From positions 2,418,001-2,482,000 of the forward strand of contig NZ_CP021431.1 in assembly GCF_002158905.1 (NCBI RefSeq): 64,000 bases of DNA, written 5' to 3'. Numbering within the stretch: position 1 is the stretch's first letter; every line of letters begins with the position of its first letter. Positions 1-64,000 of the stretch are shown here, in pieces. This DNA comes from Yoonia vestfoldensis. Lineage in GTDB: Bacteria; Pseudomonadota; Alphaproteobacteria; Rhodobacterales; Rhodobacteraceae. A model generated the notes under the pieces. The model had not been told where the DNA came from. It did no database searches and saw nothing but the letters and a program-made list of their open reading frames with translations. Made by a program: the position numbers and the translations under genes.

Positions 1-2
1 TG

Positions 3-953
3 CCGGTCTGCATGATGGGTGCGCCAACCGTGATGGTCGAAAAGCTGCCCAATGGCGACGAGGCCCTGGCCGCCCTGCGCGCGCTGGAGGCCTATCTGGG
101 CCGCAAAGCCGATTTCCTGATCTGCATCGAGGCGGGCGGGTTGAATTCCACCATCCCCTTTGCGGTGGCGGCAGCGACGGGCCTGCCGCTGATCGATGGC
201 GACGGTATGGGGCGCGCTTTCCCCGAATTGCAAATGGTCAGCCTGACCCTGCATGATATCTCGGCCACGCCGATGGTGATCGCCGATGACAAAGGCAATA
301 CCGGCGTGCTGAACGCGGTATCCAATCAATGGACCGAACGGCTGGCCCGTGCGGCAACCGTCGAGATGGGCGGCGCAGCTTTGGTCGCTCTTTACCCGAT
401 GTCGGGGCGTCAGATGAAACAAGGGCTGCTGCATGGCACGCTCAGCCTGATCCATGATATCGGCAAAACGATCCTGACTGAACGCGCCGCCAACCGGCAT
501 CCGGCGGCCGCGCTGATCAAGATGCGCGGCGGGTTTGATCTGTGCACCGCGCGGGTGCTTGATATCGAACGCAAGACAACCGGCGGCTTTGCGCGTGGGC
601 GCGCGCGGCTGCGTGGCATGGATGAGGATTCAGGCCGCGCATTCATCCTGTCCTTCCAGAACGAATTTCTGTGTCTGGAAGATGATGAGGGCCAGCCGCT
701 TGCACTGACGCCGGATCTGATCTGCGCGCTGGATGCCGATGGCGGCCTGCCGGTCACGACCGAAAACCTACGCTTTGGTCTGGCCATCCGGCTGATCGGC
801 CTGCCCGCCGATCCGCAATGGCGCAGCGACGGCGGGCTGGCCCTGGCCGGTCCAGCCTATTTTGGCTACCCGCATCCGTTTCAGCCGCTCGAAGACCTGG
901 TGCGGGCAAGACGACCCAAGGACAAACCACGCAACATGGAGGTTACCAAATGA
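3..953 (+). CDS. DUF917 family protein (5' end outside window)
   Basis: C-terminal ~316 residues of a DUF917 protein, a family found beside hydantoinase A genes and including S-methyl-thiohydantoin desulfurase. The reading frame is open through the left edge, so the gene begins upstream; the in-frame ATG at 12 is internal. It lines up with the complete DUF917 protein at 43159-44241: both carry MMGAPTV, a GG(L/I)NSTIP block, DGDG(M/Q)GRAFPE and a C-terminal SFQNE(F/N)LC segment. Its stop overlaps the start of the next gene by ATGA, so the two are translationally coupled. A hydantoinase A partner upstream is expected but not visible. Exact substrate unknown. Confidence 0.85.
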   Translation, partial: PVCMMGAPTVMVEKLPNGDEALAALRALEAYLGRKADFLICIEAGGLNSTIPFAVAAATGLPLIDGDGMGRAFPELQMVSLTLHDISATPMVIADDKGNTGVLNAVSNQWTERLARAATVEMGGAALVALYPMSGRQMKQGLLHGTLSLIHDIGKTILTERAANRHPAAALIKMRGGFDLCTARVLDIERKTTGGFARGRARLRGMDEDSGRAFILSFQNEFLCLEDDEGQPLALTPDLICALDADGGLPVTTENLRFGLAIRLIGLPADPQWRSDGGLALAGPAYFGYPHPFQPLEDLVRARRPKDKPRNMEVTK

Positions 954-2515
954 AAAAACTACTTTACGCAACAGCCCTTGCCGGGACCTTCGCATCGGGG
1001 GGGCTGCCCGCCCTTGCCCAGGACGAGGTCGCGATCACCGTCAATATGGTGCAGATCATCGGCAGCATCGATCCCGCCAAAGTCAGCGATTACACCGAAT
1101 ATATGGCCGCGGTGAACCTGTATGACGGGCTGACCACGGTCGATCCCGACGGCAATGTCATCCCGCAGCTTGCCGAAAGCTGGGAGATTTCGGACGACGA
1201 CCTGACCTATACATTCCGGCTGAAACCCAGTGCCACCTTTACCGATGGTAGCCCGGTCACGGCGGCGGATGTGGTCTATTCGGTGCAGCGTCTGATGGCG
1301 ATCCAGCAAGGGGCCAGCTATCTGTTCGAAGGCATCGTGGAACCTGATGCCGTGGTCGCGCTGGACGATCATACCGTCGAATTCACCCTGACAGAGGTCT
1401 ACTCGCCCTTTATCGCCGTCACCCCGCTGATCTTTGTCGTGAACCAGAACGCGGTCACGACAAATGATGATGACATCTGGGGCGAGGCGCAATTGGCCGA
1501 AACCCCGCTGGGTGCCGGGCCTTTCACGCTGCAAAGCTGGACGCGCGGGTCCGAAATGGTGCTGCGGCGCAATGCCGATTACCACGCCGGCTGGGCACAG
1601 AACCGGCCGATCGATGAGGTCCGGCTGGTGGTCACGCGTGACGAATCCACCGTGCGCGCGCTGGCGCGGCGCGGCGAATTGGGGCTGTCGTCGCAATATC
1701 AATCGACCGAAACCTATGACGGCATCGCCGCCCAGGACGATTACCGGCTTATCGAGGCAGCAACAGCCACGGGTTATTACCTCAAGCTGAACAACCAACT
1801 GGCCCCCACCGATGATATCCATGTGCGGCGGGCGATTGCGCTGGCCACGGATTACGAGACAATCCGCAATGTGCTTTATCCCGGCAGCGTGATGACCGGG
1901 CCGCTGGCCAGCGCGTTCGCCGATGCGGTGCCAACAGATGCGACAGCGCCTGTTTTCGATCTAGAGGCAGCACGGGCCGAGCTGGAACAATCGCCCTATT
2001 TCACCGGCGCGCCGATTGATCTGGTGCATACCTATGTCGCCAACACGGCCTTTCAGGAAGAAATCGCATTGTTGCTGACGTCAAACCTGGAACAGATCGG
2101 GTTTCGCGTGACGATCCAGCCCGAGCCGTGGAACCGGGTGACCGAACTGGCCACCTCGATCGAGACCACGCCGCATTTCAGCCAGGTCTTCTATGGCCCG
2201 ACCTATCCGTCACCGGATTCGGTGTTCTATGTGCAATATCATTCTGATGCTGCGGGGAGCTGGGCCTCGATGGATTGGGTAAACGACCCAGAGGTCGATG
2301 CGATGATCGACGCCTCGCGGCTGGAAACCGACCCCGATGCGCGCAACGCGATCTACCGCGACATCGGCACGAAACTGACCGAGGATCAGCGGTCTGTCTG
2401 GCTGCTGGCGCAACAGCAACGGCATGCGGTGCATGTCTGCCTGGAAGGCTTTGCCTGGGTGCCGATGCAAAGCGTCGAGTTTGATTTCTCGCGCTATTCA
2501 TGGACCTGTGATTGA
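950..2515 (+). CDS. ABC transporter substrate-binding protein, family 5 (peptide/nickel type)
   Basis: About 521 residues. It starts with MKKLLYATALAGTF and a signal peptide ending at PALAQ, then the SBP_bac_5 layout: LYDGLTTVDPDGNVIPQLAESW near the mature N-terminus, LTYTFRLK, and a C-terminal W(V)PMQSVEFD segment. The start at 950 is preferred over the longer frame from 818 because it begins the signal peptide and follows GGAGG. It should bind a small peptide-like or cyclic-amide solute in the periplasm. Membrane and ATPase subunits are not downstream (the next gene is on the other strand), so they may lie upstream of the window or be borrowed. Confidence 0.88.
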   Translation: MKKLLYATALAGTFASGGLPALAQDEVAITVNMVQIIGSIDPAKVSDYTEYMAAVNLYDGLTTVDPDGNVIPQLAESWEISDDDLTYTFRLKPSATFTDGSPVTAADVVYSVQRLMAIQQGASYLFEGIVEPDAVVALDDHTVEFTLTEVYSPFIAVTPLIFVVNQNAVTTNDDDIWGEAQLAETPLGAGPFTLQSWTRGSEMVLRRNADYHAGWAQNRPIDEVRLVVTRDESTVRALARRGELGLSSQYQSTETYDGIAAQDDYRLIEAATATGYYLKLNNQLAPTDDIHVRRAIALATDYETIRNVLYPGSVMTGPLASAFADAVPTDATAPVFDLEAARAELEQSPYFTGAPIDLVHTYVANTAFQEEIALLLTSNLEQIGFRVTIQPEPWNRVTELATSIETTPHFSQVFYGPTYPSPDSVFYVQYHSDAAGSWASMDWVNDPEVDAMIDASRLETDPDARNAIYRDIGTKLTEDQRSVWLLAQQQRHAVHVCLEGFAWVPMQSVEFDFSRYSWTCD

Positions 2516-2529
2516 TCAAAACGCGAGGC

Positions 2530-2556
2530 CGCGCATCCCTGATCCGGGGGTGCGCG
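2530..2556 (+). terminator. GC-rich hairpin after the binding-protein gene
   Basis: CGCGCATCCC and GGGTGCGCG form a strong stem just 3' of the stop at 2515, in the gap before the convergent operon end. There is no T-run after it, so it is only a possible terminator or 3' stabilising element. Confidence 0.35.
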
Positions 2557-2675
2557 TCCAGCATTGCCCTGCGGCTAACAACGCCACCCGGGGGGCAGCC
2601 TGGTGTCGTTATATGTCTTCTGGTTGTGGCAGGCGGCATAGACCCTGCACAAGCATCAGGCGTTTCGCGATCTGT

Positions 2676-4235
2676 TCATGCCTTGAGAAAAGGTCTTATG
2701 CGCTCTTGCGCCTGACCATGCGCGGTTGTGTAAAGCCCCACGACATCAGCCCGCATATGGGGTGCCCGCTCGGCTATTTGCCGGAACAAGGCCATGGCGC
2801 GCTCCGGCTCGCCACTTTGCAGGGTAGCAACACCAAGTTCGCGCAGAGCGCGTAGCTGCAGGGCGTTGTCGGGTCGCGCCATCATGTGACTGTCGCCATC
2901 CAGAATTTCCTGCAACACAGCTTTGGCCTTGTCGTGCTGGTCAAGGCGCATGGCGGCGATGGCGACATGCAGCTTGGCGGGCCAGTATAGCGACGCCGCC
3001 TCCTGGAAAAGGCTGGGCGCCAGCGCAATACCGTGTTGTATCAGTTCTGCCGCGACTTCAAATCCTCGCAAGGCATCCGGTAAAAACGCCTTGCCCTGTA
3101 AGGTCAGCATGGCCGCATAATATAGGTAAGCCGGCGTAAAATAAGGCGCTACCATGCCGAATTCCTCGAAAGTGGAGGTTCTCAAAACGCGTTCACGCAT
3201 TGTTTCAGGATTAGCCGGATCAAGCTCATAGGTCCCTTGGATCAGTGCGAGCAATGCGTTTGCCGTGGACAAGGCACCATCAAAATCACCCGCATTGACC
3301 TGTTCCTTGAATGCCCTGAACAACAGCCCGCTCAGGAGGTCAGGGTCATCTGCGGTGGCGGACTTGTCGAGCAGATACCGCACATAAGATTTCCTTTCCG
3401 CCGCGGGATCCTCGATGCGCTCAAAGGGCACCTCGGAGGCATATGCGATCAGCCGTTCATTGACCTCTAGTACGGACACATAGGCAAAGCCTGTCCGGCG
3501 CAGCAGATCTTCAAGCGCCTGCTGCGAGAAGAGCAGACGGTGCAAGCCGGGCGATAGGGCTGCCATCAAGACACCCAACGGGTTCAAAGGGTCTATGTAA
3601 CCCGCATTGGGCGTTGTCAGGACAAGAATGCCATCCTGCGCGGTCACAGCTTTCAATTCGGCCACAAAACTCGCTGTATCATTCACATGTTCGATCACTT
3701 CGGATGAGAAGACCCGATCAAACTTGCGACCGTTCAGCGCGGGAACGTCCGAAAGATAATCGGGAATGATACTGTCATCCAAAATTCGCGACCCCAACCG
3801 GCCATAGGCGGACGGTTCAACGCCATGTCCGTCGCCTTTGGCCCAGTTCCAGTAGCTGACCGTAAAACCGACACCACAGCCGACATCCAGCAAGGAAAGC
3901 TGCCCGCGCATGCCAATTCGCTGTAAGGGTCTGATCATGAAATCAATGCCTGCGCCGGATTGCAGGTAGTGGCGCATCCACTGCGCGTTTTCCGTAAAAG
4001 CGTTATCTTCGTCGTAATCGGTGAAGACCGTCAAATCGCAATTCAGCGTCCCGCAAGCAGAGCAGCGGTTGAACCCCATGCTGGGTTTGTCCAACAAAAC
4101 ATGCGGCACGGAAATGACATGCGCCATGTCGCTTTCGATCCCGCAGGCACGGCAGGCCATGCGGGTCTGCGTGCCATTGGTCCAATGCACCTTTGCCAAT
4201 GCATCCCCGCCAGCGTATCGGACTTTCTGGGACAT
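2676..4235 (-). CDS. SAM-dependent methyltransferase with helical-repeat C-terminus
   Basis: 519 residues. Residues ~28-65 hold CRAC and CSACGTLNC, two possible zinc-binding cysteine pairs. They are followed by a class I methyltransferase fold: LLDVGCGVGFTVSYW (SAM-binding motif I), FDRVFSSEVIEHV (motif II region) and ILVLTTPNAGYI. The last ~220 residues look alpha-helical and TPR-like (repeated AL..F..A patterns). It is the last gene of the surface-sugar operon, 21 bp after the RgpF-like gene. A role in methylating a glycan or nucleotide sugar is inferred from context. The cysteine-rich head recalls sugar C-methyltransferases, but the usual family signature is not clear. Confidence 0.78.
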   Translation of the reverse strand: MSQKVRYAGGDALAKVHWTNGTQTRMACRACGIESDMAHVISVPHVLLDKPSMGFNRCSACGTLNCDLTVFTDYDEDNAFTENAQWMRHYLQSGAGIDFMIRPLQRIGMRGQLSLLDVGCGVGFTVSYWNWAKGDGHGVEPSAYGRLGSRILDDSIIPDYLSDVPALNGRKFDRVFSSEVIEHVNDTASFVAELKAVTAQDGILVLTTPNAGYIDPLNPLGVLMAALSPGLHRLLFSQQALEDLLRRTGFAYVSVLEVNERLIAYASEVPFERIEDPAAERKSYVRYLLDKSATADDPDLLSGLLFRAFKEQVNAGDFDGALSTANALLALIQGTYELDPANPETMRERVLRTSTFEEFGMVAPYFTPAYLYYAAMLTLQGKAFLPDALRGFEVAAELIQHGIALAPSLFQEAASLYWPAKLHVAIAAMRLDQHDKAKAVLQEILDGDSHMMARPDNALQLRALRELGVATLQSGEPERAMALFRQIAERAPHMRADVVGLYTTAHGQAQERIRPFLKA

Positions 4236-4256
4236 GATGTTTTCCTTGTTTCAGGG

Positions 4257-5354
4257 CTATTTGATGCCCAGATGCTGCTCTGCCTCATGACGTCCAACCG
4301 GTCCATCATGCGGGATGACGTCTGGCCAATCCGCGATATCGGGGATGCGCGCTGCATTTTCCGTGATCAGGTTGGTCTTGATGAAAGGGAAACCGAATTC
4401 CTTGATCAGGACGCGCCAATAGTAATGCGTTGGGTTCAGCGCCAGACCAAGCAGGTGGAACTTAATCTGCAATCTATTCGACCGCACGGCATCGAAATCC
4501 GCACCAAATGAATCCGTGGTTACATATTGGCCCCGCAAACTCGGATAGCATGCCAATAGCGTCTCGAGATACATATCAACGTCACGCGCCTTTTCCTCTA
4601 CCTCGTCAAAGGGGTACAGAGCGTTCATCGGGACATTTCTGGCGGCAAGGAACCTCGCCAAGCCGAGTTCACCGCGTTGGATCATTGTCGTCTTGTCAAA
4701 GGATAACTGAAGACAATCCATGAAATCCAGCAGGGCGCTAATGGCAATCTGACCTGTGAACAGCAAAAAGTAGCTTTGCAGATGAGGCTCAATATCAGGG
4801 CTGTCGGTCAGCCCGAAGACACCATCTCCGCCTTGGCGCATGCTCTCGAACAGGGGATCGATCGGGGCGAAAGGGCCAAGCAGGCTGTCATTTACCAGCA
4901 GGATTTCCTCGGCGCCGCGCATAACCGCCAAATTGCTCTGGATGATATCGTGCCAAGCGCCGAAATCGCGGCCAAAGGATTTTCGGACCACGATACTGCG
5001 CACAAGCGGGCGCAGCGCGGCCAAATCCTCTTGGCGGTCGATCTGCGACATGGACACCAGCATGATCTCGAAGCCCGCGGCGCGAATTGCCTCTAGCTGC
5101 TTGAGCACCATCGCTGAGATGCAGGCCTTCGGATTGTAATGCGCATAGATCGCGATATGCCGTGGCGCAGCATCAGCCCGGACACCCGTGATGCTTTTCA
5201 AAAAGCGCGTGCTGATAGGGCGGCGGCTCTCCAGACGGTCACGCAATCGGGTTCGCGGGCCAAAATATTTGCGCAGCTTGTGCCTGAGTTTTCTCCGCTG
5301 AAACAACATGCGTTTGGCGCAGAGCGGTTGCGGCGGACGGATCAACTTGTTCAT
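4257..5354 (-). CDS. RgpF-like rhamnan synthesis protein F family
   Basis: 365 residues. A basic N-terminus is followed by the RgpF domain: IAIYAHYNP, a V.RKSFGRDFGAWHD segment, ILLVNDSLLGPF and HLQSYFLLF. RgpF-family proteins take part in making rhamnose-containing surface polysaccharides and are probable glycosyltransferase partners. Start and stop overlap or abut neighbours (stop of the preceding SDR gene at 5351), so it is in the same operon. Substrate not determined. Confidence 0.85.
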   Translation of the reverse strand: MNKLIRPPQPLCAKRMLFQRRKLRHKLRKYFGPRTRLRDRLESRRPISTRFLKSITGVRADAAPRHIAIYAHYNPKACISAMVLKQLEAIRAAGFEIMLVSMSQIDRQEDLAALRPLVRSIVVRKSFGRDFGAWHDIIQSNLAVMRGAEEILLVNDSLLGPFAPIDPLFESMRQGGDGVFGLTDSPDIEPHLQSYFLLFTGQIAISALLDFMDCLQLSFDKTTMIQRGELGLARFLAARNVPMNALYPFDEVEEKARDVDMYLETLLACYPSLRGQYVTTDSFGADFDAVRSNRLQIKFHLLGLALNPTHYYWRVLIKEFGFPFIKTNLITENAARIPDIADWPDVIPHDGPVGRHEAEQHLGIK

Positions 5355-6262
5355 TTGTAGAACTCACCGATATTGTCCCAGGCCGCCTGCTCATCCCAGT
5401 CCGGGACAAAGACAGTCGCAAGGTCCGTGTTGACCCGAAACGCTGGTTCCGAGAATTCCGTTTGATGCGCCAGCTCCAGTTCACAGGCCAGCCCCAGACG
5501 CGACCGCATTTCAGCCGCGAACCTTGTTGCAAAGGCACCTTGCGATTCAACATAGCCAGAGGGGTAAAGCGCCGCAGCGGCGCAATCCGCAAGCAGGTCC
5601 TCTGCATAGCGGCAATATGCGCGGGCCAAGAGGTCGACATGTATATTGTCGCGCACATAGGCGGGTGTCCGCACGCTCGCGGTCTCGCCAGCCTTCCAGC
5701 TGCGTATCAGGTAAGCACAAAACCGCGGTTCCTCGAGCGGGCCAAAGGGGTTGGGGATCACGAAGCGCCCCAAAGGCAAATCGGCCTCGGCGGCGCGATA
5801 GGTGACGATATCAGAGGTGATGCCCTTGGACAGGCCATAGGGCGAAAAGGCTGGTAAAGGTGCCGTACCCGCGCCTTCGCCCTGGGCAAAGACAGAGGAC
5901 GTCAGCACCATCCCCCGCAGTTTGCCACGGCCCAAGATGTCGCGCAGATTATGCGTATTCGCCGCCACCGCGCCGGTGATGTCGAAATCATCTGACCGGT
6001 AATCCCCTACGGTCGCCGCGTGATGCGCCAGCAGGTCAAACCGTTCATCAAGAAGGGCCATGAAGGCTGGGGAACCGAAAGCGCAATCCGGCACCAGGCG
6101 CAGTATGCTTTCCAGCGCCGACACGCGCTCTGCCCGGGTGTCGCCAGCATAGGCCGCGCGCGCGCGAAACAAGGGGGCCACAACCTCGTGGCCGGCCTCG
6201 GTCAGGGCCTTGGCGAACCAATATCCGGTGAATGAACTCGCCCCTGTCAGCAGAACTTTCAT
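5351..6262 (-). CDS. NAD-dependent epimerase/dehydratase (extended SDR)
   Basis: 303 residues with the N-terminal nucleotide-binding motif TGASSFTGYWFA (a variant of TGxxGxxG) and a catalytic-type YGLSK. It should act on a nucleotide-linked sugar, by epimerisation, dehydration or reduction. The ATG at 6262 is chosen over the GTG at 6265 because it sits in a TGATG overlap with the rfbC-like stop. Its product probably feeds the RgpF-like and methyltransferase steps downstream. Confidence 0.83.
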   Translation of the reverse strand: MKVLLTGASSFTGYWFAKALTEAGHEVVAPLFRARAAYAGDTRAERVSALESILRLVPDCAFGSPAFMALLDERFDLLAHHAATVGDYRSDDFDITGAVAANTHNLRDILGRGKLRGMVLTSSVFAQGEGAGTAPLPAFSPYGLSKGITSDIVTYRAAEADLPLGRFVIPNPFGPLEEPRFCAYLIRSWKAGETASVRTPAYVRDNIHVDLLARAYCRYAEDLLADCAAAALYPSGYVESQGAFATRFAAEMRSRLGLACELELAHQTEFSEPAFRVNTDLATVFVPDWDEQAAWDNIGEFYK

Positions 6263-6825
6263 CACGCGCCCCGCATCGTTTCAAACCCATGAAACGCAGC
6301 GTCAAGATCTGGCCAGTTGCGGTCCTTGTCCGAGATTTCAACCGGCGCGATGGGCCATTCTATGCCATGCGCGGGGTCATTGTAGCGCACCCCGCGTTCG
6401 GCATCAGGTGCGTAAAAAGCGCTGACCAGATACAATGCCTCTGTGTCATCCGTCAGGGTCACAAATCCATGCGCAAACCCACGTGGCACATACATCATTG
6501 TCCGGTTTTCGGCCGAAAGTGCGGCACCAAACCATTTCCCGAAGGTCGGCGATCCTGCGCGGAGATCGAGGATGACATCCCAAAGCGCGCCCCGGATGCA
6601 GCGCACGACCTTCACCTCCGCTGCGGGTGGCAACTGATAATGCAGGCCGCGCAAAGTGCCCGCCTTCGCGGTCAGAGAATTGTTAACCTGTACGAAATCT
6701 GTCTCAAGGCCCGCCTCACGGAACTCGGTTTCGCAAAAGAAGCGCGCAAAAAATCCACGGTCGTCACCGCGCTTTTCCAGATCTATGGTATAGGCGCCAT
6801 CAAGTGGTGTCGGATTGAAGATCAT
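6262..6825 (-). CDS. rfbC: dTDP-4-dehydrorhamnose 3,5-epimerase family protein
   Basis: 187 residues, the normal length for RmlC/RfbC cupins. It shows DDRGFFARFFCETEF, QVNNSLTAKAGTLRGLHYQ (catalytic His in RGLHYQ), a conserved W/D-rich core and YVPRGFAHGF. The family epimerises C3 and C5 of 4-keto-6-deoxy nucleotide sugars. Because the operon begins with a CTP-dependent enzyme and not RmlA, the real substrate could be a CDP-sugar. Starts overlap neighbours by 4 bp on both sides. Confidence 0.88.
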   Translation of the reverse strand: MIFNPTPLDGAYTIDLEKRGDDRGFFARFFCETEFREAGLETDFVQVNNSLTAKAGTLRGLHYQLPPAAEVKVVRCIRGALWDVILDLRAGSPTFGKWFGAALSAENRTMMYVPRGFAHGFVTLTDDTEALYLVSAFYAPDAERGVRYNDPAHGIEWPIAPVEISDKDRNWPDLDAAFHGFETMRGA

Positions 6826-7895
6826 AGCCGCAGATCCCCACCCTGTGTTGGCTTGGCCCAGTAAAGCATAGAGTCGAGCCGCCCCGAGGCCAGATGCTTT
6901 CTTAGCATGTTGAGGCGCATGAACGGGGAGTTGCGAAAATCAACATCGGCAAAACCCATGCCGCGCAATCCTTCAACCAGTCGGGCGATGGACAGCTCTA
7001 AATCCACCTGCGGCAAATGATCGGGGGCGAGGCTTTCGAACAGCGCGAAATCCACTTGGTAAGAGCGTTTGTCGGGCGGTGCATCTGTGTTGATCGATAC
7101 TTTTGTGCCGGGCACTTGCTTTTGGACCGCTTCGGCCAGTCCGCGCACCTGATAATTGTTTGCGCTCTTGCCAGCATTGACCGCCAGCCAGGCACCGCCA
7201 TTTGCGGCATCGCGGGTCATACCCCAATCGATTGCGCGGGCCATGTCTTCGACGTCAATCAGTGGACGCCAGGGTGTGCCATCGGACAGCACCGTGATTT
7301 CACCAGACGTCAGCGCGCAGGCAACAAAATCGTTAAGCACAAGGTCCAGTCGCAACCGGTCCGACATACCGCAGGCGGTTGCAAAACGCAGTGACGTAAA
7401 CACCATATCCCCCAGATCTGCCGCACGCAGATCGTCCTCTGTTCCAATTTTGGACTTGGCATAGGCGGTCAGCGGATTGGTTGGGTCGGTTTCCTTGCGA
7501 GGGCCGCCCTCTGCGGCGCCATACATTGAACACGACGACGCGAAGACAAAATTCTTTACACCCGCGCGGGCCGCCATCTTTGCCAGGTTCACTGACGCCG
7601 TGCGATTAACCGCGGTGGTGACATCTTCGAACTCCTTACCCATCGGGTCATTCGAAATCGCCGCGAGATGAACCACGGCGTCCACATCCTGCAGCGCTGT
7701 CTCTGGTAGGTCCCTGGTATCGCCAAAGGCCTGAGAGCACAGCGCCGTTTCGGGCAGCGCGGCCGGACCTGTCAGCGCATGACCAAAAAATCCAGCATCA
7801 TATCCGATCAGCTCCGCATCGGGGTACTTGCGGCGAAGATGACGCGTCAGGACTGGTCCAACGTATCCCATGTTACCCGTAATCAGAACGCGCAT
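6822..7895 (-). CDS. NAD-dependent epimerase/dehydratase (extended SDR)
   Basis: 357 residues from the ATG at 7895 (MRVLITGNMGYVGPVL); the longer frame to 7997 runs into the cytidylyltransferase gene and lacks support. Visible motifs are the Rossmann TGNMGYVG, DAVVHLAAISNDPMG, SSCSMYG and the YAKSK catalytic pair. It most resembles sugar-nucleotide dehydratase/epimerase enzymes of O-antigen and deoxysugar loci. The gene is 4 bp from the cytidylyltransferase and overlaps rfbC, so it is co-translated with them. Confidence 0.85.
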   Translation of the reverse strand: MRVLITGNMGYVGPVLTRHLRRKYPDAELIGYDAGFFGHALTGPAALPETALCSQAFGDTRDLPETALQDVDAVVHLAAISNDPMGKEFEDVTTAVNRTASVNLAKMAARAGVKNFVFASSCSMYGAAEGGPRKETDPTNPLTAYAKSKIGTEDDLRAADLGDMVFTSLRFATACGMSDRLRLDLVLNDFVACALTSGEITVLSDGTPWRPLIDVEDMARAIDWGMTRDAANGGAWLAVNAGKSANNYQVRGLAEAVQKQVPGTKVSINTDAPPDKRSYQVDFALFESLAPDHLPQVDLELSIARLVEGLRGMGFADVDFRNSPFMRLNMLRKHLASGRLDSMLYWAKPTQGGDLRL

Positions 7896-7899
7896 GATT

Positions 7900-8676
7900 T
7901 CACTCCCATACCTTCCAGGGCGCGGCCTTCGCGTCCCACATCGTTTCCAGTTCGCGCTTGTCGCGCAGCGTGTCCATCGGCTTCCAAAAGCCGTCATGGA
8001 ACCACGCGTTCAACTGCCCTTCGCGCGCCAGATTTTCCATCGGCTCACGCTCCCAAACGGTCGTGTCGCCTGCGATGTAATCGCCCACTTTTGGGGACAG
8101 CACGAAATACCCGCCGTTGATGTAGCCGCCATCCCCCATCGGCTTTTCCTGAAAACCCGACACCGTGTTTTCGCCACTGATCTGGAGCGCACCAAACCGG
8201 CCTGGAGGCTGCGTTGCCGTGACCGTGGCCAGCTTGCCATGCGATTTGTGGAACGCGATGGTACCGGCAATATCAACATCGCTTACACCATCGCCATAGG
8301 TCAGGCAAAAGGCGTCGTCGCCGTCAATGAAAGGAAGAACCCGTTTTATCCGGCCGCCAACCTCGGTCAATTCACCTGTTTCAACCAGCGTCACGCGCCA
8401 GGGTTCGGCATAACGGTCATGGATTTCCATGGAATTGTTCGCGATGTCAAAGGTGACATTCGACATGTGCAAGAAGTAGTTCGAAAAATACTCTTTGATC
8501 ACATAACCTTTGTAGCCCAAGCAGATGACGAAGTCGTTTATACCATGGGCAGAGTAGGTTTTCATAATGTGCCACAGGATTGGCTTTCCACCAATCTCGA
8601 CCATCGGCTTTGGGCGTAAGTTCGTCTCTTCAGACAACCGGGTACCCAAACCACCAGCAAGAATTACAGCTTTCAT
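7900..8676 (-). CDS. rfbF: Glucose-1-phosphate cytidylyltransferase
   Basis: 258 residues from MKAVILAGGLGTRLSEET. The nucleotidyltransferase signature GGLGTRLSEET...RPKPMVEIGGKPILWHIM is complete and the body follows RfbF (YKGYVIKEYF, TYGDGVSDVD, GGYFV, FWKPMDTLRDK). RfbF makes CDP-glucose from CTP and glucose-1-phosphate, the first step to CDP-linked deoxysugars. ATG at 8676 chosen because GGAGG lies 6 nt ahead. It is the first gene of the six-gene operon, so the promoter should be in 8677-9153. No CDP-glucose 4,6-dehydratase was recognised with certainty; one of the two SDRs may do this. Confidence 0.93.
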   Translation of the reverse strand: MKAVILAGGLGTRLSEETNLRPKPMVEIGGKPILWHIMKTYSAHGINDFVICLGYKGYVIKEYFSNYFLHMSNVTFDIANNSMEIHDRYAEPWRVTLVETGELTEVGGRIKRVLPFIDGDDAFCLTYGDGVSDVDIAGTIAFHKSHGKLATVTATQPPGRFGALQISGENTVSGFQEKPMGDGGYINGGYFVLSPKVGDYIAGDTTVWEREPMENLAREGQLNAWFHDGFWKPMDTLRDKRELETMWDAKAAPWKVWE

Positions 8677-9153
8677 GGCAACCTCCAAAAGGTCCGATAT
8701 CGATGACGAAGGGCCTGACAACAGCTATAGAAGCTGATCCGCCTCACCCAAATCATCCTAAGCGACGGGTGATACGGGATGATTACCAAGTGAAAACTTG
8801 GGTCTCCGAAAAGGTCGGAGTGATTCAATGAGCCCCCACGGCATCGGTTCAGTTTTCGTTGCTTCCTTGGTGCTGTATCCCCTCTGGCTGATCTGCTGTC
8901 TAGTACAAATTATTAAACAAAATCTGTCGGTAACATTTATACCCACCCAAGCACCAATATCGTAACGTTTCGGTCGCTTTTCCGGGAAGGGTGTAGAACC
9001 TTGCCCTAACAGCTTGGGCAACGCCTGCCCATGTCACTGAGCCTGCAAAAGCGCATCAGATTTCTTTTACTTTAAAGTTGTTCGCGATTCATCACTTACA
9101 ACTATAAGCCGATTTCGGTGATTGCTTAATTGATTTTCGACAGGCTTTCTATG
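8677..9153. other. Non-coding region upstream of the sugar operon
   Basis: About 480 bp between rfbF and the IS5 copy. It is more AT-rich than its surroundings. The 87-codon minus-strand frame at 8758-9021 has no recognisable domain. The rfbF promoter is expected here on the minus strand; I could not assign -35/-10 boxes. Confidence 0.5.
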
Positions 9154-10207
9154 GGCTTTGTTGCACAAACCCGCTTGGGGACGTGTTTCCCCTGACCCCG
9201 GACGGATTTAGCCTACGGCGACCGTACGCGGTATGCCAAGAGCTGTGAAGCCGTTTAGGATCGCGGCACGGATCTGGATCTCTGCAACCTGGCGATCGAA
9301 GTCCCGCGCCGAGAGGCGCTGACCGAGTAGCTTTACACAATGCATTTTTGTCTCAACGCGGCTCCGGCGGTGATATCCAGTCAGGTTTCGCCACAAAGCA
9401 CGACCCAGATACTTTGAGGATCGCACTGCTTCGTTACGCGCTTTCGCTCCTGCTGTGTCAGGTTTCCACATCTTGGCGTTCTTGCGCGGGGGTATGACGG
9501 CGTGCGCATTGCGTGCCGCAATCGCATCATGGCATTTGCGTGTATCATATGCTCCGTCCGCCGTGACGCTGCCAAGCTCCTGATCAGGTGGGATCTGGCT
9601 GAGCAAGTCTGGCAGCATCGGGGCGTCCCCAATGCTGCTACTCGTCACCTCGATCGCGCGGATCTCCAGCGTTTCCTCATCGACCCCAATGTGGATCTTG
9701 CGCCACAAGCGGCGCTTTGGACCGCCATGCTTGCGGGCATTCCACTCTCCTTCGCCTTCAGCCTTAATGCCTGTGCTGTCGACAAGCAGGTGAAGTGGTC
9801 CTGCTGATCCCTTGTAAGGGATGGCGACGGACAACGTCTTCTGACGCCGACACAGGGTACTGAAGTCCGGCACCGACCAGTCCAGCTCAACCCGTTTCAG
9901 CAAGCTCTCCACAAACCCGGTCGTCTGCCGCAAGGGCAAGCCGAATAGTACCTTGAGGGTCAAACAGGCTTGGATGGCTGCATCGCTGTAGGTTTTCTGA
10001 CGCCCACGGCGTCCAGAGGCCTCTGCTTCCCATGACATCTCTGGATCAAACCAGATCGACAGCGATCCCCGCTGCTTAAGTGAATGATTGTACTCTGCCC
10101 AGTTCCGGGTCTTGTACGTAGTCGGTGTCCAGCTGCTCATCGCAACCCGCTACCACGCTGGATTCACACAGTGAATCCCCTCATGATGGGATTTGTGCAA
10201 CAAAGCC
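9154..10207 (-). mobile_element. IS5-family (IS903 group) insertion sequence, copy 1
   Basis: 1054 bp bounded by inverted ends GGCTTTGTTGCACAAA (9154 on) and its complement (ending 10207), close to the known IS903 end sequence. Contains one DDE transposase gene. The 9 bp flanks (ctttctatg left, tgctgaaac right) do not match, so no target-site duplication remains. Same length and apparently identical to the copy at 30564-31617. Confidence 0.93.
9208..10140 (-). CDS. IS5-family transposase (IS903 group)
   Basis: 310 residues. RNWAEYNHSLKQRGSLSIWFD at the N-terminus is typical of IS903-type enzymes. The DDE catalytic core is visible as LVDSTGIKAEGEGEWNARKH, VTADGAYDTRKCHDA and the C-terminal RSRVETKMHCVKLLG (Y/H..E region). 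Intact and probably active. Same protein as at 30618-31550. Confidence 0.95.
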   Translation of the reverse strand: MSSWTPTTYKTRNWAEYNHSLKQRGSLSIWFDPEMSWEAEASGRRGRQKTYSDAAIQACLTLKVLFGLPLRQTTGFVESLLKRVELDWSVPDFSTLCRRQKTLSVAIPYKGSAGPLHLLVDSTGIKAEGEGEWNARKHGGPKRRLWRKIHIGVDEETLEIRAIEVTSSSIGDAPMLPDLLSQIPPDQELGSVTADGAYDTRKCHDAIAARNAHAVIPPRKNAKMWKPDTAGAKARNEAVRSSKYLGRALWRNLTGYHRRSRVETKMHCVKLLGQRLSARDFDRQVAEIQIRAAILNGFTALGIPRTVAVG

Positions 10208-10413
10208 TGCTGAAACCAGCCCGCCGGTTGGACCAAAAGCACACCGGGATTCAATGTCACTGACAGGCATTTCGCCTCCCGCGCCTTGGGGTAAATATCA
10301 TAATGCGGCGCTTCGGGTTTGAACCAGCAAGGCTGGCAGCGTTCCCCGCCCGCTCCATAAAGATAACTGGCGGATGCCCACGCCCAAGGTCTATGGTATG
10401 AGGAATCTTTCAC
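10208..10413 (-). pseudogene. Cupin/JmjC-like fragment cut by IS5 copy 1
   Basis: Reading leftward into the IS, the frame encodes KPEAPHYDIYPKAREAKCL and TLNPGVLLVQPAGWFQ. A metal-site-like HYD and a late PG.LL..PAGW match the pattern of JmjC/cupin-8 domains. The frame then enters the IS (ALLHKS...), so the 3' part is lost. It has only a GTG start at 10413 and a short 5' part, so both ends are probably missing. Confidence 0.45.
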
Positions 10414-11072
10414 CCTGTGCTCAGCTCGGCAAAGGTAATCTGTGTGACAAGTTCTGTGGCTCGCGCGTCACTACCGAACAAGTCTAACAATGCTGGAACC
10501 ACATGTGCCTGCAAGCAGGTGCGCATGTCAGGCAAAAGCAAATTTCGTACGGCCGCGTTTTCGACGTCAGAATGCGGTAAGATGCCTGCAGCATCTGCTT
10601 GGACAACATCCGCGACTATCGTGACATCGAAGCCGTGGTGCGCCATCCAATGGGTTACTTTATGCACAATTTAAACATCCATGACTTGCGTTTATTGGCA
10701 TCAATACACCTAAAACATGTGTACTTTTTCATGACAAGCCGCGTAGCTGTCAAGTTACCAAATTGTGACAACATAACACTTTGATGCCTAAGGTAGGTTG
10801 CTGATGACGTATCAGTACCCCTGATCTGACACACTAAGAGGCGTGGTCGATCCGGAGGACGAAGAAGGCGATAAGGTCTGCAAACAGACGGGCGGGTCAC
10901 TGGCCAGGCTCTGTGCCCCATTGGCGCATGCAAAAAACGGCTCTTCGGCAAGGCATCACCGCCGGCGCGGAATTGGCCAACACCGTTGCCGCTGCGAAAC
11001 GCGCTTAATGGGTAACGGTCCGCCAGACATTGCCTCGGAAATGCCGCATGAATTCTGTTGTAAACATGTATA
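10414..11072. other. Intergenic/decayed region before the isochorismatase gene
   Basis: No confident gene. An 85-codon minus frame (10410-10667) contains GFDVTIVADVV, which vaguely recalls the isochorismatase fold but lacks the rest. A plus-strand tail ending ITAGAELANTVAAAKRA at about 11007 may be a carboxy-terminal remnant. Both look like decayed pieces. Confidence 0.4.
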
Positions 11073-11085
11073 TTGTCCGTACATT
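11073..11085. promoter_or_regulatory. Candidate GntR operator (variant), upstream of isochorismatase gene
   Basis: TTGTCCGTACATT differs by one base from the TGTCCGGACA palindrome found at four other places in this cluster, and keeps the AT-rich flanks. It lies 28 bp ahead of the ATG at 11114, the position expected for a repressor site. Confidence 0.6.
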
Positions 11086-11113
11086 ATGGAGAAGGAAAAG
11101 CAGTGGGATACAG

Positions 11114-11746
11114 ATGACCGACCTTCAGCAGAATTATGCGCATGTCTATAACAACTCCGTCGGGTTTGGACGCTATCCGTGCTTGATACTTATCGATTTT
11201 GCGCAGGCATATTTTGATCCAGACTGCCCGCTTTATGCAGAGGTCGACAGCGCACTGGCCTCAGCCTTGCGGTTGCGTAAGACTGCACAGACCGCCAACA
11301 TCCCTATTGTCCTGACAAAGATGACTTATGATGTGGCAGGTGTGACAGGGGGTCGCTTTTTTGAAAAAGCGAAACCTTTGGAAGCTTTCCTGCCAGGGCG
11401 CGCGACGGGTGAGTTTGCAAAGGGGCTTGTGCCACAACCAACAGAGATCGTCGTTGAAAAACAATATCCCAGCGCTTTTTTTGGCACATCGTTGGCGTCC
11501 ACCCTGATCTGCCTTGGTTGCGACAGCGTGTTGCTGACGGGGCTAACCACCTCCGGCTGCGTACGCGCCAGCTGTGTCGATGCGATGAGCCACGGATTTC
11601 GCACCATCGTTGTCGCAGATGCCTGTGGCGACAGGCATGACGCGCCGCATCAGGCAAACCTATTTGATATGAAAGCGAAATATGCCGATGTCGTCAGCGA
11701 GGCGGCAGCGCTCGAACACCTCGCCACATTGGTCACTAGAGGATAG
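11114..11746 (+). CDS. Isochorismatase-family amidohydrolase (N-carbamoylsarcosine/maleamate amidase-like; RutB position)
   Basis: 210 residues from MTDLQQNY. It shows the family's catalytic Asp in [17 protein letters not shown], a Lys in [10 protein letters not shown] and the nucleophile region [17 protein letters not shown]. The [13 protein letters not shown] start resembles N-carbamoylsarcosine and maleamate amidohydrolases more than canonical RutB. In this cluster it may hydrolyse the acyclic ureido or amide product of the RutA-like step. ATG at 11114 chosen because upstream codons read through the operator. Its last 11 bp overlap the convergent rutE-like gene. Confidence 0.85.
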
Positions 11747-12335
11747 CGCAGGCTTCATCAAATCTCAGGCGCGGCAGCCGATCGAACAGCTTTTCAGGGT
11801 CGCCATAGCCGATGTTGCACAGAAAGTTCGCTTTCCAGCCACGCTCTACCAGAAAGGCCTCTTCGACCATGCCGACGTCAAAGCCTGACATTGGCCCCAC
11901 ATCAAGGCCCAGCGCGCGTGCGGCCAGCATCAGATAGCCACCCATCAGCGTGCCATTGCGGAAGGCCGTTTCATGGGCCACAGATTCAGACCCGGTGAAC
12001 CATGGGCGGGCGTCGGTATGGGGAAAGAGCACGGGCAATTTGTCGTAAAACGCAGGGTCCCATGCGATGATCGCGCAGACCGGCGCGGACATCGTCTTGT
12101 CGAGATTGCCGCCTGACAGTGCAGGGCGCAGTTTTTGCTTGGCCGCATCGCTGGTGATGAACACGAACCTGCCCGGCGAACAATTGGCCGATGTCGGTCC
12201 GAATTTCAGGATATCCCAAAGCGCGTGCAATGTCTCGTCTGACACCCGCTGACGGCGCCAACCATTCTGACTGCGGGCTTGGGTAAAAAGCTGGGATATC
12301 GCTGTCTTGTCGAGCGATGGTTTGGAATCGAACAT
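11736..12335 (-). CDS. rutE: RutE-like malonic semialdehyde reductase (nitroreductase family)
   Basis: 199 residues, close to E. coli Rut[61 protein letters not shown] and [17 protein letters not shown] all follow that protein. RutE reduces malonic semialdehyde to 3-hydroxypropionate at the end of uracil breakdown; FMN is the expected cofactor. It is the last gene of the minus operon, 15 bp after the AtzE-like amidase. Function in a non-uracil variant pathway is possible. Confidence 0.88.
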
Positions 12336-12349
12336 GGTTGATCCTTCCT

Positions 12350-13648
12350 CTATGCGGCAAATGGGTGAGTGGGCCTCAGGGCCATTATCGTCTCAATCTG
12401 GGCGGCGATGGTAGCGATACGCGCCTCTTGGTGCGGTGGGCCGATGACTTGCAAGGACAGCGGGCGGTCTTGCACCATTGCGACCGGCAGGCTGATTGCG
12501 GGCAAGCCAAGCAAAGAGGCAGGGCGCGTGAAACGCGTCAGCCCGGCAATCACACGATCAAGCTGCGGGTCATTGCCGATATCGACGGTGCCAGCTTGTG
12601 GCGGCACATCGGCCAAGGTGGGCATGAGGATCACATCGACCGTTGTGAAAACCTCTGCCATCTGCCGCTGCGCCGCTCGCCGGATCTGACGGGCGCGCAG
12701 ATAGCTTTGCGCCGGAATGGCCGCTGCTTGGATCAAGCGCGCGCGCACTTGTGGCCCGTAGGTGCCGGAATGCAGGCGCAGGCGGTCCGCGTGGATTGTC
12801 GCGGCCTCGCTGATCGCGATAACGTTGGCGGGTTCGGTGAGGTCGTCGAAAAACGCCAGCGGCAGATATGTCAGGCGGTGGTGGTTGCGGGCGAGCTCTT
12901 GCGCGACATCGGCCATTGCGGCCTGCATGGCGGCAGAGGCGCTCGCCTGCATCGGCCCGGATAGCAGACCGATCCGCAGGAAACCGGTCACCGTCGGGAA
13001 ATGCCGCCCGCTGATGATTTCCAGTATCTGCAGCGCACAGCCGACAGATGCCGCAAGCGGGCCGATGCAATCCTGCGTCCACGACAGCGGCATGGCGCCA
13101 TCGACAGGCACCAGCCCCTGTGTCGGTTTGAAGCCGACCACACCGTTGCAGGCCGCCGGAATGCGGATTGATCCGCCGGTGTCTGAGCCGAGCGCTGCGG
13201 GGACGATCCCAGCGGCAACGGCCACGCCCGAGCCGGAGGACGACCCCCCAGTGATTGCGCCAGCCACCACAGGGTTGTCCGGCATGCCGTGATGCGCATT
13301 ATGGCCGGACGGCCCCATGGCAAACTCGCTCATCCGCAGGCGCCCGATATCGACCTGCCCAGCGGTATCGAGGCGGTCCAGCACTGTCGCGGTTCCAGTG
13401 CCGATCGTCGCGGCCGATGCATGTGCGCCCATGCCGACCGCTTCACCGGGTCGGTCGAACATATCTTTATGCGCCAGCGGGATACCGGCCAAGGGGCCAT
13501 CCCTGCCCGGCAGCGCGCGGATGGTTGCGAAAGCGCAGCCAAGACGCGCTTTCGCGATGGCATCTTGCGTAAGCTCGTGTGCCGAGACTCTGCGCTGGTC
13601 CAATGCTTGCCGCAACGCGGCTATCGTGGTGAGGGGTGGCAAGGTCAT
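12350..13648 (-). CDS. Amidase-signature hydrolase (AtzE/GatA-like)
   Basis: 432 residues. The Ser-cisSer-Lys triad is visible: Lys in LAHKDMF, then [14 protein letters not shown] and [15 protein letters not shown]. It should hydrolyse an amide or carbamoyl bond. Directly ahead and overlapping by ATGA is a 55-codon gene whose product resembles the small AtzG-type partner, the same arrangement as atzG-atzE (1-carboxybiuret hydrolase). That pairing is the main reason to prefer an AtzE-like role to a tRNA amidotransferase. Confidence 0.87.
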
Positions 13649-13812
13649 GGATAGCCTGCCCCAAACGGATCAGACTTTTGCAGCCCATCTTTCGGGCGCA
13701 ACAAGGGATTATCTGCGATCGCCCGCAGTCGCGACAGTTGATCAACATAGATCGCGCGGTCATCGGGTGAGGGCGCACCCCCCAGAAAGGCGGTCAGGAT
13801 TTCATCCATCAT
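13645..13812 (-). CDS. Small AtzG/DUF4089-like protein, probable amidase partner
   Basis: 55 codons (MMDEILTAFLGGAPSPDD...SDPFGAGYP), starting in the TGATG of the permease stop and ending in an ATGA overlap with the amidase. Such tight coupling on both sides argues for a real gene. AtzG-type subunits are ~60-residue helical proteins encoded just before AtzE amidases and needed for a stable complex. The similarity is by size, position and general pattern, so the family call is inference. Confidence 0.62.
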   Translation of the reverse strand: MMDEILTAFLGGAPSPDDRAIYVDQLSRLRAIADNPLLRPKDGLQKSDPFGAGYP

Positions 13813-14810
13813 CAGCCAAAGCTTTGCGGTTGGCGGCCACGTACAAGCTGTGACAGGGATACAGCCACGACAAGTGCGCCACCATAGAACAGGCTTTGCA
13901 CATAGGCATCGGCGCCCAGCATAGTCAGCCCAGTGATTCCCGTGATCAGGAAGTAAACCGACAATAGCGTGCCTAAAGGGTTGAACCGACCGGGATAAAG
14001 GGTCGTGGCCCCGAGGAATGCCGCAGCGAAGGCCGGCAGCAACAGGCCGGACCCCGAGTTTGGATCAGCAGAGCCTGTCATGCCTGCATAAAGTACCCCG
14101 GCAATCGCGGCGAGGGTGGATGAGGTGACCAGTGCCATGGCGCGGACCCTGTCAACCTTGACGCCGTTCAGCCGTGCCACCTCGCGCCCGCGCCCGACGA
14201 ACAACAGCTTGCGGCCCGCAATTGTGTATTCAAGCGCCCACCACATGATCAAGGCCAGTGCGAGACCGTAATAAAAGGCCAGCGGGATGCCGGCCAACCG
14301 CTTGATCACGACCAGTTGCACAAGCTCCATCGAAATGCCCGAGATCGTGCGGCTTTGCGACATCCACAGCGTCAGCCCTTGCAGGAAGGTGCCGACGCCA
14401 AGCGTAATGATCAGCGAATGAATCCGGAAAAACAGCACGAAAAAGGCGTTGATCGCCCCGATCAGCGCCCCGATGCCAAGCGCCAGCACGATGGACAGGC
14501 CAATCGGCAGACCAAGCTGCACATTGGTGACGGCCACCAGCATTGCGGTGAAGACCAGCACATTGGCGGCGGATAGATCAAAATCCCCCGCCGTCAGCGG
14601 CACCAGAATCGCAAGCGCCAGAACGACAAGCACCGCCTGTGATCCGAACATCGAACTAAAAGTTCGCCATTTCAGGAATGTATCCGGCACGGCCAGCGCG
14701 AAAACGACGATCAGTACCGCCCAAGCGCCGAGCAGGGCAAAACGCTCCATCTCTTTTGTCCAGTTGCGGCGGGGTTTGGCGGTGATGGGGTTGGTCGTTC
14801 CTGCCGTCAT
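13812..14810 (-). CDS. ABC transporter permease, ribose/branched type (BPD_transp_2)
   Basis: 332 residues and about 8-10 hydrophobic segments. It has the RbsC-like features AGDFDLSAANVLVFTAML near the N-terminal third, IHSLIITLGVGTFLQGLTLW in the middle, and GLALALIMWWALEYTIAGRKLLFVGRG. It would form the membrane channel with the ATPase and binding protein upstream. Overlaps the ATPase gene by ATGA. Confidence 0.9.
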   Translation of the reverse strand: MTAGTTNPITAKPRRNWTKEMERFALLGAWAVLIVVFALAVPDTFLKWRTFSSMFGSQAVLVVLALAILVPLTAGDFDLSAANVLVFTAMLVAVTNVQLGLPIGLSIVLALGIGALIGAINAFFVLFFRIHSLIITLGVGTFLQGLTLWMSQSRTISGISMELVQLVVIKRLAGIPLAFYYGLALALIMWWALEYTIAGRKLLFVGRGREVARLNGVKVDRVRAMALVTSSTLAAIAGVLYAGMTGSADPNSGSGLLLPAFAAAFLGATTLYPGRFNPLGTLLSVYFLITGITGLTMLGADAYVQSLFYGGALVVAVSLSQLVRGRQPQSFG

Positions 14811-16411
14811 GCAAAGACCTCCGTATCCTGAGGGACGTCATTGGTTTGGCGCAGATCGTTGCCCAGACAGGCGCACGCGATCTTGTCTTTGGCGACATCA
14901 GCGCCGGTGAGTTCCTGCACCGGCACGCCCCAGCGAAACACGATCACCCGGTCGCAAAGCTGTGCCAGCTGTTCGTGATCGGTTGAGGCGACAAGGATTT
15001 TCATGCCGCGTGCTGCAGCCTGATCCAAGGCTGCGAAAATCTGCTGGCGTGCGCCGTAATCGACGCCCTGCGTCGGTTCATCGAGGCATAAAAGCTGCGG
15101 CTCTTCGGCCAGCCATTTGCCAAGTAATACCTTTTGCTGATTGCCACCCGACAGATTGCCAAGGTCCGCCGCCGGATTGGCTGGGCGCACATCATGTGCT
15201 GCGATCAGCGCTTTGGTCGCGCGTGTCATCATTGCATGGCTCAGCCCCGGACCGTGCCGCATGCGGGGCAATGCCAGAAAGCTAGCGTTTTCGGTGACCG
15301 AGAGGGTGGCCACACCGCCCTGCCCCATTCTGTCGCCCGGCAACAGGGCTATGCCTGCGCCATGCGCCTTTGCAGGTGACAGATGGGCCGCGTCCAACTG
15401 CGTCTTGCCCACAGTGATTTGCCCCTGACCGGGTGTTGCACCGAACAAAAGATACGGCACATCAGCAAAGCCTGAGCCGATCAGGCCAGTGATACCAAGG
15501 ATTTCACCTTTTTTCAGCGTTGCATCAAATCCTTTGCACCGGCCACCAAGCAAGCCCGTGATCGTCACATTGGGATGTGTGGGCGCTGTTTTGGCAGCAC
15601 GGTCATAGGCCGATATCACCCGACCGACGATTGTATCAAGAATTTGCTGGCGGCTTGTATCCTGCGTGTTCAGAATTGCCGCAAGCCGCCCGTCGCGCAT
15701 CACGGCAACACGGTTGGTCAGGCTCAAGACCTCGTCAATGTCATGGGTGACGATGATCACCGACGCGCCGGTTTCGCGGATACCACGCAGAAGCGTGAAA
15801 AGCTTATCGACATCAGCGACGGACAGAAATGGTGTCGGTTCGTCCAGCACCAGAATACCTTCTCCGCCCCGGCCTGCATCCGATTGTCGCAATTCGGCAA
15901 AGGCGCGGACGATGGCGACAAAGGCACGCTCGACCGGGGAGAGTGACGCGACGATCGCGTCCGGGTCTATGGTCAGGCCGAATTCGGCCATCAGTGCCGA
16001 TATCCTGCGCCTTTCTTTGCCCCAGTTAATGCCGTACGGACGCAGCGATCTGTCAGAGATCAGCATATTGTCGATCACCGACAGGCTTGGTACCAAGGCC
16101 AGATGCTGATGCACGAAGGCGACCCCCATCTGCCGGATTTGCCCTGCATCAAGCGGGAGAGCCAGGTCTTCGCCCCAGAGCCGCACGACGCTGCCGGGTT
16201 CAGGTGAGTTGAACCCCGCAAGCACCTTGATCAGCGTTGACTTGCCGGACCCGTTCGCCCCCAACAGACCAAGAATTTCCTTGCGGCGTAGTGTCAGGGT
16301 AACATCCTTGAGCACCTCGACAGGGCCGAATTTCATTCTGATATTTGACATCCGCAGGATATCGGCGTCATGCGTGGTGACACCGGGCGGGGACAGCGGC
16401 TCGACATTCAT
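14807..16411 (-). CDS. ABC transporter ATPase, double-domain sugar type (RbsA-like)
   Basis: 534 residues with two nucleotide-binding domains. Domain 1 has Walker A GANGSGKST and Walker B ILVLDEPTPFLS. Domain 2 has a degenerate Walker A (GITGLIGSGF), signature LSGGNQQKVLLGKW and Walker B LLCLDEPTQGVD. This asymmetry is normal for RbsA/MglA/nucleoside ATPases. Together with the RbsC-like permease and the class B binding protein it forms a complete importer, probably for the heterocycle or its riboside. Confidence 0.93.
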   Translation of the reverse strand: MNVEPLSPPGVTTHDADILRMSNIRMKFGPVEVLKDVTLTLRRKEILGLLGANGSGKSTLIKVLAGFNSPEPGSVVRLWGEDLALPLDAGQIRQMGVAFVHQHLALVPSLSVIDNMLISDRSLRPYGINWGKERRRISALMAEFGLTIDPDAIVASLSPVERAFVAIVRAFAELRQSDAGRGGEGILVLDEPTPFLSVADVDKLFTLLRGIRETGASVIIVTHDIDEVLSLTNRVAVMRDGRLAAILNTQDTSRQQILDTIVGRVISAYDRAAKTAPTHPNVTITGLLGGRCKGFDATLKKGEILGITGLIGSGFADVPYLLFGATPGQGQITVGKTQLDAAHLSPAKAHGAGIALLPGDRMGQGGVATLSVTENASFLALPRMRHGPGLSHAMMTRATKALIAAHDVRPANPAADLGNLSGGNQQKVLLGKWLAEEPQLLCLDEPTQGVDYGARQQIFAALDQAAARGMKILVASTDHEQLAQLCDRVIVFRWGVPVQELTGADVAKDKIACACLGNDLRQTNDVPQDTEVFA

Positions 16412-16414
16412 GGC

Positions 16415-17497
16415 TTAGTCCAGCATCCAGAGTTCGCGGAAACCGGCGATATGTGCATCGCCATATCCATCATCGAAATTGGCCGGAACGCCGACGGTTT
16501 CGATATTGGATTCGTCGAAAATCACCAGCGGGATGCCCAGATCATCCGGCACCGGCAGCCCGCAGAGCTGGCGCATCTGCACATCGACCGCCGCATATCC
16601 GGCCCAGCCAAGGCTTTCCCCGATCACCATTTGCACCGTACCTTCCCGAACCATATCAAGCACGAAAGGAGTGCCATTGAAGCTTGCGATCGGCACATCG
16701 GCCCCGGCGATCCGCAAGGCGGGGGTGACGAATTGTGACATACTGTCGTAGATTGGGATGATGAAATTGATATCAGGGTTCGACAGCAAGGCCGATTGCA
16801 CACCCGATTGGATACGCGTGCCCCATTCGGCCAGTGGCACGTTGAGATATTGCTGCGCGCAATCGGGGCAATATTCGGTCAGCGACGCCTGAATGCTTTC
16901 GACAAAAGGCGTCGTCGGCAGAACATCGTCGGACCCGATGATCAGGACATTGGGCGCACCGTCAGTTTGGATGAATGCCCAAGCCGCCAGAATGTCACCG
17001 ACTGTGGAAAATGGCACCTTGGCGGAGGCATCGACGATGTCAGCCTGTTTCTGCGTTTCATCATACAGATGGGTCGTGGTGATGGTCAGCCCCGCCTCGC
17101 GCGCCTGCATCAGTTGCGGCCCAATCACGACAGGGTTCAGACCACCGGCAAGATCGACTAGATCATAGCCTTGCGACATAGCCTGATCGACACCTTGGAT
17201 GTAGGAATCCATCCCGCCTTGCGTTTCCCAAACCGTGTAGCGAAACCCGACATCGGCCGCAGCGCGCGACATCGCATCTTCCAGTGCGACCGCAAACGGG
17301 ATCGTCATCGTCACTGGAATCGAAAATACTGATTTATCAGCCATGCAAGCACGGGCATCAAACGGTTCACCCTGTGGCACGAAGGCTGGAATTTCCCGAT
17401 GCTTTTCGATCAGAGCCAATGCATCGTCCATGGCATCGGCCTGCGCAGTAGCAGGAATCAAGAGCGGTAAAAGCAGATATGTGGTGCGGAGTCTCAT
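16415..17497 (-). CDS. ABC transporter substrate-binding protein, sugar/nucleoside type
   Basis: 360 residues from MRLRTTYLLLPLLIPATAQA, a clear signal peptide. The body is a type I periplasmic binding protein (Peripla_BP_4): VTMTIPFAVALEDAM, GYDLVDLAGGLNPVV, PNVLIIGSDDV and DINFIIPIYDSMSQFV. The ATG at 17497 is preferred: GGGGA lies 8 nt ahead, whereas the frame's upstream start at 17524 is a TTG. First gene of the importer-amidase-rutE operon; an operator palindrome lies 34 bp upstream of this start. Confidence 0.88.
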   Translation of the reverse strand: MRLRTTYLLLPLLIPATAQADAMDDALALIEKHREIPAFVPQGEPFDARACMADKSVFSIPVTMTIPFAVALEDAMSRAAADVGFRYTVWETQGGMDSYIQGVDQAMSQGYDLVDLAGGLNPVVIGPQLMQAREAGLTITTTHLYDETQKQADIVDASAKVPFSTVGDILAAWAFIQTDGAPNVLIIGSDDVLPTTPFVESIQASLTEYCPDCAQQYLNVPLAEWGTRIQSGVQSALLSNPDINFIIPIYDSMSQFVTPALRIAGADVPIASFNGTPFVLDMVREGTVQMVIGESLGWAGYAAVDVQMRQLCGLPVPDDLGIPLVIFDESNIETVGVPANFDDGYGDAHIAGFRELWMLD

Positions 17498-17530
17498 TGG
17501 CATGTCCCCATGTATGTTGGTCAAATCAAT

Positions 17531-17540
17531 TGTCCGGACA
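17531..17540. promoter_or_regulatory. Candidate GntR operator ahead of the ABC importer operon
   Basis: Perfect palindrome TGTCCGGACA with AT-rich arms, between the binding-protein gene and the MFS gene end. Placed to repress the minus-strand importer-amidase-rutE operon. Confidence 0.72.
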
Positions 17541-17634
17541 TATTTGATAAAATAAAGCCAATTTTATGATCTCTATGATTAATTTTGCAATTTGCTGAAA
17601 ATATCGGCGCTTATAACCACGGACTGCTGATTAT

Positions 17635-18864
17635 TTATGTCCGGACAAATATATCTGCCTTGTGCTGACGATAGCCGAGCACCCCACCGATCAGACCGGG
17701 TATCGCACCGATGGCAAAACATAGCGGGTAACTTCCCAGCAGCTGGTAAAGTGCGGCGAATAAGGATGGCCCGACGATCACCCCAATAAAGGTATAAGAC
17801 AAAATGGCCCCAGTCGCAGCACCGACGCGCCCTGGCGATGCCGTGCGGGCGATTGCTGCCAGAAACACGCCGTTCCAGCCAGAGGCGCAGGCCCCAAGCG
17901 CAACAACGACGAAGGCCAGAACCAGTTGCGGCAATAAAGGTTGAAAGTAGAGCGCCAGTGACAGCCCCCCCGCCGCAAAGCCGAGCGCCGATAGCACGCG
18001 AAACGGACCAAACCGGTCAGCAACAACTCCCCAGCCCACGCGGCCTGTCGCGCCAGCAATCTGCAAAGCCGCGCCCAAGGCACCGGCAGCGGTGATCGAC
18101 CAACCGATCTCGACCAAGGACACAACTGCGAAGGCTGTCACCGTCAACTGCATTGCCGACATAAGACAACCCAGCGCCGCAAGCGTGCGCAAGGCAGGAT
18201 CGCGCATGATCGCCTTTTGCTCGTTCACGGCGGTTGAGAATATGCCGGGAAACCGCCCGCGGCGGCGCGCGGGCCGGTGCCACATACGCCGCAAGGTCGG
18301 CGGCAAAAGGATCGCAGGCAAAAACGACAGCGCCAATATCGCTGCCTGCCAGCTTGACAGCCACAGCGCCAACGGCGGTAGAAAAGCACTGGCGACAACC
18401 GCCCCCAAAGGCACACCACTTTGCTTGAGCGAAAAGATCAGGCTGCGGCGTTTGTCCGATGCCACCTCTTGCAGAATGACGGATGACGCAGGGTTGTTGA
18501 TGCCGTAGGCAATCCCGAACAGGACGGAGGCCGCGACCATCAGCACCGGGCTGGCGCTGGCCAGCAGCACCAGACCGATGATCAGCAGGACCAGTTCGGT
18601 TGCAATGATCGCCTCACCGCTAAGCCGCGCGACCAGACTGCCGGCGCAAAGCGATGCGAAAAGCCCTGCGAAGTAGATAAAGCTCACCTGATACCCGATC
18701 CAGTAAGCACCAACGCCAATCGTTCCTGCAACAATCGGGGCAAGTGCGGTCAAAGCAAGAACGCTCGAGGTTGCGGCAATCTGAACGGCGGTCATCCGCG
18801 ATAGCGTCAGCCACACCTGCGAAGTAGAAGGCTGAGTCTCGCCAAAGTGTTGTAGACTTGACAT
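17635..18864 (-). CDS. MFS transporter
   Basis: 409 residues from the ATG at 18864; the longer frame to 19080 crosses the opposing regulator gene. About 12 membrane segments, with family-type loops such as GVGAYWIGYQVSFIYF and a central basic loop (RRMWHRPARRRGR). It may import the substrate or export a product of the cluster. It is transcribed divergently from the GntR gene with an operator between them. Its last codons and stop lie inside another copy of TGTCCGGACA. Confidence 0.87.
   Translation of the reverse strand: MSSLQHFGETQPSTSQVWLTLSRMTAVQIAATSSVLALTALAPIVAGTIGVGAYWIGYQVSFIYFAGLFASLCAGSLVARLSGEAIIATELVLLIIGLVLLASASPVLMVAASVLFGIAYGINNPASSVILQEVASDKRRSLIFSLKQSGVPLGAVVASAFLPPLALWLSSWQAAILALSFLPAILLPPTLRRMWHRPARRRGRFPGIFSTAVNEQKAIMRDPALRTLAALGCLMSAMQLTVTAFAVVSLVEIGWSITAAGALGAALQIAGATGRVGWGVVADRFGPFRVLSALGFAAGGLSLALYFQPLLPQLVLAFVVVALGACASGWNGVFLAAIARTASPGRVGAATGAILSYTFIGVIVGPSLFAALYQLLGSYPLCFAIGAIPGLIGGVLGYRQHKADIFVRT
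17638..17647. promoter_or_regulatory. Second TGTCCGGACA palindrome, inside the 3' end of the MFS gene
   Basis: Perfect copy 98 bp upstream of the palindrome at 17531 and overlapping the last MFS codons. Two sites about 107 bp apart could allow looping or cooperative repression of the importer promoter. Confidence 0.6.
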
Positions 18865-18915
18865 AATATGATCTGCCACAGGTACGTTTGTATCGTTTCG
18901 CTCCAGATACACATA

Positions 18916-18925
18916 TGTCCGGACA
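18916..18925. promoter_or_regulatory. Candidate GntR operator in the MFS/gntR divergent promoter
   Basis: Perfect TGTCCGGACA between the divergent MFS start (18864) and the regulator start (18951). Suggests autoregulation and joint control of the carrier. Confidence 0.72.
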
Positions 18926-18950
18926 AATAACAAGAGGACGCAAACCCGAT

Positions 18951-19700
18951 ATGCCCCCCCACCTGGACCGCGCCTCACCGCTCTATCTACAGATCGCGCA
19001 TAAACTGGAACAACGCATTCGCGACGATATCTATCCCATCGGAACCCTGCTGCCGACCGAGGCGGAGCTTGTGAGTGCATTTCAGGTGTCGCGCTATACT
19101 GTGCGTCAGGCGATTGATCAGTTGAAACGCAATGGCACCGTCACCGCGCGTAAAGGGGTGGGTACGATGGTGAATACCAAAGGCAATGATTGGCGCACCC
19201 GGTTCCGGGGCCAGTCACGGCATGATCTGTTCGACTTCTCGCGCGATTCGGAACTGCATTTCCAGACCAAGACAGAGGTGATCGCCCGCCAGGAGATCGC
19301 GCATGAAATGGGAATTACCACCGGTCGCGCCTTCACCTATGCCGCTGGTTTGCGTTATTTTAAGGGCGAAGACCTGCCTTTTTGTTGGAACGAGGTCTAT
19401 CTTGATGAAAGCGTGGCAGAGGTGCTGCAGGGCGTGGACGTTCTGCGCAAGGCGCTGTTCCATATGGTCGAAAGTTACACCGGAGAGCGAATTGCCTCAA
19501 TCCATCAGGAACTGTCACCGGTACAACTGACAGCTGATCTGGCAGGAAAACTGATGCTGCCCACAGGATCGCTCGCTTTGCGGATGACACGCCGCTATTT
19601 GTCATCGCGCGGGCGTTTGCTAGAATATGCGATTCAGACCCTGCCGGCGGAACGGTTCAGTTACCGGACCGTGCTGTCAGCGGGTGAGCCGGGGACATGA
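18951..19700 (+). CDS. GntR-family regulator, HutC/UTRA type
   Basis: 249 residues from MPPHLDRASPLYLQIAHKLE. Winged helix at residues ~10-75 with LPTEAELVSAFQVSRYTVRQAIDQL and the wing GTVTARKGVGTMV; the rest is a UTRA ligand domain (LRYFKGEDLPFCWNEVYL). Such proteins release DNA when they bind a pathway metabolite. Start chosen at 18951; ATGs at 18888 and 18915 are possible, but the latter sits in the operator. Neighbouring palindromes make it the likely local repressor. Confidence 0.9.
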   Translation: MPPHLDRASPLYLQIAHKLEQRIRDDIYPIGTLLPTEAELVSAFQVSRYTVRQAIDQLKRNGTVTARKGVGTMVNTKGNDWRTRFRGQSRHDLFDFSRDSELHFQTKTEVIARQEIAHEMGITTGRAFTYAAGLRYFKGEDLPFCWNEVYLDESVAEVLQGVDVLRKALFHMVESYTGERIASIHQELSPVQLTADLAGKLMLPTGSLALRMTRRYLSSRGRLLEYAIQTLPAERFSYRTVLSAGEPGT

Positions 19701-19769
19701 CATGTTCAAAATTTCGACAACCACACCAATAGGTAGCAAGAATTCCGGGCGCCGCAAAAATTTTAGCAT

Positions 19770-19779
19770 TGTCCGGACA
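19770..19779. promoter_or_regulatory. Candidate GntR operator ahead of rutA operon
   Basis: Perfect TGTCCGGACA in the 120 bp between gntR and the rutA-like gene. Placed to control the rutA-amidase-amidase-rutF operon. Confidence 0.72.
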
Positions 19780-19823
19780 TTTAACCCCACCAAAGACTAG
19801 CACGGACCACCAAAATCGAAACC

Positions 19824-20939
19824 ATGTCCATACAAACCCCAACAGGAAGGTATTGCTATGGACATGGGCGTCTTTATCCTATCGGGAACAACGGCTGGCT
19901 GATTTCTGAAACCGCGCCACAATACAAACCCTCGTTTGAACTGAATAAACAGGTCGTGCAAAAGGCAGAGGGCTACGGCCTCGAATTCGCGCTTTCGATG
20001 ATCAAACTGCGTGGTTTCGGCGGCAAGACTGAATTCTGGGATCATAATCTCGAAAGCTTCACGCTGATGGCCGGGCTGGCCGCAGTCACCAGCAAGATCA
20101 AGCTGTTTGCCTCGACAGCAATCCTTACTCTACCGCCAGCGCTTGTAGCGCGGATGGCATCAACGATCGATTCCATCGCACCGGGGCGGTTTGGTGTGAA
20201 TATCGTCACCGGCTGGGCCAAGAACGAATATACCCAGATGGATCTTTGGCCCGGCGACGCATATTTTGGCTATCGCTACGATTACGGTGCCGAATATGTC
20301 AGCGTCATGCGCGATCTTTGGGAAAACGGCACGTCCGATTTCAAGGGCAAGTACTTCACCATGGATGATTGCAAACTCTCGCCACAGCCAAGCAAGGTTG
20401 AAATCGTCGCAGCCGGGCAATCAGCCAAGGGCATGGCCTTTGCCGCCGAACATGCCGATTACAATTTTGTCATGGGTGTCGGGATCAACACGCCGCTCGC
20501 ATTTTCGGACGGTGCTGAAACGCTGGTCAAGGCCGCGAAACAGGCAGGCCGCGATGTCGGTGCCTATGTGCTGTTCATGATTATCGCAGACGAGACCGAT
20601 GAAAAGGCAATGGCGCGCTGGGAACATCTGCGCTCTGGCGTCGATGCTGACGCGCTGGCCTGGATGGCGGATCAAGGGTCCAAGGACACGGCCGCCGATG
20701 ATACCTCGACCGCAAAGCACATCAACCTGCCACAGGGTGCGGTGAATTTCAATATGGGCACTCTGGTCGGATCCTATGAGACGGTCGCGCGGATGCTGGA
20801 TGATGTGGCAAACATCGAAGGCGTGAAAGGTATCATGATGACCTTCGATGATTTCCTTGAAGGTCTGGATACCTTTGGCCAAAAGGTGCAGCCGTTGATG
20901 CAATGCCGTCAAAGCAAGCTGGCGCTTGCTGCTGAATGA
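19824..20939 (+). CDS. rutA: RutA-like pyrimidine monooxygenase, N-terminus apparently frameshifted
   Basis: From [24 protein letters not shown] onward it follows E. coli RutA to the C-terminus ([47 protein letters not shown]). RutA is a luciferase-fold FMN/O2 enzyme that opens the uracil ring between N3 and C4. The expected start, MDMGVFI at 19858 after GGAAGG, is one base out of frame with the rest: a single missing C near 19878 would restore it. The open frame from 19824 gives an unrelated N-terminus and no ribosome site. Either a recent inactivation or a sequencing error. Confidence 0.85.
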
Positions 20940-22384
20940 AAGACGCCATCCCATCGGGCGGCCTTCCTCTCGGGCCGCCCGCCGACCCTTTTGGCGCCTT
21001 TGATCTGAAGGCATGTGTCAGGCGTTTGTCGGCGCCGCATGCTGACTGGGACACGATCGGCGCGCCGGACGGCATTGCTGATCTACTGTCGCAATACGCA
21101 AAAGGTCAGACCAGCCCAGCCGCAGAATTCGCCCGCTTTCGTGCGGCGGTCAACGCGCCGAGGGCGGCAGAGGCAGTTCTGTCGGTGCTGGATAGCACCG
21201 CTGCGGTGGAGGATTCCACCGCGCGCTGGCAGGCCGGCAAGGCGCGTCCGCTGGAAGGCATTCTTTTCGGAGTAAAGGCGATCATTGATGTCGCGGGCGC
21301 AGAAATCACTTTCGGGTCGCTGTTGACCGGATCACATGCTGCCGCAAAAGATGCGCATGCTGTGGCCCGGCTGCGCGAGGCAGGCGCGATCCCCGTCGCG
21401 ATGCTGGCGACCACAGAATTCGCCGCAGGCTCACCGTTCAATCCAAGGCATGGTGTTGTGACCAATCCCTACGATGCCGACCGTTGGACGGGCGGGTCGT
21501 CGACCGGATCAGGTGCCGCCGTGGCGCGACGCCTGCTGCCCTTCGCGCTTGGCACCGATACCGGCGGGTCAATCCGTGTGCCGTCCTGCTGGTGCGGGAT
21601 CACCGGGCTGAAGCCGACACGCGCCTTACTGTCGACTGTCGGGGTCGCACCGCTGAGCTGGACGCTGGATCATCTGGGCCCGATGGGACTTTGCGCAGCG
21701 GATCTGGTGAAGGTCATGGCGATACTGGGCGAGGTACAGCCGCGCCGACTGTATCAATTGCGCATCGGCGTGCCGGACGGCTGGTTCACCGATAAAGTCG
21801 ATACCGCAGTTCTGCAAGCTTGGCGCGCGGCGCTGCAGGTCATGGAAACACTGGGCGCGACCTGCGTGCCAATCGACACAGCCACAACATTCGGCGAGAT
21901 GGCCGCCAATCATGAGGCGGGGTGGACCATCCTGACAGCCGAACTCGCCGCGAGCCAGCGGCACAACAAAAATCGGCGTGAGGCACAGGATGCAGGCCTG
22001 CAGTCGCGTATCTCGCGCGGTGAAAAAATCGCCGCCGCGGACTATCTGCTCGCCATGGGTCATCGCAGCGCCCTGATCGGAAGGCTTCTGGCGCGATGGG
22101 ACGTTGATGTGCTGGTCACCCCCGGCCTTGGCGGCGAGGCCGGGCACCTTGATGGCTTGCGGATCGATATCGATGGAACGCCACATGGGTTCGATATCAT
22201 CTCTCGCAATACAATGATCTGGGATCTGGTCGGCTTTCCGGCGCTGATGCTACCCTCCGGGGTCGGATCAAGCGGTCTGCCACTCGGGATACAAATCGTC
22301 GCGCGGCCTTATGACGATGCGCTGTGTCTTGCGCTTGGCGCGGCATTTCAGGGGGTGACAGCACATCACCTGATGCAGCCATGA
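20936..22384 (+). CDS. Amidase-signature hydrolase
   Basis: 482 residues, overlapping rutA by ATGA. Triad regions: Lys in [40 protein letters not shown]. An N-terminal ~90 residues precede the usual amidase start and look helical ([20 protein letters not shown]), perhaps a fused small-subunit-like arm. Second amidase of the cluster. The substrate is presumably a carbamoyl or amide intermediate; not determinable here. Confidence 0.87.
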
Positions 22385-23655
22385 AAGATCTGACACAGCT
22401 TGGTGCCGTTCAGGCGCGCGCAGGGATCCTGCGCCGAGACTTCACAGCGCTTGATCTGACACGCGCATGCTTAGCACGGATTGCCAGCCGCGATGAGGCT
22501 GTCAAAGCATGGCTTTGCCTCAATCCGCAGGCAGAGGCGGAAGCGAAGCAGATCGAGGCGGACGATCCGCGCCCCCTGGCGGGCTTGCCCATCGGTGTAA
22601 AGGATGTCTTTGCCACCGCGCAGATGCCGACAACCTACAACTCCCCACTCTACGCCCATCATCAGCCAGCAGGCGACGCCGCCGTCGTCATGATGCTGCG
22701 CGCAGCAGGTGCGATCATTCTCGGCAAAACCGACACGACCGAATTCGCCGCCGCAGGGCGGGATGCCGCGACTTGTAACCCAAGACAGCCAGCGCATACG
22801 CCGGGCGGGTCTTCCGCCGGGTCCGCGGCGGCGGTGGCTGATTGCCATGTCCCACTTGCGATTGCGACGCAGACCGGGGGATCGACCATCCGCCCTGCCA
22901 GCTTTTGCGGTAGCTACGGCATGAAACCCAGCTTCGGCCTAATTTCCACCGAAGGACTGAAACCCTACGCGCCAAGTTTTGATACCGTCGGATTTCATGC
23001 CCGCCATGTCGAGGACATGGCCCTGCTCGCTGGCGTGTTTGACTTGCCGGACAATGGTGCTGTGGGCCGCATAACTCTAGGCCTGTGTCACACGCCCTAC
23101 CACGACAGGCTAACACAGCCGATGATTGATGCGCTGACCCGCGCAGCCAACTTGCCTTGCGCCCTGCCCTTCACGTTGCCGGCAGATTTTGCACAGATCG
23201 ACAGCTTGCACAGGCAGATCATGTTCGCAGAAGGGGCTGCAGCCTTCCTGCCCCTTGCGCAGACGCAACCGGGTGGGCTGCACCAAGATTTCTGCGACCG
23301 GGTCAACAGCCGCACATCAGGCACAATGCGTGCAGCGTTCAGCGCAAGGGATCGTCTGACTGAACTTGCGATGCAATTGGAAATGATGATGGCAGATGCA
23401 GGGATCGCAGCTTTGCTCGCCCCGGCTGCGCCAGGGACAGCCCCGCTGGGCCGCATCCCGGGAAATCCGCTATTCAATGCGATCTGGACGGCGTTGCAGA
23501 TGCCATGCATCGCCTTGCCTGCCGGCTGCCATGAGGGTCTGCCGGTCGGCCTTCAACTGGTTGGCCCGCGCGCCTCTGATGCAGGTTTACTGCGGATCGC
23601 GGCGACAATCGCACCTCAGCTTTTGAATATGGAGACGCCTTTTGCCCCTACCTGA
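22381..23655 (+). CDS. Amidase-signature hydrolase
   Basis: 424 residues from [15 protein letters not shown], starting in an ATGA overlap with the preceding amidase. Triad regions: Lys in IGVKDVFATA, GGSSAGSAAAVAD and TQTGGSTIRPASFCG. Shorter than the upstream amidase and different in sequence, so the two are not a recent duplication. It may act on a second amide bond or form a complex. Confidence 0.87.
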   Translation: MKDLTQLGAVQARAGILRRDFTALDLTRACLARIASRDEAVKAWLCLNPQAEAEAKQIEADDPRPLAGLPIGVKDVFATAQMPTTYNSPLYAHHQPAGDAAVVMMLRAAGAIILGKTDTTEFAAAGRDAATCNPRQPAHTPGGSSAGSAAAVADCHVPLAIATQTGGSTIRPASFCGSYGMKPSFGLISTEGLKPYAPSFDTVGFHARHVEDMALLAGVFDLPDNGAVGRITLGLCHTPYHDRLTQPMIDALTRAANLPCALPFTLPADFAQIDSLHRQIMFAEGAAAFLPLAQTQPGGLHQDFCDRVNSRTSGTMRAAFSARDRLTELAMQLEMMMADAGIAALLAPAAPGTAPLGRIPGNPLFNAIWTALQMPCIALPAGCHEGLPVGLQLVGPRASDAGLLRIAATIAPQLLNMETPFAPT

Positions 23656-24163
23656 CGATTTCAAGAATGGCATGCGCCGCCTTGCTGCCGGTGTCAGCCT
23701 GATCACGACAATTGACGATAACTTCCGCTACGGCGTGATCGCAACAGCTGTCACATCGGTCTGTGCGGCGCCACCGACGCTGTTGATCTGTATCAACCGC
23801 AGCGCGTCGATCCACGATCACCTGCTGCGGGCCGGCTGCTTTTGCGTCAATGTTCTGTCTGCCGACCAATCCGCGATCGCCACCCGCTTTGCCACGCCCG
23901 CAGCACGCGAAACACGGTTCGACACGGGCAAGTGGTCCGTCCGCGAAACCGGCGCACCCGCACTTATCGGTGCTTGCGTCAGCTTCGATTGCCGCACCGC
24001 ACATCATCTGGAGCACGGGACCCATACGGTGATTTTCGGTGAGATTCGCGATGTCTGGATACAGCAAAGCATGTGCCCGCTAACCTATCACGAAGGTCAG
24101 TTCGGCACGCATGCTGAACTGACGTCGGCTAAATTATCAGCCAATTCACACCAAAGACTTTGA
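23642..24163 (+). CDS. rutF: RutF-like flavin reductase
   Basis: 173 residues. GMRRLAAGVSLITTID, GVIATAVTSVCAAPPTLLICINRSASIHD and FCVNVLSADQ follow the RutF/HpaC flavin reductase family. It would supply reduced FMN to the RutA-like oxygenase. The frame overlaps the amidase end by 14 bp and starts with TTG at 23642, with no better start visible. Last gene of the rutA operon. Confidence 0.85.
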   Translation: MPLPDDFKNGMRRLAAGVSLITTIDDNFRYGVIATAVTSVCAAPPTLLICINRSASIHDHLLRAGCFCVNVLSADQSAIATRFATPAARETRFDTGKWSVRETGAPALIGACVSFDCRTAHHLEHGTHTVIFGEIRDVWIQQSMCPLTYHEGQFGTHAELTSAKLSANSHQRL

Positions 24164-24316
24164 ACAGCTGTTTGCTCCACATATCGCCTGCGCCTTCGTC
24201 ACGCTAACAAGCCGCGCTTAGCAAGATTGCGCATCAACGTGATCTGATCCCCAAGATTTCGGACCATTCAAAAGGAGAGTTTGCCCTCGTAACGTTCAAA
24301 GCAACGAGAAGAACAA
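24164..24316. other. Short region between rutF and IS3 debris
   Basis: No gene seen. Probably includes the left end of the older IS3 element whose orfA start lies at 24317-24371. Confidence 0.4.
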
Positions 24317-24371
24317 AGAGTACGGAAGTCGCGTTTCACAGAGGAACAAATTGTTGGGATTTTGCAGAATA
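24317..24371 (+). mobile_element. IS3-family orfA 5' remnant
   Basis: Frame encodes RVRKSRFTEEQIVGILQN, the start of an IS3-type OrfA helix-turn-helix protein. It is cut off at the inverted end of the next element, i.e. one IS3 landed in another. Confidence 0.6.
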
Positions 24372-24961
24372 TGACCTGCTCCCCTGAGAGTCCTCGTTTA
24401 TGAGTTAGCTCTGTTCAGGTTTTAGTCTTCCTCTGACCGGTTAGCATACTCGAACCGCTGCCGTTCGGATGACAGATCCGTCAGTCGCGCCCGCAGCTCA
24501 ATATCCTCCGATCGCGTCTCTGACCGCCGACAAACACGCGGATCGATGCCAACCAAACCGCAGGCCCGCCGCTGTCGGTATCCTTTCTATGTCATGGCCA
24601 AGTCCACGGCACGCCGCCGCGCACCAGGCTTCAGACGTCTTTTCCCAGCATTTCCTTCAGCGTCGACACATCCATCATCTGTTCGGCCAGCAGCTTCTTG
24701 AGCTTGGTATGCTCGGCCTCGAGCGCCTTTAGCTTCTTCGCATCCGACACCTCCATGCCGCCAAACTTTGCACGCCATTTATAGAAGGTCGCATCGCTGA
24801 CGCCGTGCTTGCGGCACAGCTCCTTCGCACCAAGCCCGGCCTGATGCTCTTTCAATATGTCGATGATCTGTTCTTCCGTGAACCTTGATCGCTTCATCGT
24901 CCGTCTCCTTCGCAAGGAACAGACTGACCCCAAATCGCGGACTTTTCAGGGGAGCAGGTCA
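24372..24961 (-). mobile_element. Internally deleted IS3-family element
   Basis: Bounded by the inverted repeat TGACCTGCTCCCCTGA (24372-24387 and 24946-24961), with similarity continuing inward (AGTCC). Only ~590 bp long: orfA is whole, while orfB keeps its first ~70 codons, has an internal stop (after DLAMT) and then runs out. It cannot move alone but could be mobilised in trans. Confidence 0.8.
24631..24897 (-). CDS. IS3-family OrfA (helix-turn-helix protein)
   Basis: 88 residues from MKRSRFTEEQIIDILKEH. HTH with CRKHGVSDATFYKWRAKFGG, followed by a leucine-zipper-like KKLKALEAEHTKLKKLLAE. Normal OrfA length. Without an intact orfB no transposase fusion can be made. Confidence 0.85.
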   Translation of the reverse strand: MKRSRFTEEQIIDILKEHQAGLGAKELCRKHGVSDATFYKWRAKFGGMEVSDAKKLKALEAEHTKLKKLLAEQMMDVSTLKEMLGKDV

Positions 24962-24998
24962 TGGCCTGAGCCTTGGTATTGAGGAGAAGTCCGAACGC

Positions 24999-25020
24999 AA
25001 AAAGCGCCCCGTGGGGCGCT
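24999..25020 (-). terminator. Rho-independent terminator for the minus-strand glycosyltransferase gene
   Basis: On the minus strand AGCGCCCC-AC-GGGGCGCT is followed by TTTTTGCG. It lies ~105 bp after the glycosyltransferase stop at 25125. Confidence 0.75.
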
Positions 25021-25124
25021 GTGGTGTTGTGGTTGTTGGCGTATTTTGGTTGCGGGAGCTGGATTTGGACACTGTTTATGCCGTTTCAGGGAAGCCCCCT
25101 AAAACCCCAGACCCTCTTTCAGAC

Positions 25125-25564
25125 CTACAGCACCCCGATCCCTGAAGTCTGGCCCCTATTGGGTTCGGAGAAAAGCGCCGGCGTGTCATGGCAGAAGACT
25201 GTTATCTCACCACTGAGGCAGGCATTTTCAACTGCGACGGCAGTCAGGATATTCCGCCGCGTCGCCTTTGAGATTGCTGGGCCATCCAGCACTTCGATCA
25301 GGAAATCACGCCAATCGGTGCGGGGTGCTGAGCCTGAGAGCTTTTCGCTCCGGTTGTCGGCGGATTTGTCCCAGATGGCACCAATACGCGGCGACCAGAC
25401 AACATCACCCAAAAGTGCCAAACGGCCCCAGCCGATTTTGTCTTCGCCAAACCGGACACCTTCGGGAAACCCCTGGCTCTCTATCAGGCACCTTCTCCAC
25501 GTTCCAGCTGTGCTCGAGGAGACGATCATGGGCCCGGAACTCATTGCCTCAAAGAAACAGGCTA
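25125..25564 (-). pseudogene. Glycosyltransferase family 2, C-terminal part (split by IS630)
   Basis: Encodes ACFFEAMSSGPMIVSSS, then GFPEGVRFGEDKIGWGRLA and SPRIGAIWDKSADNRSEK, typical of the second half of family 2 enzymes (GED/W motif). Joining it to the fragment at 26735-27112 across the TA target restores the same reading frame (RRGPLACFFEAM), so the IS630 insertion interrupted it cleanly. Confidence 0.83.
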
Positions 25565-26734
25565 GTATTCCCCGCCTGACATAAGATTCCCAAGGCCGCC
25601 GCATCGTGGCATGATCGGCGGATGAGACGAACCGACATCTGCCTTTACCTTGGCCCCGCCGACCGCGCTGAGCTTCAAGCCCTGCTGACCAACCGCAACA
25701 CGCCGCGCAAGCTTGTCTGGCGGGCAGATATCGTGCTGGCGACAGCGGACGGTCGGGGCACCGTTGCGATCATGCGGCGGACGGGCATGTCGAAGCCGAC
25801 GGTCTGGCGCTGGCAGGAGCGGTATCTCGATGAGGGCGTGCCGGGGCTCAAGCGCGACAAGACGCGTCCCTCGCGCGTGCCGCCGCTTCCCAGGGAGGTC
25901 CGGTTGAAGGTGATCGCGAAGACCGTGCAGGAGACGCCGCCCAATGCCACGCACTGGAGCCGCACGACGATGGCCGAGGCGGTGGGCATATCGCCGTCGA
26001 GCGTCGGGCGGATATGGGCGGATGCCGGGCTGAAGCCGCATATCGTGAAGGGGTTCAAGATCTCGAACGACCCTATGTTCGAGGAGAAGGTCACCGACAT
26101 CGTTGGGCTCTACCTCAACCCGCCGGATCGGGCTGTTGTGCTCTGCGTCGATGAGAAGTCCCAGATCCAGGCGCTCGATCGGACGCAGCCGGGCCTGCCC
26201 CTCAAGAAGGGACGCGCGTCGACGATGACCCATGATTACAAGCGCCATGGCACCACCACGCTCTTCGCCGCGCTGGACGTCAAGTCGGGCTTGGTCATCG
26301 GCGACTGCATGCCCCGCCACCGCGCCAAGGAGTTCCTGATCTTCCTCCGCCGGATCGACCGGGCCGTGAAGAAACCGCGCGACATCCATCTGGTTCTCGA
26401 CAACTACGCCACCCACAAGACGCCCGAGGTGCAGGCCTGGCTGGAGAAGCATCCCCGGTTCAAGCTGCACTTCACACCCACCAGCGCGTCCTGGCTGAAC
26501 CTCGTCGAGCGCTTCTTCGCCGAGATCACGGCAAAGCGCATTCGCCGCGGCAGCTACTCCAGCGTCGACGATCTCGAAGGCGCAATCTACGACTACCTGC
26601 TCCAGCACAACGCCAAGCCGAAGCCCTTCGTCTGGAGCAAAACCGCCAAGGGCATCCTCACCCGAGAGCGCCGCGCACTCGACGCGCTCGACCAAATCAG
26701 GGGAAATCGGTAGCAAATGTCGGACTCAGAACAC
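25565..26734 (+). mobile_element. IS630-family insertion sequence
   Basis: 1170 bp between duplicated TA dinucleotides (25563-25564 and 26735-26736). Both sides read CTAGTRTTC inward, as imperfect inverted ends. Carries one intact transposase gene. Confidence 0.85.
25622..26713 (+). CDS. IS630-family transposase
   Basis: 363 residues. N-terminal helix-turn-helix (MSKPTVWRWQERYLDEG), linker HTH (TTMAEAVGISPSSVGRIW) and a DDE domain: LCVDEKSQIQALDRTQP, LVLDNYATHKTPEVQAW and SWLNLVERFFAEIT. Complete; probably functional. Confidence 0.95.
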   Translation: MRRTDICLYLGPADRAELQALLTNRNTPRKLVWRADIVLATADGRGTVAIMRRTGMSKPTVWRWQERYLDEGVPGLKRDKTRPSRVPPLPREVRLKVIAKTVQETPPNATHWSRTTMAEAVGISPSSVGRIWADAGLKPHIVKGFKISNDPMFEEKVTDIVGLYLNPPDRAVVLCVDEKSQIQALDRTQPGLPLKKGRASTMTHDYKRHGTTTLFAALDVKSGLVIGDCMPRHRAKEFLIFLRRIDRAVKKPRDIHLVLDNYATHKTPEVQAWLEKHPRFKLHFTPTSASWLNLVERFFAEITAKRIRRGSYSSVDDLEGAIYDYLLQHNAKPKPFVWSKTAKGILTRERRALDALDQIRGNR

Positions 26735-27112
26735 TAGCGGTCCGCGACGATCAGATCCAATTCCGAAGCGGTGGTGTTTTGCCGTTCGATCCGGCGAAAT
26801 CTCGCCCCACGCATCTGCATACAGCGCGGCTTCCGGGAATTCCGACATGAGAACCAGTATCTCTGAAACATGATGATCCTCCCAAGTGTCATCTGCATCC
26901 AGAAATAAGATGACTTCCCCACGCGCAGCTTTCCAACCGGCGTTGCGGGCAGCCGCGGCGCCCTGATTTTCCTGTCTGATGAGATGAAGAACACTTGCGT
27001 GATCGGGCTTCTCTGTCGCCCAGTCTCTTACCACATCAATTGAGCCATCAGTAGAACCTCCATCCACCACGAGAAGTTCAAAAGCGACGTCTGCGAGGCA
27101 GCAGGACCAATA
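26735..27112 (-). pseudogene. Glycosyltransferase family 2, N-terminal part (5' end missing, split by IS630)
   Basis: Encodes FELLVVDGGSTDGSIDVVRD, NQGAAAARNAGWKAARGEVILFLDADDTW (DXD-like DAD). The usual first ~30 residues (VSVIIPTYN...) are missing: upstream there is a stop at 27113-27115. The gene therefore lost its start before or besides the IS630 insertion. Confidence 0.8.
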
Positions 27113-27426
27113 TCAAGCTCATGAGTGTGAATAGAGCGACCAACCAGTCAATCGGAAAATACGTATGTCAACGCGATCGTGCGGGACAAGCCGAATATTT
27201 TTGCAAGGTCCTTGGGCATAAGCACAGGGATCCCCTTCACCTTATCTCGGTCTGCAAGCTCTCCGTAGGCGTTGAAAACTGCAAACCGGATTAATGGATC
27301 GCTCGAGCGAAAGTCCAACTCCGAAACAATATCTGTCGACTTGTCCTTGCACCACCGGTCATAGTCACGAATGCTGCGAAGGTAGTTGGCAAAACTGATT
27401 TTGACGTTAGGAGAACACAATACCAC
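27078..27426 (-). pseudogene. Unidentified protein remnant with C-terminal membrane segment
   Basis: A 92-codon frame (27426-27148) ends TIALTYVFSD. Dropping one T from the TTTT run near 27160 would continue as FPIDWLVALFTLMSLILVLL then RRRRF and stop at 27078, a membrane anchor with basic tail. This looks like the frameshifted end of a membrane-linked protein. The 5' end overlaps the SDR stop. Family not recognised. Confidence 0.4.
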
Positions 27427-28159
27427 CGTCTACGTTTAACGTTTGACCTGTCACGAAGGCGGATTCGTCTGATGCAAAAAACGCTACGGGGCCGACAACA
27501 TCTTCGGGGTCGCCAATGCGTGCCAATGCGGTTTTCTCTTGCCACGCGTTGCGCACCTGTGGGTCTTCTAGGTTTACCCGGCCCATTTCTGTCAAAATGA
27601 TACCCGGACACACACAGTTGACGGTAATCCCCATTGGCCCGACTTCTTGAGCCAAGACCCGCGAGAACCCCATCACGGCCGCTTTGGAGGCGGAATAGTG
27701 GGCCTGCTCGGGCGCGCCGTGTTTGCCACCGATGGAGGCGATGTTGACAATCCGACCGTAGTTGCGGGCCTTCATTGCCGGCAAGAACGACTGTATCACC
27801 ATGAAAGATCCTTTGGCGTTGACGTCCATCACACTGTCCCACGCGTCCTCGGGTAATCCGTCGACGGCACCCGCGATCAGGATGCCTGCGTTATTTACGA
27901 TGGCATCGATCTTGGCAAAATCATGCAAGATCGCCGCGGCCATGGAATTGACCTGCGTATGGTTGCTGACGTCAGCATGGTACACCTCAGCCCGTTGACC
28001 AAGTGCCCGGATATCGGTGGCGACCTGTGATAGATTATGGTCTTGATTGGGCAAGCCGTTGAGCGCCACATCGTAGCCACGCTGGGCCAATCCCAGGGCG
28101 ATGGCAGCACCGATGCCACGGCTGGCCCCTGTCACAAGCGCGGTTTTGCTATCGGTCAT
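27407..28159 (-). CDS. Short-chain dehydrogenase/reductase (FabG-like)
   Basis: 250 residues from MTDSKTALVTGASRGIG. It has TGASRGIGAAIA (cofactor), NNAGI, IVNIASIGG (Ser), YSASK (Tyr/Lys) and a C-terminal FVTGQTLNVDGG. Start at 28159 is set by GAGGAGA ahead of it. In this operon with a second SDR and an FGGY kinase it probably oxidises or reduces a sugar or polyol; fatty-acid synthesis is unlikely from the context. Confidence 0.87.
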   Translation of the reverse strand: MTDSKTALVTGASRGIGAAIALGLAQRGYDVALNGLPNQDHNLSQVATDIRALGQRAEVYHADVSNHTQVNSMAAAILHDFAKIDAIVNNAGILIAGAVDGLPEDAWDSVMDVNAKGSFMVIQSFLPAMKARNYGRIVNIASIGGKHGAPEQAHYSASKAAVMGFSRVLAQEVGPMGITVNCVCPGIILTEMGRVNLEDPQVRNAWQEKTALARIGDPEDVVGPVAFFASDESAFVTGQTLNVDGGIVFS

Positions 28160-28172
28160 GTCAGTCTTCTCC

Positions 28173-28916
28173 TCAGGTTGCTGTATATCCACCGTCGACC
28201 GTCAAAACGGTTCCGGTAATGAAGCTCGCGGCATCCGAAGCAAGGAACACTACAGCATCCGCGATCTCGTGGGGTTCGCCCAAGCGGCCCATGGGCGTAC
28301 GATCAAGCCAAGTGTCAAACCAGTCGGCCCGCGACCGCCCTGCCAGCGTCAATTCAGTCGCCGTATATCCCGGCGCGACGGCATTGACGCGCACCCCGGA
28401 TTTGGCCCATTCGACGGCCATGGATTTGACCAGCAGGTTAACCCCGGCTTTAGAAGCGTTATAAGCGGCCTGCGGTTGAGGCCAGACGACGATTTCGCCA
28501 CACATAGACGACGTGCAAACAAAAGCACCTTCACCGCGTGTCAACATTCTCGGCCCGAATGCGCGTAAGGTGTTAAATACACCACCAAGATTCACGTCGA
28601 TCACACGGGCGAAGTCTTTTGCCTCCACCTCGGCAGAAGGGGAATTGTGGACGATCCCAGCGTTAGCAATGACGATGTTGGGGAATTCAATGTCTGCTAG
28701 GGACTGGCACGCACTGCTGTCGGTGACGTCGAGTTTGTGAAAGCGACCACCTAATTCTGCTGCGAGTGTCTGCCCCGCCTCTTCGTCCAAATCAACGATG
28801 ACAACAGTTGCACCGGCCTCGGCCAAGGCTTGACTGATCGCCGCGCCGATGCCTTTGGCCCCACCCGTGACCAGCGCGACCTTGTTGCTTAGGTCCAATC
28901 GGGTTGTGATGCTCAC
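28173..28916 (-). CDS. Short-chain dehydrogenase/reductase
   Basis: 247 residues. TGGAKGIGAAIS, IANAGI, TSSMCG and YNASK mark the SDR active site; tail TGTVLTVDGGYTA. GTG start at 28916 overlaps the kinase stop (GTGA). D37-type VDLDEE after beta-2 suggests NAD over NADP. Probably a polyol or sugar dehydrogenase in the same pathway as the kinase. Confidence 0.87.
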   Translation of the reverse strand: MSITTRLDLSNKVALVTGGAKGIGAAISQALAEAGATVVIVDLDEEAGQTLAAELGGRFHKLDVTDSSACQSLADIEFPNIVIANAGIVHNSPSAEVEAKDFARVIDVNLGGVFNTLRAFGPRMLTRGEGAFVCTSSMCGEIVVWPQPQAAYNASKAGVNLLVKSMAVEWAKSGVRVNAVAPGYTATELTLAGRSRADWFDTWLDRTPMGRLGEPHEIADAVVFLASDAASFITGTVLTVDGGYTAT

Positions 28917-30400
28917 CGTTGAACACCTTTCAGAGCAGGGTAAAGCGCGCGGTAGCGGTCATAGATATCCCGATATTGCGCAACATTCGCGGCAATCGGG
29001 TCGATTGTGCGGCCCGGATGAACCATCGCCGCGATCCCGTCGTCGATTGTGGCAAAATGGCCTGCGCCATGGGCTGCCAGCACGGCAGAGCCGGTTGATG
29101 GCGCGTCAGGCGAAGATGGCACACGCACCGGAAGGCCCGACGTATCCGCATGGATTTGCAACCACAGCTGTGAGGCGGATGCGCCACCGCCCACCGTCAT
29201 TTCATCCGCTGCGTAACCGGCCGCCTTGAATGCGTCCAAAATCGCGCGGGTGCCAAATCCGATGCCTTCCATCATGGCTCGGAAGATGTGGTGTTTTTCG
29301 TGCGCCAGCGTGAGACCGACGATTGCGCCACGCGACAGCGGGTCGGTATAAGGTGTCCGGTTCCCCTGAAAATGGTCTTGAACAATCAGCCCGTCACTGC
29401 CGGGCGCAAGTTCGGCTGCTTTCGCGTTCAGCTCATCGAAATCCAGCCCGCCGGTCAGACGGCCCAGCCAGTTGATGATCGATCCGGTCGAGGTTTGGCC
29501 GCCTTCGACAATATAGCGATCAGGATAAACGATATCAGCATACGCGCCCCAGACGCCCGGCGCGCTTAGCGGCGCTTCGGTGACGCCAAATTGCAGGTGG
29601 GACGAACCGGTGACCATCGCAATCTGTCCGGGCTTTGCGACCCCAAGGCCAATCATGCCGATCAATGCATCGGCCCCGCCCTGCACGACCTTGGTCGATT
29701 GCGGCATGCCAAGTTCATTCGCCGCAGACGCGGTCAACGTGCCCACAACATCACCAGGTGCGACGACGCGGTCCGGCCATTTGTCCAGCAGATCACCCAT
29801 TCCAAGGGCATTAACCAACGATGTGGCCCACCCCCCATCGCGATTGCGGTAGTGCCAGCGAAGGCCAACATTATCAAGGCTCGCAGCCCATTCCCCGGTC
29901 AGGTGATAGGTCATATAATCCTGATATTCGCAAATTCGGTGGGCCTTATCGTAGATCTCAGGCTCGTTGCGCTTGAGCCAAAGTGCTTTGGGGATCATCC
30001 ACTCGGCCGACACAGGGCCCGCCCCCGCGCTGTTCAAATCAAGTGCCGCGTCGCCCGTTGCCAGAACGGCGTCTGCCTCTTTGTTGGCGCGCACGTCCAT
30101 CCAGATCAATGCAGGTCGCAAAGCATGGCCTTCTTTATCAAGTGCGACAACAGAGCAGCATGTTGTCGCGCAGGTAATCGCTTCGATCTGGGCGGGGTCG
30201 ACGCCAGCCTCTTTGATCGCGACTTTGGAAGCGATCAAGAAGTTGGCCCACCAATCCGCCGGGTTTTGTTCGGCCCGCGCCCCCGCTGAAAACGTCGTCT
30301 TGTATGTTTCCGCGTGGCTTCCCAGACACGTCCCCTTAAGGTCGTAAATGCGCGCACGCAGGCTTTCTGTGCCCCCGTCGACTGTCAAAAAATATGCCAT
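28913..30400 (-). CDS. FGGY-family carbohydrate kinase
   Basis: 495 residues from MAYFLTVDGGTESLRARI. The ATP-domain start DGGTES, CATTCCSVVALD, GGADALIGMIGLG, a GNRTPYTDP loop and GGGASASQLWLQIHAD (adenosine motif) place it in FGGY. It would phosphorylate a sugar or polyol made by the SDRs. Start set by GGGAGGGAG upstream. First intact gene of the operon; a gene ahead of it was cut by IS5 copy 2. Confidence 0.88.
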   Translation of the reverse strand: MAYFLTVDGGTESLRARIYDLKGTCLGSHAETYKTTFSAGARAEQNPADWWANFLIASKVAIKEAGVDPAQIEAITCATTCCSVVALDKEGHALRPALIWMDVRANKEADAVLATGDAALDLNSAGAGPVSAEWMIPKALWLKRNEPEIYDKAHRICEYQDYMTYHLTGEWAASLDNVGLRWHYRNRDGGWATSLVNALGMGDLLDKWPDRVVAPGDVVGTLTASAANELGMPQSTKVVQGGADALIGMIGLGVAKPGQIAMVTGSSHLQFGVTEAPLSAPGVWGAYADIVYPDRYIVEGGQTSTGSIINWLGRLTGGLDFDELNAKAAELAPGSDGLIVQDHFQGNRTPYTDPLSRGAIVGLTLAHEKHHIFRAMMEGIGFGTRAILDAFKAAGYAADEMTVGGGASASQLWLQIHADTSGLPVRVPSSPDAPSTGSAVLAAHGAGHFATIDDGIAAMVHPGRTIDPIAANVAQYRDIYDRYRALYPALKGVQR

Positions 30401-30422
30401 CGCTCCCTCCCATTCTTGGCGT

Positions 30423-30563
30423 TCAAAGTGCGCGGAATGCCTCCAACGCTTTGCCAGCATACATGATGGCGGGGCCACCACCCATTTCGACTGCGACCTC
30501 CAAAGCCTCGATCAAGGCAGCCTCGTCCGATCCGTGCCGTTTGGCGGCATCGACATGATACAG
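30423..30563 (-). pseudogene. Carboxymuconolactone decarboxylase-family fragment cut by IS5 copy 2
   Basis: Last 46 residues: LYHVDAAKRHGSDEAALIEA, then VEMGGGPAIMYAGKALEAF and stop. This is the C-terminal helix pair of AhpD/CMD proteins. The 5' part was replaced by the insertion sequence at 30564. Confidence 0.72.
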
Positions 30564-31617
30564 GGCTTTGTTGCACAAACCCGCTTGGGGACGTGTTTCC
30601 CCTGACCCCGGACGGATTTAGCCTACGGCGACCGTACGCGGTATGCCAAGAGCTGTGAAGCCGTTTAGGATCGCGGCACGGATCTGGATCTCTGCAACCT
30701 GGCGATCGAAGTCCCGCGCCGAGAGGCGCTGACCGAGTAGCTTTACACAATGCATTTTTGTCTCAACGCGGCTCCGGCGGTGATATCCAGTCAGGTTTCG
30801 CCACAAAGCACGACCCAGATACTTTGAGGATCGCACTGCTTCGTTACGCGCTTTCGCTCCTGCTGTGTCAGGTTTCCACATCTTGGCGTTCTTGCGCGGG
30901 GGTATGACGGCGTGCGCATTGCGTGCCGCAATCGCATCATGGCATTTGCGTGTATCATATGCTCCGTCCGCCGTGACGCTGCCAAGCTCCTGATCAGGTG
31001 GGATCTGGCTGAGCAAGTCTGGCAGCATCGGGGCGTCCCCAATGCTGCTACTCGTCACCTCGATCGCGCGGATCTCCAGCGTTTCCTCATCGACCCCAAT
31101 GTGGATCTTGCGCCACAAGCGGCGCTTTGGACCGCCATGCTTGCGGGCATTCCACTCTCCTTCGCCTTCAGCCTTAATGCCTGTGCTGTCGACAAGCAGG
31201 TGAAGTGGTCCTGCTGATCCCTTGTAAGGGATGGCGACGGACAACGTCTTCTGACGCCGACACAGGGTACTGAAGTCCGGCACCGACCAGTCCAGCTCAA
31301 CCCGTTTCAGCAAGCTCTCCACAAACCCGGTCGTCTGCCGCAAGGGCAAGCCGAATAGTACCTTGAGGGTCAAACAGGCTTGGATGGCTGCATCGCTGTA
31401 GGTTTTCTGACGCCCACGGCGTCCAGAGGCCTCTGCTTCCCATGACATCTCTGGATCAAACCAGATCGACAGCGATCCCCGCTGCTTAAGTGAATGATTG
31501 TACTCTGCCCAGTTCCGGGTCTTGTACGTAGTCGGTGTCCAGCTGCTCATCGCAACCCGCTACCACGCTGGATTCACACAGTGAATCCCCTCATGATGGG
31601 ATTTGTGCAACAAAGCC
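30564..31617 (-). mobile_element. IS5-family (IS903 group) insertion sequence, copy 2
   Basis: 1054 bp, same ends and same content as 9154-10207, same orientation. Flanks atgatacag (left) and gcatcgacc (right) show no target-site duplication. Left side cuts a CMD gene, right side cuts an IS110 transposase. Confidence 0.93.
30618..31550 (-). CDS. IS5-family transposase (IS903 group), second copy
   Basis: 310 residues, identical to the transposase at 9208-10140, including the DDE motifs LVDSTGIKAEG and VTADGAYDTRKCHDA. Intact. Confidence 0.95.
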   Translation of the reverse strand: MSSWTPTTYKTRNWAEYNHSLKQRGSLSIWFDPEMSWEAEASGRRGRQKTYSDAAIQACLTLKVLFGLPLRQTTGFVESLLKRVELDWSVPDFSTLCRRQKTLSVAIPYKGSAGPLHLLVDSTGIKAEGEGEWNARKHGGPKRRLWRKIHIGVDEETLEIRAIEVTSSSIGDAPMLPDLLSQIPPDQELGSVTADGAYDTRKCHDAIAARNAHAVIPPRKNAKMWKPDTAGAKARNEAVRSSKYLGRALWRNLTGYHRRSRVETKMHCVKLLGQRLSARDFDRQVAEIQIRAAILNGFTALGIPRTVAVG

Positions 31618-32474
31618 GCATCGACCAACAATGCTCTCATTGCCTTATCCCCCTGTTTCGAGATGCGACCTGACCAGTCGACATCACCGGATTGGAATCG
31701 TTTGGGCGTCAGTCCAAGGAACGCGCCCACATCAGATGATTTGGCGAACCTGCTAGGGTCTTCAATGAGTGCGATGAAACTGAGTGACACGAGCGGACCA
31801 ACGCCCGGGATCGTCATGAAACGTTTGGCTACGGAGTGCCTTGCAGCCTTAGTCTTCAACGCTTTTTCCAAATCGGCAGCCGCCTCGCACAGCCGTGCGT
31901 GGATGTCGCTGAAGCCATCTGCCAGCGTGCGCAGGATCGGGTCTGTTTCGCCCGCTACCGCGAGTTGATCGCGAAAATTCTGCCTCTGCTTTCCTTTTGT
32001 GATGCCCGTCACGCGAATGCCAAACGTTTTCAGCACACCACGCACATGACCTTCGAGATCCTTACGCAAGCGGATCAGCCTCTCGCGGGCACCGACAAGT
32101 GCACGAACGCGGTCTGCCTCAACGGACCTGATATACACCGGCGTGAACCACCCTGTCCGCGCCAGCTGAGCGAGGCCTTCTGCATCAGATGCATCTGACT
32201 TGTTGATCCGGGCGGAGAGACTTTTATGGGCGCGCCTGGCATCAATACAAACAACTGGCAGGCCTAGCTCTTGAAAGCCCCTTTGCAACCAAATCGACAG
32301 TTGTCCGCTTTCATGCACGATGATTTTGGGGCTGAGCTTTCGGTTCTTGAACCAGCCGTCAACTGCCATCGGGTCCGCCGGTATCGTGGCGCGGGTTATG
32401 ATTGTTCCGTCTTCATCAATGACGCATACAGAAATCTCTCTCAAAGATACGTCCAAACCTGCCTAATATGTCAT
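31618..32474 (-). pseudogene. IS110-family transposase, truncated
   Basis: Contains the DEDD-type N-terminal domain (AGLDVSLREISVCVIDEDG, IDARRAHKSLSARINKSDASDAEGLAQL) and the C-terminal transposase_20 domain (FMTIPGVGPLVSLSFIA, FAKSSDVGAFLGLTPKRFQSG). Two lesions: a TAG three codons after the likely ATG at 32474, and loss of the C-terminus after MRALLVDA where IS5 copy 2 begins. Not functional. Confidence 0.85.
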
Positions 32475-32528
32475 GGTTGTTCTCCTTGTGGCTATCCATG
32501 CCATTAACCTACAGAACACGACGGGCTG

Positions 32529-33644
32529 CTACAGAGCGGCCGCCGCACTCACACCATGTGTTTGGGCGATTTGAAGGTTGGCGGCGATCTGGTCTGTGGT
32601 TGTGGCTTCAATTCCGTTTTTGAACCTGAAGCCTGTGATGACTTTAGCGAGGTAATCAAAGCCGCGTAGTTTTCTCCAGTTTTGCTCGGCGCATTGGCCC
32701 AGTTTGAACATCATGTGTAGCATGCCATCGCGTGACTGGCAGCCCTTTGATCGCTTGGTGCGATGTCGGATCGTGGCGAAGGCAGATTCAATCGGATTGC
32801 TGGTGCGGATGCTTTGCCAATGCTGAGCTGGGAAGTCGAAGAATGCCATGAGTTCGGCCCGATCTTTTTGCAGGCACAACGTCGCCTTGGGATACTTGGC
32901 CTCATAGCTTTTGATGAACAAATCGAAGGCCTTCTCCGCATCCTCTTTGGTCTCGGCCTGCCAGATGTTGTGGATCGCAGCTTTGGCCTTTGGCTGGGAT
33001 AGCTTGGGCAGGCAGTAGAGCACATTCATCGTCTTGTGCTGCCAGCACCGCTGCTGACGGGACGTCGGATAGACTTCTTCCAGTGCCGCCCAGAACCCCA
33101 TGGCGCCATCCCCGATCGCCAGCTTTGGGGCATTCATTCCCCGATCTTTGAGGCTGAGAAGCACCTCGCGCCAACTCTGGGTGCTCTCGCGCACCCAAAG
33201 TTGGCGCGAGACTGTATTCGCCGACAGTCCAGTCGCATCAGGACCCAGAAGAACTTTGAGTGCCGCGCCCATTTCGCCGCTGGAAATCCCTTTGAGGTAG
33301 AGCCAGGGCAAGGCCGCCTCCAGCGTCTTGGTGCGGCGCACATAGGGCGGCACCAAGGCAGAGCGGAAGGTCACAGGCGTGCCGTCTTTTGAGCGAGCCT
33401 TGGGAATGCGAACACTCACAGGGCCAATGCTGGTTTGGAGTGGTCGCTCTGGATGATGTCCATTGCGCACGACGGCCGCGTGACCTGAATCCGTGCGCAT
33501 GTCGGCGAACTGCGCAAGATAGCTGGCAAGCTCTGCCTCAACTGCTGTCGCGATCAATTCCTGCGCTCCCGTTCTGAGCAATTCCGTCAGCGCATCCGTC
33601 ATCCCGTCTCGACGCGCAAAATCAATAATGTTAGTCGTTTCCAT
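32529..33644 (-). CDS. IS256-family (mutator) transposase
   Basis: 371 residues. Mutator-type core: KGISSGEMGAALKVLLGP, KLAIGDGAMGFWAALEEVYP (Asp), RQQRCWQHKTMNVL and RTSNPIESAFATIRHRT (Glu). The last ~10 codons run past the inverted repeat at 32558 into flanking DNA, so the natural C-terminus may have been a little different. Otherwise complete. Confidence 0.93.
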   Translation of the reverse strand: METTNIIDFARRDGMTDALTELLRTGAQELIATAVEAELASYLAQFADMRTDSGHAAVVRNGHHPERPLQTSIGPVSVRIPKARSKDGTPVTFRSALVPPYVRRTKTLEAALPWLYLKGISSGEMGAALKVLLGPDATGLSANTVSRQLWVRESTQSWREVLLSLKDRGMNAPKLAIGDGAMGFWAALEEVYPTSRQQRCWQHKTMNVLYCLPKLSQPKAKAAIHNIWQAETKEDAEKAFDLFIKSYEAKYPKATLCLQKDRAELMAFFDFPAQHWQSIRTSNPIESAFATIRHRTKRSKGCQSRDGMLHMMFKLGQCAEQNWRKLRGFDYLAKVITGFRFKNGIEATTTDQIAANLQIAQTHGVSAAAAL

Positions 33645-33729
33645 GGTGGTGTATTTCCTTTGGTTGGGCTGCTGTCTCGCAACAACAATTCAACCAGATA
33701 CGCCGCCAACCTTCAAATCGCCCAAACAC
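32558..33729 (-). mobile_element. IS256-family insertion sequence
   Basis: 1172 bp between 29-bp perfect inverted repeats (32558-32586 and 33701-33729, each starting GTGTTTGGGCGATTTGAAGG). The 8 bp flanks do not match. It sits just upstream of the IS110 remnant. Confidence 0.88.
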
Positions 33730-33832
33730 CAGATCCAGTCATAACTCACAGTGGGGTGCGCGATTTGAATGTCTGAACCCGCCTTTCAGACACAGACTTG
33801 TCTTTTGCGGCTATTCCCGTCATTAGGTGCGC

Positions 33833-33970
<138 letters not shown>

Positions 33971-34036
33971 CGAGCCCTTGGGCCCGTGCGGGTGGCATCG
34001 CCTTGGGACCATTTTTGAAACGCAAAGGATGGTTCC

Positions 34037-34474
34037 ATGACTGACATCACTAACATTGCCTTCATCAAGGCCCGATGGCACGCTGAGATCGTCGATCAGG
34101 CGCTGATCGGATTCGAAAAGCGTCTTGCCGCGTGCGGCGCAACGGCAAAGATCGCGACCTTCGACGTCCCCGGTGCCTTCGAGATGCCACTGCTGGCGCA
34201 AAAGCTGGGCCGGAGCGGCAATTACGACGCTATCGTCTGTGCCGCGCTCGTCGTCGATGGCGGCATCTACCGCCATGATTTTGTCGCACAGGCTGTGGTC
34301 GACGGTCTGATGCGTGCGCAGTTGGAGACGAGCGTACCGACGTTCTCGGTCTCGCTCACGCCGCACCACTTTCAGCCAACGAAAGAGCATATCGCATTCT
34401 TCCACGACCATTTCGTCAAGAAGGGCGAAGAGGCCGCAGATGCAGTGTTGATGGTCGCGGCATTGGAGGCCTGA
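34037..34474 (+). CDS. ribH2: 6,7-dimethyl-8-ribityllumazine synthase, type II
   Basis: 145 residues. NIAFIKARWHAEIVDQAL, FDVPGAFEMPLLAQKL, ALVVDGGIYRHDFVAQAVVDGLM (catalytic His region) and VSLTPHHFQPTKEH match the decameric RibH2 form of Brucella and Mesorhizobium better than the housekeeping RibH1. It makes the riboflavin precursor from the ribityl-uracil and the C4 phosphate. ATG follows AAAGGA. RibH2 genes under an FMN riboswitch are known in alphaproteobacteria. Confidence 0.94.
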   Translation: MTDITNIAFIKARWHAEIVDQALIGFEKRLAACGATAKIATFDVPGAFEMPLLAQKLGRSGNYDAIVCAALVVDGGIYRHDFVAQAVVDGLMRAQLETSVPTFSVSLTPHHFQPTKEHIAFFHDHFVKKGEEAADAVLMVAALEA

Positions 34475-34475
34475 G

Positions 34476-34655
34476 ATGAGCCTGCCCGCCTTTTCATTCG
34501 CCACTGCCACCGAAATCCGTTTCGGCCGAGGCGAGGGGCGGCGGGCAGTTCCAGATCTGGCCGGACTCGGTTAGCGCGTGGTGCTGGTTCATGGTGCCTC
34601 AGCGGCGCGCGCGGACTGGCTGCTCGATGCCTTTATCGCCGAAGGCTGCTCGATC
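34476..34655 (+). pseudogene. Iron-type alcohol dehydrogenase 5' fragment
   Basis: Starts one base after the ribH stop: SLPAFSFATATEIRFGRGEG, then RVVLVHGASAARADWLL, the N-terminal pattern of iron-containing/maleylacetate reductase-type enzymes. There is an in-frame TAG at ~34572 and the similarity ends near 34655. Confidence 0.65.
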
Positions 34656-34830
34656 CCCGCGTGCCTTGCGCGCCGTGCTGACCGAATGGCCCCTTGTATC
34701 TGCTCCGATGGCCGAGGCCTTGACAGGCGTCAGCCGCGCGGCTGTTCAGCGCAACCTTGCTTGGATGGAATCGCGGGGGCTGGTCCGCGAGATGACCGGG
34801 CATGGGCGCTATCGAATGTGGCGCATTTGA
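34656..34830 (+). pseudogene. DUF1612-type HTH protein, C-terminal fragment
   Basis: In another frame: ALRAVLTEWPLVSAPMAEAL, GVSRAAVQRNLAWMESRGLV, REMTGHGRYRMWRI and stop. This matches the C-terminal helix-turn-helix of rhizobial DUF1612-type proteins. The junction with the dehydrogenase piece is abrupt, so two truncated genes were joined by deletion. Confidence 0.55.
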
Positions 34831-34848
34831 ACTACCAAATGGCGTAAC
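34831..34848. promoter_or_regulatory. Weak copy of the LuxR-regulon repeat
   Basis: ACTACCAAATGGCGTAAC matches 12 of 18 positions of the 36809 repeat. It lies ~345 bp ahead of the LuxR-type gene. May be a degenerate autoregulatory site or chance. Confidence 0.3.
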
Positions 34849-35192
34849 CGGTTGAGAAGTCGAAGCACTTAAGAAACCATGGCGGCGAGAGCGCGTGCCA
34901 AGCTTCATTCAATGTGAAGATGAGAAAACCTACAAAATCAATGATTATGCGTTGTCCTCTAATGTAAGATGTTGCACCCCAAAACCGATCTTCTTACCTA
35001 CATATATGAGACAGAGTTCGAGTAGATCAGTGCCGAAAAACGAGAGAATGCCGCTAGATGGCTCCCTAATTTCGACTCTAATGGCAAAAATATGCACCTA
35101 CGCAACGGACCTCGGAATTAAAGGCTACGCGACAGCGGATCTTGCTGCGGGTGCTTCAAAGAAATGTAAAAAAGACACGCTGGTGAAAGCAT
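34849..35192. other. Region upstream of the LuxR-type gene
   Basis: A 110-codon plus frame (34895-35227) has no recognisable motif, unusual composition (many Cys, Lys, Ser), and overlaps the regulator start. Probably the regulator's promoter region and not a gene. Confidence 0.4.
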
Positions 35193-36809
35193 ATGCCGAA
35201 AGTCCCAATCAATCCGATTCCTTCTAGTAGACTATCAATTGCAGAAATTAGCGACTCTGGGGGGTGGAGATTGTTCATGCGAATGGCGCATGAACCGTTG
35301 GAAGCGGGCCAAGCGATCAGCGACGAACTTGCGCAAATGTGGCCCGAGGCGGTCCTCGGAATTATCTTTTCTGAGGCCAAGAGCGGGGCGACGGTCAAGG
35401 CAAGAAATGATTTCCAACGATGGAAAAGTGCCTTTGAGACGATGGCCCAGTCTAACCCCGAACTCGCCGTAGACATCGATCTTGTTGACATGCACCTAGC
35501 AGTTTACGAGGATAGATCGTTTGCCCAGAGCGATCTGGAGCGCATGAGGATAGTACGGCAAAATGTTGCCGAAGGGGACCATATCGGTCGGGGCCTGGCC
35601 TGTAACCACCTTTGTAATATCGCGCTTCAAATGGGTGATTTTGACCTCGCTCAAAAATACGCGGAACAGGCGATAAGAGCATATCTTGATGGCAAAGCGG
35701 ATTTTGGTGCAATGCACCTTCACACGCATCTGGCACAAATCCGATTGATGCGTGGTGATTTGGACGGTGCGAACGACGTGCTGCGAAGCATGGAAGCGCA
35801 GCTTGGACGTCTGCCTGGGCAGGCTCAATGGTTGATATCTGTTGCGCGAATATTGCGCGCAGAAGTGGCCTATGAAGCCAACGATCTTGAGCAAGCCAAG
35901 CTGCTTTTTCGCACGGCGTTCAATCATGTGGAATATAAGGACGCGTGGTTTGACATCTTGACAGCCGCTTACCGCGTCAGCACACGACTGGCCTTCGCAG
36001 AGTCCGGACTGCCAGGTGCACTTGAAGCCCTCTCCCATGCTGAACAGATGGCGCAAGATAGAGCCATGCCGCGTCTGTATCGCTTAATGCAGGTCGAGCG
36101 CGTGCGAGCCCTCACCTTGTCCGACGAACTTCGTGCTGCAACGAACTTGCTCAGTGAAATAGGAGTATCAACCGACAGATCACAGCTGGAAGAGAGCCAG
36201 GATCTGGCTTTTCGGCAGGGTACGACGTTTGTTGCTGTTGCGCGGCTCATGGTGCGAAATAGGAGATCTCAGGACGCACTTTCTTTTATAGCACCGGCAG
36301 AGGACTTGGCTATTCGGCGAGGTCAGTTGCTTTCACTTGCCAAGCTACGGGTGGTTGCTGCAATGGCACACTGGCAGTTGGGTAGTCGTATGGAGGCGAC
36401 TACCAGCCTTCTGAGCGCTATCAGACTTCTTGGCGAGCAACCATTCTATCGTTTCATACTCGATGAAGGGCCGCAGATGCGGTTCATCGTTCAAGCAGCT
36501 TTGGATGGTGACTATGTTTCCGTCCGACCCACGCGTTCTCAACGCCGCAGGCTGAGTGAGATGATGCAATATTGGGTAACTCAAGGCCGAGTTAATCCAG
36601 GGCAGGAGAAAAGTGACGTTGCTGACTTACACCATCGCTATATCGAACTTTTGGCTCTTGGGCACGCCAACAAGGAAATAGCCCGCATTATGGGCGTTTC
36701 TGACAACACAGTTAAGTATCATTTAAAGCAAATATTTCGCGATCTTGATGCCGACAATCGAGGCCGAGCAGTTCAGCGGGCCAGAGATCTCGGATGGCTT
36801 GATACCTAA
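35193..36809 (+). CDS. LuxR-type regulator with MalT-like helical repeat body
   Basis: 538 residues. The long alpha-helical middle has TPR-like units (GDFDLAQKYAEQAIRAYLDG, GDLDGANDVLRSME, NDLEQAKLLFRTAF). The last 65 residues are a LuxR HTH (YIELLALGHANKEIARIMGV, SDNTVKYHLKQIFRDL). The arrangement is that of the C-terminal half of MalT/LAL regulators without the N-terminal ATPase (no Walker A). It likely activates the flanking operons through the repeats at 36809 and 50637. Start could also be at 35289. Confidence 0.82.
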   Translation: MPKVPINPIPSSRLSIAEISDSGGWRLFMRMAHEPLEAGQAISDELAQMWPEAVLGIIFSEAKSGATVKARNDFQRWKSAFETMAQSNPELAVDIDLVDMHLAVYEDRSFAQSDLERMRIVRQNVAEGDHIGRGLACNHLCNIALQMGDFDLAQKYAEQAIRAYLDGKADFGAMHLHTHLAQIRLMRGDLDGANDVLRSMEAQLGRLPGQAQWLISVARILRAEVAYEANDLEQAKLLFRTAFNHVEYKDAWFDILTAAYRVSTRLAFAESGLPGALEALSHAEQMAQDRAMPRLYRLMQVERVRALTLSDELRAATNLLSEIGVSTDRSQLEESQDLAFRQGTTFVAVARLMVRNRRSQDALSFIAPAEDLAIRRGQLLSLAKLRVVAAMAHWQLGSRMEATTSLLSAIRLLGEQPFYRFILDEGPQMRFIVQAALDGDYVSVRPTRSQRRRLSEMMQYWVTQGRVNPGQEKSDVADLHHRYIELLALGHANKEIARIMGVSDNTVKYHLKQIFRDLDADNRGRAVQRARDLGWLDT

Positions 36810-36833
36810 CTACCCCATTGGGTAGTCGCCTGC
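36809..36833 (+). promoter_or_regulatory. Candidate operator/promoter of the rightward operon
   Basis: Inverted repeat ACTACCCCATTGGGTAGT followed by CGCCTGC. The same repeat and flank occur, inverted, at 50637-50661. A TAGACT box and TTCATC follow at 36839-36852 and are partly shared too. The racemase start is 49 bp beyond. Confidence 0.7.
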
Positions 36834-36881
36834 TGAGCTAGACTGTTTCATCCTACTTCCAACCAAGGGGGTGATTGAAGC

Positions 36882-37640
36882 ATGGCTACGAAAAACCGAG
36901 TACATATTATCACGCCCCTTATCTCTGAGGGCTTCCGCGATGATAGCTCCCTGAGCGAGTTGATAGAGCTCGACTGTCAACTTAGCTCCCGCTTACTGAC
37001 CAGGGGACCCGCTTCTGTCGAGTCCGCCGTCGACGAAGTCCTCGCAGCGCCTGGTGTTGTAGATGCTGCCATTAAGGCTGAAAAAGGCGGCGCGCAGGCG
37101 ATCGTGATCGACTGTATGCTTGATCCTGGGCTGGCTGCTGTGCGTGAGGCAGTTTCAGTTCCGGTGGTCGGTGCGGGTGCTGCAGGCTTGGAAGCTGCAG
37201 CTGCCCTTGGGCGCTTCAGCATTGTGACAGTTCTTGATCGGCAGGCACCTATGTTCCATGCCTTGGCATTGCGGCATGGCCTTGCTGACCGGTTGACGTC
37301 TGTTCGTGGCATCGGCGTCCCTGTGTTGGAGCTTGAAGATGATCGTGATGTTGCTATTGCCAAGACCATTGAGGCATGTCGAAAAGTGTTCTCAGAGGAT
37401 TGCGCTGAAGCCATTGTCTTTGGCTGCACAGGTATGCTGGGATTTGCCGTGCCCGTCGCTGAGGCGCTCGGAATTGCAGCAAGTAAGATAATCGATCCGT
37501 TGCCGAATGCGGTTCGTGCCGCACTGGCCGCCATCCCCCAGGGTGGATCTGGCCTGCCCAAACCGGAACGCAAACGGGTCTGCGGATTTGAAGCGTGGAA
37601 AGATCTCAATGAACTGATGCAACCGGAGGCAAGGCTGTGA
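36882..37640 (+). CDS. Asp/Glu/hydantoin racemase family protein
   Basis: 252 residues. Both family cysteines are present in context: AIVIDCMLDPGLAAV and AIVFGCTGMLGF. The family includes hydantoin racemase, Asp/Glu racemase and maleate isomerase; MATKNRVHIITPLISEGF suggests the hydantoin-racemase side. Placed first in an operon with hydantoinase A and DUF917 genes it probably racemises a hydantoin or amino acid. AAGGGGG ahead of the ATG. Confidence 0.85.
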   Translation: MATKNRVHIITPLISEGFRDDSSLSELIELDCQLSSRLLTRGPASVESAVDEVLAAPGVVDAAIKAEKGGAQAIVIDCMLDPGLAAVREAVSVPVVGAGAAGLEAAAALGRFSIVTVLDRQAPMFHALALRHGLADRLTSVRGIGVPVLELEDDRDVAIAKTIEACRKVFSEDCAEAIVFGCTGMLGFAVPVAEALGIAASKIIDPLPNAVRAALAAIPQGGSGLPKPERKRVCGFEAWKDLNELMQPEARL

Positions 37641-38530
37641 CCCAGTTGACTGTGCCACAATCAACATTTCATCAAGCGCGACTGAAGTGGCTGCTTGTCG
37701 TCCCGCTGATGATTTTCTTTCTTGTCTTCTTTGTCATTCCCGTTGGTCTGATGTTTGCCAGTTCGTTCAATCCGCAAACGCTTGGCCAAGTTTCTGTGAC
37801 GACTGAACTGACATTTGATAACTACATCCGCTTTTTCAGTCGCTCAAATTACTTGATGGCGGCTGGGCGCTCAATGATGCTGGGGGTGGTGGTTGCTGCG
37901 GTGACCTTGGTCATCGCCTATCCTATGGCCTTCGTCATCGCAAAGACAGAGAGCCCTGCACGAAATACATTTTTGCTGATCCTTGTCCTTGCTGCAATGC
38001 AACTAGACATGGTGATCCGGCTCTACGGAATGATGGTCATCCTTGGCGACAATGGATTGATTAACCAGATGTTGGTTGGGCTTGGTCTGAGAAGTGAGGG
38101 CAGTCCACTGCAGCTGATGTATAACTTCCTAGGTGTAGTTCTCGGCCTTGTGCAATTCGCGCTCCCCTTCATGATCCTGACCCTCATGGGCGTTATCCGG
38201 GGAATCAACCCCAGCCTTGAGGAAGCGGCCCGTAGCTTAGGTGCATCGCGTCGCCGCGCTTTTTTCCGCGTCACGTTGCCGATGTCGATGCCCGGTATCC
38301 TCGCGGGATCTCTGCTTGTCTTCTCTCTGTCGATTTCATCCTACATTGTTCCCGCATTGATGGGTGGCTTCCGCGTTGGTGTCCTACCTGTCCATATCTT
38401 CCAACAGGTAGCCGACGGAGCGCGATTCCAGTTTGGCGCTACGATTGCAGTAATCCTCTTCCTGCTCAGCGCCGGGGCGGTGGCGGTCTACCTGCGCCTT
38501 GGAAACCGTCAATCTGGAGGGCTCGCCTGA
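37637..38530 (+). CDS. ABC transporter permease, spermidine/putrescine type (PotB-like)
   Basis: 297 residues, GTG start overlapping the racemase stop. Six hydrophobic segments (first: LLVVPLMIFFLVFFVIPVGL) and the EAA loop EEAARSLGASRRRAFFRVTL. First of two permeases of a PotABCD-type importer; the natural substrate here is probably a cyclic amide or amino-acid derivative. Confidence 0.9.
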   Translation: MTQLTVPQSTFHQARLKWLLVVPLMIFFLVFFVIPVGLMFASSFNPQTLGQVSVTTELTFDNYIRFFSRSNYLMAAGRSMMLGVVVAAVTLVIAYPMAFVIAKTESPARNTFLLILVLAAMQLDMVIRLYGMMVILGDNGLINQMLVGLGLRSEGSPLQLMYNFLGVVLGLVQFALPFMILTLMGVIRGINPSLEEAARSLGASRRRAFFRVTLPMSMPGILAGSLLVFSLSISSYIVPALMGGFRVGVLPVHIFQQVADGARFQFGATIAVILFLLSAGAVAVYLRLGNRQSGGLA

Positions 38531-39327
38531 TGGAACGCAAAATTCCCCTACCTATCATGATATTGGCGATCGCTGGATTTGCCTACATGCTCTTACCCAT
38601 CTTTGTTGTGGTCTTGGCGGGCCTGACCGCCGGAGAGTTTCTGACGTTCCCACCCCAAGGTTTCAGTCTGCGCTGGATCGCAGCCTTCCTGCAGTCCGAA
38701 AAATACTTGTCGGCCTTTTTCTTTTCCTTTCAGTTGGCACTGATGACGATGATCGTGTCGACGGTTCTTGGAACCGCGGCCGCGCTTTTCCTGAGCCGCA
38801 CCGATATCGTCGGCAGGGGCGCGATGCGGGCATTCTTCCTGTCGCCAGTCGTGCTACCCGGGGTGGTTGTGGGCTTTGCGCTCTTTGCCTTCTACATCTC
38901 AACAGGCATTGGACTGTCTCGTACGATCTGGGGTCTCTGGATAGGGCACATTCTCTATTCCACGCCGTATGTGATCGGCACGGTCGGTGCCGCTCTGGCC
39001 GCCTATGACGTGTCGCTCGAAGAGGCCGCGCGCAGTCTGGGATCCTCGCCGTGGCGGGCGTTTCGTAAGGTCACGCTGCCCAATATCAGCCAGGGGATTC
39101 AGGCCGGTTCCATCTTTGCCTTTATCGTCAGCTTTGGACAGTTCGAGGTTTCCCTTTTCCTGTCGTCGCCCAACTCAGAACCTCTGCCGATCGCGATGTA
39201 TAATTCGCTGCGCTACAAATCCGACCCTTCGGCAGCTGCCGCCGGCATCTTTGCCATCACGCTTGTGATTGCTTCGGTCCTGCTGACCAACCGTCTCGTG
39301 AATATTCGAAAGTTGCTGGAACGCTAG
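38530..39327 (+). CDS. ABC transporter permease, spermidine/putrescine type (PotC-like)
   Basis: 265 residues, ATG in a TGATG overlap. Six hydrophobic segments and EAA loop EEAARSLGSSPWRAFRKVTL. Pairs with the preceding permease. Confidence 0.9.
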   Translation: MERKIPLPIMILAIAGFAYMLLPIFVVVLAGLTAGEFLTFPPQGFSLRWIAAFLQSEKYLSAFFFSFQLALMTMIVSTVLGTAAALFLSRTDIVGRGAMRAFFLSPVVLPGVVVGFALFAFYISTGIGLSRTIWGLWIGHILYSTPYVIGTVGAALAAYDVSLEEAARSLGSSPWRAFRKVTLPNISQGIQAGSIFAFIVSFGQFEVSLFLSSPNSEPLPIAMYNSLRYKSDPSAAAAGIFAITLVIASVLLTNRLVNIRKLLER

Positions 39328-39373
39328 CAAGACTGACTACCTCGTGTCCTCAATCAACAGGGAGAACCAAAAA

Positions 39374-40480
39374 ATGACACGCAAGTTAATTGCACCAACT
39401 CGTCGGACAATCTTGAAAGGCGGTGCAGCACTCGGTGCAGCATCGGTCCTTCAAGCGCCATTCATTAACCACGCCTGGGCTCAGGACGTATCCTATGACG
39501 GCGGCGTCTTCGATGCCGGCGGCGCCACGCTAACAATCGGGGAGTGGGGCGGCGGCTGGGAGGAATTCGTGCGCGGTGCACTGACCGACCAGTTTGAAAA
39601 GGATTTCAACTGCACCATCAACTGGGACAGTTCTTTCCCGTGGTTTCCCAAGTTCGTGACCCGCGGTCCACAGGATCCGGCCTATGATATGGCAAACTGG
39701 AATCTTCCAGAGCTAACCCAAACAAAACAGGCAGGCGACTATTTCCTGTCTGTCGATGAAATTCGTGAAAACGTTCCCAATACCGCCAACTGCTGGGATT
39801 TTGCATTTGCCAGTGGTGCAGGCGTGACTTGGGCCTATATGCCTTACGTCTATGCATACCGCACAGATATGGGAGACCCCGTTACAGGCTTCCGTGATTT
39901 CTGGCAGTCCCGTTTCGCCGGGAAACGCGGAACCTATCACGCTGAAAACGGTCTGATGCATGCGTTCTTCATGGCCACAGCCAAAGAGTTCGGCGCGGAT
40001 CAATACGACATGAACGCCGCTTTCCAGGCCCTGGAAGACGCCATGCCGATGAAGATCTCGGAGTTTACGTTCAACATGCTCTCGTTGATCGAACGCGGTG
40101 AAGTGGACGTTGCAGTCCACATCGAAGGAGAGGCGCTTTCGCTCAAGCGTAAAGGCGTTCCGGTGGATGTTTGGCAATGGGATAGCAAACCGATCATCAC
40201 CCAAACTAAGACGATCAGCCGTTATGCGGATCCGATGCAAAAGAAACTGTCATTTGCGCTTCTCAACCGAACGCTCAGCCCAGAATTCATGAACGCGTTC
40301 GGGGATGAGTTCCTTTGGCGTCCCACCAACTCGGAAGCAACGATTACCGCTGCACTTGCCGAGGAAGGTGTGACCAACTCACCAGAAGCGGTCAATGAAT
40401 TCTGGGTGCCTGACTGGGATTTCTTTGTTGAGAACAAGCTCGAGATCACTGACCGACTGAACCAGATTTTTGGTCTTTGA
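39374..40480 (+). CDS. ABC transporter substrate-binding protein (polyamine-type), Tat signal
   Basis: 368 residues from MTRKLIAPTRRTILKGGAAL, a twin-arginine leader ending at HAWAQ. The mature part has GEWGGGWEEFVRGALTDQFEK, SSFPWFPKFV and EFWVPDWDFF, as in polyamine/Fe-type binding proteins. Start chosen because AGGGAGAA precedes it and the leader begins there. Confidence 0.88.
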   Translation: MTRKLIAPTRRTILKGGAALGAASVLQAPFINHAWAQDVSYDGGVFDAGGATLTIGEWGGGWEEFVRGALTDQFEKDFNCTINWDSSFPWFPKFVTRGPQDPAYDMANWNLPELTQTKQAGDYFLSVDEIRENVPNTANCWDFAFASGAGVTWAYMPYVYAYRTDMGDPVTGFRDFWQSRFAGKRGTYHAENGLMHAFFMATAKEFGADQYDMNAAFQALEDAMPMKISEFTFNMLSLIERGEVDVAVHIEGEALSLKRKGVPVDVWQWDSKPIITQTKTISRYADPMQKKLSFALLNRTLSPEFMNAFGDEFLWRPTNSEATITAALAEEGVTNSPEAVNEFWVPDWDFFVENKLEITDRLNQIFGL

Positions 40481-40531
40481 ACCTACCTGGCAGGCCAGCG
40501 AACTGGCCTGCCACCCCAATTGGAGCCCGCA

Positions 40532-41578
40532 ATGTCATTCGTAAATTTCCAAGGTGTTACAAAAAGTTTTGGCGCGACGGTTGCCGTCGAGGAGCTGAAT
40601 CTCCAGATTGAGCAAGGCGAATTCTTTTCCCTTCTGGGTCCATCAGGTTGCGGTAAGTCGACAACGCTGAGAATGCTGGCGGGCTTCATCGCGCCTTCAA
40701 CTGGCAGGATCGGCGTGCATGGTCGTGATATAACGACATTGCCACCGGAGGCGCGCGATATTGGCATCGTCTTCCAGAACTACGCCATCTTTCCGCACAT
40801 GACTGTATTTGACAATATTGCATTCGGGTTGGTTGAGCGCCGCGAGGACCGTGCAACGATCAAGCGCAAGGTTGATGCCGCGCTGGAGCAGGTTGGTCTG
40901 TCGGGTTACGGTGAACGCTACGAACGTGAGCTTTCTGGCGGACAGAAACAACGTGTCGCACTCGCGCGTGTTCTGGTCATCGAACCAGAAATCCTGTTGC
41001 TGGATGAGCCGCTTTCAGCACTTGATAAAAAAATGCGCGAAGAAATGAAATTTTGGATCAAGAATATCCAGAAGTCCGTCGGTATCACAACAATTTACGT
41101 GACGCATGACCAGTCCGAAGCTTTGACCATGTCAGATCGGATCGCCATTATGAATGAGGGTCGCGTATTGCAGATCGGCTCTCCGGTTGAAATCTACGAA
41201 CATCCCAACTCCCGGTTCATCGCGGAATTCATTGGAGAGTCGAACCTGCTGTCAGGACGCTTGGCTGACGGCGGTGTCATGGTTGGCGGTGTCAAGGTTC
41301 CCGTTCCAGAAGCTTCAGGGCAAACGGATCAAGAAGTTGCCTTATTGATCCGTCCGGAACAGATCCGGTTGGAGCCAATAACACCCGATGAGACGCCCAA
41401 GCTGGAAGGCCGTGTCATCGATGAAGTCTATCAGGGTTCCATTCGGCGCTATCTGGTTGAAACCATGGGCCAGCGGTTGAACGTCGAAGTCCCCAACCGA
41501 CCCGACTTGGCGCAACTTCCCCCTGGCGCGGATGTTTCGCTTTATTGGCGTCCCGAAAGCGGTGTCGTGCTGCGATAG
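40532..41578 (+). CDS. ABC transporter ATPase (PotA-like)
   Basis: 348 residues from MSFVNFQGVTKSFG. Walker A GPSGCGKST, Q-loop FQNYAIFPHM, signature LSGGQKQRVALAR, Walker B ILLLDEPLSALD and a C-terminal TOBE-like domain (IRPEQIRLEP). Completes the importer. Confidence 0.94.
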   Translation: MSFVNFQGVTKSFGATVAVEELNLQIEQGEFFSLLGPSGCGKSTTLRMLAGFIAPSTGRIGVHGRDITTLPPEARDIGIVFQNYAIFPHMTVFDNIAFGLVERREDRATIKRKVDAALEQVGLSGYGERYERELSGGQKQRVALARVLVIEPEILLLDEPLSALDKKMREEMKFWIKNIQKSVGITTIYVTHDQSEALTMSDRIAIMNEGRVLQIGSPVEIYEHPNSRFIAEFIGESNLLSGRLADGGVMVGGVKVPVPEASGQTDQEVALLIRPEQIRLEPITPDETPKLEGRVIDEVYQGSIRRYLVETMGQRLNVEVPNRPDLAQLPPGADVSLYWRPESGVVLR

Positions 41579-41606
41579 CCCCCAAAATTTTTCAAGGATA
41601 AGAAAC

Positions 41607-43145
41607 ATGAAGATCGGTGTAGACGTAGGCGGCACCAATACGGATGCTGTCGTGATGGGGTCGGCTGGGGTGGCGGGTTGGAAGAAATCTCCGACCACGA
41701 AAGACGTCCAGTCGGGGGTGGTAGCAGCGATAACCGCTGCTATGGAAAGCGCTGGTGCTCAGGCGAGCGATATCGATTGCGTAATGATCGGCACCACGCA
41801 GTTCACCAATGCAGTGATTGAGAGGAGATCTTTGCTGCCGGTTGGTGTGATCCGACTGGCGTTGCCGGCAACCTCCGCAATTCCACCGCTCACTGACTGG
41901 CCTGCTGACCTTGTCGAGGCGGTCGGGCGCAATACTGTCCTTGTCGGTGGGGGCTACGAATTTGACGGTCGGGAAATCGCTCCGCTGGACGAGAAAGCGG
42001 TAGCGCAAGCGGCCCGTGAATGGGCGAAAAGGGGACTGAAGACCGCAGCAGTTACGTCAGTTTTCTCGCCAATGAACGGCGAGATGGAGCGCCGCGCCGC
42101 TGAGATCATTCGCAATGAAGCTCCGGATATGGCGATATCTTTGAGCGCAGAACTGGGACAGTTCGGACTTTTACCGCGTGAAAACTCTACCATCATCAAT
42201 GCGTCATTGGCCGACTTAGCCGTGCATGTTGTGACGGCCTTTCGAAAAGCTTTGGAGCAACTGGGTTTGGTAGTTCCACTGTTTATCAGCCAGAACGATG
42301 GGACGCTGATGCGGGTCGAAGACGTAGAGCGCTATCCCGTGCTGACCTTTGCGTCAGGACCTACAAATTCGATGCGGGGTGCTGCGCATCTGGCAGGCAT
42401 CGGAGATGCAATGGTTGTGGATATCGGCGGTACGACGTCCGATATCGGAATGCTGCGAAAGGGCTTTCCGCGACAATCGACTCATTTCGTTGACGTGGGC
42501 GGGGTTAAAACCAATTTCCGTATGCCTGACGTACTCGCAGTCGGTCTTGGTGGTGGCACGATCGTTAGAGACGACGGAAAACGGCTCGGGCCTGACTCCG
42601 TTGGCTATGAGCTAACGCAACGCGCGCTTTGTTTCGGGGGTGACACGTTAACTTCGACGGATATTGCCGTGGCGGGTGGCTGGGCTGATGTTGGTGATGC
42701 TGCGCTGGTCAAATCAATAAGTGCCGCCACGATCAAAGCCGCACGGACTGAGATGATACGTCTGATCGAGGCCAACGTAGACAAGATGAAAACCGAAGCA
42801 CGTGATCTGCCATTGTTGGTGGTTGGCGGGGGTTCAATCCTTGTGGACTGGCATGTGCAGGGCGTATCCGAGGTGCTGCGACCGGAGTTCTCATCCGTCG
42901 CAAATGCAGTGGGTGCCGCTATTGCGCAGGTTTCGGGTGAGGTAGAGAAAGTCACCTCGATTACTGAAGCCAACCGCGAACAGGTTATGGAGGACGCGCG
43001 AGAGGAGGCCAGAAACAATGCGATCAAGGCCGGTGCGATCCCCGAATCTGTCGAAGTGATCGAGGTTGAACAGGTGCCGATCAGCTATCTTCCCGGGAAC
43101 CCGTCGCGCCTTCGTGTGAAGGCTGTCGGCAACTTGCCTGTTTAA
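41607..43145 (+). CDS. Hydantoinase/oxoprolinase family protein, HyuA-like
   Basis: 512 residues from MKIGVDVGGTNTDAVVMG. Actin-fold phosphate loops DVGGTNTDAV and VVDIGGTTSDIGML, plus GLGGGTIVRDDG and a GGGSILVD block. The family opens hydantoin or oxoproline rings, often with ATP. The short form (about 510 residues) paired with DUF917 is a recurrent arrangement. ATG preceded by AAGGATAAG. Confidence 0.9.
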   Translation: MKIGVDVGGTNTDAVVMGSAGVAGWKKSPTTKDVQSGVVAAITAAMESAGAQASDIDCVMIGTTQFTNAVIERRSLLPVGVIRLALPATSAIPPLTDWPADLVEAVGRNTVLVGGGYEFDGREIAPLDEKAVAQAAREWAKRGLKTAAVTSVFSPMNGEMERRAAEIIRNEAPDMAISLSAELGQFGLLPRENSTIINASLADLAVHVVTAFRKALEQLGLVVPLFISQNDGTLMRVEDVERYPVLTFASGPTNSMRGAAHLAGIGDAMVVDIGGTTSDIGMLRKGFPRQSTHFVDVGGVKTNFRMPDVLAVGLGGGTIVRDDGKRLGPDSVGYELTQRALCFGGDTLTSTDIAVAGGWADVGDAALVKSISAATIKAARTEMIRLIEANVDKMKTEARDLPLLVVGGGSILVDWHVQGVSEVLRPEFSSVANAVGAAIAQVSGEVEKVTSITEANREQVMEDAREEARNNAIKAGAIPESVEVIEVEQVPISYLPGNPSRLRVKAVGNLPV

Positions 43146-43158
43146 CTGGAGATCGAAA

Positions 43159-44241
43159 ATGGAATTGAAATTGGAAGACGTTGATGACCTGTGCACAGGC
43201 GCTGCATTTCTTGGCGCAGGCGGAGGCGGCGATCCCTATATCGGGGGGCTGATGATCAAGGAGGAACTACGTGCAGGCCGCCGAATTGAAATAGTCGATC
43301 CGGACACACTGGATGATGATGCCCTCGTCATTCCTACGGCAATGATGGGTGCGCCAACAGTTCTGTTGGAGAAAATTCCGTCGGGTGAAGAAGCCATTAG
43401 GGCCCTGCAAACCGTTGAGAAAGCGCTTGGCCGCAAAGCAACCGCCACCATGCCGACAGAAGTTGGCGGGATTAATTCGACTATACCGCTATTTGTCGGT
43501 GCGCGGCTTGGCATTCCTGTCGTTGATGGCGACGGACAAGGCCGCGCATTTCCGGAAATCCAGATGGAAACTTTTGCGATCGAAGGTGTGGCGGGAACGC
43601 CGATGGCGATTGCGGACGAAAAAGGAGACTATGCGTTGATCCAGACGGAGGATCACCACCGGATGGAGTGGATCGCCCGCGGTATTACGATCCGTATGGG
43701 GGGGACCGCTTATTGGTCTGCCTATCCGATGGACGGAACGCAAGTCAGGCGTGCTTCCGTCAAGCATACCCTGACGCTTGCCCGCAAGATTGGTCACATT
43801 ATCCGGACAGCGCGGAGCCGAAAACAGGATCCGTTCGAAGAGTTGGAGACGTTCATCGCGACCACCAGCTATGGGAAAGCCAAACGCATCTTTTCGGGAA
43901 AGATTGTGGATCTGGAGCGTCAGACCAAACAGGGGTTTACAATGGGCACAGTAAAGATCGCGCCGGATGATGGTCAAGGTGCGCCCTGCACGATCTCATT
44001 CCAGAACGAGAATCTGTGCGCCAAGTCCAATGAAACACTTCTGGCCATTGTTCCCGATATCATTTCCATTCTGGATGCGGAGACAGCCGTCCCAATTACC
44101 AACGAAACGCTACGTTTTGGCCAACGTGTCGTTGTCATGGCCGTGGGGGTGCCTCCTATCATGCAAAGCCCTGCCGCCTTGAAACAATTTGGCCCCGAGG
44201 CGTTTGGCATGCTCGAAACTTACGTGCCGTTGAACGGTTGA
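43159..44241 (+). CDS. DUF917 family protein
   Basis: 360 residues. MELKLEDVDDLCTGAAFLGA and GGGGDPYIGGLM start the domain, then MMGAPTVLLEKIPSGEEA, EVGGINSTIPLFVG and VDGDGQGRAFPEIQM. Paralogue of the partial protein at the left edge. One family member is an S-methyl-thiohydantoin desulfurase; the reaction here is unknown but is presumably on a hydantoin-like ring with the HyuA-like neighbour. Confidence 0.9.
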   Translation: MELKLEDVDDLCTGAAFLGAGGGGDPYIGGLMIKEELRAGRRIEIVDPDTLDDDALVIPTAMMGAPTVLLEKIPSGEEAIRALQTVEKALGRKATATMPTEVGGINSTIPLFVGARLGIPVVDGDGQGRAFPEIQMETFAIEGVAGTPMAIADEKGDYALIQTEDHHRMEWIARGITIRMGGTAYWSAYPMDGTQVRRASVKHTLTLARKIGHIIRTARSRKQDPFEELETFIATTSYGKAKRIFSGKIVDLERQTKQGFTMGTVKIAPDDGQGAPCTISFQNENLCAKSNETLLAIVPDIISILDAETAVPITNETLRFGQRVVVMAVGVPPIMQSPAALKQFGPEAFGMLETYVPLNG

Positions 44242-44259
44242 TCTTTGGGGGCCGGTCAC

Positions 44260-45633
44260 ATGTTTGTTTCAGTCTTTGATATGTTTAAGATCGGCATCGG
44301 CCCGTCATCGTCGCACACGATCGGCCCGATGGTCGCTGCCGCACGGTTCCTGGACCATCTGCGCGCGCAGCCTTTCGCCGTTGCAGGGTTGCGTGCCTCT
44401 TTGCATGGTTCTCTGGCGTTTACTGGGGTCGGTCATGCCACTGACCGCGCGGTTATCCTAGGTTTGTCGGGTTTCCGTGCCGATGATTACGATGCCGCGC
44501 TGGCAGAAGCTGAATTGGCCCGCATCAAAGTCGAAGGTTATGTGATACCCGAGGGGCTTGGGCGGTTGACGTTCCAGCCTAGGGATGATCTTGAGTTTGA
44601 TTACGGGCCACCTTTACTTGGCCACGCAAATGGCATGATCCTCAAAGGCTGCGATGCGCAGGGCGATGTGATTACGCAGGTGACCTACTATTCAGTCGGT
44701 GGTGGCTTCGTTCTGACCGAAGAGGAACTTGCGCAAGGACGCGAAGTTAATGTTGGCGCGCCCGTCCCCTTCCCCTTCAAATCCGCGAATGAGATGCTGG
44801 AAATGGCAGCCGAAAGCGGCCTGACTATAGCGCAAATGAAGCGCCAGAATGAATGCGCTCTCAAACCACATGCTGAATTGGATAAAGAACTGATTCGAAT
44901 TTGGAAGGTCATGAGCCGATGCATCGACCGTGGACTTGAAGGTGAAGGAGAATTGCCTGGCGGGTTGCGGGTCCGACGCCGCGCCAAGGCGATTCACGAA
45001 ACGCTAAGGGCTGAACATGGCATTAACCTAACTGCGCCGCACGTCATCAACGACTGGATTTCCACCTATGCTATGGCGGTGAACGAGGAAAACGCTGCTG
45101 GCGGGCAAGTCGTTACTGCCCCTACCAATGGCGCGGCAGGGGTTGTTCCCGCCACGATCCGTTACTGGCTGGACCATGTCCCGGGAACAACCAGCGCAGG
45201 GGTGCCAGATTTTCTGATGACCGCTTCTGCAATCGGGGGGCTGATCAAGTTCAATGCCTCGATATCTGGTGCCGAGGCAGGTTGCCAAGCTGAAGTTGGT
45301 AGTGCTTCCGCTATGGCCGCTGCAGGCTTATGCGCTGTTATGGGTGGTACACCAGAGCAGATAGAGAACGCAGCAGAGATTGCGCTGGAACATCATCTTG
45401 GGATGACGTGCGATCCCGTACGCGGGTTAGTCCAAGTGCCTTGCATTGAGCGCAATGGGTTGGGAGCAATAAAGGCGATCTCTGCGGCCTCGCTTGCGCT
45501 GCGCGGTGATGGTCAGCATTTGGTTCCGCTAGATTCATGTATAGAGACGATGCGCCAAACCGGTGCGGACATGAGCAATAAATATAAGGAAACAGCCTTG
45601 GGTGGGTTGGCAGTTAATATTCCCAACTGTTAA
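44260..45633 (+). CDS. sdaA: L-serine ammonia-lyase, iron-sulfur type, single chain
   Basis: 457 residues from [31 protein letters not shown] and the three cluster cysteines ([32 protein letters not shown]) are present. The enzyme makes pyruvate and ammonia from L-serine through a 4Fe-4S centre. Its presence says the pathway yields serine. ATG at 44260 chosen; 44245 is a TTG. Confidence 0.93.
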
Positions 45634-45728
45634 TTTTCGTATTGGGCATTCGAACCGTAAGTCAAACCCTATTCAGAAAGTGTGCGCACCATCTTTGTTT
45701 TCTTTTTTATAACGCGATAAGGCAAGGA

Positions 45729-45743
45729 GGGAGTATCACTCCC
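45729..45743. terminator. Hairpin between the convergent operons
   Basis: GGGAG-TATCA-CTCCC, ~95 bp after the sdaA stop and ~45 bp from the end of the opposing operon. No T-run follows directly, so termination is only suggested by position. Confidence 0.35.
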
Positions 45744-45788
45744 GATAGAACCGAAAGTGTTCAATCTTGCTTTTATGTTCACAACAGC

Positions 45789-46754
45789 TCAGAAGTCGAC
45801 CTCGATTGCGAGCCCATTTTCAACCGCCAGATCGACCACCGCAGCTGCGACTGCCAAGTCCTGCAAGCCCACTCCGGTGCCATCGAAGAGAGTGATCTGC
45901 GTGTCCGATGTCCGGCCCTGATCGCTGCCGTTGATCACTGAACCCAGCCGCACGATGTCACTTTCGGCCAGAAGTCCTTGCGCAACCGCATGCTGCGCCT
46001 CGCCGATGGTGATGGATTGCGTGACTTCATCCGTGAAAACGCGCGCGCGGGCCAAAAGCGCTGCTTCCACCTCTTGCTTGCCCTTCGTATCGGTGCCCAT
46101 GCAAGCGATATGCGTGCCAGAGCTGACGTGGTCAGCCATAAGCGAGGGCGCAAAGGCGGAGGTGATCGAAATGATCACATCCGCCTCGCCCATACCCGGC
46201 AGGTCCACGGCTTCAAAGCGTAACCCGGCCTCGGCTGCGATTTTTTCAATGTTGGGTAACATCTCGGGGTGGTAATTCCAACCGATCACCTTTTTGAACG
46301 GGCGCTGTTCCAATGCGGCGCGAAGCTGGAACGTCGCCTGATGGCCCGCGCCGATCATGCCAATCACCGATGCATCGGGGCGGGCCAGATGCTTGATCGA
46401 CACCGCGGATGCCGCAGCGGTCCGCAACGCAGTCAGAAGGTTGCCACCCACCATCGCAGTGGGTTTGCCCGTATCGGGATCAAAGAGGAACACAGTGGAC
46501 TGGTGATTGATCAGCCCGCGCTTTTCAAGATTGTTCGGCCAGTAGCCCCCCGCCTTGAGGCCAAGCATCAAACCGGCGCGGTCAAACCCGCCTTTGAAAC
46601 CGTAAAGCGCATCCTCATGCCCCAACGACTCGCGAACAACCGGAAAGTTGTAGGCGGCACCGGATGCCATGGCGGCAAAGACCTTTTCGACGGCGTCGAA
46701 AGCGGCCTTGCGGGTAATGAGGTCGGCAATGTCCCGTTCGGGTACGATCAGCAT
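45789..46754 (-). CDS. bhcD: Ornithine cyclodeaminase-family reductase, BhcD-like iminosuccinate reductase
   Basis: 321 residues from MLIVPERDIADLITRKAAFD. NAD-binding VIGMIGAGHQATFQLRAAL; also GGNLLTALRTAAASAVSIKHLA. In the beta-hydroxyaspartate cycle BhcD reduces iminosuccinate to L-aspartate. It lies last in a bhcB-bhcC-bhcD order, which supports the assignment. The longer frame to 46877 runs into the intergenic spacer and has no leader. Confidence 0.85.
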   Translation of the reverse strand: MLIVPERDIADLITRKAAFDAVEKVFAAMASGAAYNFPVVRESLGHEDALYGFKGGFDRAGLMLGLKAGGYWPNNLEKRGLINHQSTVFLFDPDTGKPTAMVGGNLLTALRTAAASAVSIKHLARPDASVIGMIGAGHQATFQLRAALEQRPFKKVIGWNYHPEMLPNIEKIAAEAGLRFEAVDLPGMGEADVIISITSAFAPSLMADHVSSGTHIACMGTDTKGKQEVEAALLARARVFTDEVTQSITIGEAQHAVAQGLLAESDIVRLGSVINGSDQGRTSDTQITLFDGTGVGLQDLAVAAAVVDLAVENGLAIEVDF

Positions 46755-46815
46755 GGCGTGGTCTCCTTGATAAGTTGCGGGCCGACATGACCGGCCCGCT
46801 TGATGATCCGTGCAA

Positions 46816-47982
46816 TCAGTATGCGCGGCCGCGCGCCGACACGGGCCAAACGCATTCGACCTTGCCGTTCCGGACACCTACGTACCAATCATGCACGTTG
46901 GCGGTCGGGTCGCAGTGGCCGGGCACCAGCTTCAGCTTGTCATTCACCTTCAGCACGCCATTGGGGTCGGAAATCACGCCATGCTCGTCCGAGCATTTGA
47001 TGTATTCCACATCGTTGCGCCCATAGATGAACGGCAGGCCGCTATCGACCGACTGCGCCTTGAGGCCTGCATCGCAGATCGCCTTGTCGGCCTTGGCATG
47101 GCTCATCACGCTGGTCAGGATGAAGAACGCGTTTTCCCATTCGCCTGCATCGATCCGCTTGCCATCTTTGTCCAAAATCCGGCCATAGTCGGCATCCATG
47201 AAGGCATAGGAGCCGCACTGAAGTTCGTTGTAGAGGCCCGAATTGCTCTCGAAATAATATGACCCCGTGCCGCCGCCCGAGACCAGTTCAGTTGCAATCC
47301 CTTCGGCTTTCAACGTCTCGACAGCGTCCGAGACCTGTGCAATCGCCGCGTCCAGTTTGGCCTTGCGATCCTCAAAGCTGTCGATGTGCTGCATCGCGCC
47401 CTGATAGGCTTGGATGCCCTTGTATGTCAGGCTTTCAGCCGCTTTTACGGCGCGTGCAAGCTCGACAACTGCCGGGGTCGTGGTGACGCCGCAACGCCCC
47501 GCGCCGCAATCGATCTCGATGAAGACGCCCAGGTTCGTTCCATGTTTTGTTGCCGCCGCGGACAGGTCGGCGACGTTGGCCACATCGTCGATACAGACGA
47601 TGACCTCGCCGCCGCTCATCTTTGGCAGTTGCGCAAGCCGTTCGATCTTGACGAGGTCACGCACCTGGTTTGAGACAAGGATTTCCTTGACGCCCGCGCG
47701 GGCGAAAACCTCTGCCTCGGACACCTTCTGGCAGCAGACGCCGACAGCACCCCCCAGTTCCATCTGAAGCTTCAGCACGTCAACCGACTTGTGCATCTTG
47801 CCATGGGCGCGGTGGCGCATGCCATGCGCCTTGGCGTAATCGCCCATCTTCTTGATGTTGCGCTCCAGCGCGTCTAGGTCCAGCACCAACGCGGGCGTCT
47901 GGATGTCCGCCGCGTCCATTCCGGGTTTGGCGGGAATGTCGAAACCGACTTCATAGGCGTCAAAATCAATTATGTCTTTCAT
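46816..47982 (-). CDS. bhcC: beta-hydroxyaspartate aldolase, BhcC-like
   Basis: 388 residues. Alanine-racemase-type barrel with the PLP-lysine stretch RHRAHGKMHKSVDVLKL, a DCGAGRCGV motif, SGGGTGSYYFES, and a C-terminal metal site VPGHCDPTANVHDW. BhcC/D-threonine aldolase-type enzymes join glycine and glyoxylate to beta-hydroxyaspartate or split it. Length equals Paracoccus BhcC. Confidence 0.9.
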   Translation of the reverse strand: MKDIIDFDAYEVGFDIPAKPGMDAADIQTPALVLDLDALERNIKKMGDYAKAHGMRHRAHGKMHKSVDVLKLQMELGGAVGVCCQKVSEAEVFARAGVKEILVSNQVRDLVKIERLAQLPKMSGGEVIVCIDDVANVADLSAAATKHGTNLGVFIEIDCGAGRCGVTTTPAVVELARAVKAAESLTYKGIQAYQGAMQHIDSFEDRKAKLDAAIAQVSDAVETLKAEGIATELVSGGGTGSYYFESNSGLYNELQCGSYAFMDADYGRILDKDGKRIDAGEWENAFFILTSVMSHAKADKAICDAGLKAQSVDSGLPFIYGRNDVEYIKCSDEHGVISDPNGVLKVNDKLKLVPGHCDPTANVHDWYVGVRNGKVECVWPVSARGRAY

Positions 47983-47996
47983 CGAAAATCTCCTTT

Positions 47997-48950
47997 TCAG
48001 CCCAGCACCCAGGGCAGTTTGTCCAGATCGACGTTGCCGCCGGTGATGATGACGCCAACGCGTTTGCCGCGGAATGCGTCCGGGTTTTTCAGAATGGTCG
48101 CGAGCGGCACCGCGCTTGAGGGTTCCATGACAGCGCGCAGATGCTTCCAGATCAGCTTCATCGCGTCCACGATCTCTTGCTCAGATGCCGTGTAGATTTC
48201 CGAGACATGGCGCGACACGAAGTGCCAGGTCAGATCCTTGAGCGGCACAAGTAGCCCGTCCGCGATGGTTTGCGGCGCATCGTCCGCGATGATGTAGCCA
48301 GCCTTGAAGCTGCGATAGGCGTCGTCAGCCTGTTCAGGCTCGGCCGCAATCACCTTGGTTTCAGGCGCGAGGGTGGCAAGCGTAAGGCAGGTGCCGGAAA
48401 TCATGCCGCCGCCACCGATAGGTGCCACAACCATATCCAGCCCGTCGGCCTGCTCCATGAATTCCTTGGAACAGGTTCCCTGCCCCGCGATCACGCGCGG
48501 ATCATTATAGGGATGAACGAAATCGCCCCCGGTCGCGGCCTGCACCCCGGCAAAAGTCGCCTCGCGCGACGAGGTCGAAGGCTCGCATTCGGTGATCTTG
48601 CCGCCATAGCGGCGCACGGTGTCCTTCTTGGCCTGGGGGGCGGTGCGCGGCATGACAACATTGCACGGAATGCCGCGCAGCATGGCCGCATAGCTGAGGC
48701 ACGAGGCATGATTGCCCGAGGAATGCGTCGCGACACCCTTCGCGGCTTGACGCTGGTTCAGCCCGAACACCGCATTTGCCGCTCCGCGAACCTTGAAAGC
48801 CCCCGGTTCCTGGAAGTTCTCGCATTTGAAGAAAAGCTGACAGCCTGCCACCTCATTCAGATAGTCAGACGTCCGAACCGGCGTGCGGCGGATATGCGGG
48901 GCAATGCGATCGTGCGCTTCAAGCATGTCGTTGTAGGTCGGGATATACAT
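47997..48950 (-). CDS. bhcB: beta-hydroxyaspartate dehydratase, BhcB-like
   Basis: 317 residues. PLP fold type II: FKCENFQEPGAFKVRGAANA (Lys), SSGNHASCLSYAA, GGGGMISGTCLTLA. Converts beta-hydroxyaspartate to iminosuccinate with loss of water. Shares family with threonine/serine dehydratases, but its position next to bhcC and bhcD is decisive. ATG overlaps the dehydrogenase stop. Confidence 0.9.
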   Translation of the reverse strand: MYIPTYNDMLEAHDRIAPHIRRTPVRTSDYLNEVAGCQLFFKCENFQEPGAFKVRGAANAVFGLNQRQAAKGVATHSSGNHASCLSYAAMLRGIPCNVVMPRTAPQAKKDTVRRYGGKITECEPSTSSREATFAGVQAATGGDFVHPYNDPRVIAGQGTCSKEFMEQADGLDMVVAPIGGGGMISGTCLTLATLAPETKVIAAEPEQADDAYRSFKAGYIIADDAPQTIADGLLVPLKDLTWHFVSRHVSEIYTASEQEIVDAMKLIWKHLRAVMEPSSAVPLATILKNPDAFRGKRVGVIITGGNVDLDKLPWVLG

Positions 48951-50233
48951 CAGGCAGCCCCCCGCATTTTCATGGGCACCGGGTTGACCGGGCTTGCGAT
49001 TTTGGCTGCATTGACAATGCGTGAGGTCATGACCTTTTCAGCTACCATCTCGGCAGTCACGGCCGACAGCGTCCAGCCAAGATGGCCGTGCCCGGTGTTA
49101 TAGAAGACGCGATCACGCGCGCCCTGCCCGACCTTCGGCATCATGTTCGGCATCATCGGGCGCAGGCCAGCCCACGGCACAGCGTGTTCGGTACTGACGC
49201 CCGGAAAGAACCGTTCGCACCATTTCACCAGCGGGCGGATCCGGTCATCGCGGATATCGAGGTTGTAGCCATTGAATTCGGCCGTGCCCGCGATCCGAAA
49301 GCGATCCTTGCCGAGGCGGCTAGTCACCACCTTGGCTTCGTCATCCAGCAGGCTGATCCATGGTGCAGCGCACTGGCTTTCCGCATCATCCAGACGGACA
49401 GTGATCGAGTAGCCCTTGACCGGATAAACATTCACGCGGTCGCCGAGTTGCTTTGCGATCGTCCGGCTTTCCACACCGGCACAGACGACAATGGCGTCGA
49501 AAGTTTCTGTCTGGCTCTCGTTGTTCCTGCTCCAAGTCAGGCGGACTTCGTTTTTGTCGACTTCGAGCGCGTCGACATCGGTGCCAAAGCGTAGAACCGC
49601 GCCGCCTGCCTCGATGGATTTGGCAAGGCCCGTGGTATAGCGATGGATATCGCCGGTAAAATCGCTCTCTGTGTAGTAGCCGCCATAAAAATCGCCGCTC
49701 AGCGCGGGTTCGAACTGACGGACTTCCTCTGGTGTCACGGCCCGGCGTTCCAGCCCACCCTCGGCCAACAGTTTGTTGACCTCGGTCGCGTGATCGAACT
49801 CGGCCTTTTTAGTGTAAATGTGCAGGATACCGCGGTTCTCGCAGTCGAAGTCAAATCCGTGGCGCTCGGCCTTTTCTGTCAGCAAACCGCGCGCAGCGAT
49901 CGCCATGCGGGTCGTTTCGACCGTGTTGGCGCGGTATTGCGGGATCGCGCCGACAAATTCTGCCATCCAACTGTACTTGTGCCAACTGGGCTTGGGATTC
50001 ACCAAAAGCGGCGCGCCCCGTGTCATCATCCACTTCATGCCTTTGAAAACGGTGGACCACCGGTTCCAGGTTTCGGCATTTGAGGCCGACAGCTGTCCGC
50101 CATTGGCAAAGGATGTCTGCATCGCTGCATAACGGTTGCGGTCAAACAAGGTAACGTCATAGCCCCGATCCATAAGGCTTGATGCAGTTGTGACACCGGT
50201 AATTCCAGCGCCGATCATGGCAATTCGGGTCAT
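48950..50233 (-). CDS. D-amino acid dehydrogenase, DadA-like
   Basis: 427 residues. FAD site MIGAGITGVTTASSLMDRGY and a C-terminal TGHGHLGWTLSAVTAEMVAE. DadA-type enzymes oxidise D-amino acids (and some relatives oxidise glycine or sarcosine) and pass electrons to the chain. In place of BhcA, the usual first gene of the cycle, it may make glyoxylate from glycine or deaminate a D-amino acid from hydantoin cleavage. First gene of the leftward operon. Confidence 0.88.
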   Translation of the reverse strand: MTRIAMIGAGITGVTTASSLMDRGYDVTLFDRNRYAAMQTSFANGGQLSASNAETWNRWSTVFKGMKWMMTRGAPLLVNPKPSWHKYSWMAEFVGAIPQYRANTVETTRMAIAARGLLTEKAERHGFDFDCENRGILHIYTKKAEFDHATEVNKLLAEGGLERRAVTPEEVRQFEPALSGDFYGGYYTESDFTGDIHRYTTGLAKSIEAGGAVLRFGTDVDALEVDKNEVRLTWSRNNESQTETFDAIVVCAGVESRTIAKQLGDRVNVYPVKGYSITVRLDDAESQCAAPWISLLDDEAKVVTSRLGKDRFRIAGTAEFNGYNLDIRDDRIRPLVKWCERFFPGVSTEHAVPWAGLRPMMPNMMPKVGQGARDRVFYNTGHGHLGWTLSAVTAEMVAEKVMTSRIVNAAKIASPVNPVPMKMRGAA

Positions 50234-50636
50234 TGCGTCCTCCGGGACTCTGGGGTTTCGTCCTATTAGATGTATGGGCCGGTAGGTATTGCTGGTTTTC
50301 GACCAGCGGCAGCGAGTAATCAGCGCGAGAAGTCTTAAACTCAGGTGAGCCCGTCAGTCGGTCATGACTGACAGCGCTTCTTTCTTCATGGACTCCGCCA
50401 GTGGTATTCAGTGCGCTGGATCGAATAGGCTTGGTCAGAGGGCCATAATAAAGTTAACCGGTCCATTTCTCATGAAAGCCAAGCACAGTTGACTGCCCAC
50501 TATGATCAGACCCCCAGCGGTGCGCTCACAGGTGTAGAAATATGAATTCGAGCGCGCGATATTTTGTAAACAACTGTGTTTGCTCATTAGCGGGGAACCT
50601 TTTTTGATTTCTTGATAGATGAAGCAAGTCGGGTCC
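50234..50636. other. Long leader between the leftward operon and its presumed promoter
   Basis: About 400 bp, no supported gene. Contrasts with the 49 bp leader of the rightward operon; possible 5' untranslated RNA or a second promoter. Confidence 0.4.
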
Positions 50637-50661
50637 GCAGGCGACTACCTGAATGGGTAGT
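50637..50661 (-). promoter_or_regulatory. Candidate operator/promoter of the leftward operon
   Basis: ACTACCTGAATGGGTAGT with the flank GCAGGCG to its left. On the minus strand it reads ACTACCC, spacer, GGTAGTCGCCTGC, as at 36809, and then TTCATC about the same distance on. Same orientation relative to the transcription it would drive. Confidence 0.65.
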
Positions 50662-50721
50662 AATAATTTCTGAAACAAATATCAGGTCACGTATAACAGA
50701 CTGGGGAAGAAAGCAGCCTGG

Positions 50722-51241
50722 TGTTGAGAGTGTTTGATCCCACGGTTTGATGGTGCGATCCTTTCGTTGGAATGGAAGGGGAAACATTATGGGACAAGTT
50801 CGTGACGGGAGCACCACTACCACGCATGCTGTCAGAGCTACGATACATCGATCGCAAGCTTAGCTCGCACAGTTGAGCAAGGAGCTGGGCATCAACCCCA
50901 AAACTGTCGCAAAGTGGCGCAAGCGTGCGACGGTCGAGGACTTGAAGACTGGGCCAAACGAGCCGCGTTCGACCGTTCTCACCGTAGCGGAGGAAGCCAT
51001 GATCGTCGCATTTCGGCGGCACACGCTATTGCCGCTGGATGATTGCCTATGATCTTCAGCCTTCTTGCCTGCACCTGACACGGCCGGTACTGCGTCGTTG
51101 CCTTCAGTGGCATGGCATCTCGCGCTTATCAGATGTCGAGTGATAAGCCAAAGCGCCAGCAGTTCAAGCGCTATCCTATCGGTTTCTTCCACATAGACAT
51201 TGCCGAGGTTCAGACGGCGGAGGGCAACCTCTATCTCTTTG
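50722..51241 (+). pseudogene. IS481-family transposase remnant
   Basis: From ATG 50789: GQVRDGSTTTTHAVRATIH, a TAG at about 50861, then LSKELGINPKTVAKWRKRA, FRRHTLLPLDDCL and a frameshift, then FKRYPIGFFHIDIAEVQTA in a third frame. It ends abruptly at LYLFA. The N-terminal HTH and the first DDE aspartate region of IS481-type transposases are seen; the rest is deleted. Confidence 0.82.
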
Positions 51242-51515
51242 CGCAATGTGCCGGACGCGCCCGCATTGATGACCTCCTCCCCCTGCTGGACGAACAGGAT
51301 CGCGCCGGGAATGTCCGGCAAGGTGGCCCAGCCAGCCACCAAACCGTCGAGCATGTCGGGCGGAGATTCGGCAAACACCGGTCTTGTCGCGCTCCAGAGC
51401 ATCAGAGCATCAGAGCATCAGAGCATCAGAGCATCAGAGCATCAGAGCATCAGAGCCGCGTAAACGCCTGCCGCAAGGAGCGCAGCCGAAAAAAAAGCGC
51501 ATTGATCATTAGCAT
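51242..51515 (-). pseudogene. Serine hydrolase (beta-lactamase-like) 5' fragment
   Basis: Encodes LWSATRPVFAESPPDMLDGL, VAGWATLPDIPGAILFVQQG and GEEVINAGASGTLRK, a class C beta-lactamase-type start, then runs into the IS481 remnant. The likely leader (FFSAALLAAGVYAAL) is one base out of frame with the ATG at 51515 across a run of eight T, and is separated from LWSATR by an expanded 8-bp repeat. Confidence 0.7.
51395..51456. repeat. 8-bp tandem repeat (CAGAGCAT)n
   Basis: Seven full copies plus six bases. One copy would fit the leader of the broken hydrolase (ALMLW), so this is a local expansion. In frame it brings TGA, so expansion adds to inactivation. Confidence 0.95.
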
Positions 51516-51542
51516 GGGGCGCTTAAGGCTCATTGGTGCAGC

Positions 51543-52454
51543 CTAGTCATTCTTCATGGCAGAGGTGTCCAAGTCTGCATCCTGTTTGGCTGTCCTGAAA
51601 TACTCCGGTCGCCACGACAGCCCGCCAAAAATGATCCGTAGCCTGTCTTTCAGGGTCCGGCATTTCTTGACGTCCTGCCAGATGTGGCCGAACTCGACAA
51701 AGGTGATCTTGATGGGGTTGTTGGTGTGGATGTTGCGGGTCAGCCCATAGACGACCTTCTCATCTTCACGCTCGAAGGTTCCGAACAGCTTGTCCCAGAT
51801 CATCAGGATGCCGCCGTAATTCTTGTCCAGATACTGACGGTTGGAGCCGTGATGGACGCGATGCACGGACGGTGTGTTGAACACTTCGTCGAGCCAGCCG
51901 AGTTTCGTCACCCGCTCCGTATGCACCCAATGCTGATATTGGGCGACCAGCACCAGACCGACAATGGCCTGAAACGGGTTGAAGCCGATCAGGATCATCG
52001 GGATCAGGAAGGCCCATTCGAAGAACCCCTCGACCACGCTCAGGCGAAAGCCCACGGTGAGGTTGTAGTCTTCCGAGCTGTGATGGACGCTGTGACTGGC
52101 CCAGAGGATGCGATGCTCGTGCTCCAGCCGGTGCATCCAGTAGTAGGTGAAATCTGCGGCCAGAACGGCCAGAAGCCAGGTCCATGCGGTCATTGGGATG
52201 GTCAGCGGCGTGAGGTAGTAGAACGGTAGCAAAGCCACAAACCCGAGAGAGGCGAGCGCTGTCTTTTCGATCACCTGATGGGCGACGAAGATCGCACAAT
52301 TGGCCGCTGTGTCTTTCCAGCGCCGCTCTTTGTGTGTCGTCAGGTCGAGCACAACCTCGATCCCCGTAATCGTCATATTGATGACGAATAACGTAGCAAC
52401 GATCCACATGATCTGGTGAAGGTCAAACAGGGCAACAAGGCTATCAATGGACAT
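51543..52454 (-). CDS. Sterol desaturase/fatty acid hydroxylase family protein
   Basis: 303 residues, several membrane segments and the di-iron histidine motifs HRLEHEHR, HSVHHSSEDYN and HRVHHGSN. Such enzymes hydroxylate or desaturate lipids at the membrane using O2. Transcribed with the small membrane gene next to it, away from TetR. Confidence 0.9.
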   Translation of the reverse strand: MSIDSLVALFDLHQIMWIVATLFVINMTITGIEVVLDLTTHKERRWKDTAANCAIFVAHQVIEKTALASLGFVALLPFYYLTPLTIPMTAWTWLLAVLAADFTYYWMHRLEHEHRILWASHSVHHSSEDYNLTVGFRLSVVEGFFEWAFLIPMILIGFNPFQAIVGLVLVAQYQHWVHTERVTKLGWLDEVFNTPSVHRVHHGSNRQYLDKNYGGILMIWDKLFGTFEREDEKVVYGLTRNIHTNNPIKITFVEFGHIWQDVKKCRTLKDRLRIIFGGLSWRPEYFRTAKQDADLDTSAMKND

Positions 52455-52477
52455 GGGTGGCTCCAGGTTGTGGTGGC

Positions 52478-52654
52478 TTAGGTATTGTCAGGGTTACGGC
52501 GTTCTGGGATGAAGTTCGCGAACCAGAGAAACCAAAGCGCATTCGTCATTCCCCACCACGATCCATCGCCCTGAAAGGTGACCATCAAAGCAGGCAGGTG
52601 GTAAATCCCGATCAGCCCTAGAAATCCGAGATACCAATATTTTTGAAGTTTCAT
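52478..52654 (-). CDS. Small membrane protein
   Basis: 58 residues: MKLQKYWYLGFLGLIGIYHL then TFQGDGSWWGMTNALWFLWF and ERRNPDNT. One or two membrane segments, Trp-rich. 24 bp from the desaturase start and first in the operon after the palindrome. Function unknown; perhaps a partner of the desaturase. Confidence 0.7.
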   Translation of the reverse strand: MKLQKYWYLGFLGLIGIYHLPALMVTFQGDGSWWGMTNALWFLWFANFIPERRNPDNT

Positions 52655-52691
52655 AATTTAGTCTTTCGTCACGACTCACCAAATGATAAAA

Positions 52692-52707
52692 GAACGAACG
52701 TTCGTTC
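52692..52707. promoter_or_regulatory. TetR operator candidate
   Basis: Perfect 16-bp palindrome GAACGAACGTTCGTTC in the 86 bp between the divergent membrane-protein gene and tetR. The ACGAACGTTCGT-type core is common for TetR regulators. Confidence 0.8.
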
Positions 52708-52740
52708 ACTGAGTAGCCGGGAAATACAGGACCGTCAAGC

Positions 52741-53391
52741 ATGATCAAGAAAGCCAAACAGGAGCCGACCAACCGCGAGCAAGCGACCCGCGCGCGCCGT
52801 GAGCTTTTGATAGAAGCGGCGGTGTCGTGTTTTGTCGAGGATGGACTGGCGCGAACAGGTATGCGCGATATCGCGAAGAAAGCAGGGGTGAGTATTGGCA
52901 ACCTTTACAACCATTTTCCGGGGCGTGATGACCTGATCGCCGAGATCGCAAAGATCGATGCCGAGGAGTTGGCGGCTGTGATGGCCGAGGTGACGGATTG
53001 CAATGATCCACACAAGGCCGTCGACATCTTCGTAACGCGCTATTTTGAACACTGCGCAAATCTCACGTCAGCGGTGCTGACGGTTGAAATTACTTCCGAA
53101 GCTTTACGAAACTCCACCGTCGCCCGTCTGTTTAGCGGCACACGGTCGATGCTGAGCGATGTGCTTGAAACTGCGATTCAAAATGGCGAACACGAAGCTT
53201 TTGGAATGGCAGCGGAGTCACGTACAGCTGTCGTGGGGCTGATTTTGGACATGATTGACGGCTATGCTCTTCGGGTTGGTCTGACGGGCAAAAAACCAAG
53301 CAAAAAGGACACACAGGCCTTGCTGTCAGTTGTACGCTGTGTCCTGTCAATGGGTGGTGGTGACAAAGGGGACCATCCGATGCTGTCCTAG
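52741..53391 (+). CDS. TetR-family regulator
   Basis: 216 residues. N-terminal HTH GMRDIAKKAGVSIGNLYNHF with PGRDDLIAEIAK. Probably represses itself and the desaturase operon through the palindrome at 52692; a lipid or hydrophobic ligand is likely given the target. Confidence 0.9.
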   Translation: MIKKAKQEPTNREQATRARRELLIEAAVSCFVEDGLARTGMRDIAKKAGVSIGNLYNHFPGRDDLIAEIAKIDAEELAAVMAEVTDCNDPHKAVDIFVTRYFEHCANLTSAVLTVEITSEALRNSTVARLFSGTRSMLSDVLETAIQNGEHEAFGMAAESRTAVVGLILDMIDGYALRVGLTGKKPSKKDTQALLSVVRCVLSMGGGDKGDHPMLS

Positions 53392-53443
53392 CAACTCAAC
53401 TCCGCGAGGTGCTAGCACATAATCGGCAGCGTGTGGTGCGCAG

Positions 53444-53608
53444 TCACCCGAGGCCGGTAAGGTGCTCCGCACGGACGATGTCTTCTTTGAGACCGCCGTC
53501 CAGATCCAGCCCAGCCTTATCCGCTGCTGCATTACGTTCAAACAGATCAATCCAATCGAATGGCAAGGTATCTTGGCGCAACTGTGTCATCTGATCAGCA
53601 TCTATCAT
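53444..53608 (-). CDS. Small hypothetical protein
   Basis: 54 residues (MIDADQMTQLRQDTLPFDWI, then LFERNAAADKAGLDLDGGLK). Follows the winged-helix gene by 4 bp, same strand. Acidic, with protein-like composition, but not recognised; it might also be a leftover of a longer gene. Confidence 0.4.
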   Translation of the reverse strand: MIDADQMTQLRQDTLPFDWIDLFERNAAADKAGLDLDGGLKEDIVRAEHLTGLG

Positions 53609-53612
53609 GAAT

Positions 53613-53855
53613 TCAGCCGGAGCCTCGCGCTCTTTCCCAGATCCGGGTCCAGGCCACCCGCTCGGCCGGACGGACGAGGCCGTCCCTTTCGAGCCGCCGC
53701 AGGAGGTGGAGAATGCCGCTGTTGCTCATGCCGAGTGCATCCCGCAATTCGGCTTGAGTGCGGGGCCTTTCAAGCGCAGTCAGGACAAAACGGCGGCGCT
53801 CCTCGGGACTGATCCTTTGGCGACGGTGACGCCGCTCCTGCGCGCGATCCGGCAT
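53613..53855 (-). CDS. Small winged-helix DNA-binding protein
   Basis: 80 residues. RISPEERRRFVLTALERPRT, QAELRDALGMSNSGILHLLR and RLERDGLVRPAE form a winged helix. Start overlaps the SulP stop (TGATG), so it is co-translated and perhaps regulates the transporter. Confidence 0.75.
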   Translation of the reverse strand: MPDRAQERRHRRQRISPEERRRFVLTALERPRTQAELRDALGMSNSGILHLLRRLERDGLVRPAERVAWTRIWERARGSG

Positions 53856-55576
53856 CACGCAGCGTCCTGGCGATCATCATTATCCGCGCTGGCCTGCGCG
53901 AGCGCGTCATCGACGGTGGGTGCATAGTGCACGAGCGGCCTTTTCAGACCGTGGTTTACGAAAACCCTCTGGATGTCGCGGCTGGCACCCGTCAGCCAGA
54001 GGGCGACGCTGCGTTTCTGCGCCTTGTGCGCCAGCCCTTCGATCATGTTGGCACCGGTGGAATCGAGGAAGGGCACAGCCGAGAAATCGACGATCAGCGC
54101 CTTGTGGCTGTCCTGAATGCGGTCGAGGACCGACCCGATGGAGGCTGTCGCGCCGAAGAAGAGCGCGCCCGTGATGCGGTAGACCACGACCGCGGGGCTG
54201 GCTGCCATATCCTCTTGATAGGTCGCGCGGGGGTGGTCGGTGTCCGCCTCATCGCGGCTGACGAAGGGGGTATGCGTGGCGATGGCGGTGGTCTTGCTCA
54301 TCCGCTGGATGAACAAGACCGACCCGAGCGCGAAGCCGACCACGATGGCTTCGGTCAGGTCGCGGAAGATGGTCAGGAAGAAGGTCGCGCCCAGTACCGT
54401 CGCCTCGCCCCAGCCCGAGCGGACAAGAATGGCGATGGCCGGTTTCTCGATCATGTTCCAGGCGACAACGGCCAGCACGCCTGCCAATGCGGCCAGCGGG
54501 ATAAACGCCGCCAGCGGCGCTGCTATCAGCATGAACAGCAAAAGAAAGACCGAATGCAACATCCCGGCCATCGGGCCATGGGCACCGGCGCGAACGTTGG
54601 TCGCGGTGCGGGCGATGGTACCTGTTACGCAGATGCCACCAAACAGCGAAGTGCCTACATTCGCAACGCCCTGAGCCACCAGTTCGCAGTTCGATCGGTG
54701 CCGCCGCCCGGTCATGCCATCGGCGACGACGGCCGACAGCAGCGACTCGATCGATCCCAAGAGCGTGAAGGACAGGGCGGCGGGGAGCACAGCCATGATC
54801 TTGTCCAGCGAAAGGTCCGGAAGGCTCGGCATGGGCAGGGACGACGGAATGCCGCCAAACTTGGTGCCGATTGTCTCAACCGGCAGGCCAATCAGGGCCG
54901 TCGCGGCCGCGGCCGCGCCCACTGCGATCAACATTCCCGGCCAGTGTGGGTGCCAGCGACGTAGGCCGAGGATGATTCCCACCGTTGTAACAGAAAGAAC
55001 CACCGCCGCGGGCGTCACACTGTCCCGGACTGCCCAAAGTGCAGGGAATTTTTCCAGCAGGGCGCCGGGCTCATGGTCCAGCGCCAGGCCAAACAAGTCC
55101 TTGATCTGGCTGGCAAAGATGATCACCCCGATGCCTGCGGTAAAACCGACAGTGACCGGGAAGGGGATGAATTTGATGAAGGTGCCCAGGCGCAGGAACC
55201 CGGCCGCCGCCAGCATCAGGCCTGACAGGAAGGTGGCAAGGATCAGCCCGTCCATCCCATGCGCGGCCACTGTGGCGGCCACCAGAACGATGAACGCACC
55301 CGCCGGGCCGCCGATCTGGAACCGCGAGCCGCCGAGCAGCGAGACAAGGAACCCGCCGACGATAGCGGTATAGAGGCCCTGTGCCGGCGTCGCACCCGAT
55401 GCGATGGCAATCGCCATAGAAAGCGGTACCGCCACGATGGCCACCGTCAGCCCCGCGATGGCGTCCGTCCGCAATTGAGTCAGGCCATAACCCTCGCGCA
55501 GCACGGTCACGAGTTTCGGGGTAAAGAGATCGGCGAAGCTTGGCGCGTCGCTCGGGGCCTCGGTCTGGTCTGTCAT
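53855..55576 (-). CDS. SulP-family anion transporter with STAS domain
   Basis: 573 residues. About 12 membrane segments starting at LRTDAIAGLTVAIVAVPLSM, then a cytoplasmic STAS domain (YRITGALFFGATASIGSVLD, VDFSAVPFLDSTGANMIEGL). SulP proteins move sulfate, bicarbonate or other anions. No sulfur genes nearby, so the ion is open. Confidence 0.93.
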   Translation of the reverse strand: MTDQTEAPSDAPSFADLFTPKLVTVLREGYGLTQLRTDAIAGLTVAIVAVPLSMAIAIASGATPAQGLYTAIVGGFLVSLLGGSRFQIGGPAGAFIVLVAATVAAHGMDGLILATFLSGLMLAAAGFLRLGTFIKFIPFPVTVGFTAGIGVIIFASQIKDLFGLALDHEPGALLEKFPALWAVRDSVTPAAVVLSVTTVGIILGLRRWHPHWPGMLIAVGAAAAATALIGLPVETIGTKFGGIPSSLPMPSLPDLSLDKIMAVLPAALSFTLLGSIESLLSAVVADGMTGRRHRSNCELVAQGVANVGTSLFGGICVTGTIARTATNVRAGAHGPMAGMLHSVFLLLFMLIAAPLAAFIPLAALAGVLAVVAWNMIEKPAIAILVRSGWGEATVLGATFFLTIFRDLTEAIVVGFALGSVLFIQRMSKTTAIATHTPFVSRDEADTDHPRATYQEDMAASPAVVVYRITGALFFGATASIGSVLDRIQDSHKALIVDFSAVPFLDSTGANMIEGLAHKAQKRSVALWLTGASRDIQRVFVNHGLKRPLVHYAPTVDDALAQASADNDDRQDAA

Positions 55577-55651
55577 TTGGGCCGCACCTTGTCTTGATGT
55601 GCGGCGGGATCGTCGGCTTGTTGTCGGCGGTCGCCGTCGCGGAGTGAGTGT

Positions 55652-55918
55652 TCAGTTTTTTCGGGGTGGTGATGTCAGGCGAACGCCGCGCCCTCCTGAT
55701 GAGCTTGGCGCACCTTCTCCAATCAGCTCAATACCCGCCAGTTCGAGAGCAGCGATGACTTTTGTCAAGCTGTCGACTACGCCGCGAACATTGCCTGAGC
55801 TTGCTTCCATGCGCTGGATAGTTGGCACGGACAGGCCGGAAAGCTCGGCCAGCGTTTTCTGGTCAATACCGAGAAGTGTACGTGCCGCACGCATTTGGGG
55901 GCCAGTGATCATGGGCAT
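55652..55918 (-). CDS. XRE-type helix-turn-helix protein
   Basis: 88 residues. ITGPQMRAARTLLGIDQKTL, AELSGLSVPTIQRMEASSGN is a lambda-repressor-like HTH. Upstream of and parallel to the sulP gene, ~75 bp apart. Candidate regulator. Confidence 0.82.
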   Translation of the reverse strand: MPMITGPQMRAARTLLGIDQKTLAELSGLSVPTIQRMEASSGNVRGVVDSLTKVIAALELAGIELIGEGAPSSSGGRGVRLTSPPRKN

Positions 55919-56128
55919 ATCCTGTATGGGATATATGTATTTTAGAATATTGAAGTTGATGTTTCAAGTATCAACTTGGCTGTATGTCTTTGATTTCGGT
56001 TGCCACGATCGCTGTAGTGGTCAGGTGTCTTACGATGCTGCTGATCTTTGCAACACGACCTCTGCCCGAAAGGATCAAGCGTCCGGGCGGCAAGAGACCG
56101 GTTACAGATGCGCAATGCATGTCCAGGA

Positions 56129-57403
56129 TTATCGAATGGCGGGATCGGCCTGCGGTATCTCGGTGGGATGGCCGATAAGTACCTCTTCCAACTGTTTGAG
56201 TTCTGTGCCGTGAAATGCCTCTTCGCTCTGTGCAGCCTGAGGGCCGCGGGACAGGGTGTAGGCGAGATCGAAGAACCCCTTTCCGGGCAGGCCGCCGACA
56301 CGGCTGACCACACGCGCCGCAATGAAGGGGCGACCGGCGTCCGCGTCTTCCCGCATCGTCGACTCCAGCGCAGCTGTGATCCTTCGGATGGAGCCCGGCA
56401 TCCAAAAACCAAGAGCGCGCGCCAACGCGCCGTAGGTAATTGGCACACAATCCGGCGCGAGGCTCGCGAGATGCTCGCGGACCTGGCGCGCCAGCGACTT
56501 CTCTTTGTCAGCCGACGCCTCGATCAGGCGGGGCGGCGGGATCTCCCGTGCGGCACCGTCTGGGCCCACTTCCGCCGCCCAGGAACGGCCGGCGCTGCGG
56601 ATGACGATCCGGGTCTTGCCGGCATCGCTTCCTTCCCCCGTCTCGGTCACACCGACCACCGCGCCGCTGCGAAATCCCTCCCGCAGGGCATTAGGGGACA
56701 ACCCCAGCCGTGGTGCAAGATAGGCAGGGTCAAGCGTGATCTGCCCGTCTTCCCAAGCAATGGCGTCCGCGGGTACCATGCGATTTAACATCGGAGAGGT
56801 CCCGTCGCCCCGCGCGTAGAACGGCGTATCGCCAGAGGCGTGATCGGTCACGTCCACGATCTGGGTGATCTGTGGCAGAGCGGCGCGCAGCATCTGCTCC
56901 ACACCTTGGCGCAAGGTGGCCGAAGACGCTGCACAGCCCTGACAGCCGCCGGACATCCGCAGAAACACCGTGCTCCCGTCGACGCGCTCGACGTCGATGC
57001 GCCCGCCATGGGCGGCGACGGAGGGGTTGACCTGGCGCTCAAGCAGATCCTCGACGGCGCGTAGCAAGGCGGCATCGGGGTCTGCGGCCCCGCCATCGCC
57101 GGTCCCGCCAAGCGGCGCATCGGTTTCATCCAGAACCTGCCGGATGGCGGCGGCAATCGCGGGCTTGAGCACCGCCCAGTCCGCATCGGGCGTCTTTTGC
57201 ACCCAGATCGTCGCATCACGCACCTCAGCACGGGTTACCCCGATCAGGGCAAAAAGGGCTTGCGCCAGCGGGGCGTCCTCCGGTCCCTCCCACCGGGCCG
57301 ATTGTCCGGGCTGGATGTCGGCATCAAGTGTAAACCCCATCACCTCTGGATCGGCGCCCGAGGCCTGCGCCTGAATGCGGCGGCGGGGCAAGGGATCAGA
57401 CAT
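56129..57403 (-). CDS. NifU-like Fe-S scaffold protein with C-terminal extension
   Basis: 424 residues from MSDPLPRRR. N-terminal Nfu_N-like part, then the NifU domain with RMSGGCQGCAASSATLRQGV (CxxC cluster ligands) at ~125. The last ~120 residues (YGALARALGFWMPGSIRRIT, RPFIAARVVSRVGGLPGKGF) are a further domain I do not recognise. Overlaps the Mrp gene by 8 bp. It probably builds or passes 4Fe-4S clusters with Mrp. Confidence 0.83.
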   Translation of the reverse strand: MSDPLPRRRIQAQASGADPEVMGFTLDADIQPGQSARWEGPEDAPLAQALFALIGVTRAEVRDATIWVQKTPDADWAVLKPAIAAAIRQVLDETDAPLGGTGDGGAADPDAALLRAVEDLLERQVNPSVAAHGGRIDVERVDGSTVFLRMSGGCQGCAASSATLRQGVEQMLRAALPQITQIVDVTDHASGDTPFYARGDGTSPMLNRMVPADAIAWEDGQITLDPAYLAPRLGLSPNALREGFRSGAVVGVTETGEGSDAGKTRIVIRSAGRSWAAEVGPDGAAREIPPPRLIEASADKEKSLARQVREHLASLAPDCVPITYGALARALGFWMPGSIRRITAALESTMREDADAGRPFIAARVVSRVGGLPGKGFFDLAYTLSRGPQAAQSEEAFHGTELKQLEEVLIGHPTEIPQADPAIR

Positions 57404-58562
57404 CTTCCAGCTCCGTTCCGCGCAGCGCCCGCAGGGCGGCGAAGGGATAGATGCCGCTGGCATGACCGTCGCTGAAAGCAAGGCCGAGGGCGTAGTTGCC
57501 CACGCTCCATACCCGCGTCAGCGCGAGGTCAAGCGCGACGGTTCCAGGATCGAGCAGTCGCTTGCCACTCACTTCGTCCCGGCATTGGGCGCACTGGCAG
57601 GCAAGGCGCAGGTCGCGGTCGGAAAGGTGCTGTTCTGTACCATCGCACCAGCGCAGAGCGAGACCTGTTGCATCGTGATCAAGTGCGGCGAGCCGGTCGG
57701 CTGCACCGCCAGGGCTTGCATTGGCCGGAGCGGGCTTGCCGCTGTCCTCGGCCAGCGTCCAGGCAAAGGGAGTGGCGATCCCCTGCGCGGGGCCGCCCGA
57801 TCCGGCCAGTGTTGCGGCGATCTGGCGATAGGCCGTTGCGGCTGGACTGTCAGGGTGGGCGCGGACAAGGGGGCGGCCCTCGTCGCCACAATCAACCACA
57901 TTCGGGTCGAGTGGCACCTTCCCCAGGAAAGGCACGCCCAATTCCTGCGCGATCGCCTCACCGCCGCCCTGGTGAAAGATATGCGTCACAGTTCCGCAGG
58001 ATGGGCAGGTGAAGCCGCTCATGTTTTCGATCACGCCAAGGATGGGCACATTGACCTGCTCCAGCATCCGCAAGCCCCGACGAGCGATCTTGAGGCTCAC
58101 GTCCTGCGGCGTGCTGACCACCACGGCACCCGATAGCGGAAAGGCCTGCGCCAAGGTCAACTGGATGTCGCCGGTGCCGGGCGGCAGATCGAGCAACAGA
58201 ATATCGAGTTGGCCCCAGTCCACCTGACGTACGAACATCTGCAGGTATTTCGTCACCATCGGTCCGCGCAGGATCGCGGGGCTGTCGTCGTCGCTGAGCA
58301 TGGCCATGGAGATGATCTTGATCCCCTGCGCCTCGGCCGGGATCACCTTCTGATCCGGCGACATGGCGGGCGGTGTGGTGGCCGCACCCAGCATGCGCGG
58401 AATGGAGGGGCCATAGATATCGGCATCCACCACGCCGACAGACAGGCCCATCTCGGCCAGGGCGACGGCGACATTGGCGGTGACCGTCGATTTGCCGACA
58501 CCGCCCTTGCCGCTGCTGATTGCGATCAAGCGAGGCGCTCGTGGGGTCTCAATCCCGGTCAT
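57396..58562 (-). CDS. mrp: Mrp/ApbC-type Fe-S carrier ATPase fused to DUF971
   Basis: 388 residues. Walker A SSGKGGVGKSTVTANVA, LLLDLPPGTGD, CPSCG (cluster-binding CxxC). The last ~95 residues (LALRWCDGTEQHLSDRDLRL, ACQCAQCRDEVSGKRLL) are a DUF971/gamma-butyrobetaine hydroxylase N-type zinc domain. The fusion puts cluster carriage and a second metal domain in one chain. Confidence 0.92.
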   Translation of the reverse strand: MTGIETPRAPRLIAISSGKGGVGKSTVTANVAVALAEMGLSVGVVDADIYGPSIPRMLGAATTPPAMSPDQKVIPAEAQGIKIISMAMLSDDDSPAILRGPMVTKYLQMFVRQVDWGQLDILLLDLPPGTGDIQLTLAQAFPLSGAVVVSTPQDVSLKIARRGLRMLEQVNVPILGVIENMSGFTCPSCGTVTHIFHQGGGEAIAQELGVPFLGKVPLDPNVVDCGDEGRPLVRAHPDSPAATAYRQIAATLAGSGGPAQGIATPFAWTLAEDSGKPAPANASPGGAADRLAALDHDATGLALRWCDGTEQHLSDRDLRLACQCAQCRDEVSGKRLLDPGTVALDLALTRVWSVGNYALGLAFSDGHASGIYPFAALRALRGTELEDV

Positions 58563-59163
58563 CTGGTTCTCCCTTAATCAGCATCTTGGGCACTATACTG
58601 GGCGTGGTACCTTGGTAGCTTGCACACAGTTGGTCGATGTCGTCGGTGGCCAGCTCGGATGCCATGCAAGCGCAATACCCACTGCCGTTGGCAGGTGTGA
58701 AATGGCTGCAATCCTGGCATGTACCAAAGGTTGGCACATCCCTCAAACCTGCGAGCGCATAGGCCATGCGCGACAGTGTTTTGAGGAAATGGTCCCGCTC
58801 ATCTTCCTGAAGCTGCCCGATCACATTGATCAGATCGTTTAGTGGGTCCTCAAGCAGCATCGCGCGGCCCGTTTCAGTCAAATCAAGGCGAACGCTGCGC
58901 TGGTCGCGGTCCGAGCGCTGGCGGGTGATAAGGCCAAGGCCCTCGAGGGTCTTGATAATCTGTGAGGCTGTGCCCCGCGTCGTGGCCTGAAAACTTGCGA
59001 AGCCCGAGGGTGTGCGGGTGCTGCCATTGGCCCGCGCAAAGAACCGCAGGCAGGTCCACTGCGCCGCCGTCAGGCTGGATCCACGATCCTCACTGCACGC
59101 AGCGCGGCCGACATGGACGAGCAGTTCGGCGATGCGGTCTGGTGTTTGACGTTGGTTGATCAT
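58549..59163 (-). CDS. MarR-type regulator with cysteine-rich tail
   Basis: 204 residues. wHTH at ~25-105 (SLTAAQWTCLRFFARANGS, TASQIIKTLEGLGLITRQRS, DRDQRSVRLDLTETGRAM). The C-terminus has FGTCQDCSHFTPANGSGYCACM and a further Cys, a possible Fe-S or zinc site. First gene of the Fe-S operon; overlaps mrp by 14 bp. Likely senses cluster status or redox. Confidence 0.85.
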   Translation of the reverse strand: MINQRQTPDRIAELLVHVGRAACSEDRGSSLTAAQWTCLRFFARANGSTRTPSGFASFQATTRGTASQIIKTLEGLGLITRQRSDRDQRSVRLDLTETGRAMLLEDPLNDLINVIGQLQEDERDHFLKTLSRMAYALAGLRDVPTFGTCQDCSHFTPANGSGYCACMASELATDDIDQLCASYQGTTPSIVPKMLIKGEPDDRD

Positions 59164-59248
59164 GGATAATTAGTAGCGAAGCGAAATCACTTTGACAAGC
59201 GTGATGGCAGGAGACTAGTTTCGAATCAAAATCAAATGAGTCTTCGTG

Positions 59249-60103
59249 ATGAACAAGCATGCCCCGAATTGGGGAACCCGTACCCGCCGTGCCCGCAGCG
59301 CCGACATGCTATCGGCCGAGGAGGAAAGTCATCTGGTGCGCGCCTGGCAAGACCACGGCGACGAGAAAGCGCGCGACACGCTGATCCGCGCCTTCGCGCC
59401 CATGGCCGCGGCAAAAGCCAAGCAATCTGCGCCGGGAGGCGGAGAGGCCGACCACGATCTGGTGCAGCAAGCCAATATTGGACTTCTCAAGGCAGCCGAT
59501 CGTTTTGATCCAGATCGTGGCTATCGATTTTCAACCTATGCTGTCTGGTGGATCCGTGCCGAAATTCAGGAGTACAAGCGCGCGAATGTGTCAGTTGTCC
59601 GGCGACCTAATTCCGCGCAGTCTCGAAAAGTGGCCAGCCTCCTCGCGCGTCTAGACACCACGATGGCGGCCAATCCCGATCGGTCTGAGGCAAATGAGAG
59701 CATCGCCAACGATCTCGGTATCCCTATCGATCGCTTGGCCGATCTAAGCGCTCAGATCACTGGCAGGGATTACTCCTTGAATGTCCCGGCCCTCAATGAC
59801 CAGAGCCAAGATCGCTTGGCCCTGCTGGTTGATCCGGCCAGTCTCGACGAACCGGCGGCCCTTCACCGTCTAGACACGGCGAACCTGCGCCGTGCGCTTG
59901 TCCAGGCGCTCTCCGATTTACCGGACCGGGAGCGGAAAATCGTTGTGGCCACTCAGCTATACGACCCACCCGCGACGCTTGACGCTCTGGGCTCGGCTTA
60001 TGGCATCTCGAGGGAACGCGTTCGCCAGTTGCGCGAACGTGGCTTTGAAAGGCTTCGCGATATTTTACGGGAGCGCGATCTGGCGCCTGAGAGTTTCCTG
60101 TAA
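59249..60103 (+). CDS. RpoH-like sigma factor (sigma-70 family)
   Basis: 284 residues. Region 2: LVQQANIGLLKAADRFDPDR, GYRFSTYAVWWIRAEIQEYK. Region 4: ALSDLPDRERKIVV, ISRERVRQLRERGFERLRDI. Region 2 matches RpoH, but the following stretch (SVVRRPNSAQSRKVASLLAR) differs from the housekeeping heat-shock sigma, so it is probably an accessory paralogue. GTG at 59246 is an alternative start. Confidence 0.87.
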   Translation: MNKHAPNWGTRTRRARSADMLSAEEESHLVRAWQDHGDEKARDTLIRAFAPMAAAKAKQSAPGGGEADHDLVQQANIGLLKAADRFDPDRGYRFSTYAVWWIRAEIQEYKRANVSVVRRPNSAQSRKVASLLARLDTTMAANPDRSEANESIANDLGIPIDRLADLSAQITGRDYSLNVPALNDQSQDRLALLVDPASLDEPAALHRLDTANLRRALVQALSDLPDRERKIVVATQLYDPPATLDALGSAYGISRERVRQLRERGFERLRDILRERDLAPESFL

Positions 60104-60302
60104 TGTCGACAGGCTGAAGCACGCGCGCAAAGCCTTTGCTCTGCTGCAGGCCGCCAACGCGGCGCATGTGGCGCGCCAGATTATTGCAGAAGCGTTCGCG
60201 GGCATCATCGCGCGGGGCGTTGTGCGGCTTTAAGACTCGACGCGGACGCAGAAACGATTGCAGGCGCGCTTGATGGTTTTGCTACCGTTCCATCAGCTCA
60301 GA
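60104..60302. other. Intergenic region between sigma factor and thiX
   Basis: Contains an open stretch reading KHARKAFALLQAANAAHVAR to a stop at 60233, without a start codon. Possibly a gene remnant. No terminator recognised. Confidence 0.4.
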
Positions 60303-61058
60303 TCAGGCAATCGAAAGCCGTCTTGACACCCATCTGGAAAGGGCTTCGACAACGACCCAAAGACAAAGAGAAAGGCCGGCGAGCATAATCAGAGCGGCAA
60401 ACATCAACGCAGTCTGACCTCGACCATTGGCCATCAACATCAGGTGCCCCAATCCTTGAGACGACCCAACCCATTCGCCGATCAGCACAGCCAGCGGGCC
60501 ATAGACCACGGCCAACCGTAGCCCGGAAAGCAGACCCGGCACCGCATAAGGCAAGCGTAGCAAGAATGTCTCGCGCCAACGCCCTGCCCCCGACAGGCGC
60601 GACAGATCGGAAAGGCCCGGGGGCAATGCCATCAGCCGGTCAAACAGCGCCGAGGCAATCGGGAAATACGTCACAAGGGCAATCGTCACGATCTTGGACG
60701 GCATGCCGTATCCCAGCCAAAGGGTAATCACCGGAGCAAGCGCAAAGACCGGAACGGCCTGCGCCACCACCAGCATCGGGCGCAAGAGCCATCGCGCGCG
60801 GCGCGACAGCGCCAGCAGGATTGCCGTTTCGACGCCCAAAATAATTCCGATGCCAAGACCAATGCCAAGGTTGCCCGCCGACCACAGCGCGTTTTGCCAC
60901 AGTAATCCGGCATTGTCCCAAAGGGCCTGAGCGACAAGGCCCGGACCCGGCAGAATGAACCGTGGCACGTCCGTAAGGCTCACCACTGCTTGCCATAGGG
61001 CCAGGGCCGACAGCAGCACGAGAACCCCGCGCCACAGGCCGAAAACGGCATTCCACAT
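60303..61058 (-). CDS. thiX: ABC transporter permease for thiamine precursor (ThiX-like)
   Basis: 251 residues, six membrane segments, EAA-like loop at LPPGLSDLSRLSGAGRWRET and a final MFAALIMLAGLSLCLWVVVE. Downstream of thiZ, tenA and thiY, matching the ThiXYZ (HMP precursor) system. ATG at 61058; 61061 is a TTG. Confidence 0.87.
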   Translation of the reverse strand: MWNAVFGLWRGVLVLLSALALWQAVVSLTDVPRFILPGPGLVAQALWDNAGLLWQNALWSAGNLGIGLGIGIILGVETAILLALSRRARWLLRPMLVVAQAVPVFALAPVITLWLGYGMPSKIVTIALVTYFPIASALFDRLMALPPGLSDLSRLSGAGRWRETFLLRLPYAVPGLLSGLRLAVVYGPLAVLIGEWVGSSQGLGHLMLMANGRGQTALMFAALIMLAGLSLCLWVVVEALSRWVSRRLSIA

Positions 61059-61080
61059 CAATTTGCCACCGTTGCGGGGA

Positions 61081-61794
61081 TTAGGCGCATCCTTTGCAAC
61101 AGCGCCGCCTGTACGGCGATCGTGGCAGGGGCCTCTGGCGCGCGGGGGGTATGTCAGGCGGCAGGGTGCAGGGCGCGATGCCTGCCCGCGTCAGGACCCA
61201 TGCACAATCGGCGAGGCGGACCGCCTCTGCCGGATCATGGGTGATCAAAACCACCGTGCGCCCAGCCAGCAGTCTTGCCGCCAAATCCTGCATCGTATGG
61301 CGTGTCATCGCATCCAGCGCCGAAAAGGGCTCGTCCAGCAGCACAATGGCGCGATCTTCGTAGAGCGTCCTTGCGAGCGCTACCCGCTGGCGTTGCCCCG
61401 CAGAAAGATGTGAAGGCTTCCGCGCCGCCAAGTCGGCAAGACCGACCTGTGCCAAAAGCGTTTTGGCCCGATCGGGCCGAGGGCGTTCGCCCCGCAACCG
61501 CGCGCAGATCGTGACATTGTCCAGCGCGCTTGCCCAAGGCAAAAGCTGATCGTCCTGCGCCATCATGGCAACGCGCGAAGCTATAGGCGCGCCATCACAG
61601 GCCGTGATGTCGCCGTCAAGACGGGCAGCACTGGGCAGTGCCGCGATCAGTCGCAAGAGCGATGTCTTGCCAACTCCGGAAGGCCCCAGAAGCACGCTCC
61701 ATTGCTCTGCGGGCAGTTTCAGGTCGAAGGCGTCGATCAGGGTTGTTTCACCGCTGTGCAGCCGTCCCGCTAAATGAAGGGCAGGTGCCGTCAT
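61081..61794 (-). CDS. thiZ: ABC transporter ATPase for thiamine precursor (ThiZ-like)
   Basis: 237 residues from MTAPALHLAGRLHSG. Walker A GPSGVGKTS, signature HLSAGQRQRVALARTL, Walker B IVLLDEPFSALD. Overlaps tenA by ATGA. The C-terminus (after IPPARQRPLP) is Arg-rich, unlike the family, and could be altered. Confidence 0.9.
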   Translation of the reverse strand: MTAPALHLAGRLHSGETTLIDAFDLKLPAEQWSVLLGPSGVGKTSLLRLIAALPSAARLDGDITACDGAPIASRVAMMAQDDQLLPWASALDNVTICARLRGERPRPDRAKTLLAQVGLADLAARKPSHLSAGQRQRVALARTLYEDRAIVLLDEPFSALDAMTRHTMQDLAARLLAGRTVVLITHDPAEAVRLADCAWVLTRAGIAPCTLPPDIPPARQRPLPRSPYRRRCCKGCA

Positions 61795-62474
61795 TCTATG
61801 GCCGGGTTTTGCGCCATGTCCCAAAAGCCTATTTCGAGCTGGGTGGCAGTGGCAAAGCGCGCCTGAAGCTCTTCAGCCCGCGGTAGATCGGTCCAACCCG
61901 GCCCAAGACGCCGGAGCAGCGCACCATCGATCAGCGCGCCGACATCCCGGCACAGGGTCTGATATTCAATGCCGCCATAGGTGGCGCACCAATCCGCATA
62001 GGGTCCAGTATTTCCTGCAAGGCGCGCACCGATCTCACCATAGCCCAGCACGCAGGGGGCCAGCGCCGCCATCAGGTCCAGAAAGTCACCTGAATAGCCT
62101 GCCTCAAGCACATAGCGGGTATAGGCGAGGTTCCCCGTCGCCTCGGGTGTGGCTTCCAATGTGGCGCGATCGATCCCATGGGCGGCACAGGTTTGGACAT
62201 GCAGCGGCATTTCCACATGCACCAAGGCGTGAACAGTAGCGCTGACAGCCGCCAATTCATCCAGGGTCCCAGCCTTTGCCGCCGCCAAGGCCCAGGCGCG
62301 GGCGAAATGAATCAGGAATACATAATCCTGCCGCAGATATTGCAGATAGCAGGCCTGCGGCAGTGACCCATCCCGCAGCCCCTCGACAAAAGCGTGATGG
62401 GTGTAGGCGTCCCAATCCGTCCCGGCGTCGGCTCTCCACAGCGCAAAGGCCTGACCATAGTCGGGTGCGCTCAT
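61791..62474 (-). CDS. tenA: Thiaminase II / aminopyrimidine aminohydrolase
   Basis: 227 residues. HHAFVEGLRDGSLPQACYLQ, YLRQDYVFLIHFARAWAL, HVEMPLHVQTCAAHGI and YGEIGARLA are TenA regions; Cys in ALAPCVLGYGEIG is the nucleophile. It deaminates aminopyrimidine from degraded thiamine for reuse. Fits with the ThiXYZ importer. Confidence 0.93.
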   Translation of the reverse strand: MSAPDYGQAFALWRADAGTDWDAYTHHAFVEGLRDGSLPQACYLQYLRQDYVFLIHFARAWALAAAKAGTLDELAAVSATVHALVHVEMPLHVQTCAAHGIDRATLEATPEATGNLAYTRYVLEAGYSGDFLDLMAALAPCVLGYGEIGARLAGNTGPYADWCATYGGIEYQTLCRDVGALIDGALLRRLGPGWTDLPRAEELQARFATATQLEIGFWDMAQNPAIE

Positions 62475-63418
62475 TGCGCGGGCTCCGCCGTTACATCAGT
62501 CACCAGATCGGCGGCGGGAATAGCAGCTGCCACAGCCCCTCGATCGACCAGAAAGGCTTCGAACCGGTTGTAGCGCCCCTGATCCACAGCGGCAGGCCGG
62601 GTCGCAAAGCGTGGCCAGGTATCGCCCCAGGCGCGGGAATTCAATTCGTTGCGCAACTCGGCGCTGGTGGCAAAAAATATCTCTCCAGCACCTTCGGGGT
62701 CGTTCAGAATGTAGGCGGTGGCGCGTTCGGTGGCCAGCAGGAAGCGAGCAATCATGTCATGGTCCATGTCTTGGGCGCGCGCCACATAGATCAACTCGTC
62801 ATAAGACGGCACGCCTTCGGCCTCGGGATAGAAGCAGCGCCCCTCCACGCCTTCGATATCCATCTGGTTCAGTTCGAAATTGCGAAACGCGCCAATCACC
62901 CCGTCGACCTGACCAGACATCAAGGCAGGCGAAATCGACCACCCGATATTGATCTGCTCTACCTCGGTCGGAGAGACTCCACTATGGGCAAGCATGGCAG
63001 CCAAGAGCATTTCCTGCACACCGGCCACGGCAAAACCAACCTTGCGCCCTGCCAGATCCGCAACCGATTGCACCGGCCCGTCAGCACGCACCACAAGACA
63101 GGTCAGCGGTGTTTCGATCAGCGTGCCAACCCGCACCAGGTCTAGCCCTTCACGGCGGTTCAGGTGCAATTCAGGCTGGTAGGAGACTGCCAGATCGACG
63201 CGACCGGCCGCCACCATACGCGGCGGATCGTTGGGATCGGCGGGGGTGATCAACTCCACCTCGAGCCCGGCTTCCGCGAAATATCCCAGCTCCTCGGCAA
63301 GGATGATCGGTCCGTGATCGGGGTTGATGAACCAGTCCAGCATCAAGGTCATGCGGTCCTGTGCCAAGGCGGGGGTGACCATCAATGTCATGGCGAGCGT
63401 TGCAGCAATATATTTCAA
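62471..63418 (-). CDS. thiY: ABC transporter binding protein for thiamine precursor (ThiY-like, NMT1/THI5)
   Basis: 315 residues with a leader MKYIAATLAMTLMVTPALAQ. LDWFINPDHGPIILAEELGY is the THI5/NMT1 start and the pyrimidine-binding region follows. Binds formylaminopyrimidine-type precursors in the periplasm. Confidence 0.92.
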   Translation of the reverse strand: MKYIAATLAMTLMVTPALAQDRMTLMLDWFINPDHGPIILAEELGYFAEAGLEVELITPADPNDPPRMVAAGRVDLAVSYQPELHLNRREGLDLVRVGTLIETPLTCLVVRADGPVQSVADLAGRKVGFAVAGVQEMLLAAMLAHSGVSPTEVEQINIGWSISPALMSGQVDGVIGAFRNFELNQMDIEGVEGRCFYPEAEGVPSYDELIYVARAQDMDHDMIARFLLATERATAYILNDPEGAGEIFFATSAELRNELNSRAWGDTWPRFATRPAAVDQGRYNRFEAFLVDRGAVAAAIPAADLVTDVTAEPAQ

Positions 63419-63451
63419 GGTTTTCTCCTGGGTCGGGTTTAAGGATAGGTG

Positions 63452-64000
63452 TCAGGCGTCGGGCAGAGCGAGCAGGGCAATATCGCCTGCCCATCTGTCA
63501 CGCAGTGCAAGACCTGCGTGATGGGCGCGCAGGCCGGTGCGGCAGGCCAGCACGATGCGCGTGCTCTCGGGCGGCAATGCGAGATCCGGCAACGCATCGG
63601 GCGGCAGGTGCAGCGCGGTATCGAGAAATGGGGCAAGGACTTCACTGCGCAGATCGATGACGAGGTCGCCGGCCGAAATTTGGCTCGCTGCAAGGAAGGA
63701 CACTGCGTTTTCGGGCTCCGGGGTGCCGTCGAACCGAAAGCCCGACATGCGCCAGCTTGCGGCGTCCAGTATCATCATCTGGCCCAAGGGCGAGGGTGTG
63801 GACCCCAGCAAAACCGACAGTGCCATCTGGGCCTGCAGCGCCCCCATCATCGCTACAACCGGGCCCAGAACGCCTGCGGTCGCACAGGTGGCAGCAGTCT
63901 GGGGCAAGTCGGGGAAGACAGCGCGCAACGAGGGTGCCGAGGCACAAAAGCCGCCCACATACCCCGAAAGGCCAAGCGCCGAGGCTGAAATCAGGGGTTT
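63452..64000 (-). CDS. thiF: ThiF/MoeB family adenylyltransferase with rhodanese domain (5' end outside window)
   Basis: Frame is open through the right edge (KPLISASALGLSGYVGG). Middle: FPDLPQTAATCATAGVLGPV and MMGALQAQMALSVLLG, as in E1-like sulfur-carrier activators; then a rhodanese-type RIVLACRTGLRA with its Cys. It would charge ThiS for thiazole synthesis. First visible gene of the thiamine operon; the start and promoter lie outside. Confidence 0.82.
   Translation of the reverse strand, partial: KPLISASALGLSGYVGGFCASAPSLRAVFPDLPQTAATCATAGVLGPVVAMMGALQAQMALSVLLGSTPSPLGQMMILDAASWRMSGFRFDGTPEPENAVSFLAASQISAGDLVIDLRSEVLAPFLDTALHLPPDALPDLALPPESTRIVLACRTGLRAHHAGLALRDRWAGDIALLALPDA

Follow-up and report, generated by a model that had tools for sequence, protein, structure and literature searches.

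In Yoonia vestfoldensis, an 18-bp inverted repeat is present at the outer ends of two operons, a racemase-ABC importer-hydantoinase-type operon and a dadA-bhcBCD operon, and both copies are very probably operators of the LuxR/MalT-type regulator encoded next to the first operon. Since the dyad is present again before the bhc gene set, one regulator probably switches on both. From the comparison of sequences, we consider it likely that both dyads serve this regulator, the first being an old site and the second a later copy that brought dadA-bhcBCD under the same inducer.

The two dyads were located by motif searches of the window (the whole 64-kb stretch of DNA analysed) and of the complete genome. 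The first base of operator 1 (ACTACCCCATTGGGTAGT, 36809-36826, + strand) is the last base of the regulator stop codon, and the ATG of the racemase gene follows 55 bp downstream. Operator 2 (ACTACCCATTCAGGTAGT, 50661-50644, - strand), the extra copy, carries one change in its right arm (AGGTAGT vs GGGTAGT) and has the dadA ATG 410 bp downstream. CGCCTGC directly follows both dyads (36827-36833 and 50643-50637), and TTCATC lies 21-26 bases past both repeats (36847-36852 and 50623-50618), which, with the coordinates, confirms the claim of the initial annotation that the same inverted repeat with a shared flank occupies the outer ends of both operons. Computed matches to ACTACCCNNNNNGGTAGT with up to two mismatches numbered five, counted by strand, at three places in the window, the third being 38853 with two mismatches; the mean over 100 shuffles was 0.27 matches, and none reached five. 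In the whole 3.99-Mb genome, the two sites alone matched ACTACC-N6-GGTAGT (ACTACCNNNNNNGGTAGT) with up to one mismatch. A chance origin of the dyads was ruled out by the shuffles and the genome uniqueness, together with the family-genome coincidence and the flank identity given below.

The regulator (538 aa, 35193..36809, + strand) combines a MalT-like TPR region (Pfam TPR_MalT, 77.3 bits vs a cut-off of 45) with a C-terminal LuxR/GerE HTH (Pfam GerE, 38.0 bits vs 23.5). Neither Pfam nor NCBIfam gave a match to the N-terminal nucleotide-binding ATPase domain of MalT within the 538 residues, and the MalT equivalog model matched at its positions 847-896 of 903 alone (40 bits vs 537 required). 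The predicted structure (mean pLDDT 87.4), used for secondary structure alone, consisted of helices between residue 44 and the HTH and contained no strands of at least 3 residues. Homologues of the regulator numbered 138, of which 120 were listed, and the closest relatives (P0001-P0009) were covered as proteins.

To relate dyad and regulator across genomes, we used 20 loci that came from a profile search with alignment; a single-protein query of the genome contigs gave nothing. Results showed that in 19 of the 20 loci, whose regulator relatives are 45-67% identical, ACTACCC-N4-GGGTAGT lies just before the Asp/Glu racemase gene (16 exact, 3 with one mismatch), and its start lies no more than 15 bases from the end of the regulator match in 16 of the 19. 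At L045 the regulator was present and the dyad was not found. Two further dyad-less loci that were scanned, L004 and L034, stand outside these counts, as they were absent from the profile-search loci. At L058 a serine ammonia-lyase gene separates regulator and racemase, and the dyad remains at the racemase promoter. The dyad occurred once per genome in all 19, with a second site in none, so the comparative support covers site 1, not site 2. Computed over 394 genomes of the family, regulator and exact dyad occurred together in 3 and neither occurred in 391; two of the 3, G655 and G472, carry loci L044 and L048 and were thus already among the 20, so that the new information is the 391 absences. 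Searching genomes for the motif with the regulator, as had been proposed, thus linked the two in 19 of 20 related loci and in 3/3 vs 0/391 family genomes, and the suggestion of a common regulator, namely the protein at 35193, is well supported by comparative genomics.

Operon 1 lies on the + strand. It encodes an Asp/Glu/hydantoin racemase family protein (36882..37640), whose nearest solved relatives are hydantoin and allantoin racemases, followed by an ABC importer of the spermidine/putrescine kind according to family-profile matches (37637..41578; permeases at 37637 and 38530, a TAT-type binding protein at 39344, an ATPase at 40520), a 537-aa HyuA-like hydantoinase/oxoprolinase assigned by Pfam (41532..43145), an S-Me-THD (DUF917) family protein assigned by family profiles (43159..44241), which scored 95 bits where the model of the named thiohydantoin desulfurase requires 440, and an L-serine ammonia-lyase (44245..45633; TIGR00720, 593 bits, cut-off 345). 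Operon 2, on the - strand, encodes a DadA-like FAD amino-acid dehydrogenase (48950..50233; NF009074, 698 bits, cut-off 494), the beta-hydroxyaspartate dehydratase BhcB (47997..48950; NF045641, 577.4 bits, cut-off 550), the 3-hydroxy-D-aspartate aldolase BhcC (46816..47982; NF045642, 737 bits, cut-off 690) and the iminosuccinate reductase BhcD (45789..46754; NF045643, 575.9 bits, cut-off 500). The bhcD start was set at 46754 rather than 46877 because of the model match, which begins at residue 42 of the longer frame, the start codon and the upstream sequence. The reaction order of these enzymes is BhcC, then BhcB, then BhcD. The position held by bhcA in other clusters is occupied here by dadA, whose product has glycine oxidases as the nearest solved structures by sequence; bhcA is absent from the cluster, and one copy lies elsewhere in the genome, in L113. 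There are three bhcC copies in the genome, one of them in this operon, and the base composition of the bhc operon differs (GC3 0.70-0.75 vs 0.52-0.69). The dadA-bhcB-bhcC-bhcD set is an accessory beta-hydroxyaspartate operon without bhcA. Two regions were read from 205 plasmid records matching dadA, and one from 571 matching the bhc region; on Aminobacter pMET1 a dadA relative (62.5%) immediately precedes malate synthase G, a point in favor of the metabolic reading given below, and the neighbours of the other relative examined, from Shinella, do not point to glyoxylate. Titles and abstract openings in the literature yielded none on a dadA-bhc operon and none on an operator of this sequence; the motif may be in print.

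The initial annotation had further concluded that the hydantoin-type and beta-hydroxyaspartate genes work as one pathway. This was not shown, as the dyad stands at the racemase alone in 19 genomes. A bhcC match at E<=1e-60 was obtained in 6 of the 20 genomes; 13 of the 19 dyad genomes had none, and in the other 6 the sole dyad was at the racemase. Co-control of both operons therefore looks like a lineage-specific addition, as far as these genomes indicate. A single linear pathway, in which glycine or glyoxylate released through the hydantoin-type operon has to be assimilated through the bhc operon, is a possibility to which we give rather less than even weight. It is favored by the operator common to both operons here, by the relation of the operon 1 racemase to allantoin racemases, and by the purine/allantoin-type genes that accompany both related bhc regions read (L126 and L117), but the regulator-dyad-racemase unit does without a detected bhcC in those 13 genomes, and the presence of a serine ammonia-lyase suggests that the product is another one or not the only one. 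A shared pathway is plausible as one reason for co-control.

The flanks were compared between sites and among relatives. Over the 26 bases past the repeats, 18 were computed to be identical between sites 1 and 2 (shuffling one side 200,000 times never did as well), and the best relative shared 12 of 26 with the site 1 flank; for this reason site 2 looks like a copied promoter. In 17 promoters, counted without the near-copies L046, L051, L052 and L060, an A at +24 and a T at +28 past the operator accounted for 23 of 34 letters, a level reached in 0 of 20,000 shuffles. The predicted -10 element of promoter 1 (CATCCT, 36849..36854, + strand) has both letters, and that of promoter 2 (CATCTA, 50616..50621, - strand) has its T at +29, not +28. 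By sequence alone, the dyad thus stands at a fixed distance upstream of a -10-like element, to which site 2 conforms less well, and this spacing suggests that the operator overlies the -35 position. Operators of LuxR-type proteins are placed over the -35.

An alternative that we regard as unlikely is that site 2 is the leftover of a promoter moved by insertion sequences and that the bhc operon uses another promoter nearer dadA, with regulator and operators otherwise unchanged. It would account for the 410-bp gap, which holds no assigned gene, for the arm mismatch and the weaker -10, and for repeated DNA (50733..50838) that lies upstream of operator 2 at a distance of about 72 bp, is 81% identical to part of contig C3 (39 kb) of the same genome and was taken as insertion-sequence debris, IS481-like in look. 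It would also fit a promoter-like match that lies at 50473-50445, on the strand of dadA-bhcBCD and nearer dadA than site 2, but the region holds 8 such matches vs a shuffle mean of 7.6, i.e. no excess. Against it, too, site 2 has retained the dyad and 18 of 26 flank bases, and the sole ORF between site 2 and dadA is a 50-codon open frame of unclear status. A further candidate, that the leader itself (50234-50643) had decayed from a duplicated operon gene, was rejected when tblastn with 13 operon proteins against 50234-52000 gave a best E of 0.23 and no hits inside the leader; nor did the leader have any DNA match in the other loci collected up to then.

The initial annotation had named the motif at unrelated genes without the regulator as a refuting observation. 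The exact dyad was absent from the 391 regulator-less family genomes, but one-mismatch dyads without this regulator occurred at 5 places in 4 of the 55 other genomes of the genus. Two of these places, in two sibling genomes, adjoin response-regulator-like LuxR genes as judged by eye, which means that sites of this kind may also be bound by other LuxR-type proteins. It is nevertheless very improbable that one or both sites mainly serve a different LuxR/NarL-type protein of this organism: the genome does contain two further matches to the regulator, one covering the HTH end alone, but dyad and 35193-type regulator coincide in the family sample and closely adjoin each other in 16 of 19 loci. A role of the repeats as intrinsic terminators or RNA hairpins, not as protein-binding sites, is hardly credible and was rejected on the missing T-run (none after site 1, none after site 2 toward dadA) and the sequence-conserved arms (nearly invariant, with 0 two-sided changes in 21 dyads, around a variable loop), although site 1 comes after a stop codon, a terminator scan lists 50644-50661 on the + strand only, opposite to dadA, and the one exact match that 385 class genomes gave apart from the genome of the window, in G040, is a terminator hairpin; the dyad also remains at the racemase promoter in L058, and the region has fewer terminator-like sites than shuffled sequence (10 vs 15.0).

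Under the preferred reading of an old site and a later copy, a dimer of the regulator's LuxR-type HTH would bind the 18-bp dyad at the -35 position and, upon sensing the operon's substrate or product, recruit RNA polymerase. The old target, conserved among relatives, would be site 1 in the promoter of racemase-ABC importer-HyuA-DUF917(-serine ammonia-lyase), an operon that may take up a hydantoin-like compound or a cyclic amide and open it. Site 2, as a later copy of the site 1 promoter placed before accessory dadA-bhcBCD, would put glycine/glyoxylate assimilation under the inducer of operon 1. DadA would supply glyoxylate, BhcC would join glyoxylate and glycine, and BhcB and BhcD would convert the product to aspartate. 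More tentatively, and with the odds against it, a single-operon regulator may have gained its second target by copying its own promoter, joining a ring-opening operon to a bhcA-less, DadA-fed shunt that turns two glycine into aspartate. A testable operator is now at hand for regulators without the ATPase half of MalT and for hydantoinase/DUF917 operons, and the case would show clearly how a regulator with a single target can acquire another. If the metabolic reading is true, the beta-hydroxyaspartate enzymes form a shunt here that an amino-acid dehydrogenase supplies, in place of the known cycle; if promoter copying and shunt both hold, the cycle would have a new, linear variant, and the two operons would be a clear instance of how, in nature, a regulon grows when its operator is copied.

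Like MalT and MalT-like activators, the regulator has a TPR_MalT region, a C-terminal GerE HTH and an adjoining transporter/catabolic operon. It differs from MalT in its length of 538 aa without the N-terminal ATPase region and in its putative operator, an 18-bp inverted repeat, whereas MalT boxes are short asymmetric repeats. Longer MalT-type regulators were found in 8 plasmid regions, read from 101 records matching the regulator and 78 matching DUF917; a related dyad within 3 mismatches, CCTACCC-N4-GGGTAGG or a variant, was present in 5 of the 8 loci, and no dyad within 3 mismatches was found in the other 3. The hydantoinase/oxoprolinase-ABC operons of Pararhizobium p3, R. tumorigenes, Leisingera thetidis and Aureimonas pAU20b share the operon logic and have a related promoter dyad, each stretch having one dyad within 3 mismatches, but their adjacent LuxR regulator is longer (857-899 aa). 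Three of these four have HyuA and HyuB where Yoonia has racemase, HyuA and DUF917, and in three of four the outer dyad bases are C/G. As given in PMC11323563, the beta-hydroxyaspartate cycle cluster of Paracoccus denitrificans is bhcABCD with BhcR. Compared with that description, bhcB, bhcC and bhcD are alike; here dadA replaces bhcA, bhcR was not recognised, and a LuxR-type dyad stands where the Paracoccus cluster has an IclR-type BhcR site.

Two 18-bp inverted repeats (ACTACCC-N4-GGGTAGT, with one right-arm change at site 2) occupy the outer ends of two convergent operons, site 1 at 36809-36826 (+) and site 2 at 50661-50644 (-), and together with their shared flanks they were found as the initial annotation had described them. 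In the window, ACTACCCNNNNNGGTAGT with at most 2 mismatches gave 5 strand-matches at 3 places (shuffle mean 0.27; 5 reached in 0/100 shuffles). A search of the whole 3.99-Mb genome for ACTACCNNNNNNGGTAGT with at most 1 mismatch returned site 1 and site 2 only, while the same sequence read backwards, used as control, occurred 40 times. Because the dyad is palindromic, its direction was read from the flank; CGCCTGC and TTCATC lie on the racemase side of site 1 and on the dadA side of site 2, so each repeat does point into its operon.

The first operon (+) encodes an Asp/Glu/hydantoin racemase, a spermidine/putrescine-type ABC importer of four genes, a HyuA-like protein, a DUF917 (S-Me-THD) protein and an L-serine ammonia-lyase. 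Upstream of it lies the regulator gene (35193-36809, +), with MalT-like TPR and LuxR HTH regions, and further upstream are IS110- and IS256-family transposase genes (31563-33644, -). Hydantoin and allantoin racemases are the nearest solved structures to the racemase. PMC11055893 describes DUF917 proteins as experimentally uncharacterised at its date and suggests that they hydrolyse hydantoin-like rings. The second operon (-) has four genes, a dadA-like gene and bhcB, bhcC and bhcD, of which each bhc gene exceeds its own NCBIfam cut-off; bhcA is absent from it and its position is taken by dadA. Another inverted repeat, GCGGGCC-N9-GGCCCGC, lies between bhcC and bhcD (46777-46799).

Relatives of the regulator were compared. 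A protein search gave 138 homologues (120 of them listed); 27 of these were aligned with the window regulator, and the alignment, run against the genome collection, identified 20 loci, including the near-copies L051/L052/L054, L049/L060 and L046/L048. Results showed that the dyad stands immediately before the racemase gene in 19/20 loci, 16 exact and 3 with one mismatch; in 16/19 its start is at most 15 bases from where the regulator match ends. The dyad lies 199 and 381 bases past the match in L057 and L055, respectively, and in L058 a serine ammonia-lyase gene stands between regulator and dyad, with the dyad kept at the racemase promoter. The racemase is followed by the first importer gene in 17/19 loci, the exceptions being L052, where the contig ends, and L042, which has other genes. 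In L042 (12289-18734) a nitroreductase-like gene, an 891-aa LuxR-like gene and a HyuA-DUF917 pair replace the importer downstream of dyad and racemase. On the piece available for L045, the one remaining locus, there is no dyad and no operon. With at most 1 mismatch, the dyad occurs once per genome in 19/20 genomes (completeness unstated) and is absent from G064, the genome of L045. The proposal that the regulator at 35193 uses the repeats is thus well founded on comparative grounds; we regard site 1 and site 2 as very probably operators, and co-control of both operons by the regulator as likely.

Specificity was assessed in wider samples. Of the 394 family genomes examined, 3 carry the regulator (E <= 1e-80), and the exact dyad was found in these 3 and no others, namely the window genome, G655 and G472, the latter two being the genomes of L044 and L048 by contig number and position; what this sample newly adds is 391 genomes with neither. 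The backwards control matched in 2/394. Of the 385 class genomes, 1 has the regulator and 2 have the exact dyad, the additional match (G040) being a terminator hairpin with a T-run; by our count, the control matched in 15/385. Leaving aside the window genome, 4 of the 56 genus genomes have one-mismatch dyads, at 5 places in all; on inspection of the translations by eye, 2 adjoin response-regulator-like LuxR genes (L087:1501-1518, L088:1501-1518) and 3 do not. Related LuxR-type proteins may therefore use similar sites, and these dyads are the main caution against assigning the motif exclusively to the regulator. The refuting case named in the initial annotation, the motif at unrelated genes without the regulator, is partly borne out by these one-mismatch dyads in the genus; in the family sample the exact form occurs only with the regulator.

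LuxR regulators of this kind, longer or more distantly related, are present at nine more loci, eight on plasmids and one, the paralogue L116, in the window's own genome. The dyad was present within 3 mismatches in 5/8 plasmid loci: between regulator and hydantoinase genes in Pararhizobium (CCTACCCATACGGGTAGG), R. tumorigenes (CCTATCCATATGGGTAGG) and Leisingera thetidis (CCCACCCACACGGGTAGG), before the racemase in Aureimonas (ACTATCCAAACGGGTAGG), and directly past the regulator match in the unannotated record of Rhizobium WYJ-E13 (CCTACCCGAACGGGTAGG). The palindromes of R. leguminosarum (L131) and Aminobacter p1 (L132) are looser and keep a similar half, and no clear dyad is seen in Aminobacter p2 (L135). 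These related dyads suggest that the operator type predates short regulators such as that of the window. L116 (G000:C1:2409089-2418890, window 1-890), just left of the window, has no dyad within 4 mismatches; two copies of ACCTATCCCT, in the same orientation, lie past its regulator gene. This sister cluster encodes a 793-aa LuxR regulator, an oligopeptide-type ABC ATPase, HyuA and two DUF917 proteins, the second DUF917 gene extending into the window.

In 17 aligned promoters (4 near-copies left out), none of the 14 arm positions deviates in more than one sequence, and the 4 loop positions vary; across all 21 dyads, 4 arm changes affect one side and 0 affect both. Past the dyad, two letters are enriched, A at +24 and T at +28 (23/34 letters; 0/20,000 shuffles), and at site 2 +28 is A, not T, and +29 is T. 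If these letters are taken as the -10, the dyad would lie over the -35, where many LuxR-type activators bind. Starts are predicted at ~36861 and ~50609, the latter giving a leader of ~376 nt before dadA. This leader contains a 50-codon open frame (50438-50587, -).

Site 2 looks like a copy of the site 1 promoter. The downstream 26-bp flanks have 18 letters in common (0/200,000 shuffles reach 18), and among the relatives the best flank reaches 12 letters against site 1 and 11 against site 2; the upstream 15 bases show no resemblance. About 72 bp upstream of site 2, repeated DNA (50733-50838) that matches part of contig C3 of the same genome at 81% identity adjoins debris judged transposase-like by eye (50860-51120, +), with stops and frame changes and presumably IS481-like from its look. 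GC is 0.549 in the first operon and 0.594 in the second, and GC3 0.52-0.69 (regulator included) and 0.70-0.75. The simplest history would be promoter duplication beside an acquired operon.

The window bhc operon is accessory. Three copies of bhcC are present in the genome, in the window, on contig C3 (80%) and at C1:351192 (74%), the last grouped with bhcB, bhcD and bhcA and with no dyad within 3 mismatches over the 16 kb examined. On C3 (39 kb; L114:5624-9596) bhcC pairs with bhcB, and upstream on the same strand lies a different gene for an FAD amino-acid dehydrogenase (29% to window dadA). A bhcC match occurs in 38/56 genus genomes, the window's counted; G017 (L115:6982-11404) has a second dadA-bhcB-bhcC-bhcD order with fragmented dadA, bhcC and bhcD matches and no dyad nearby. 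Among regulator-bearing genomes 6/20 have a bhcC match, and in bhc regions from 5 of these 6 (L117, L119-L122) a search for the dyad with up to 3 mismatches gave a single match, in L121 ~5 kb from bhcB. Two regions read, Marinovum pMaD4 and L117, have purine/allantoin-type genes among their neighbours, and bhcA is present in both (L117 by family model, pMaD4 by position and annotation).

By sequence, glycine oxidases are the nearest solved relatives of the dadA-like protein. Of two plasmid relatives read, that of Aminobacter pMET1 (62.5% identical) immediately precedes malate synthase G, a glyoxylate-using enzyme, and that of Shinella (65%) does not. DadA might convert glycine or a related amino acid to glyoxylate, and BhcC, BhcB and BhcD would lead on to aspartate; such a route, if true, would account for a bhc operon under a hydantoin-like degradation regulator. 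The serine ammonia-lyase in the first operon hints at serine among its products, and the claim that both gene sets work as one pathway is reduced to a possibility.

The Paracoccus bhc cluster is controlled by BhcR, an IclR-type activator, according to PMC11323563. The predicted structure of the regulator studied here consists of helices all through (mean pLDDT 87.4) and lacks the ATPase half found in MalT. The kind of control is ordinary, that of a local LuxR-type activator; what is unusual is the second, apparently copied target and a bhc operon without bhcA.
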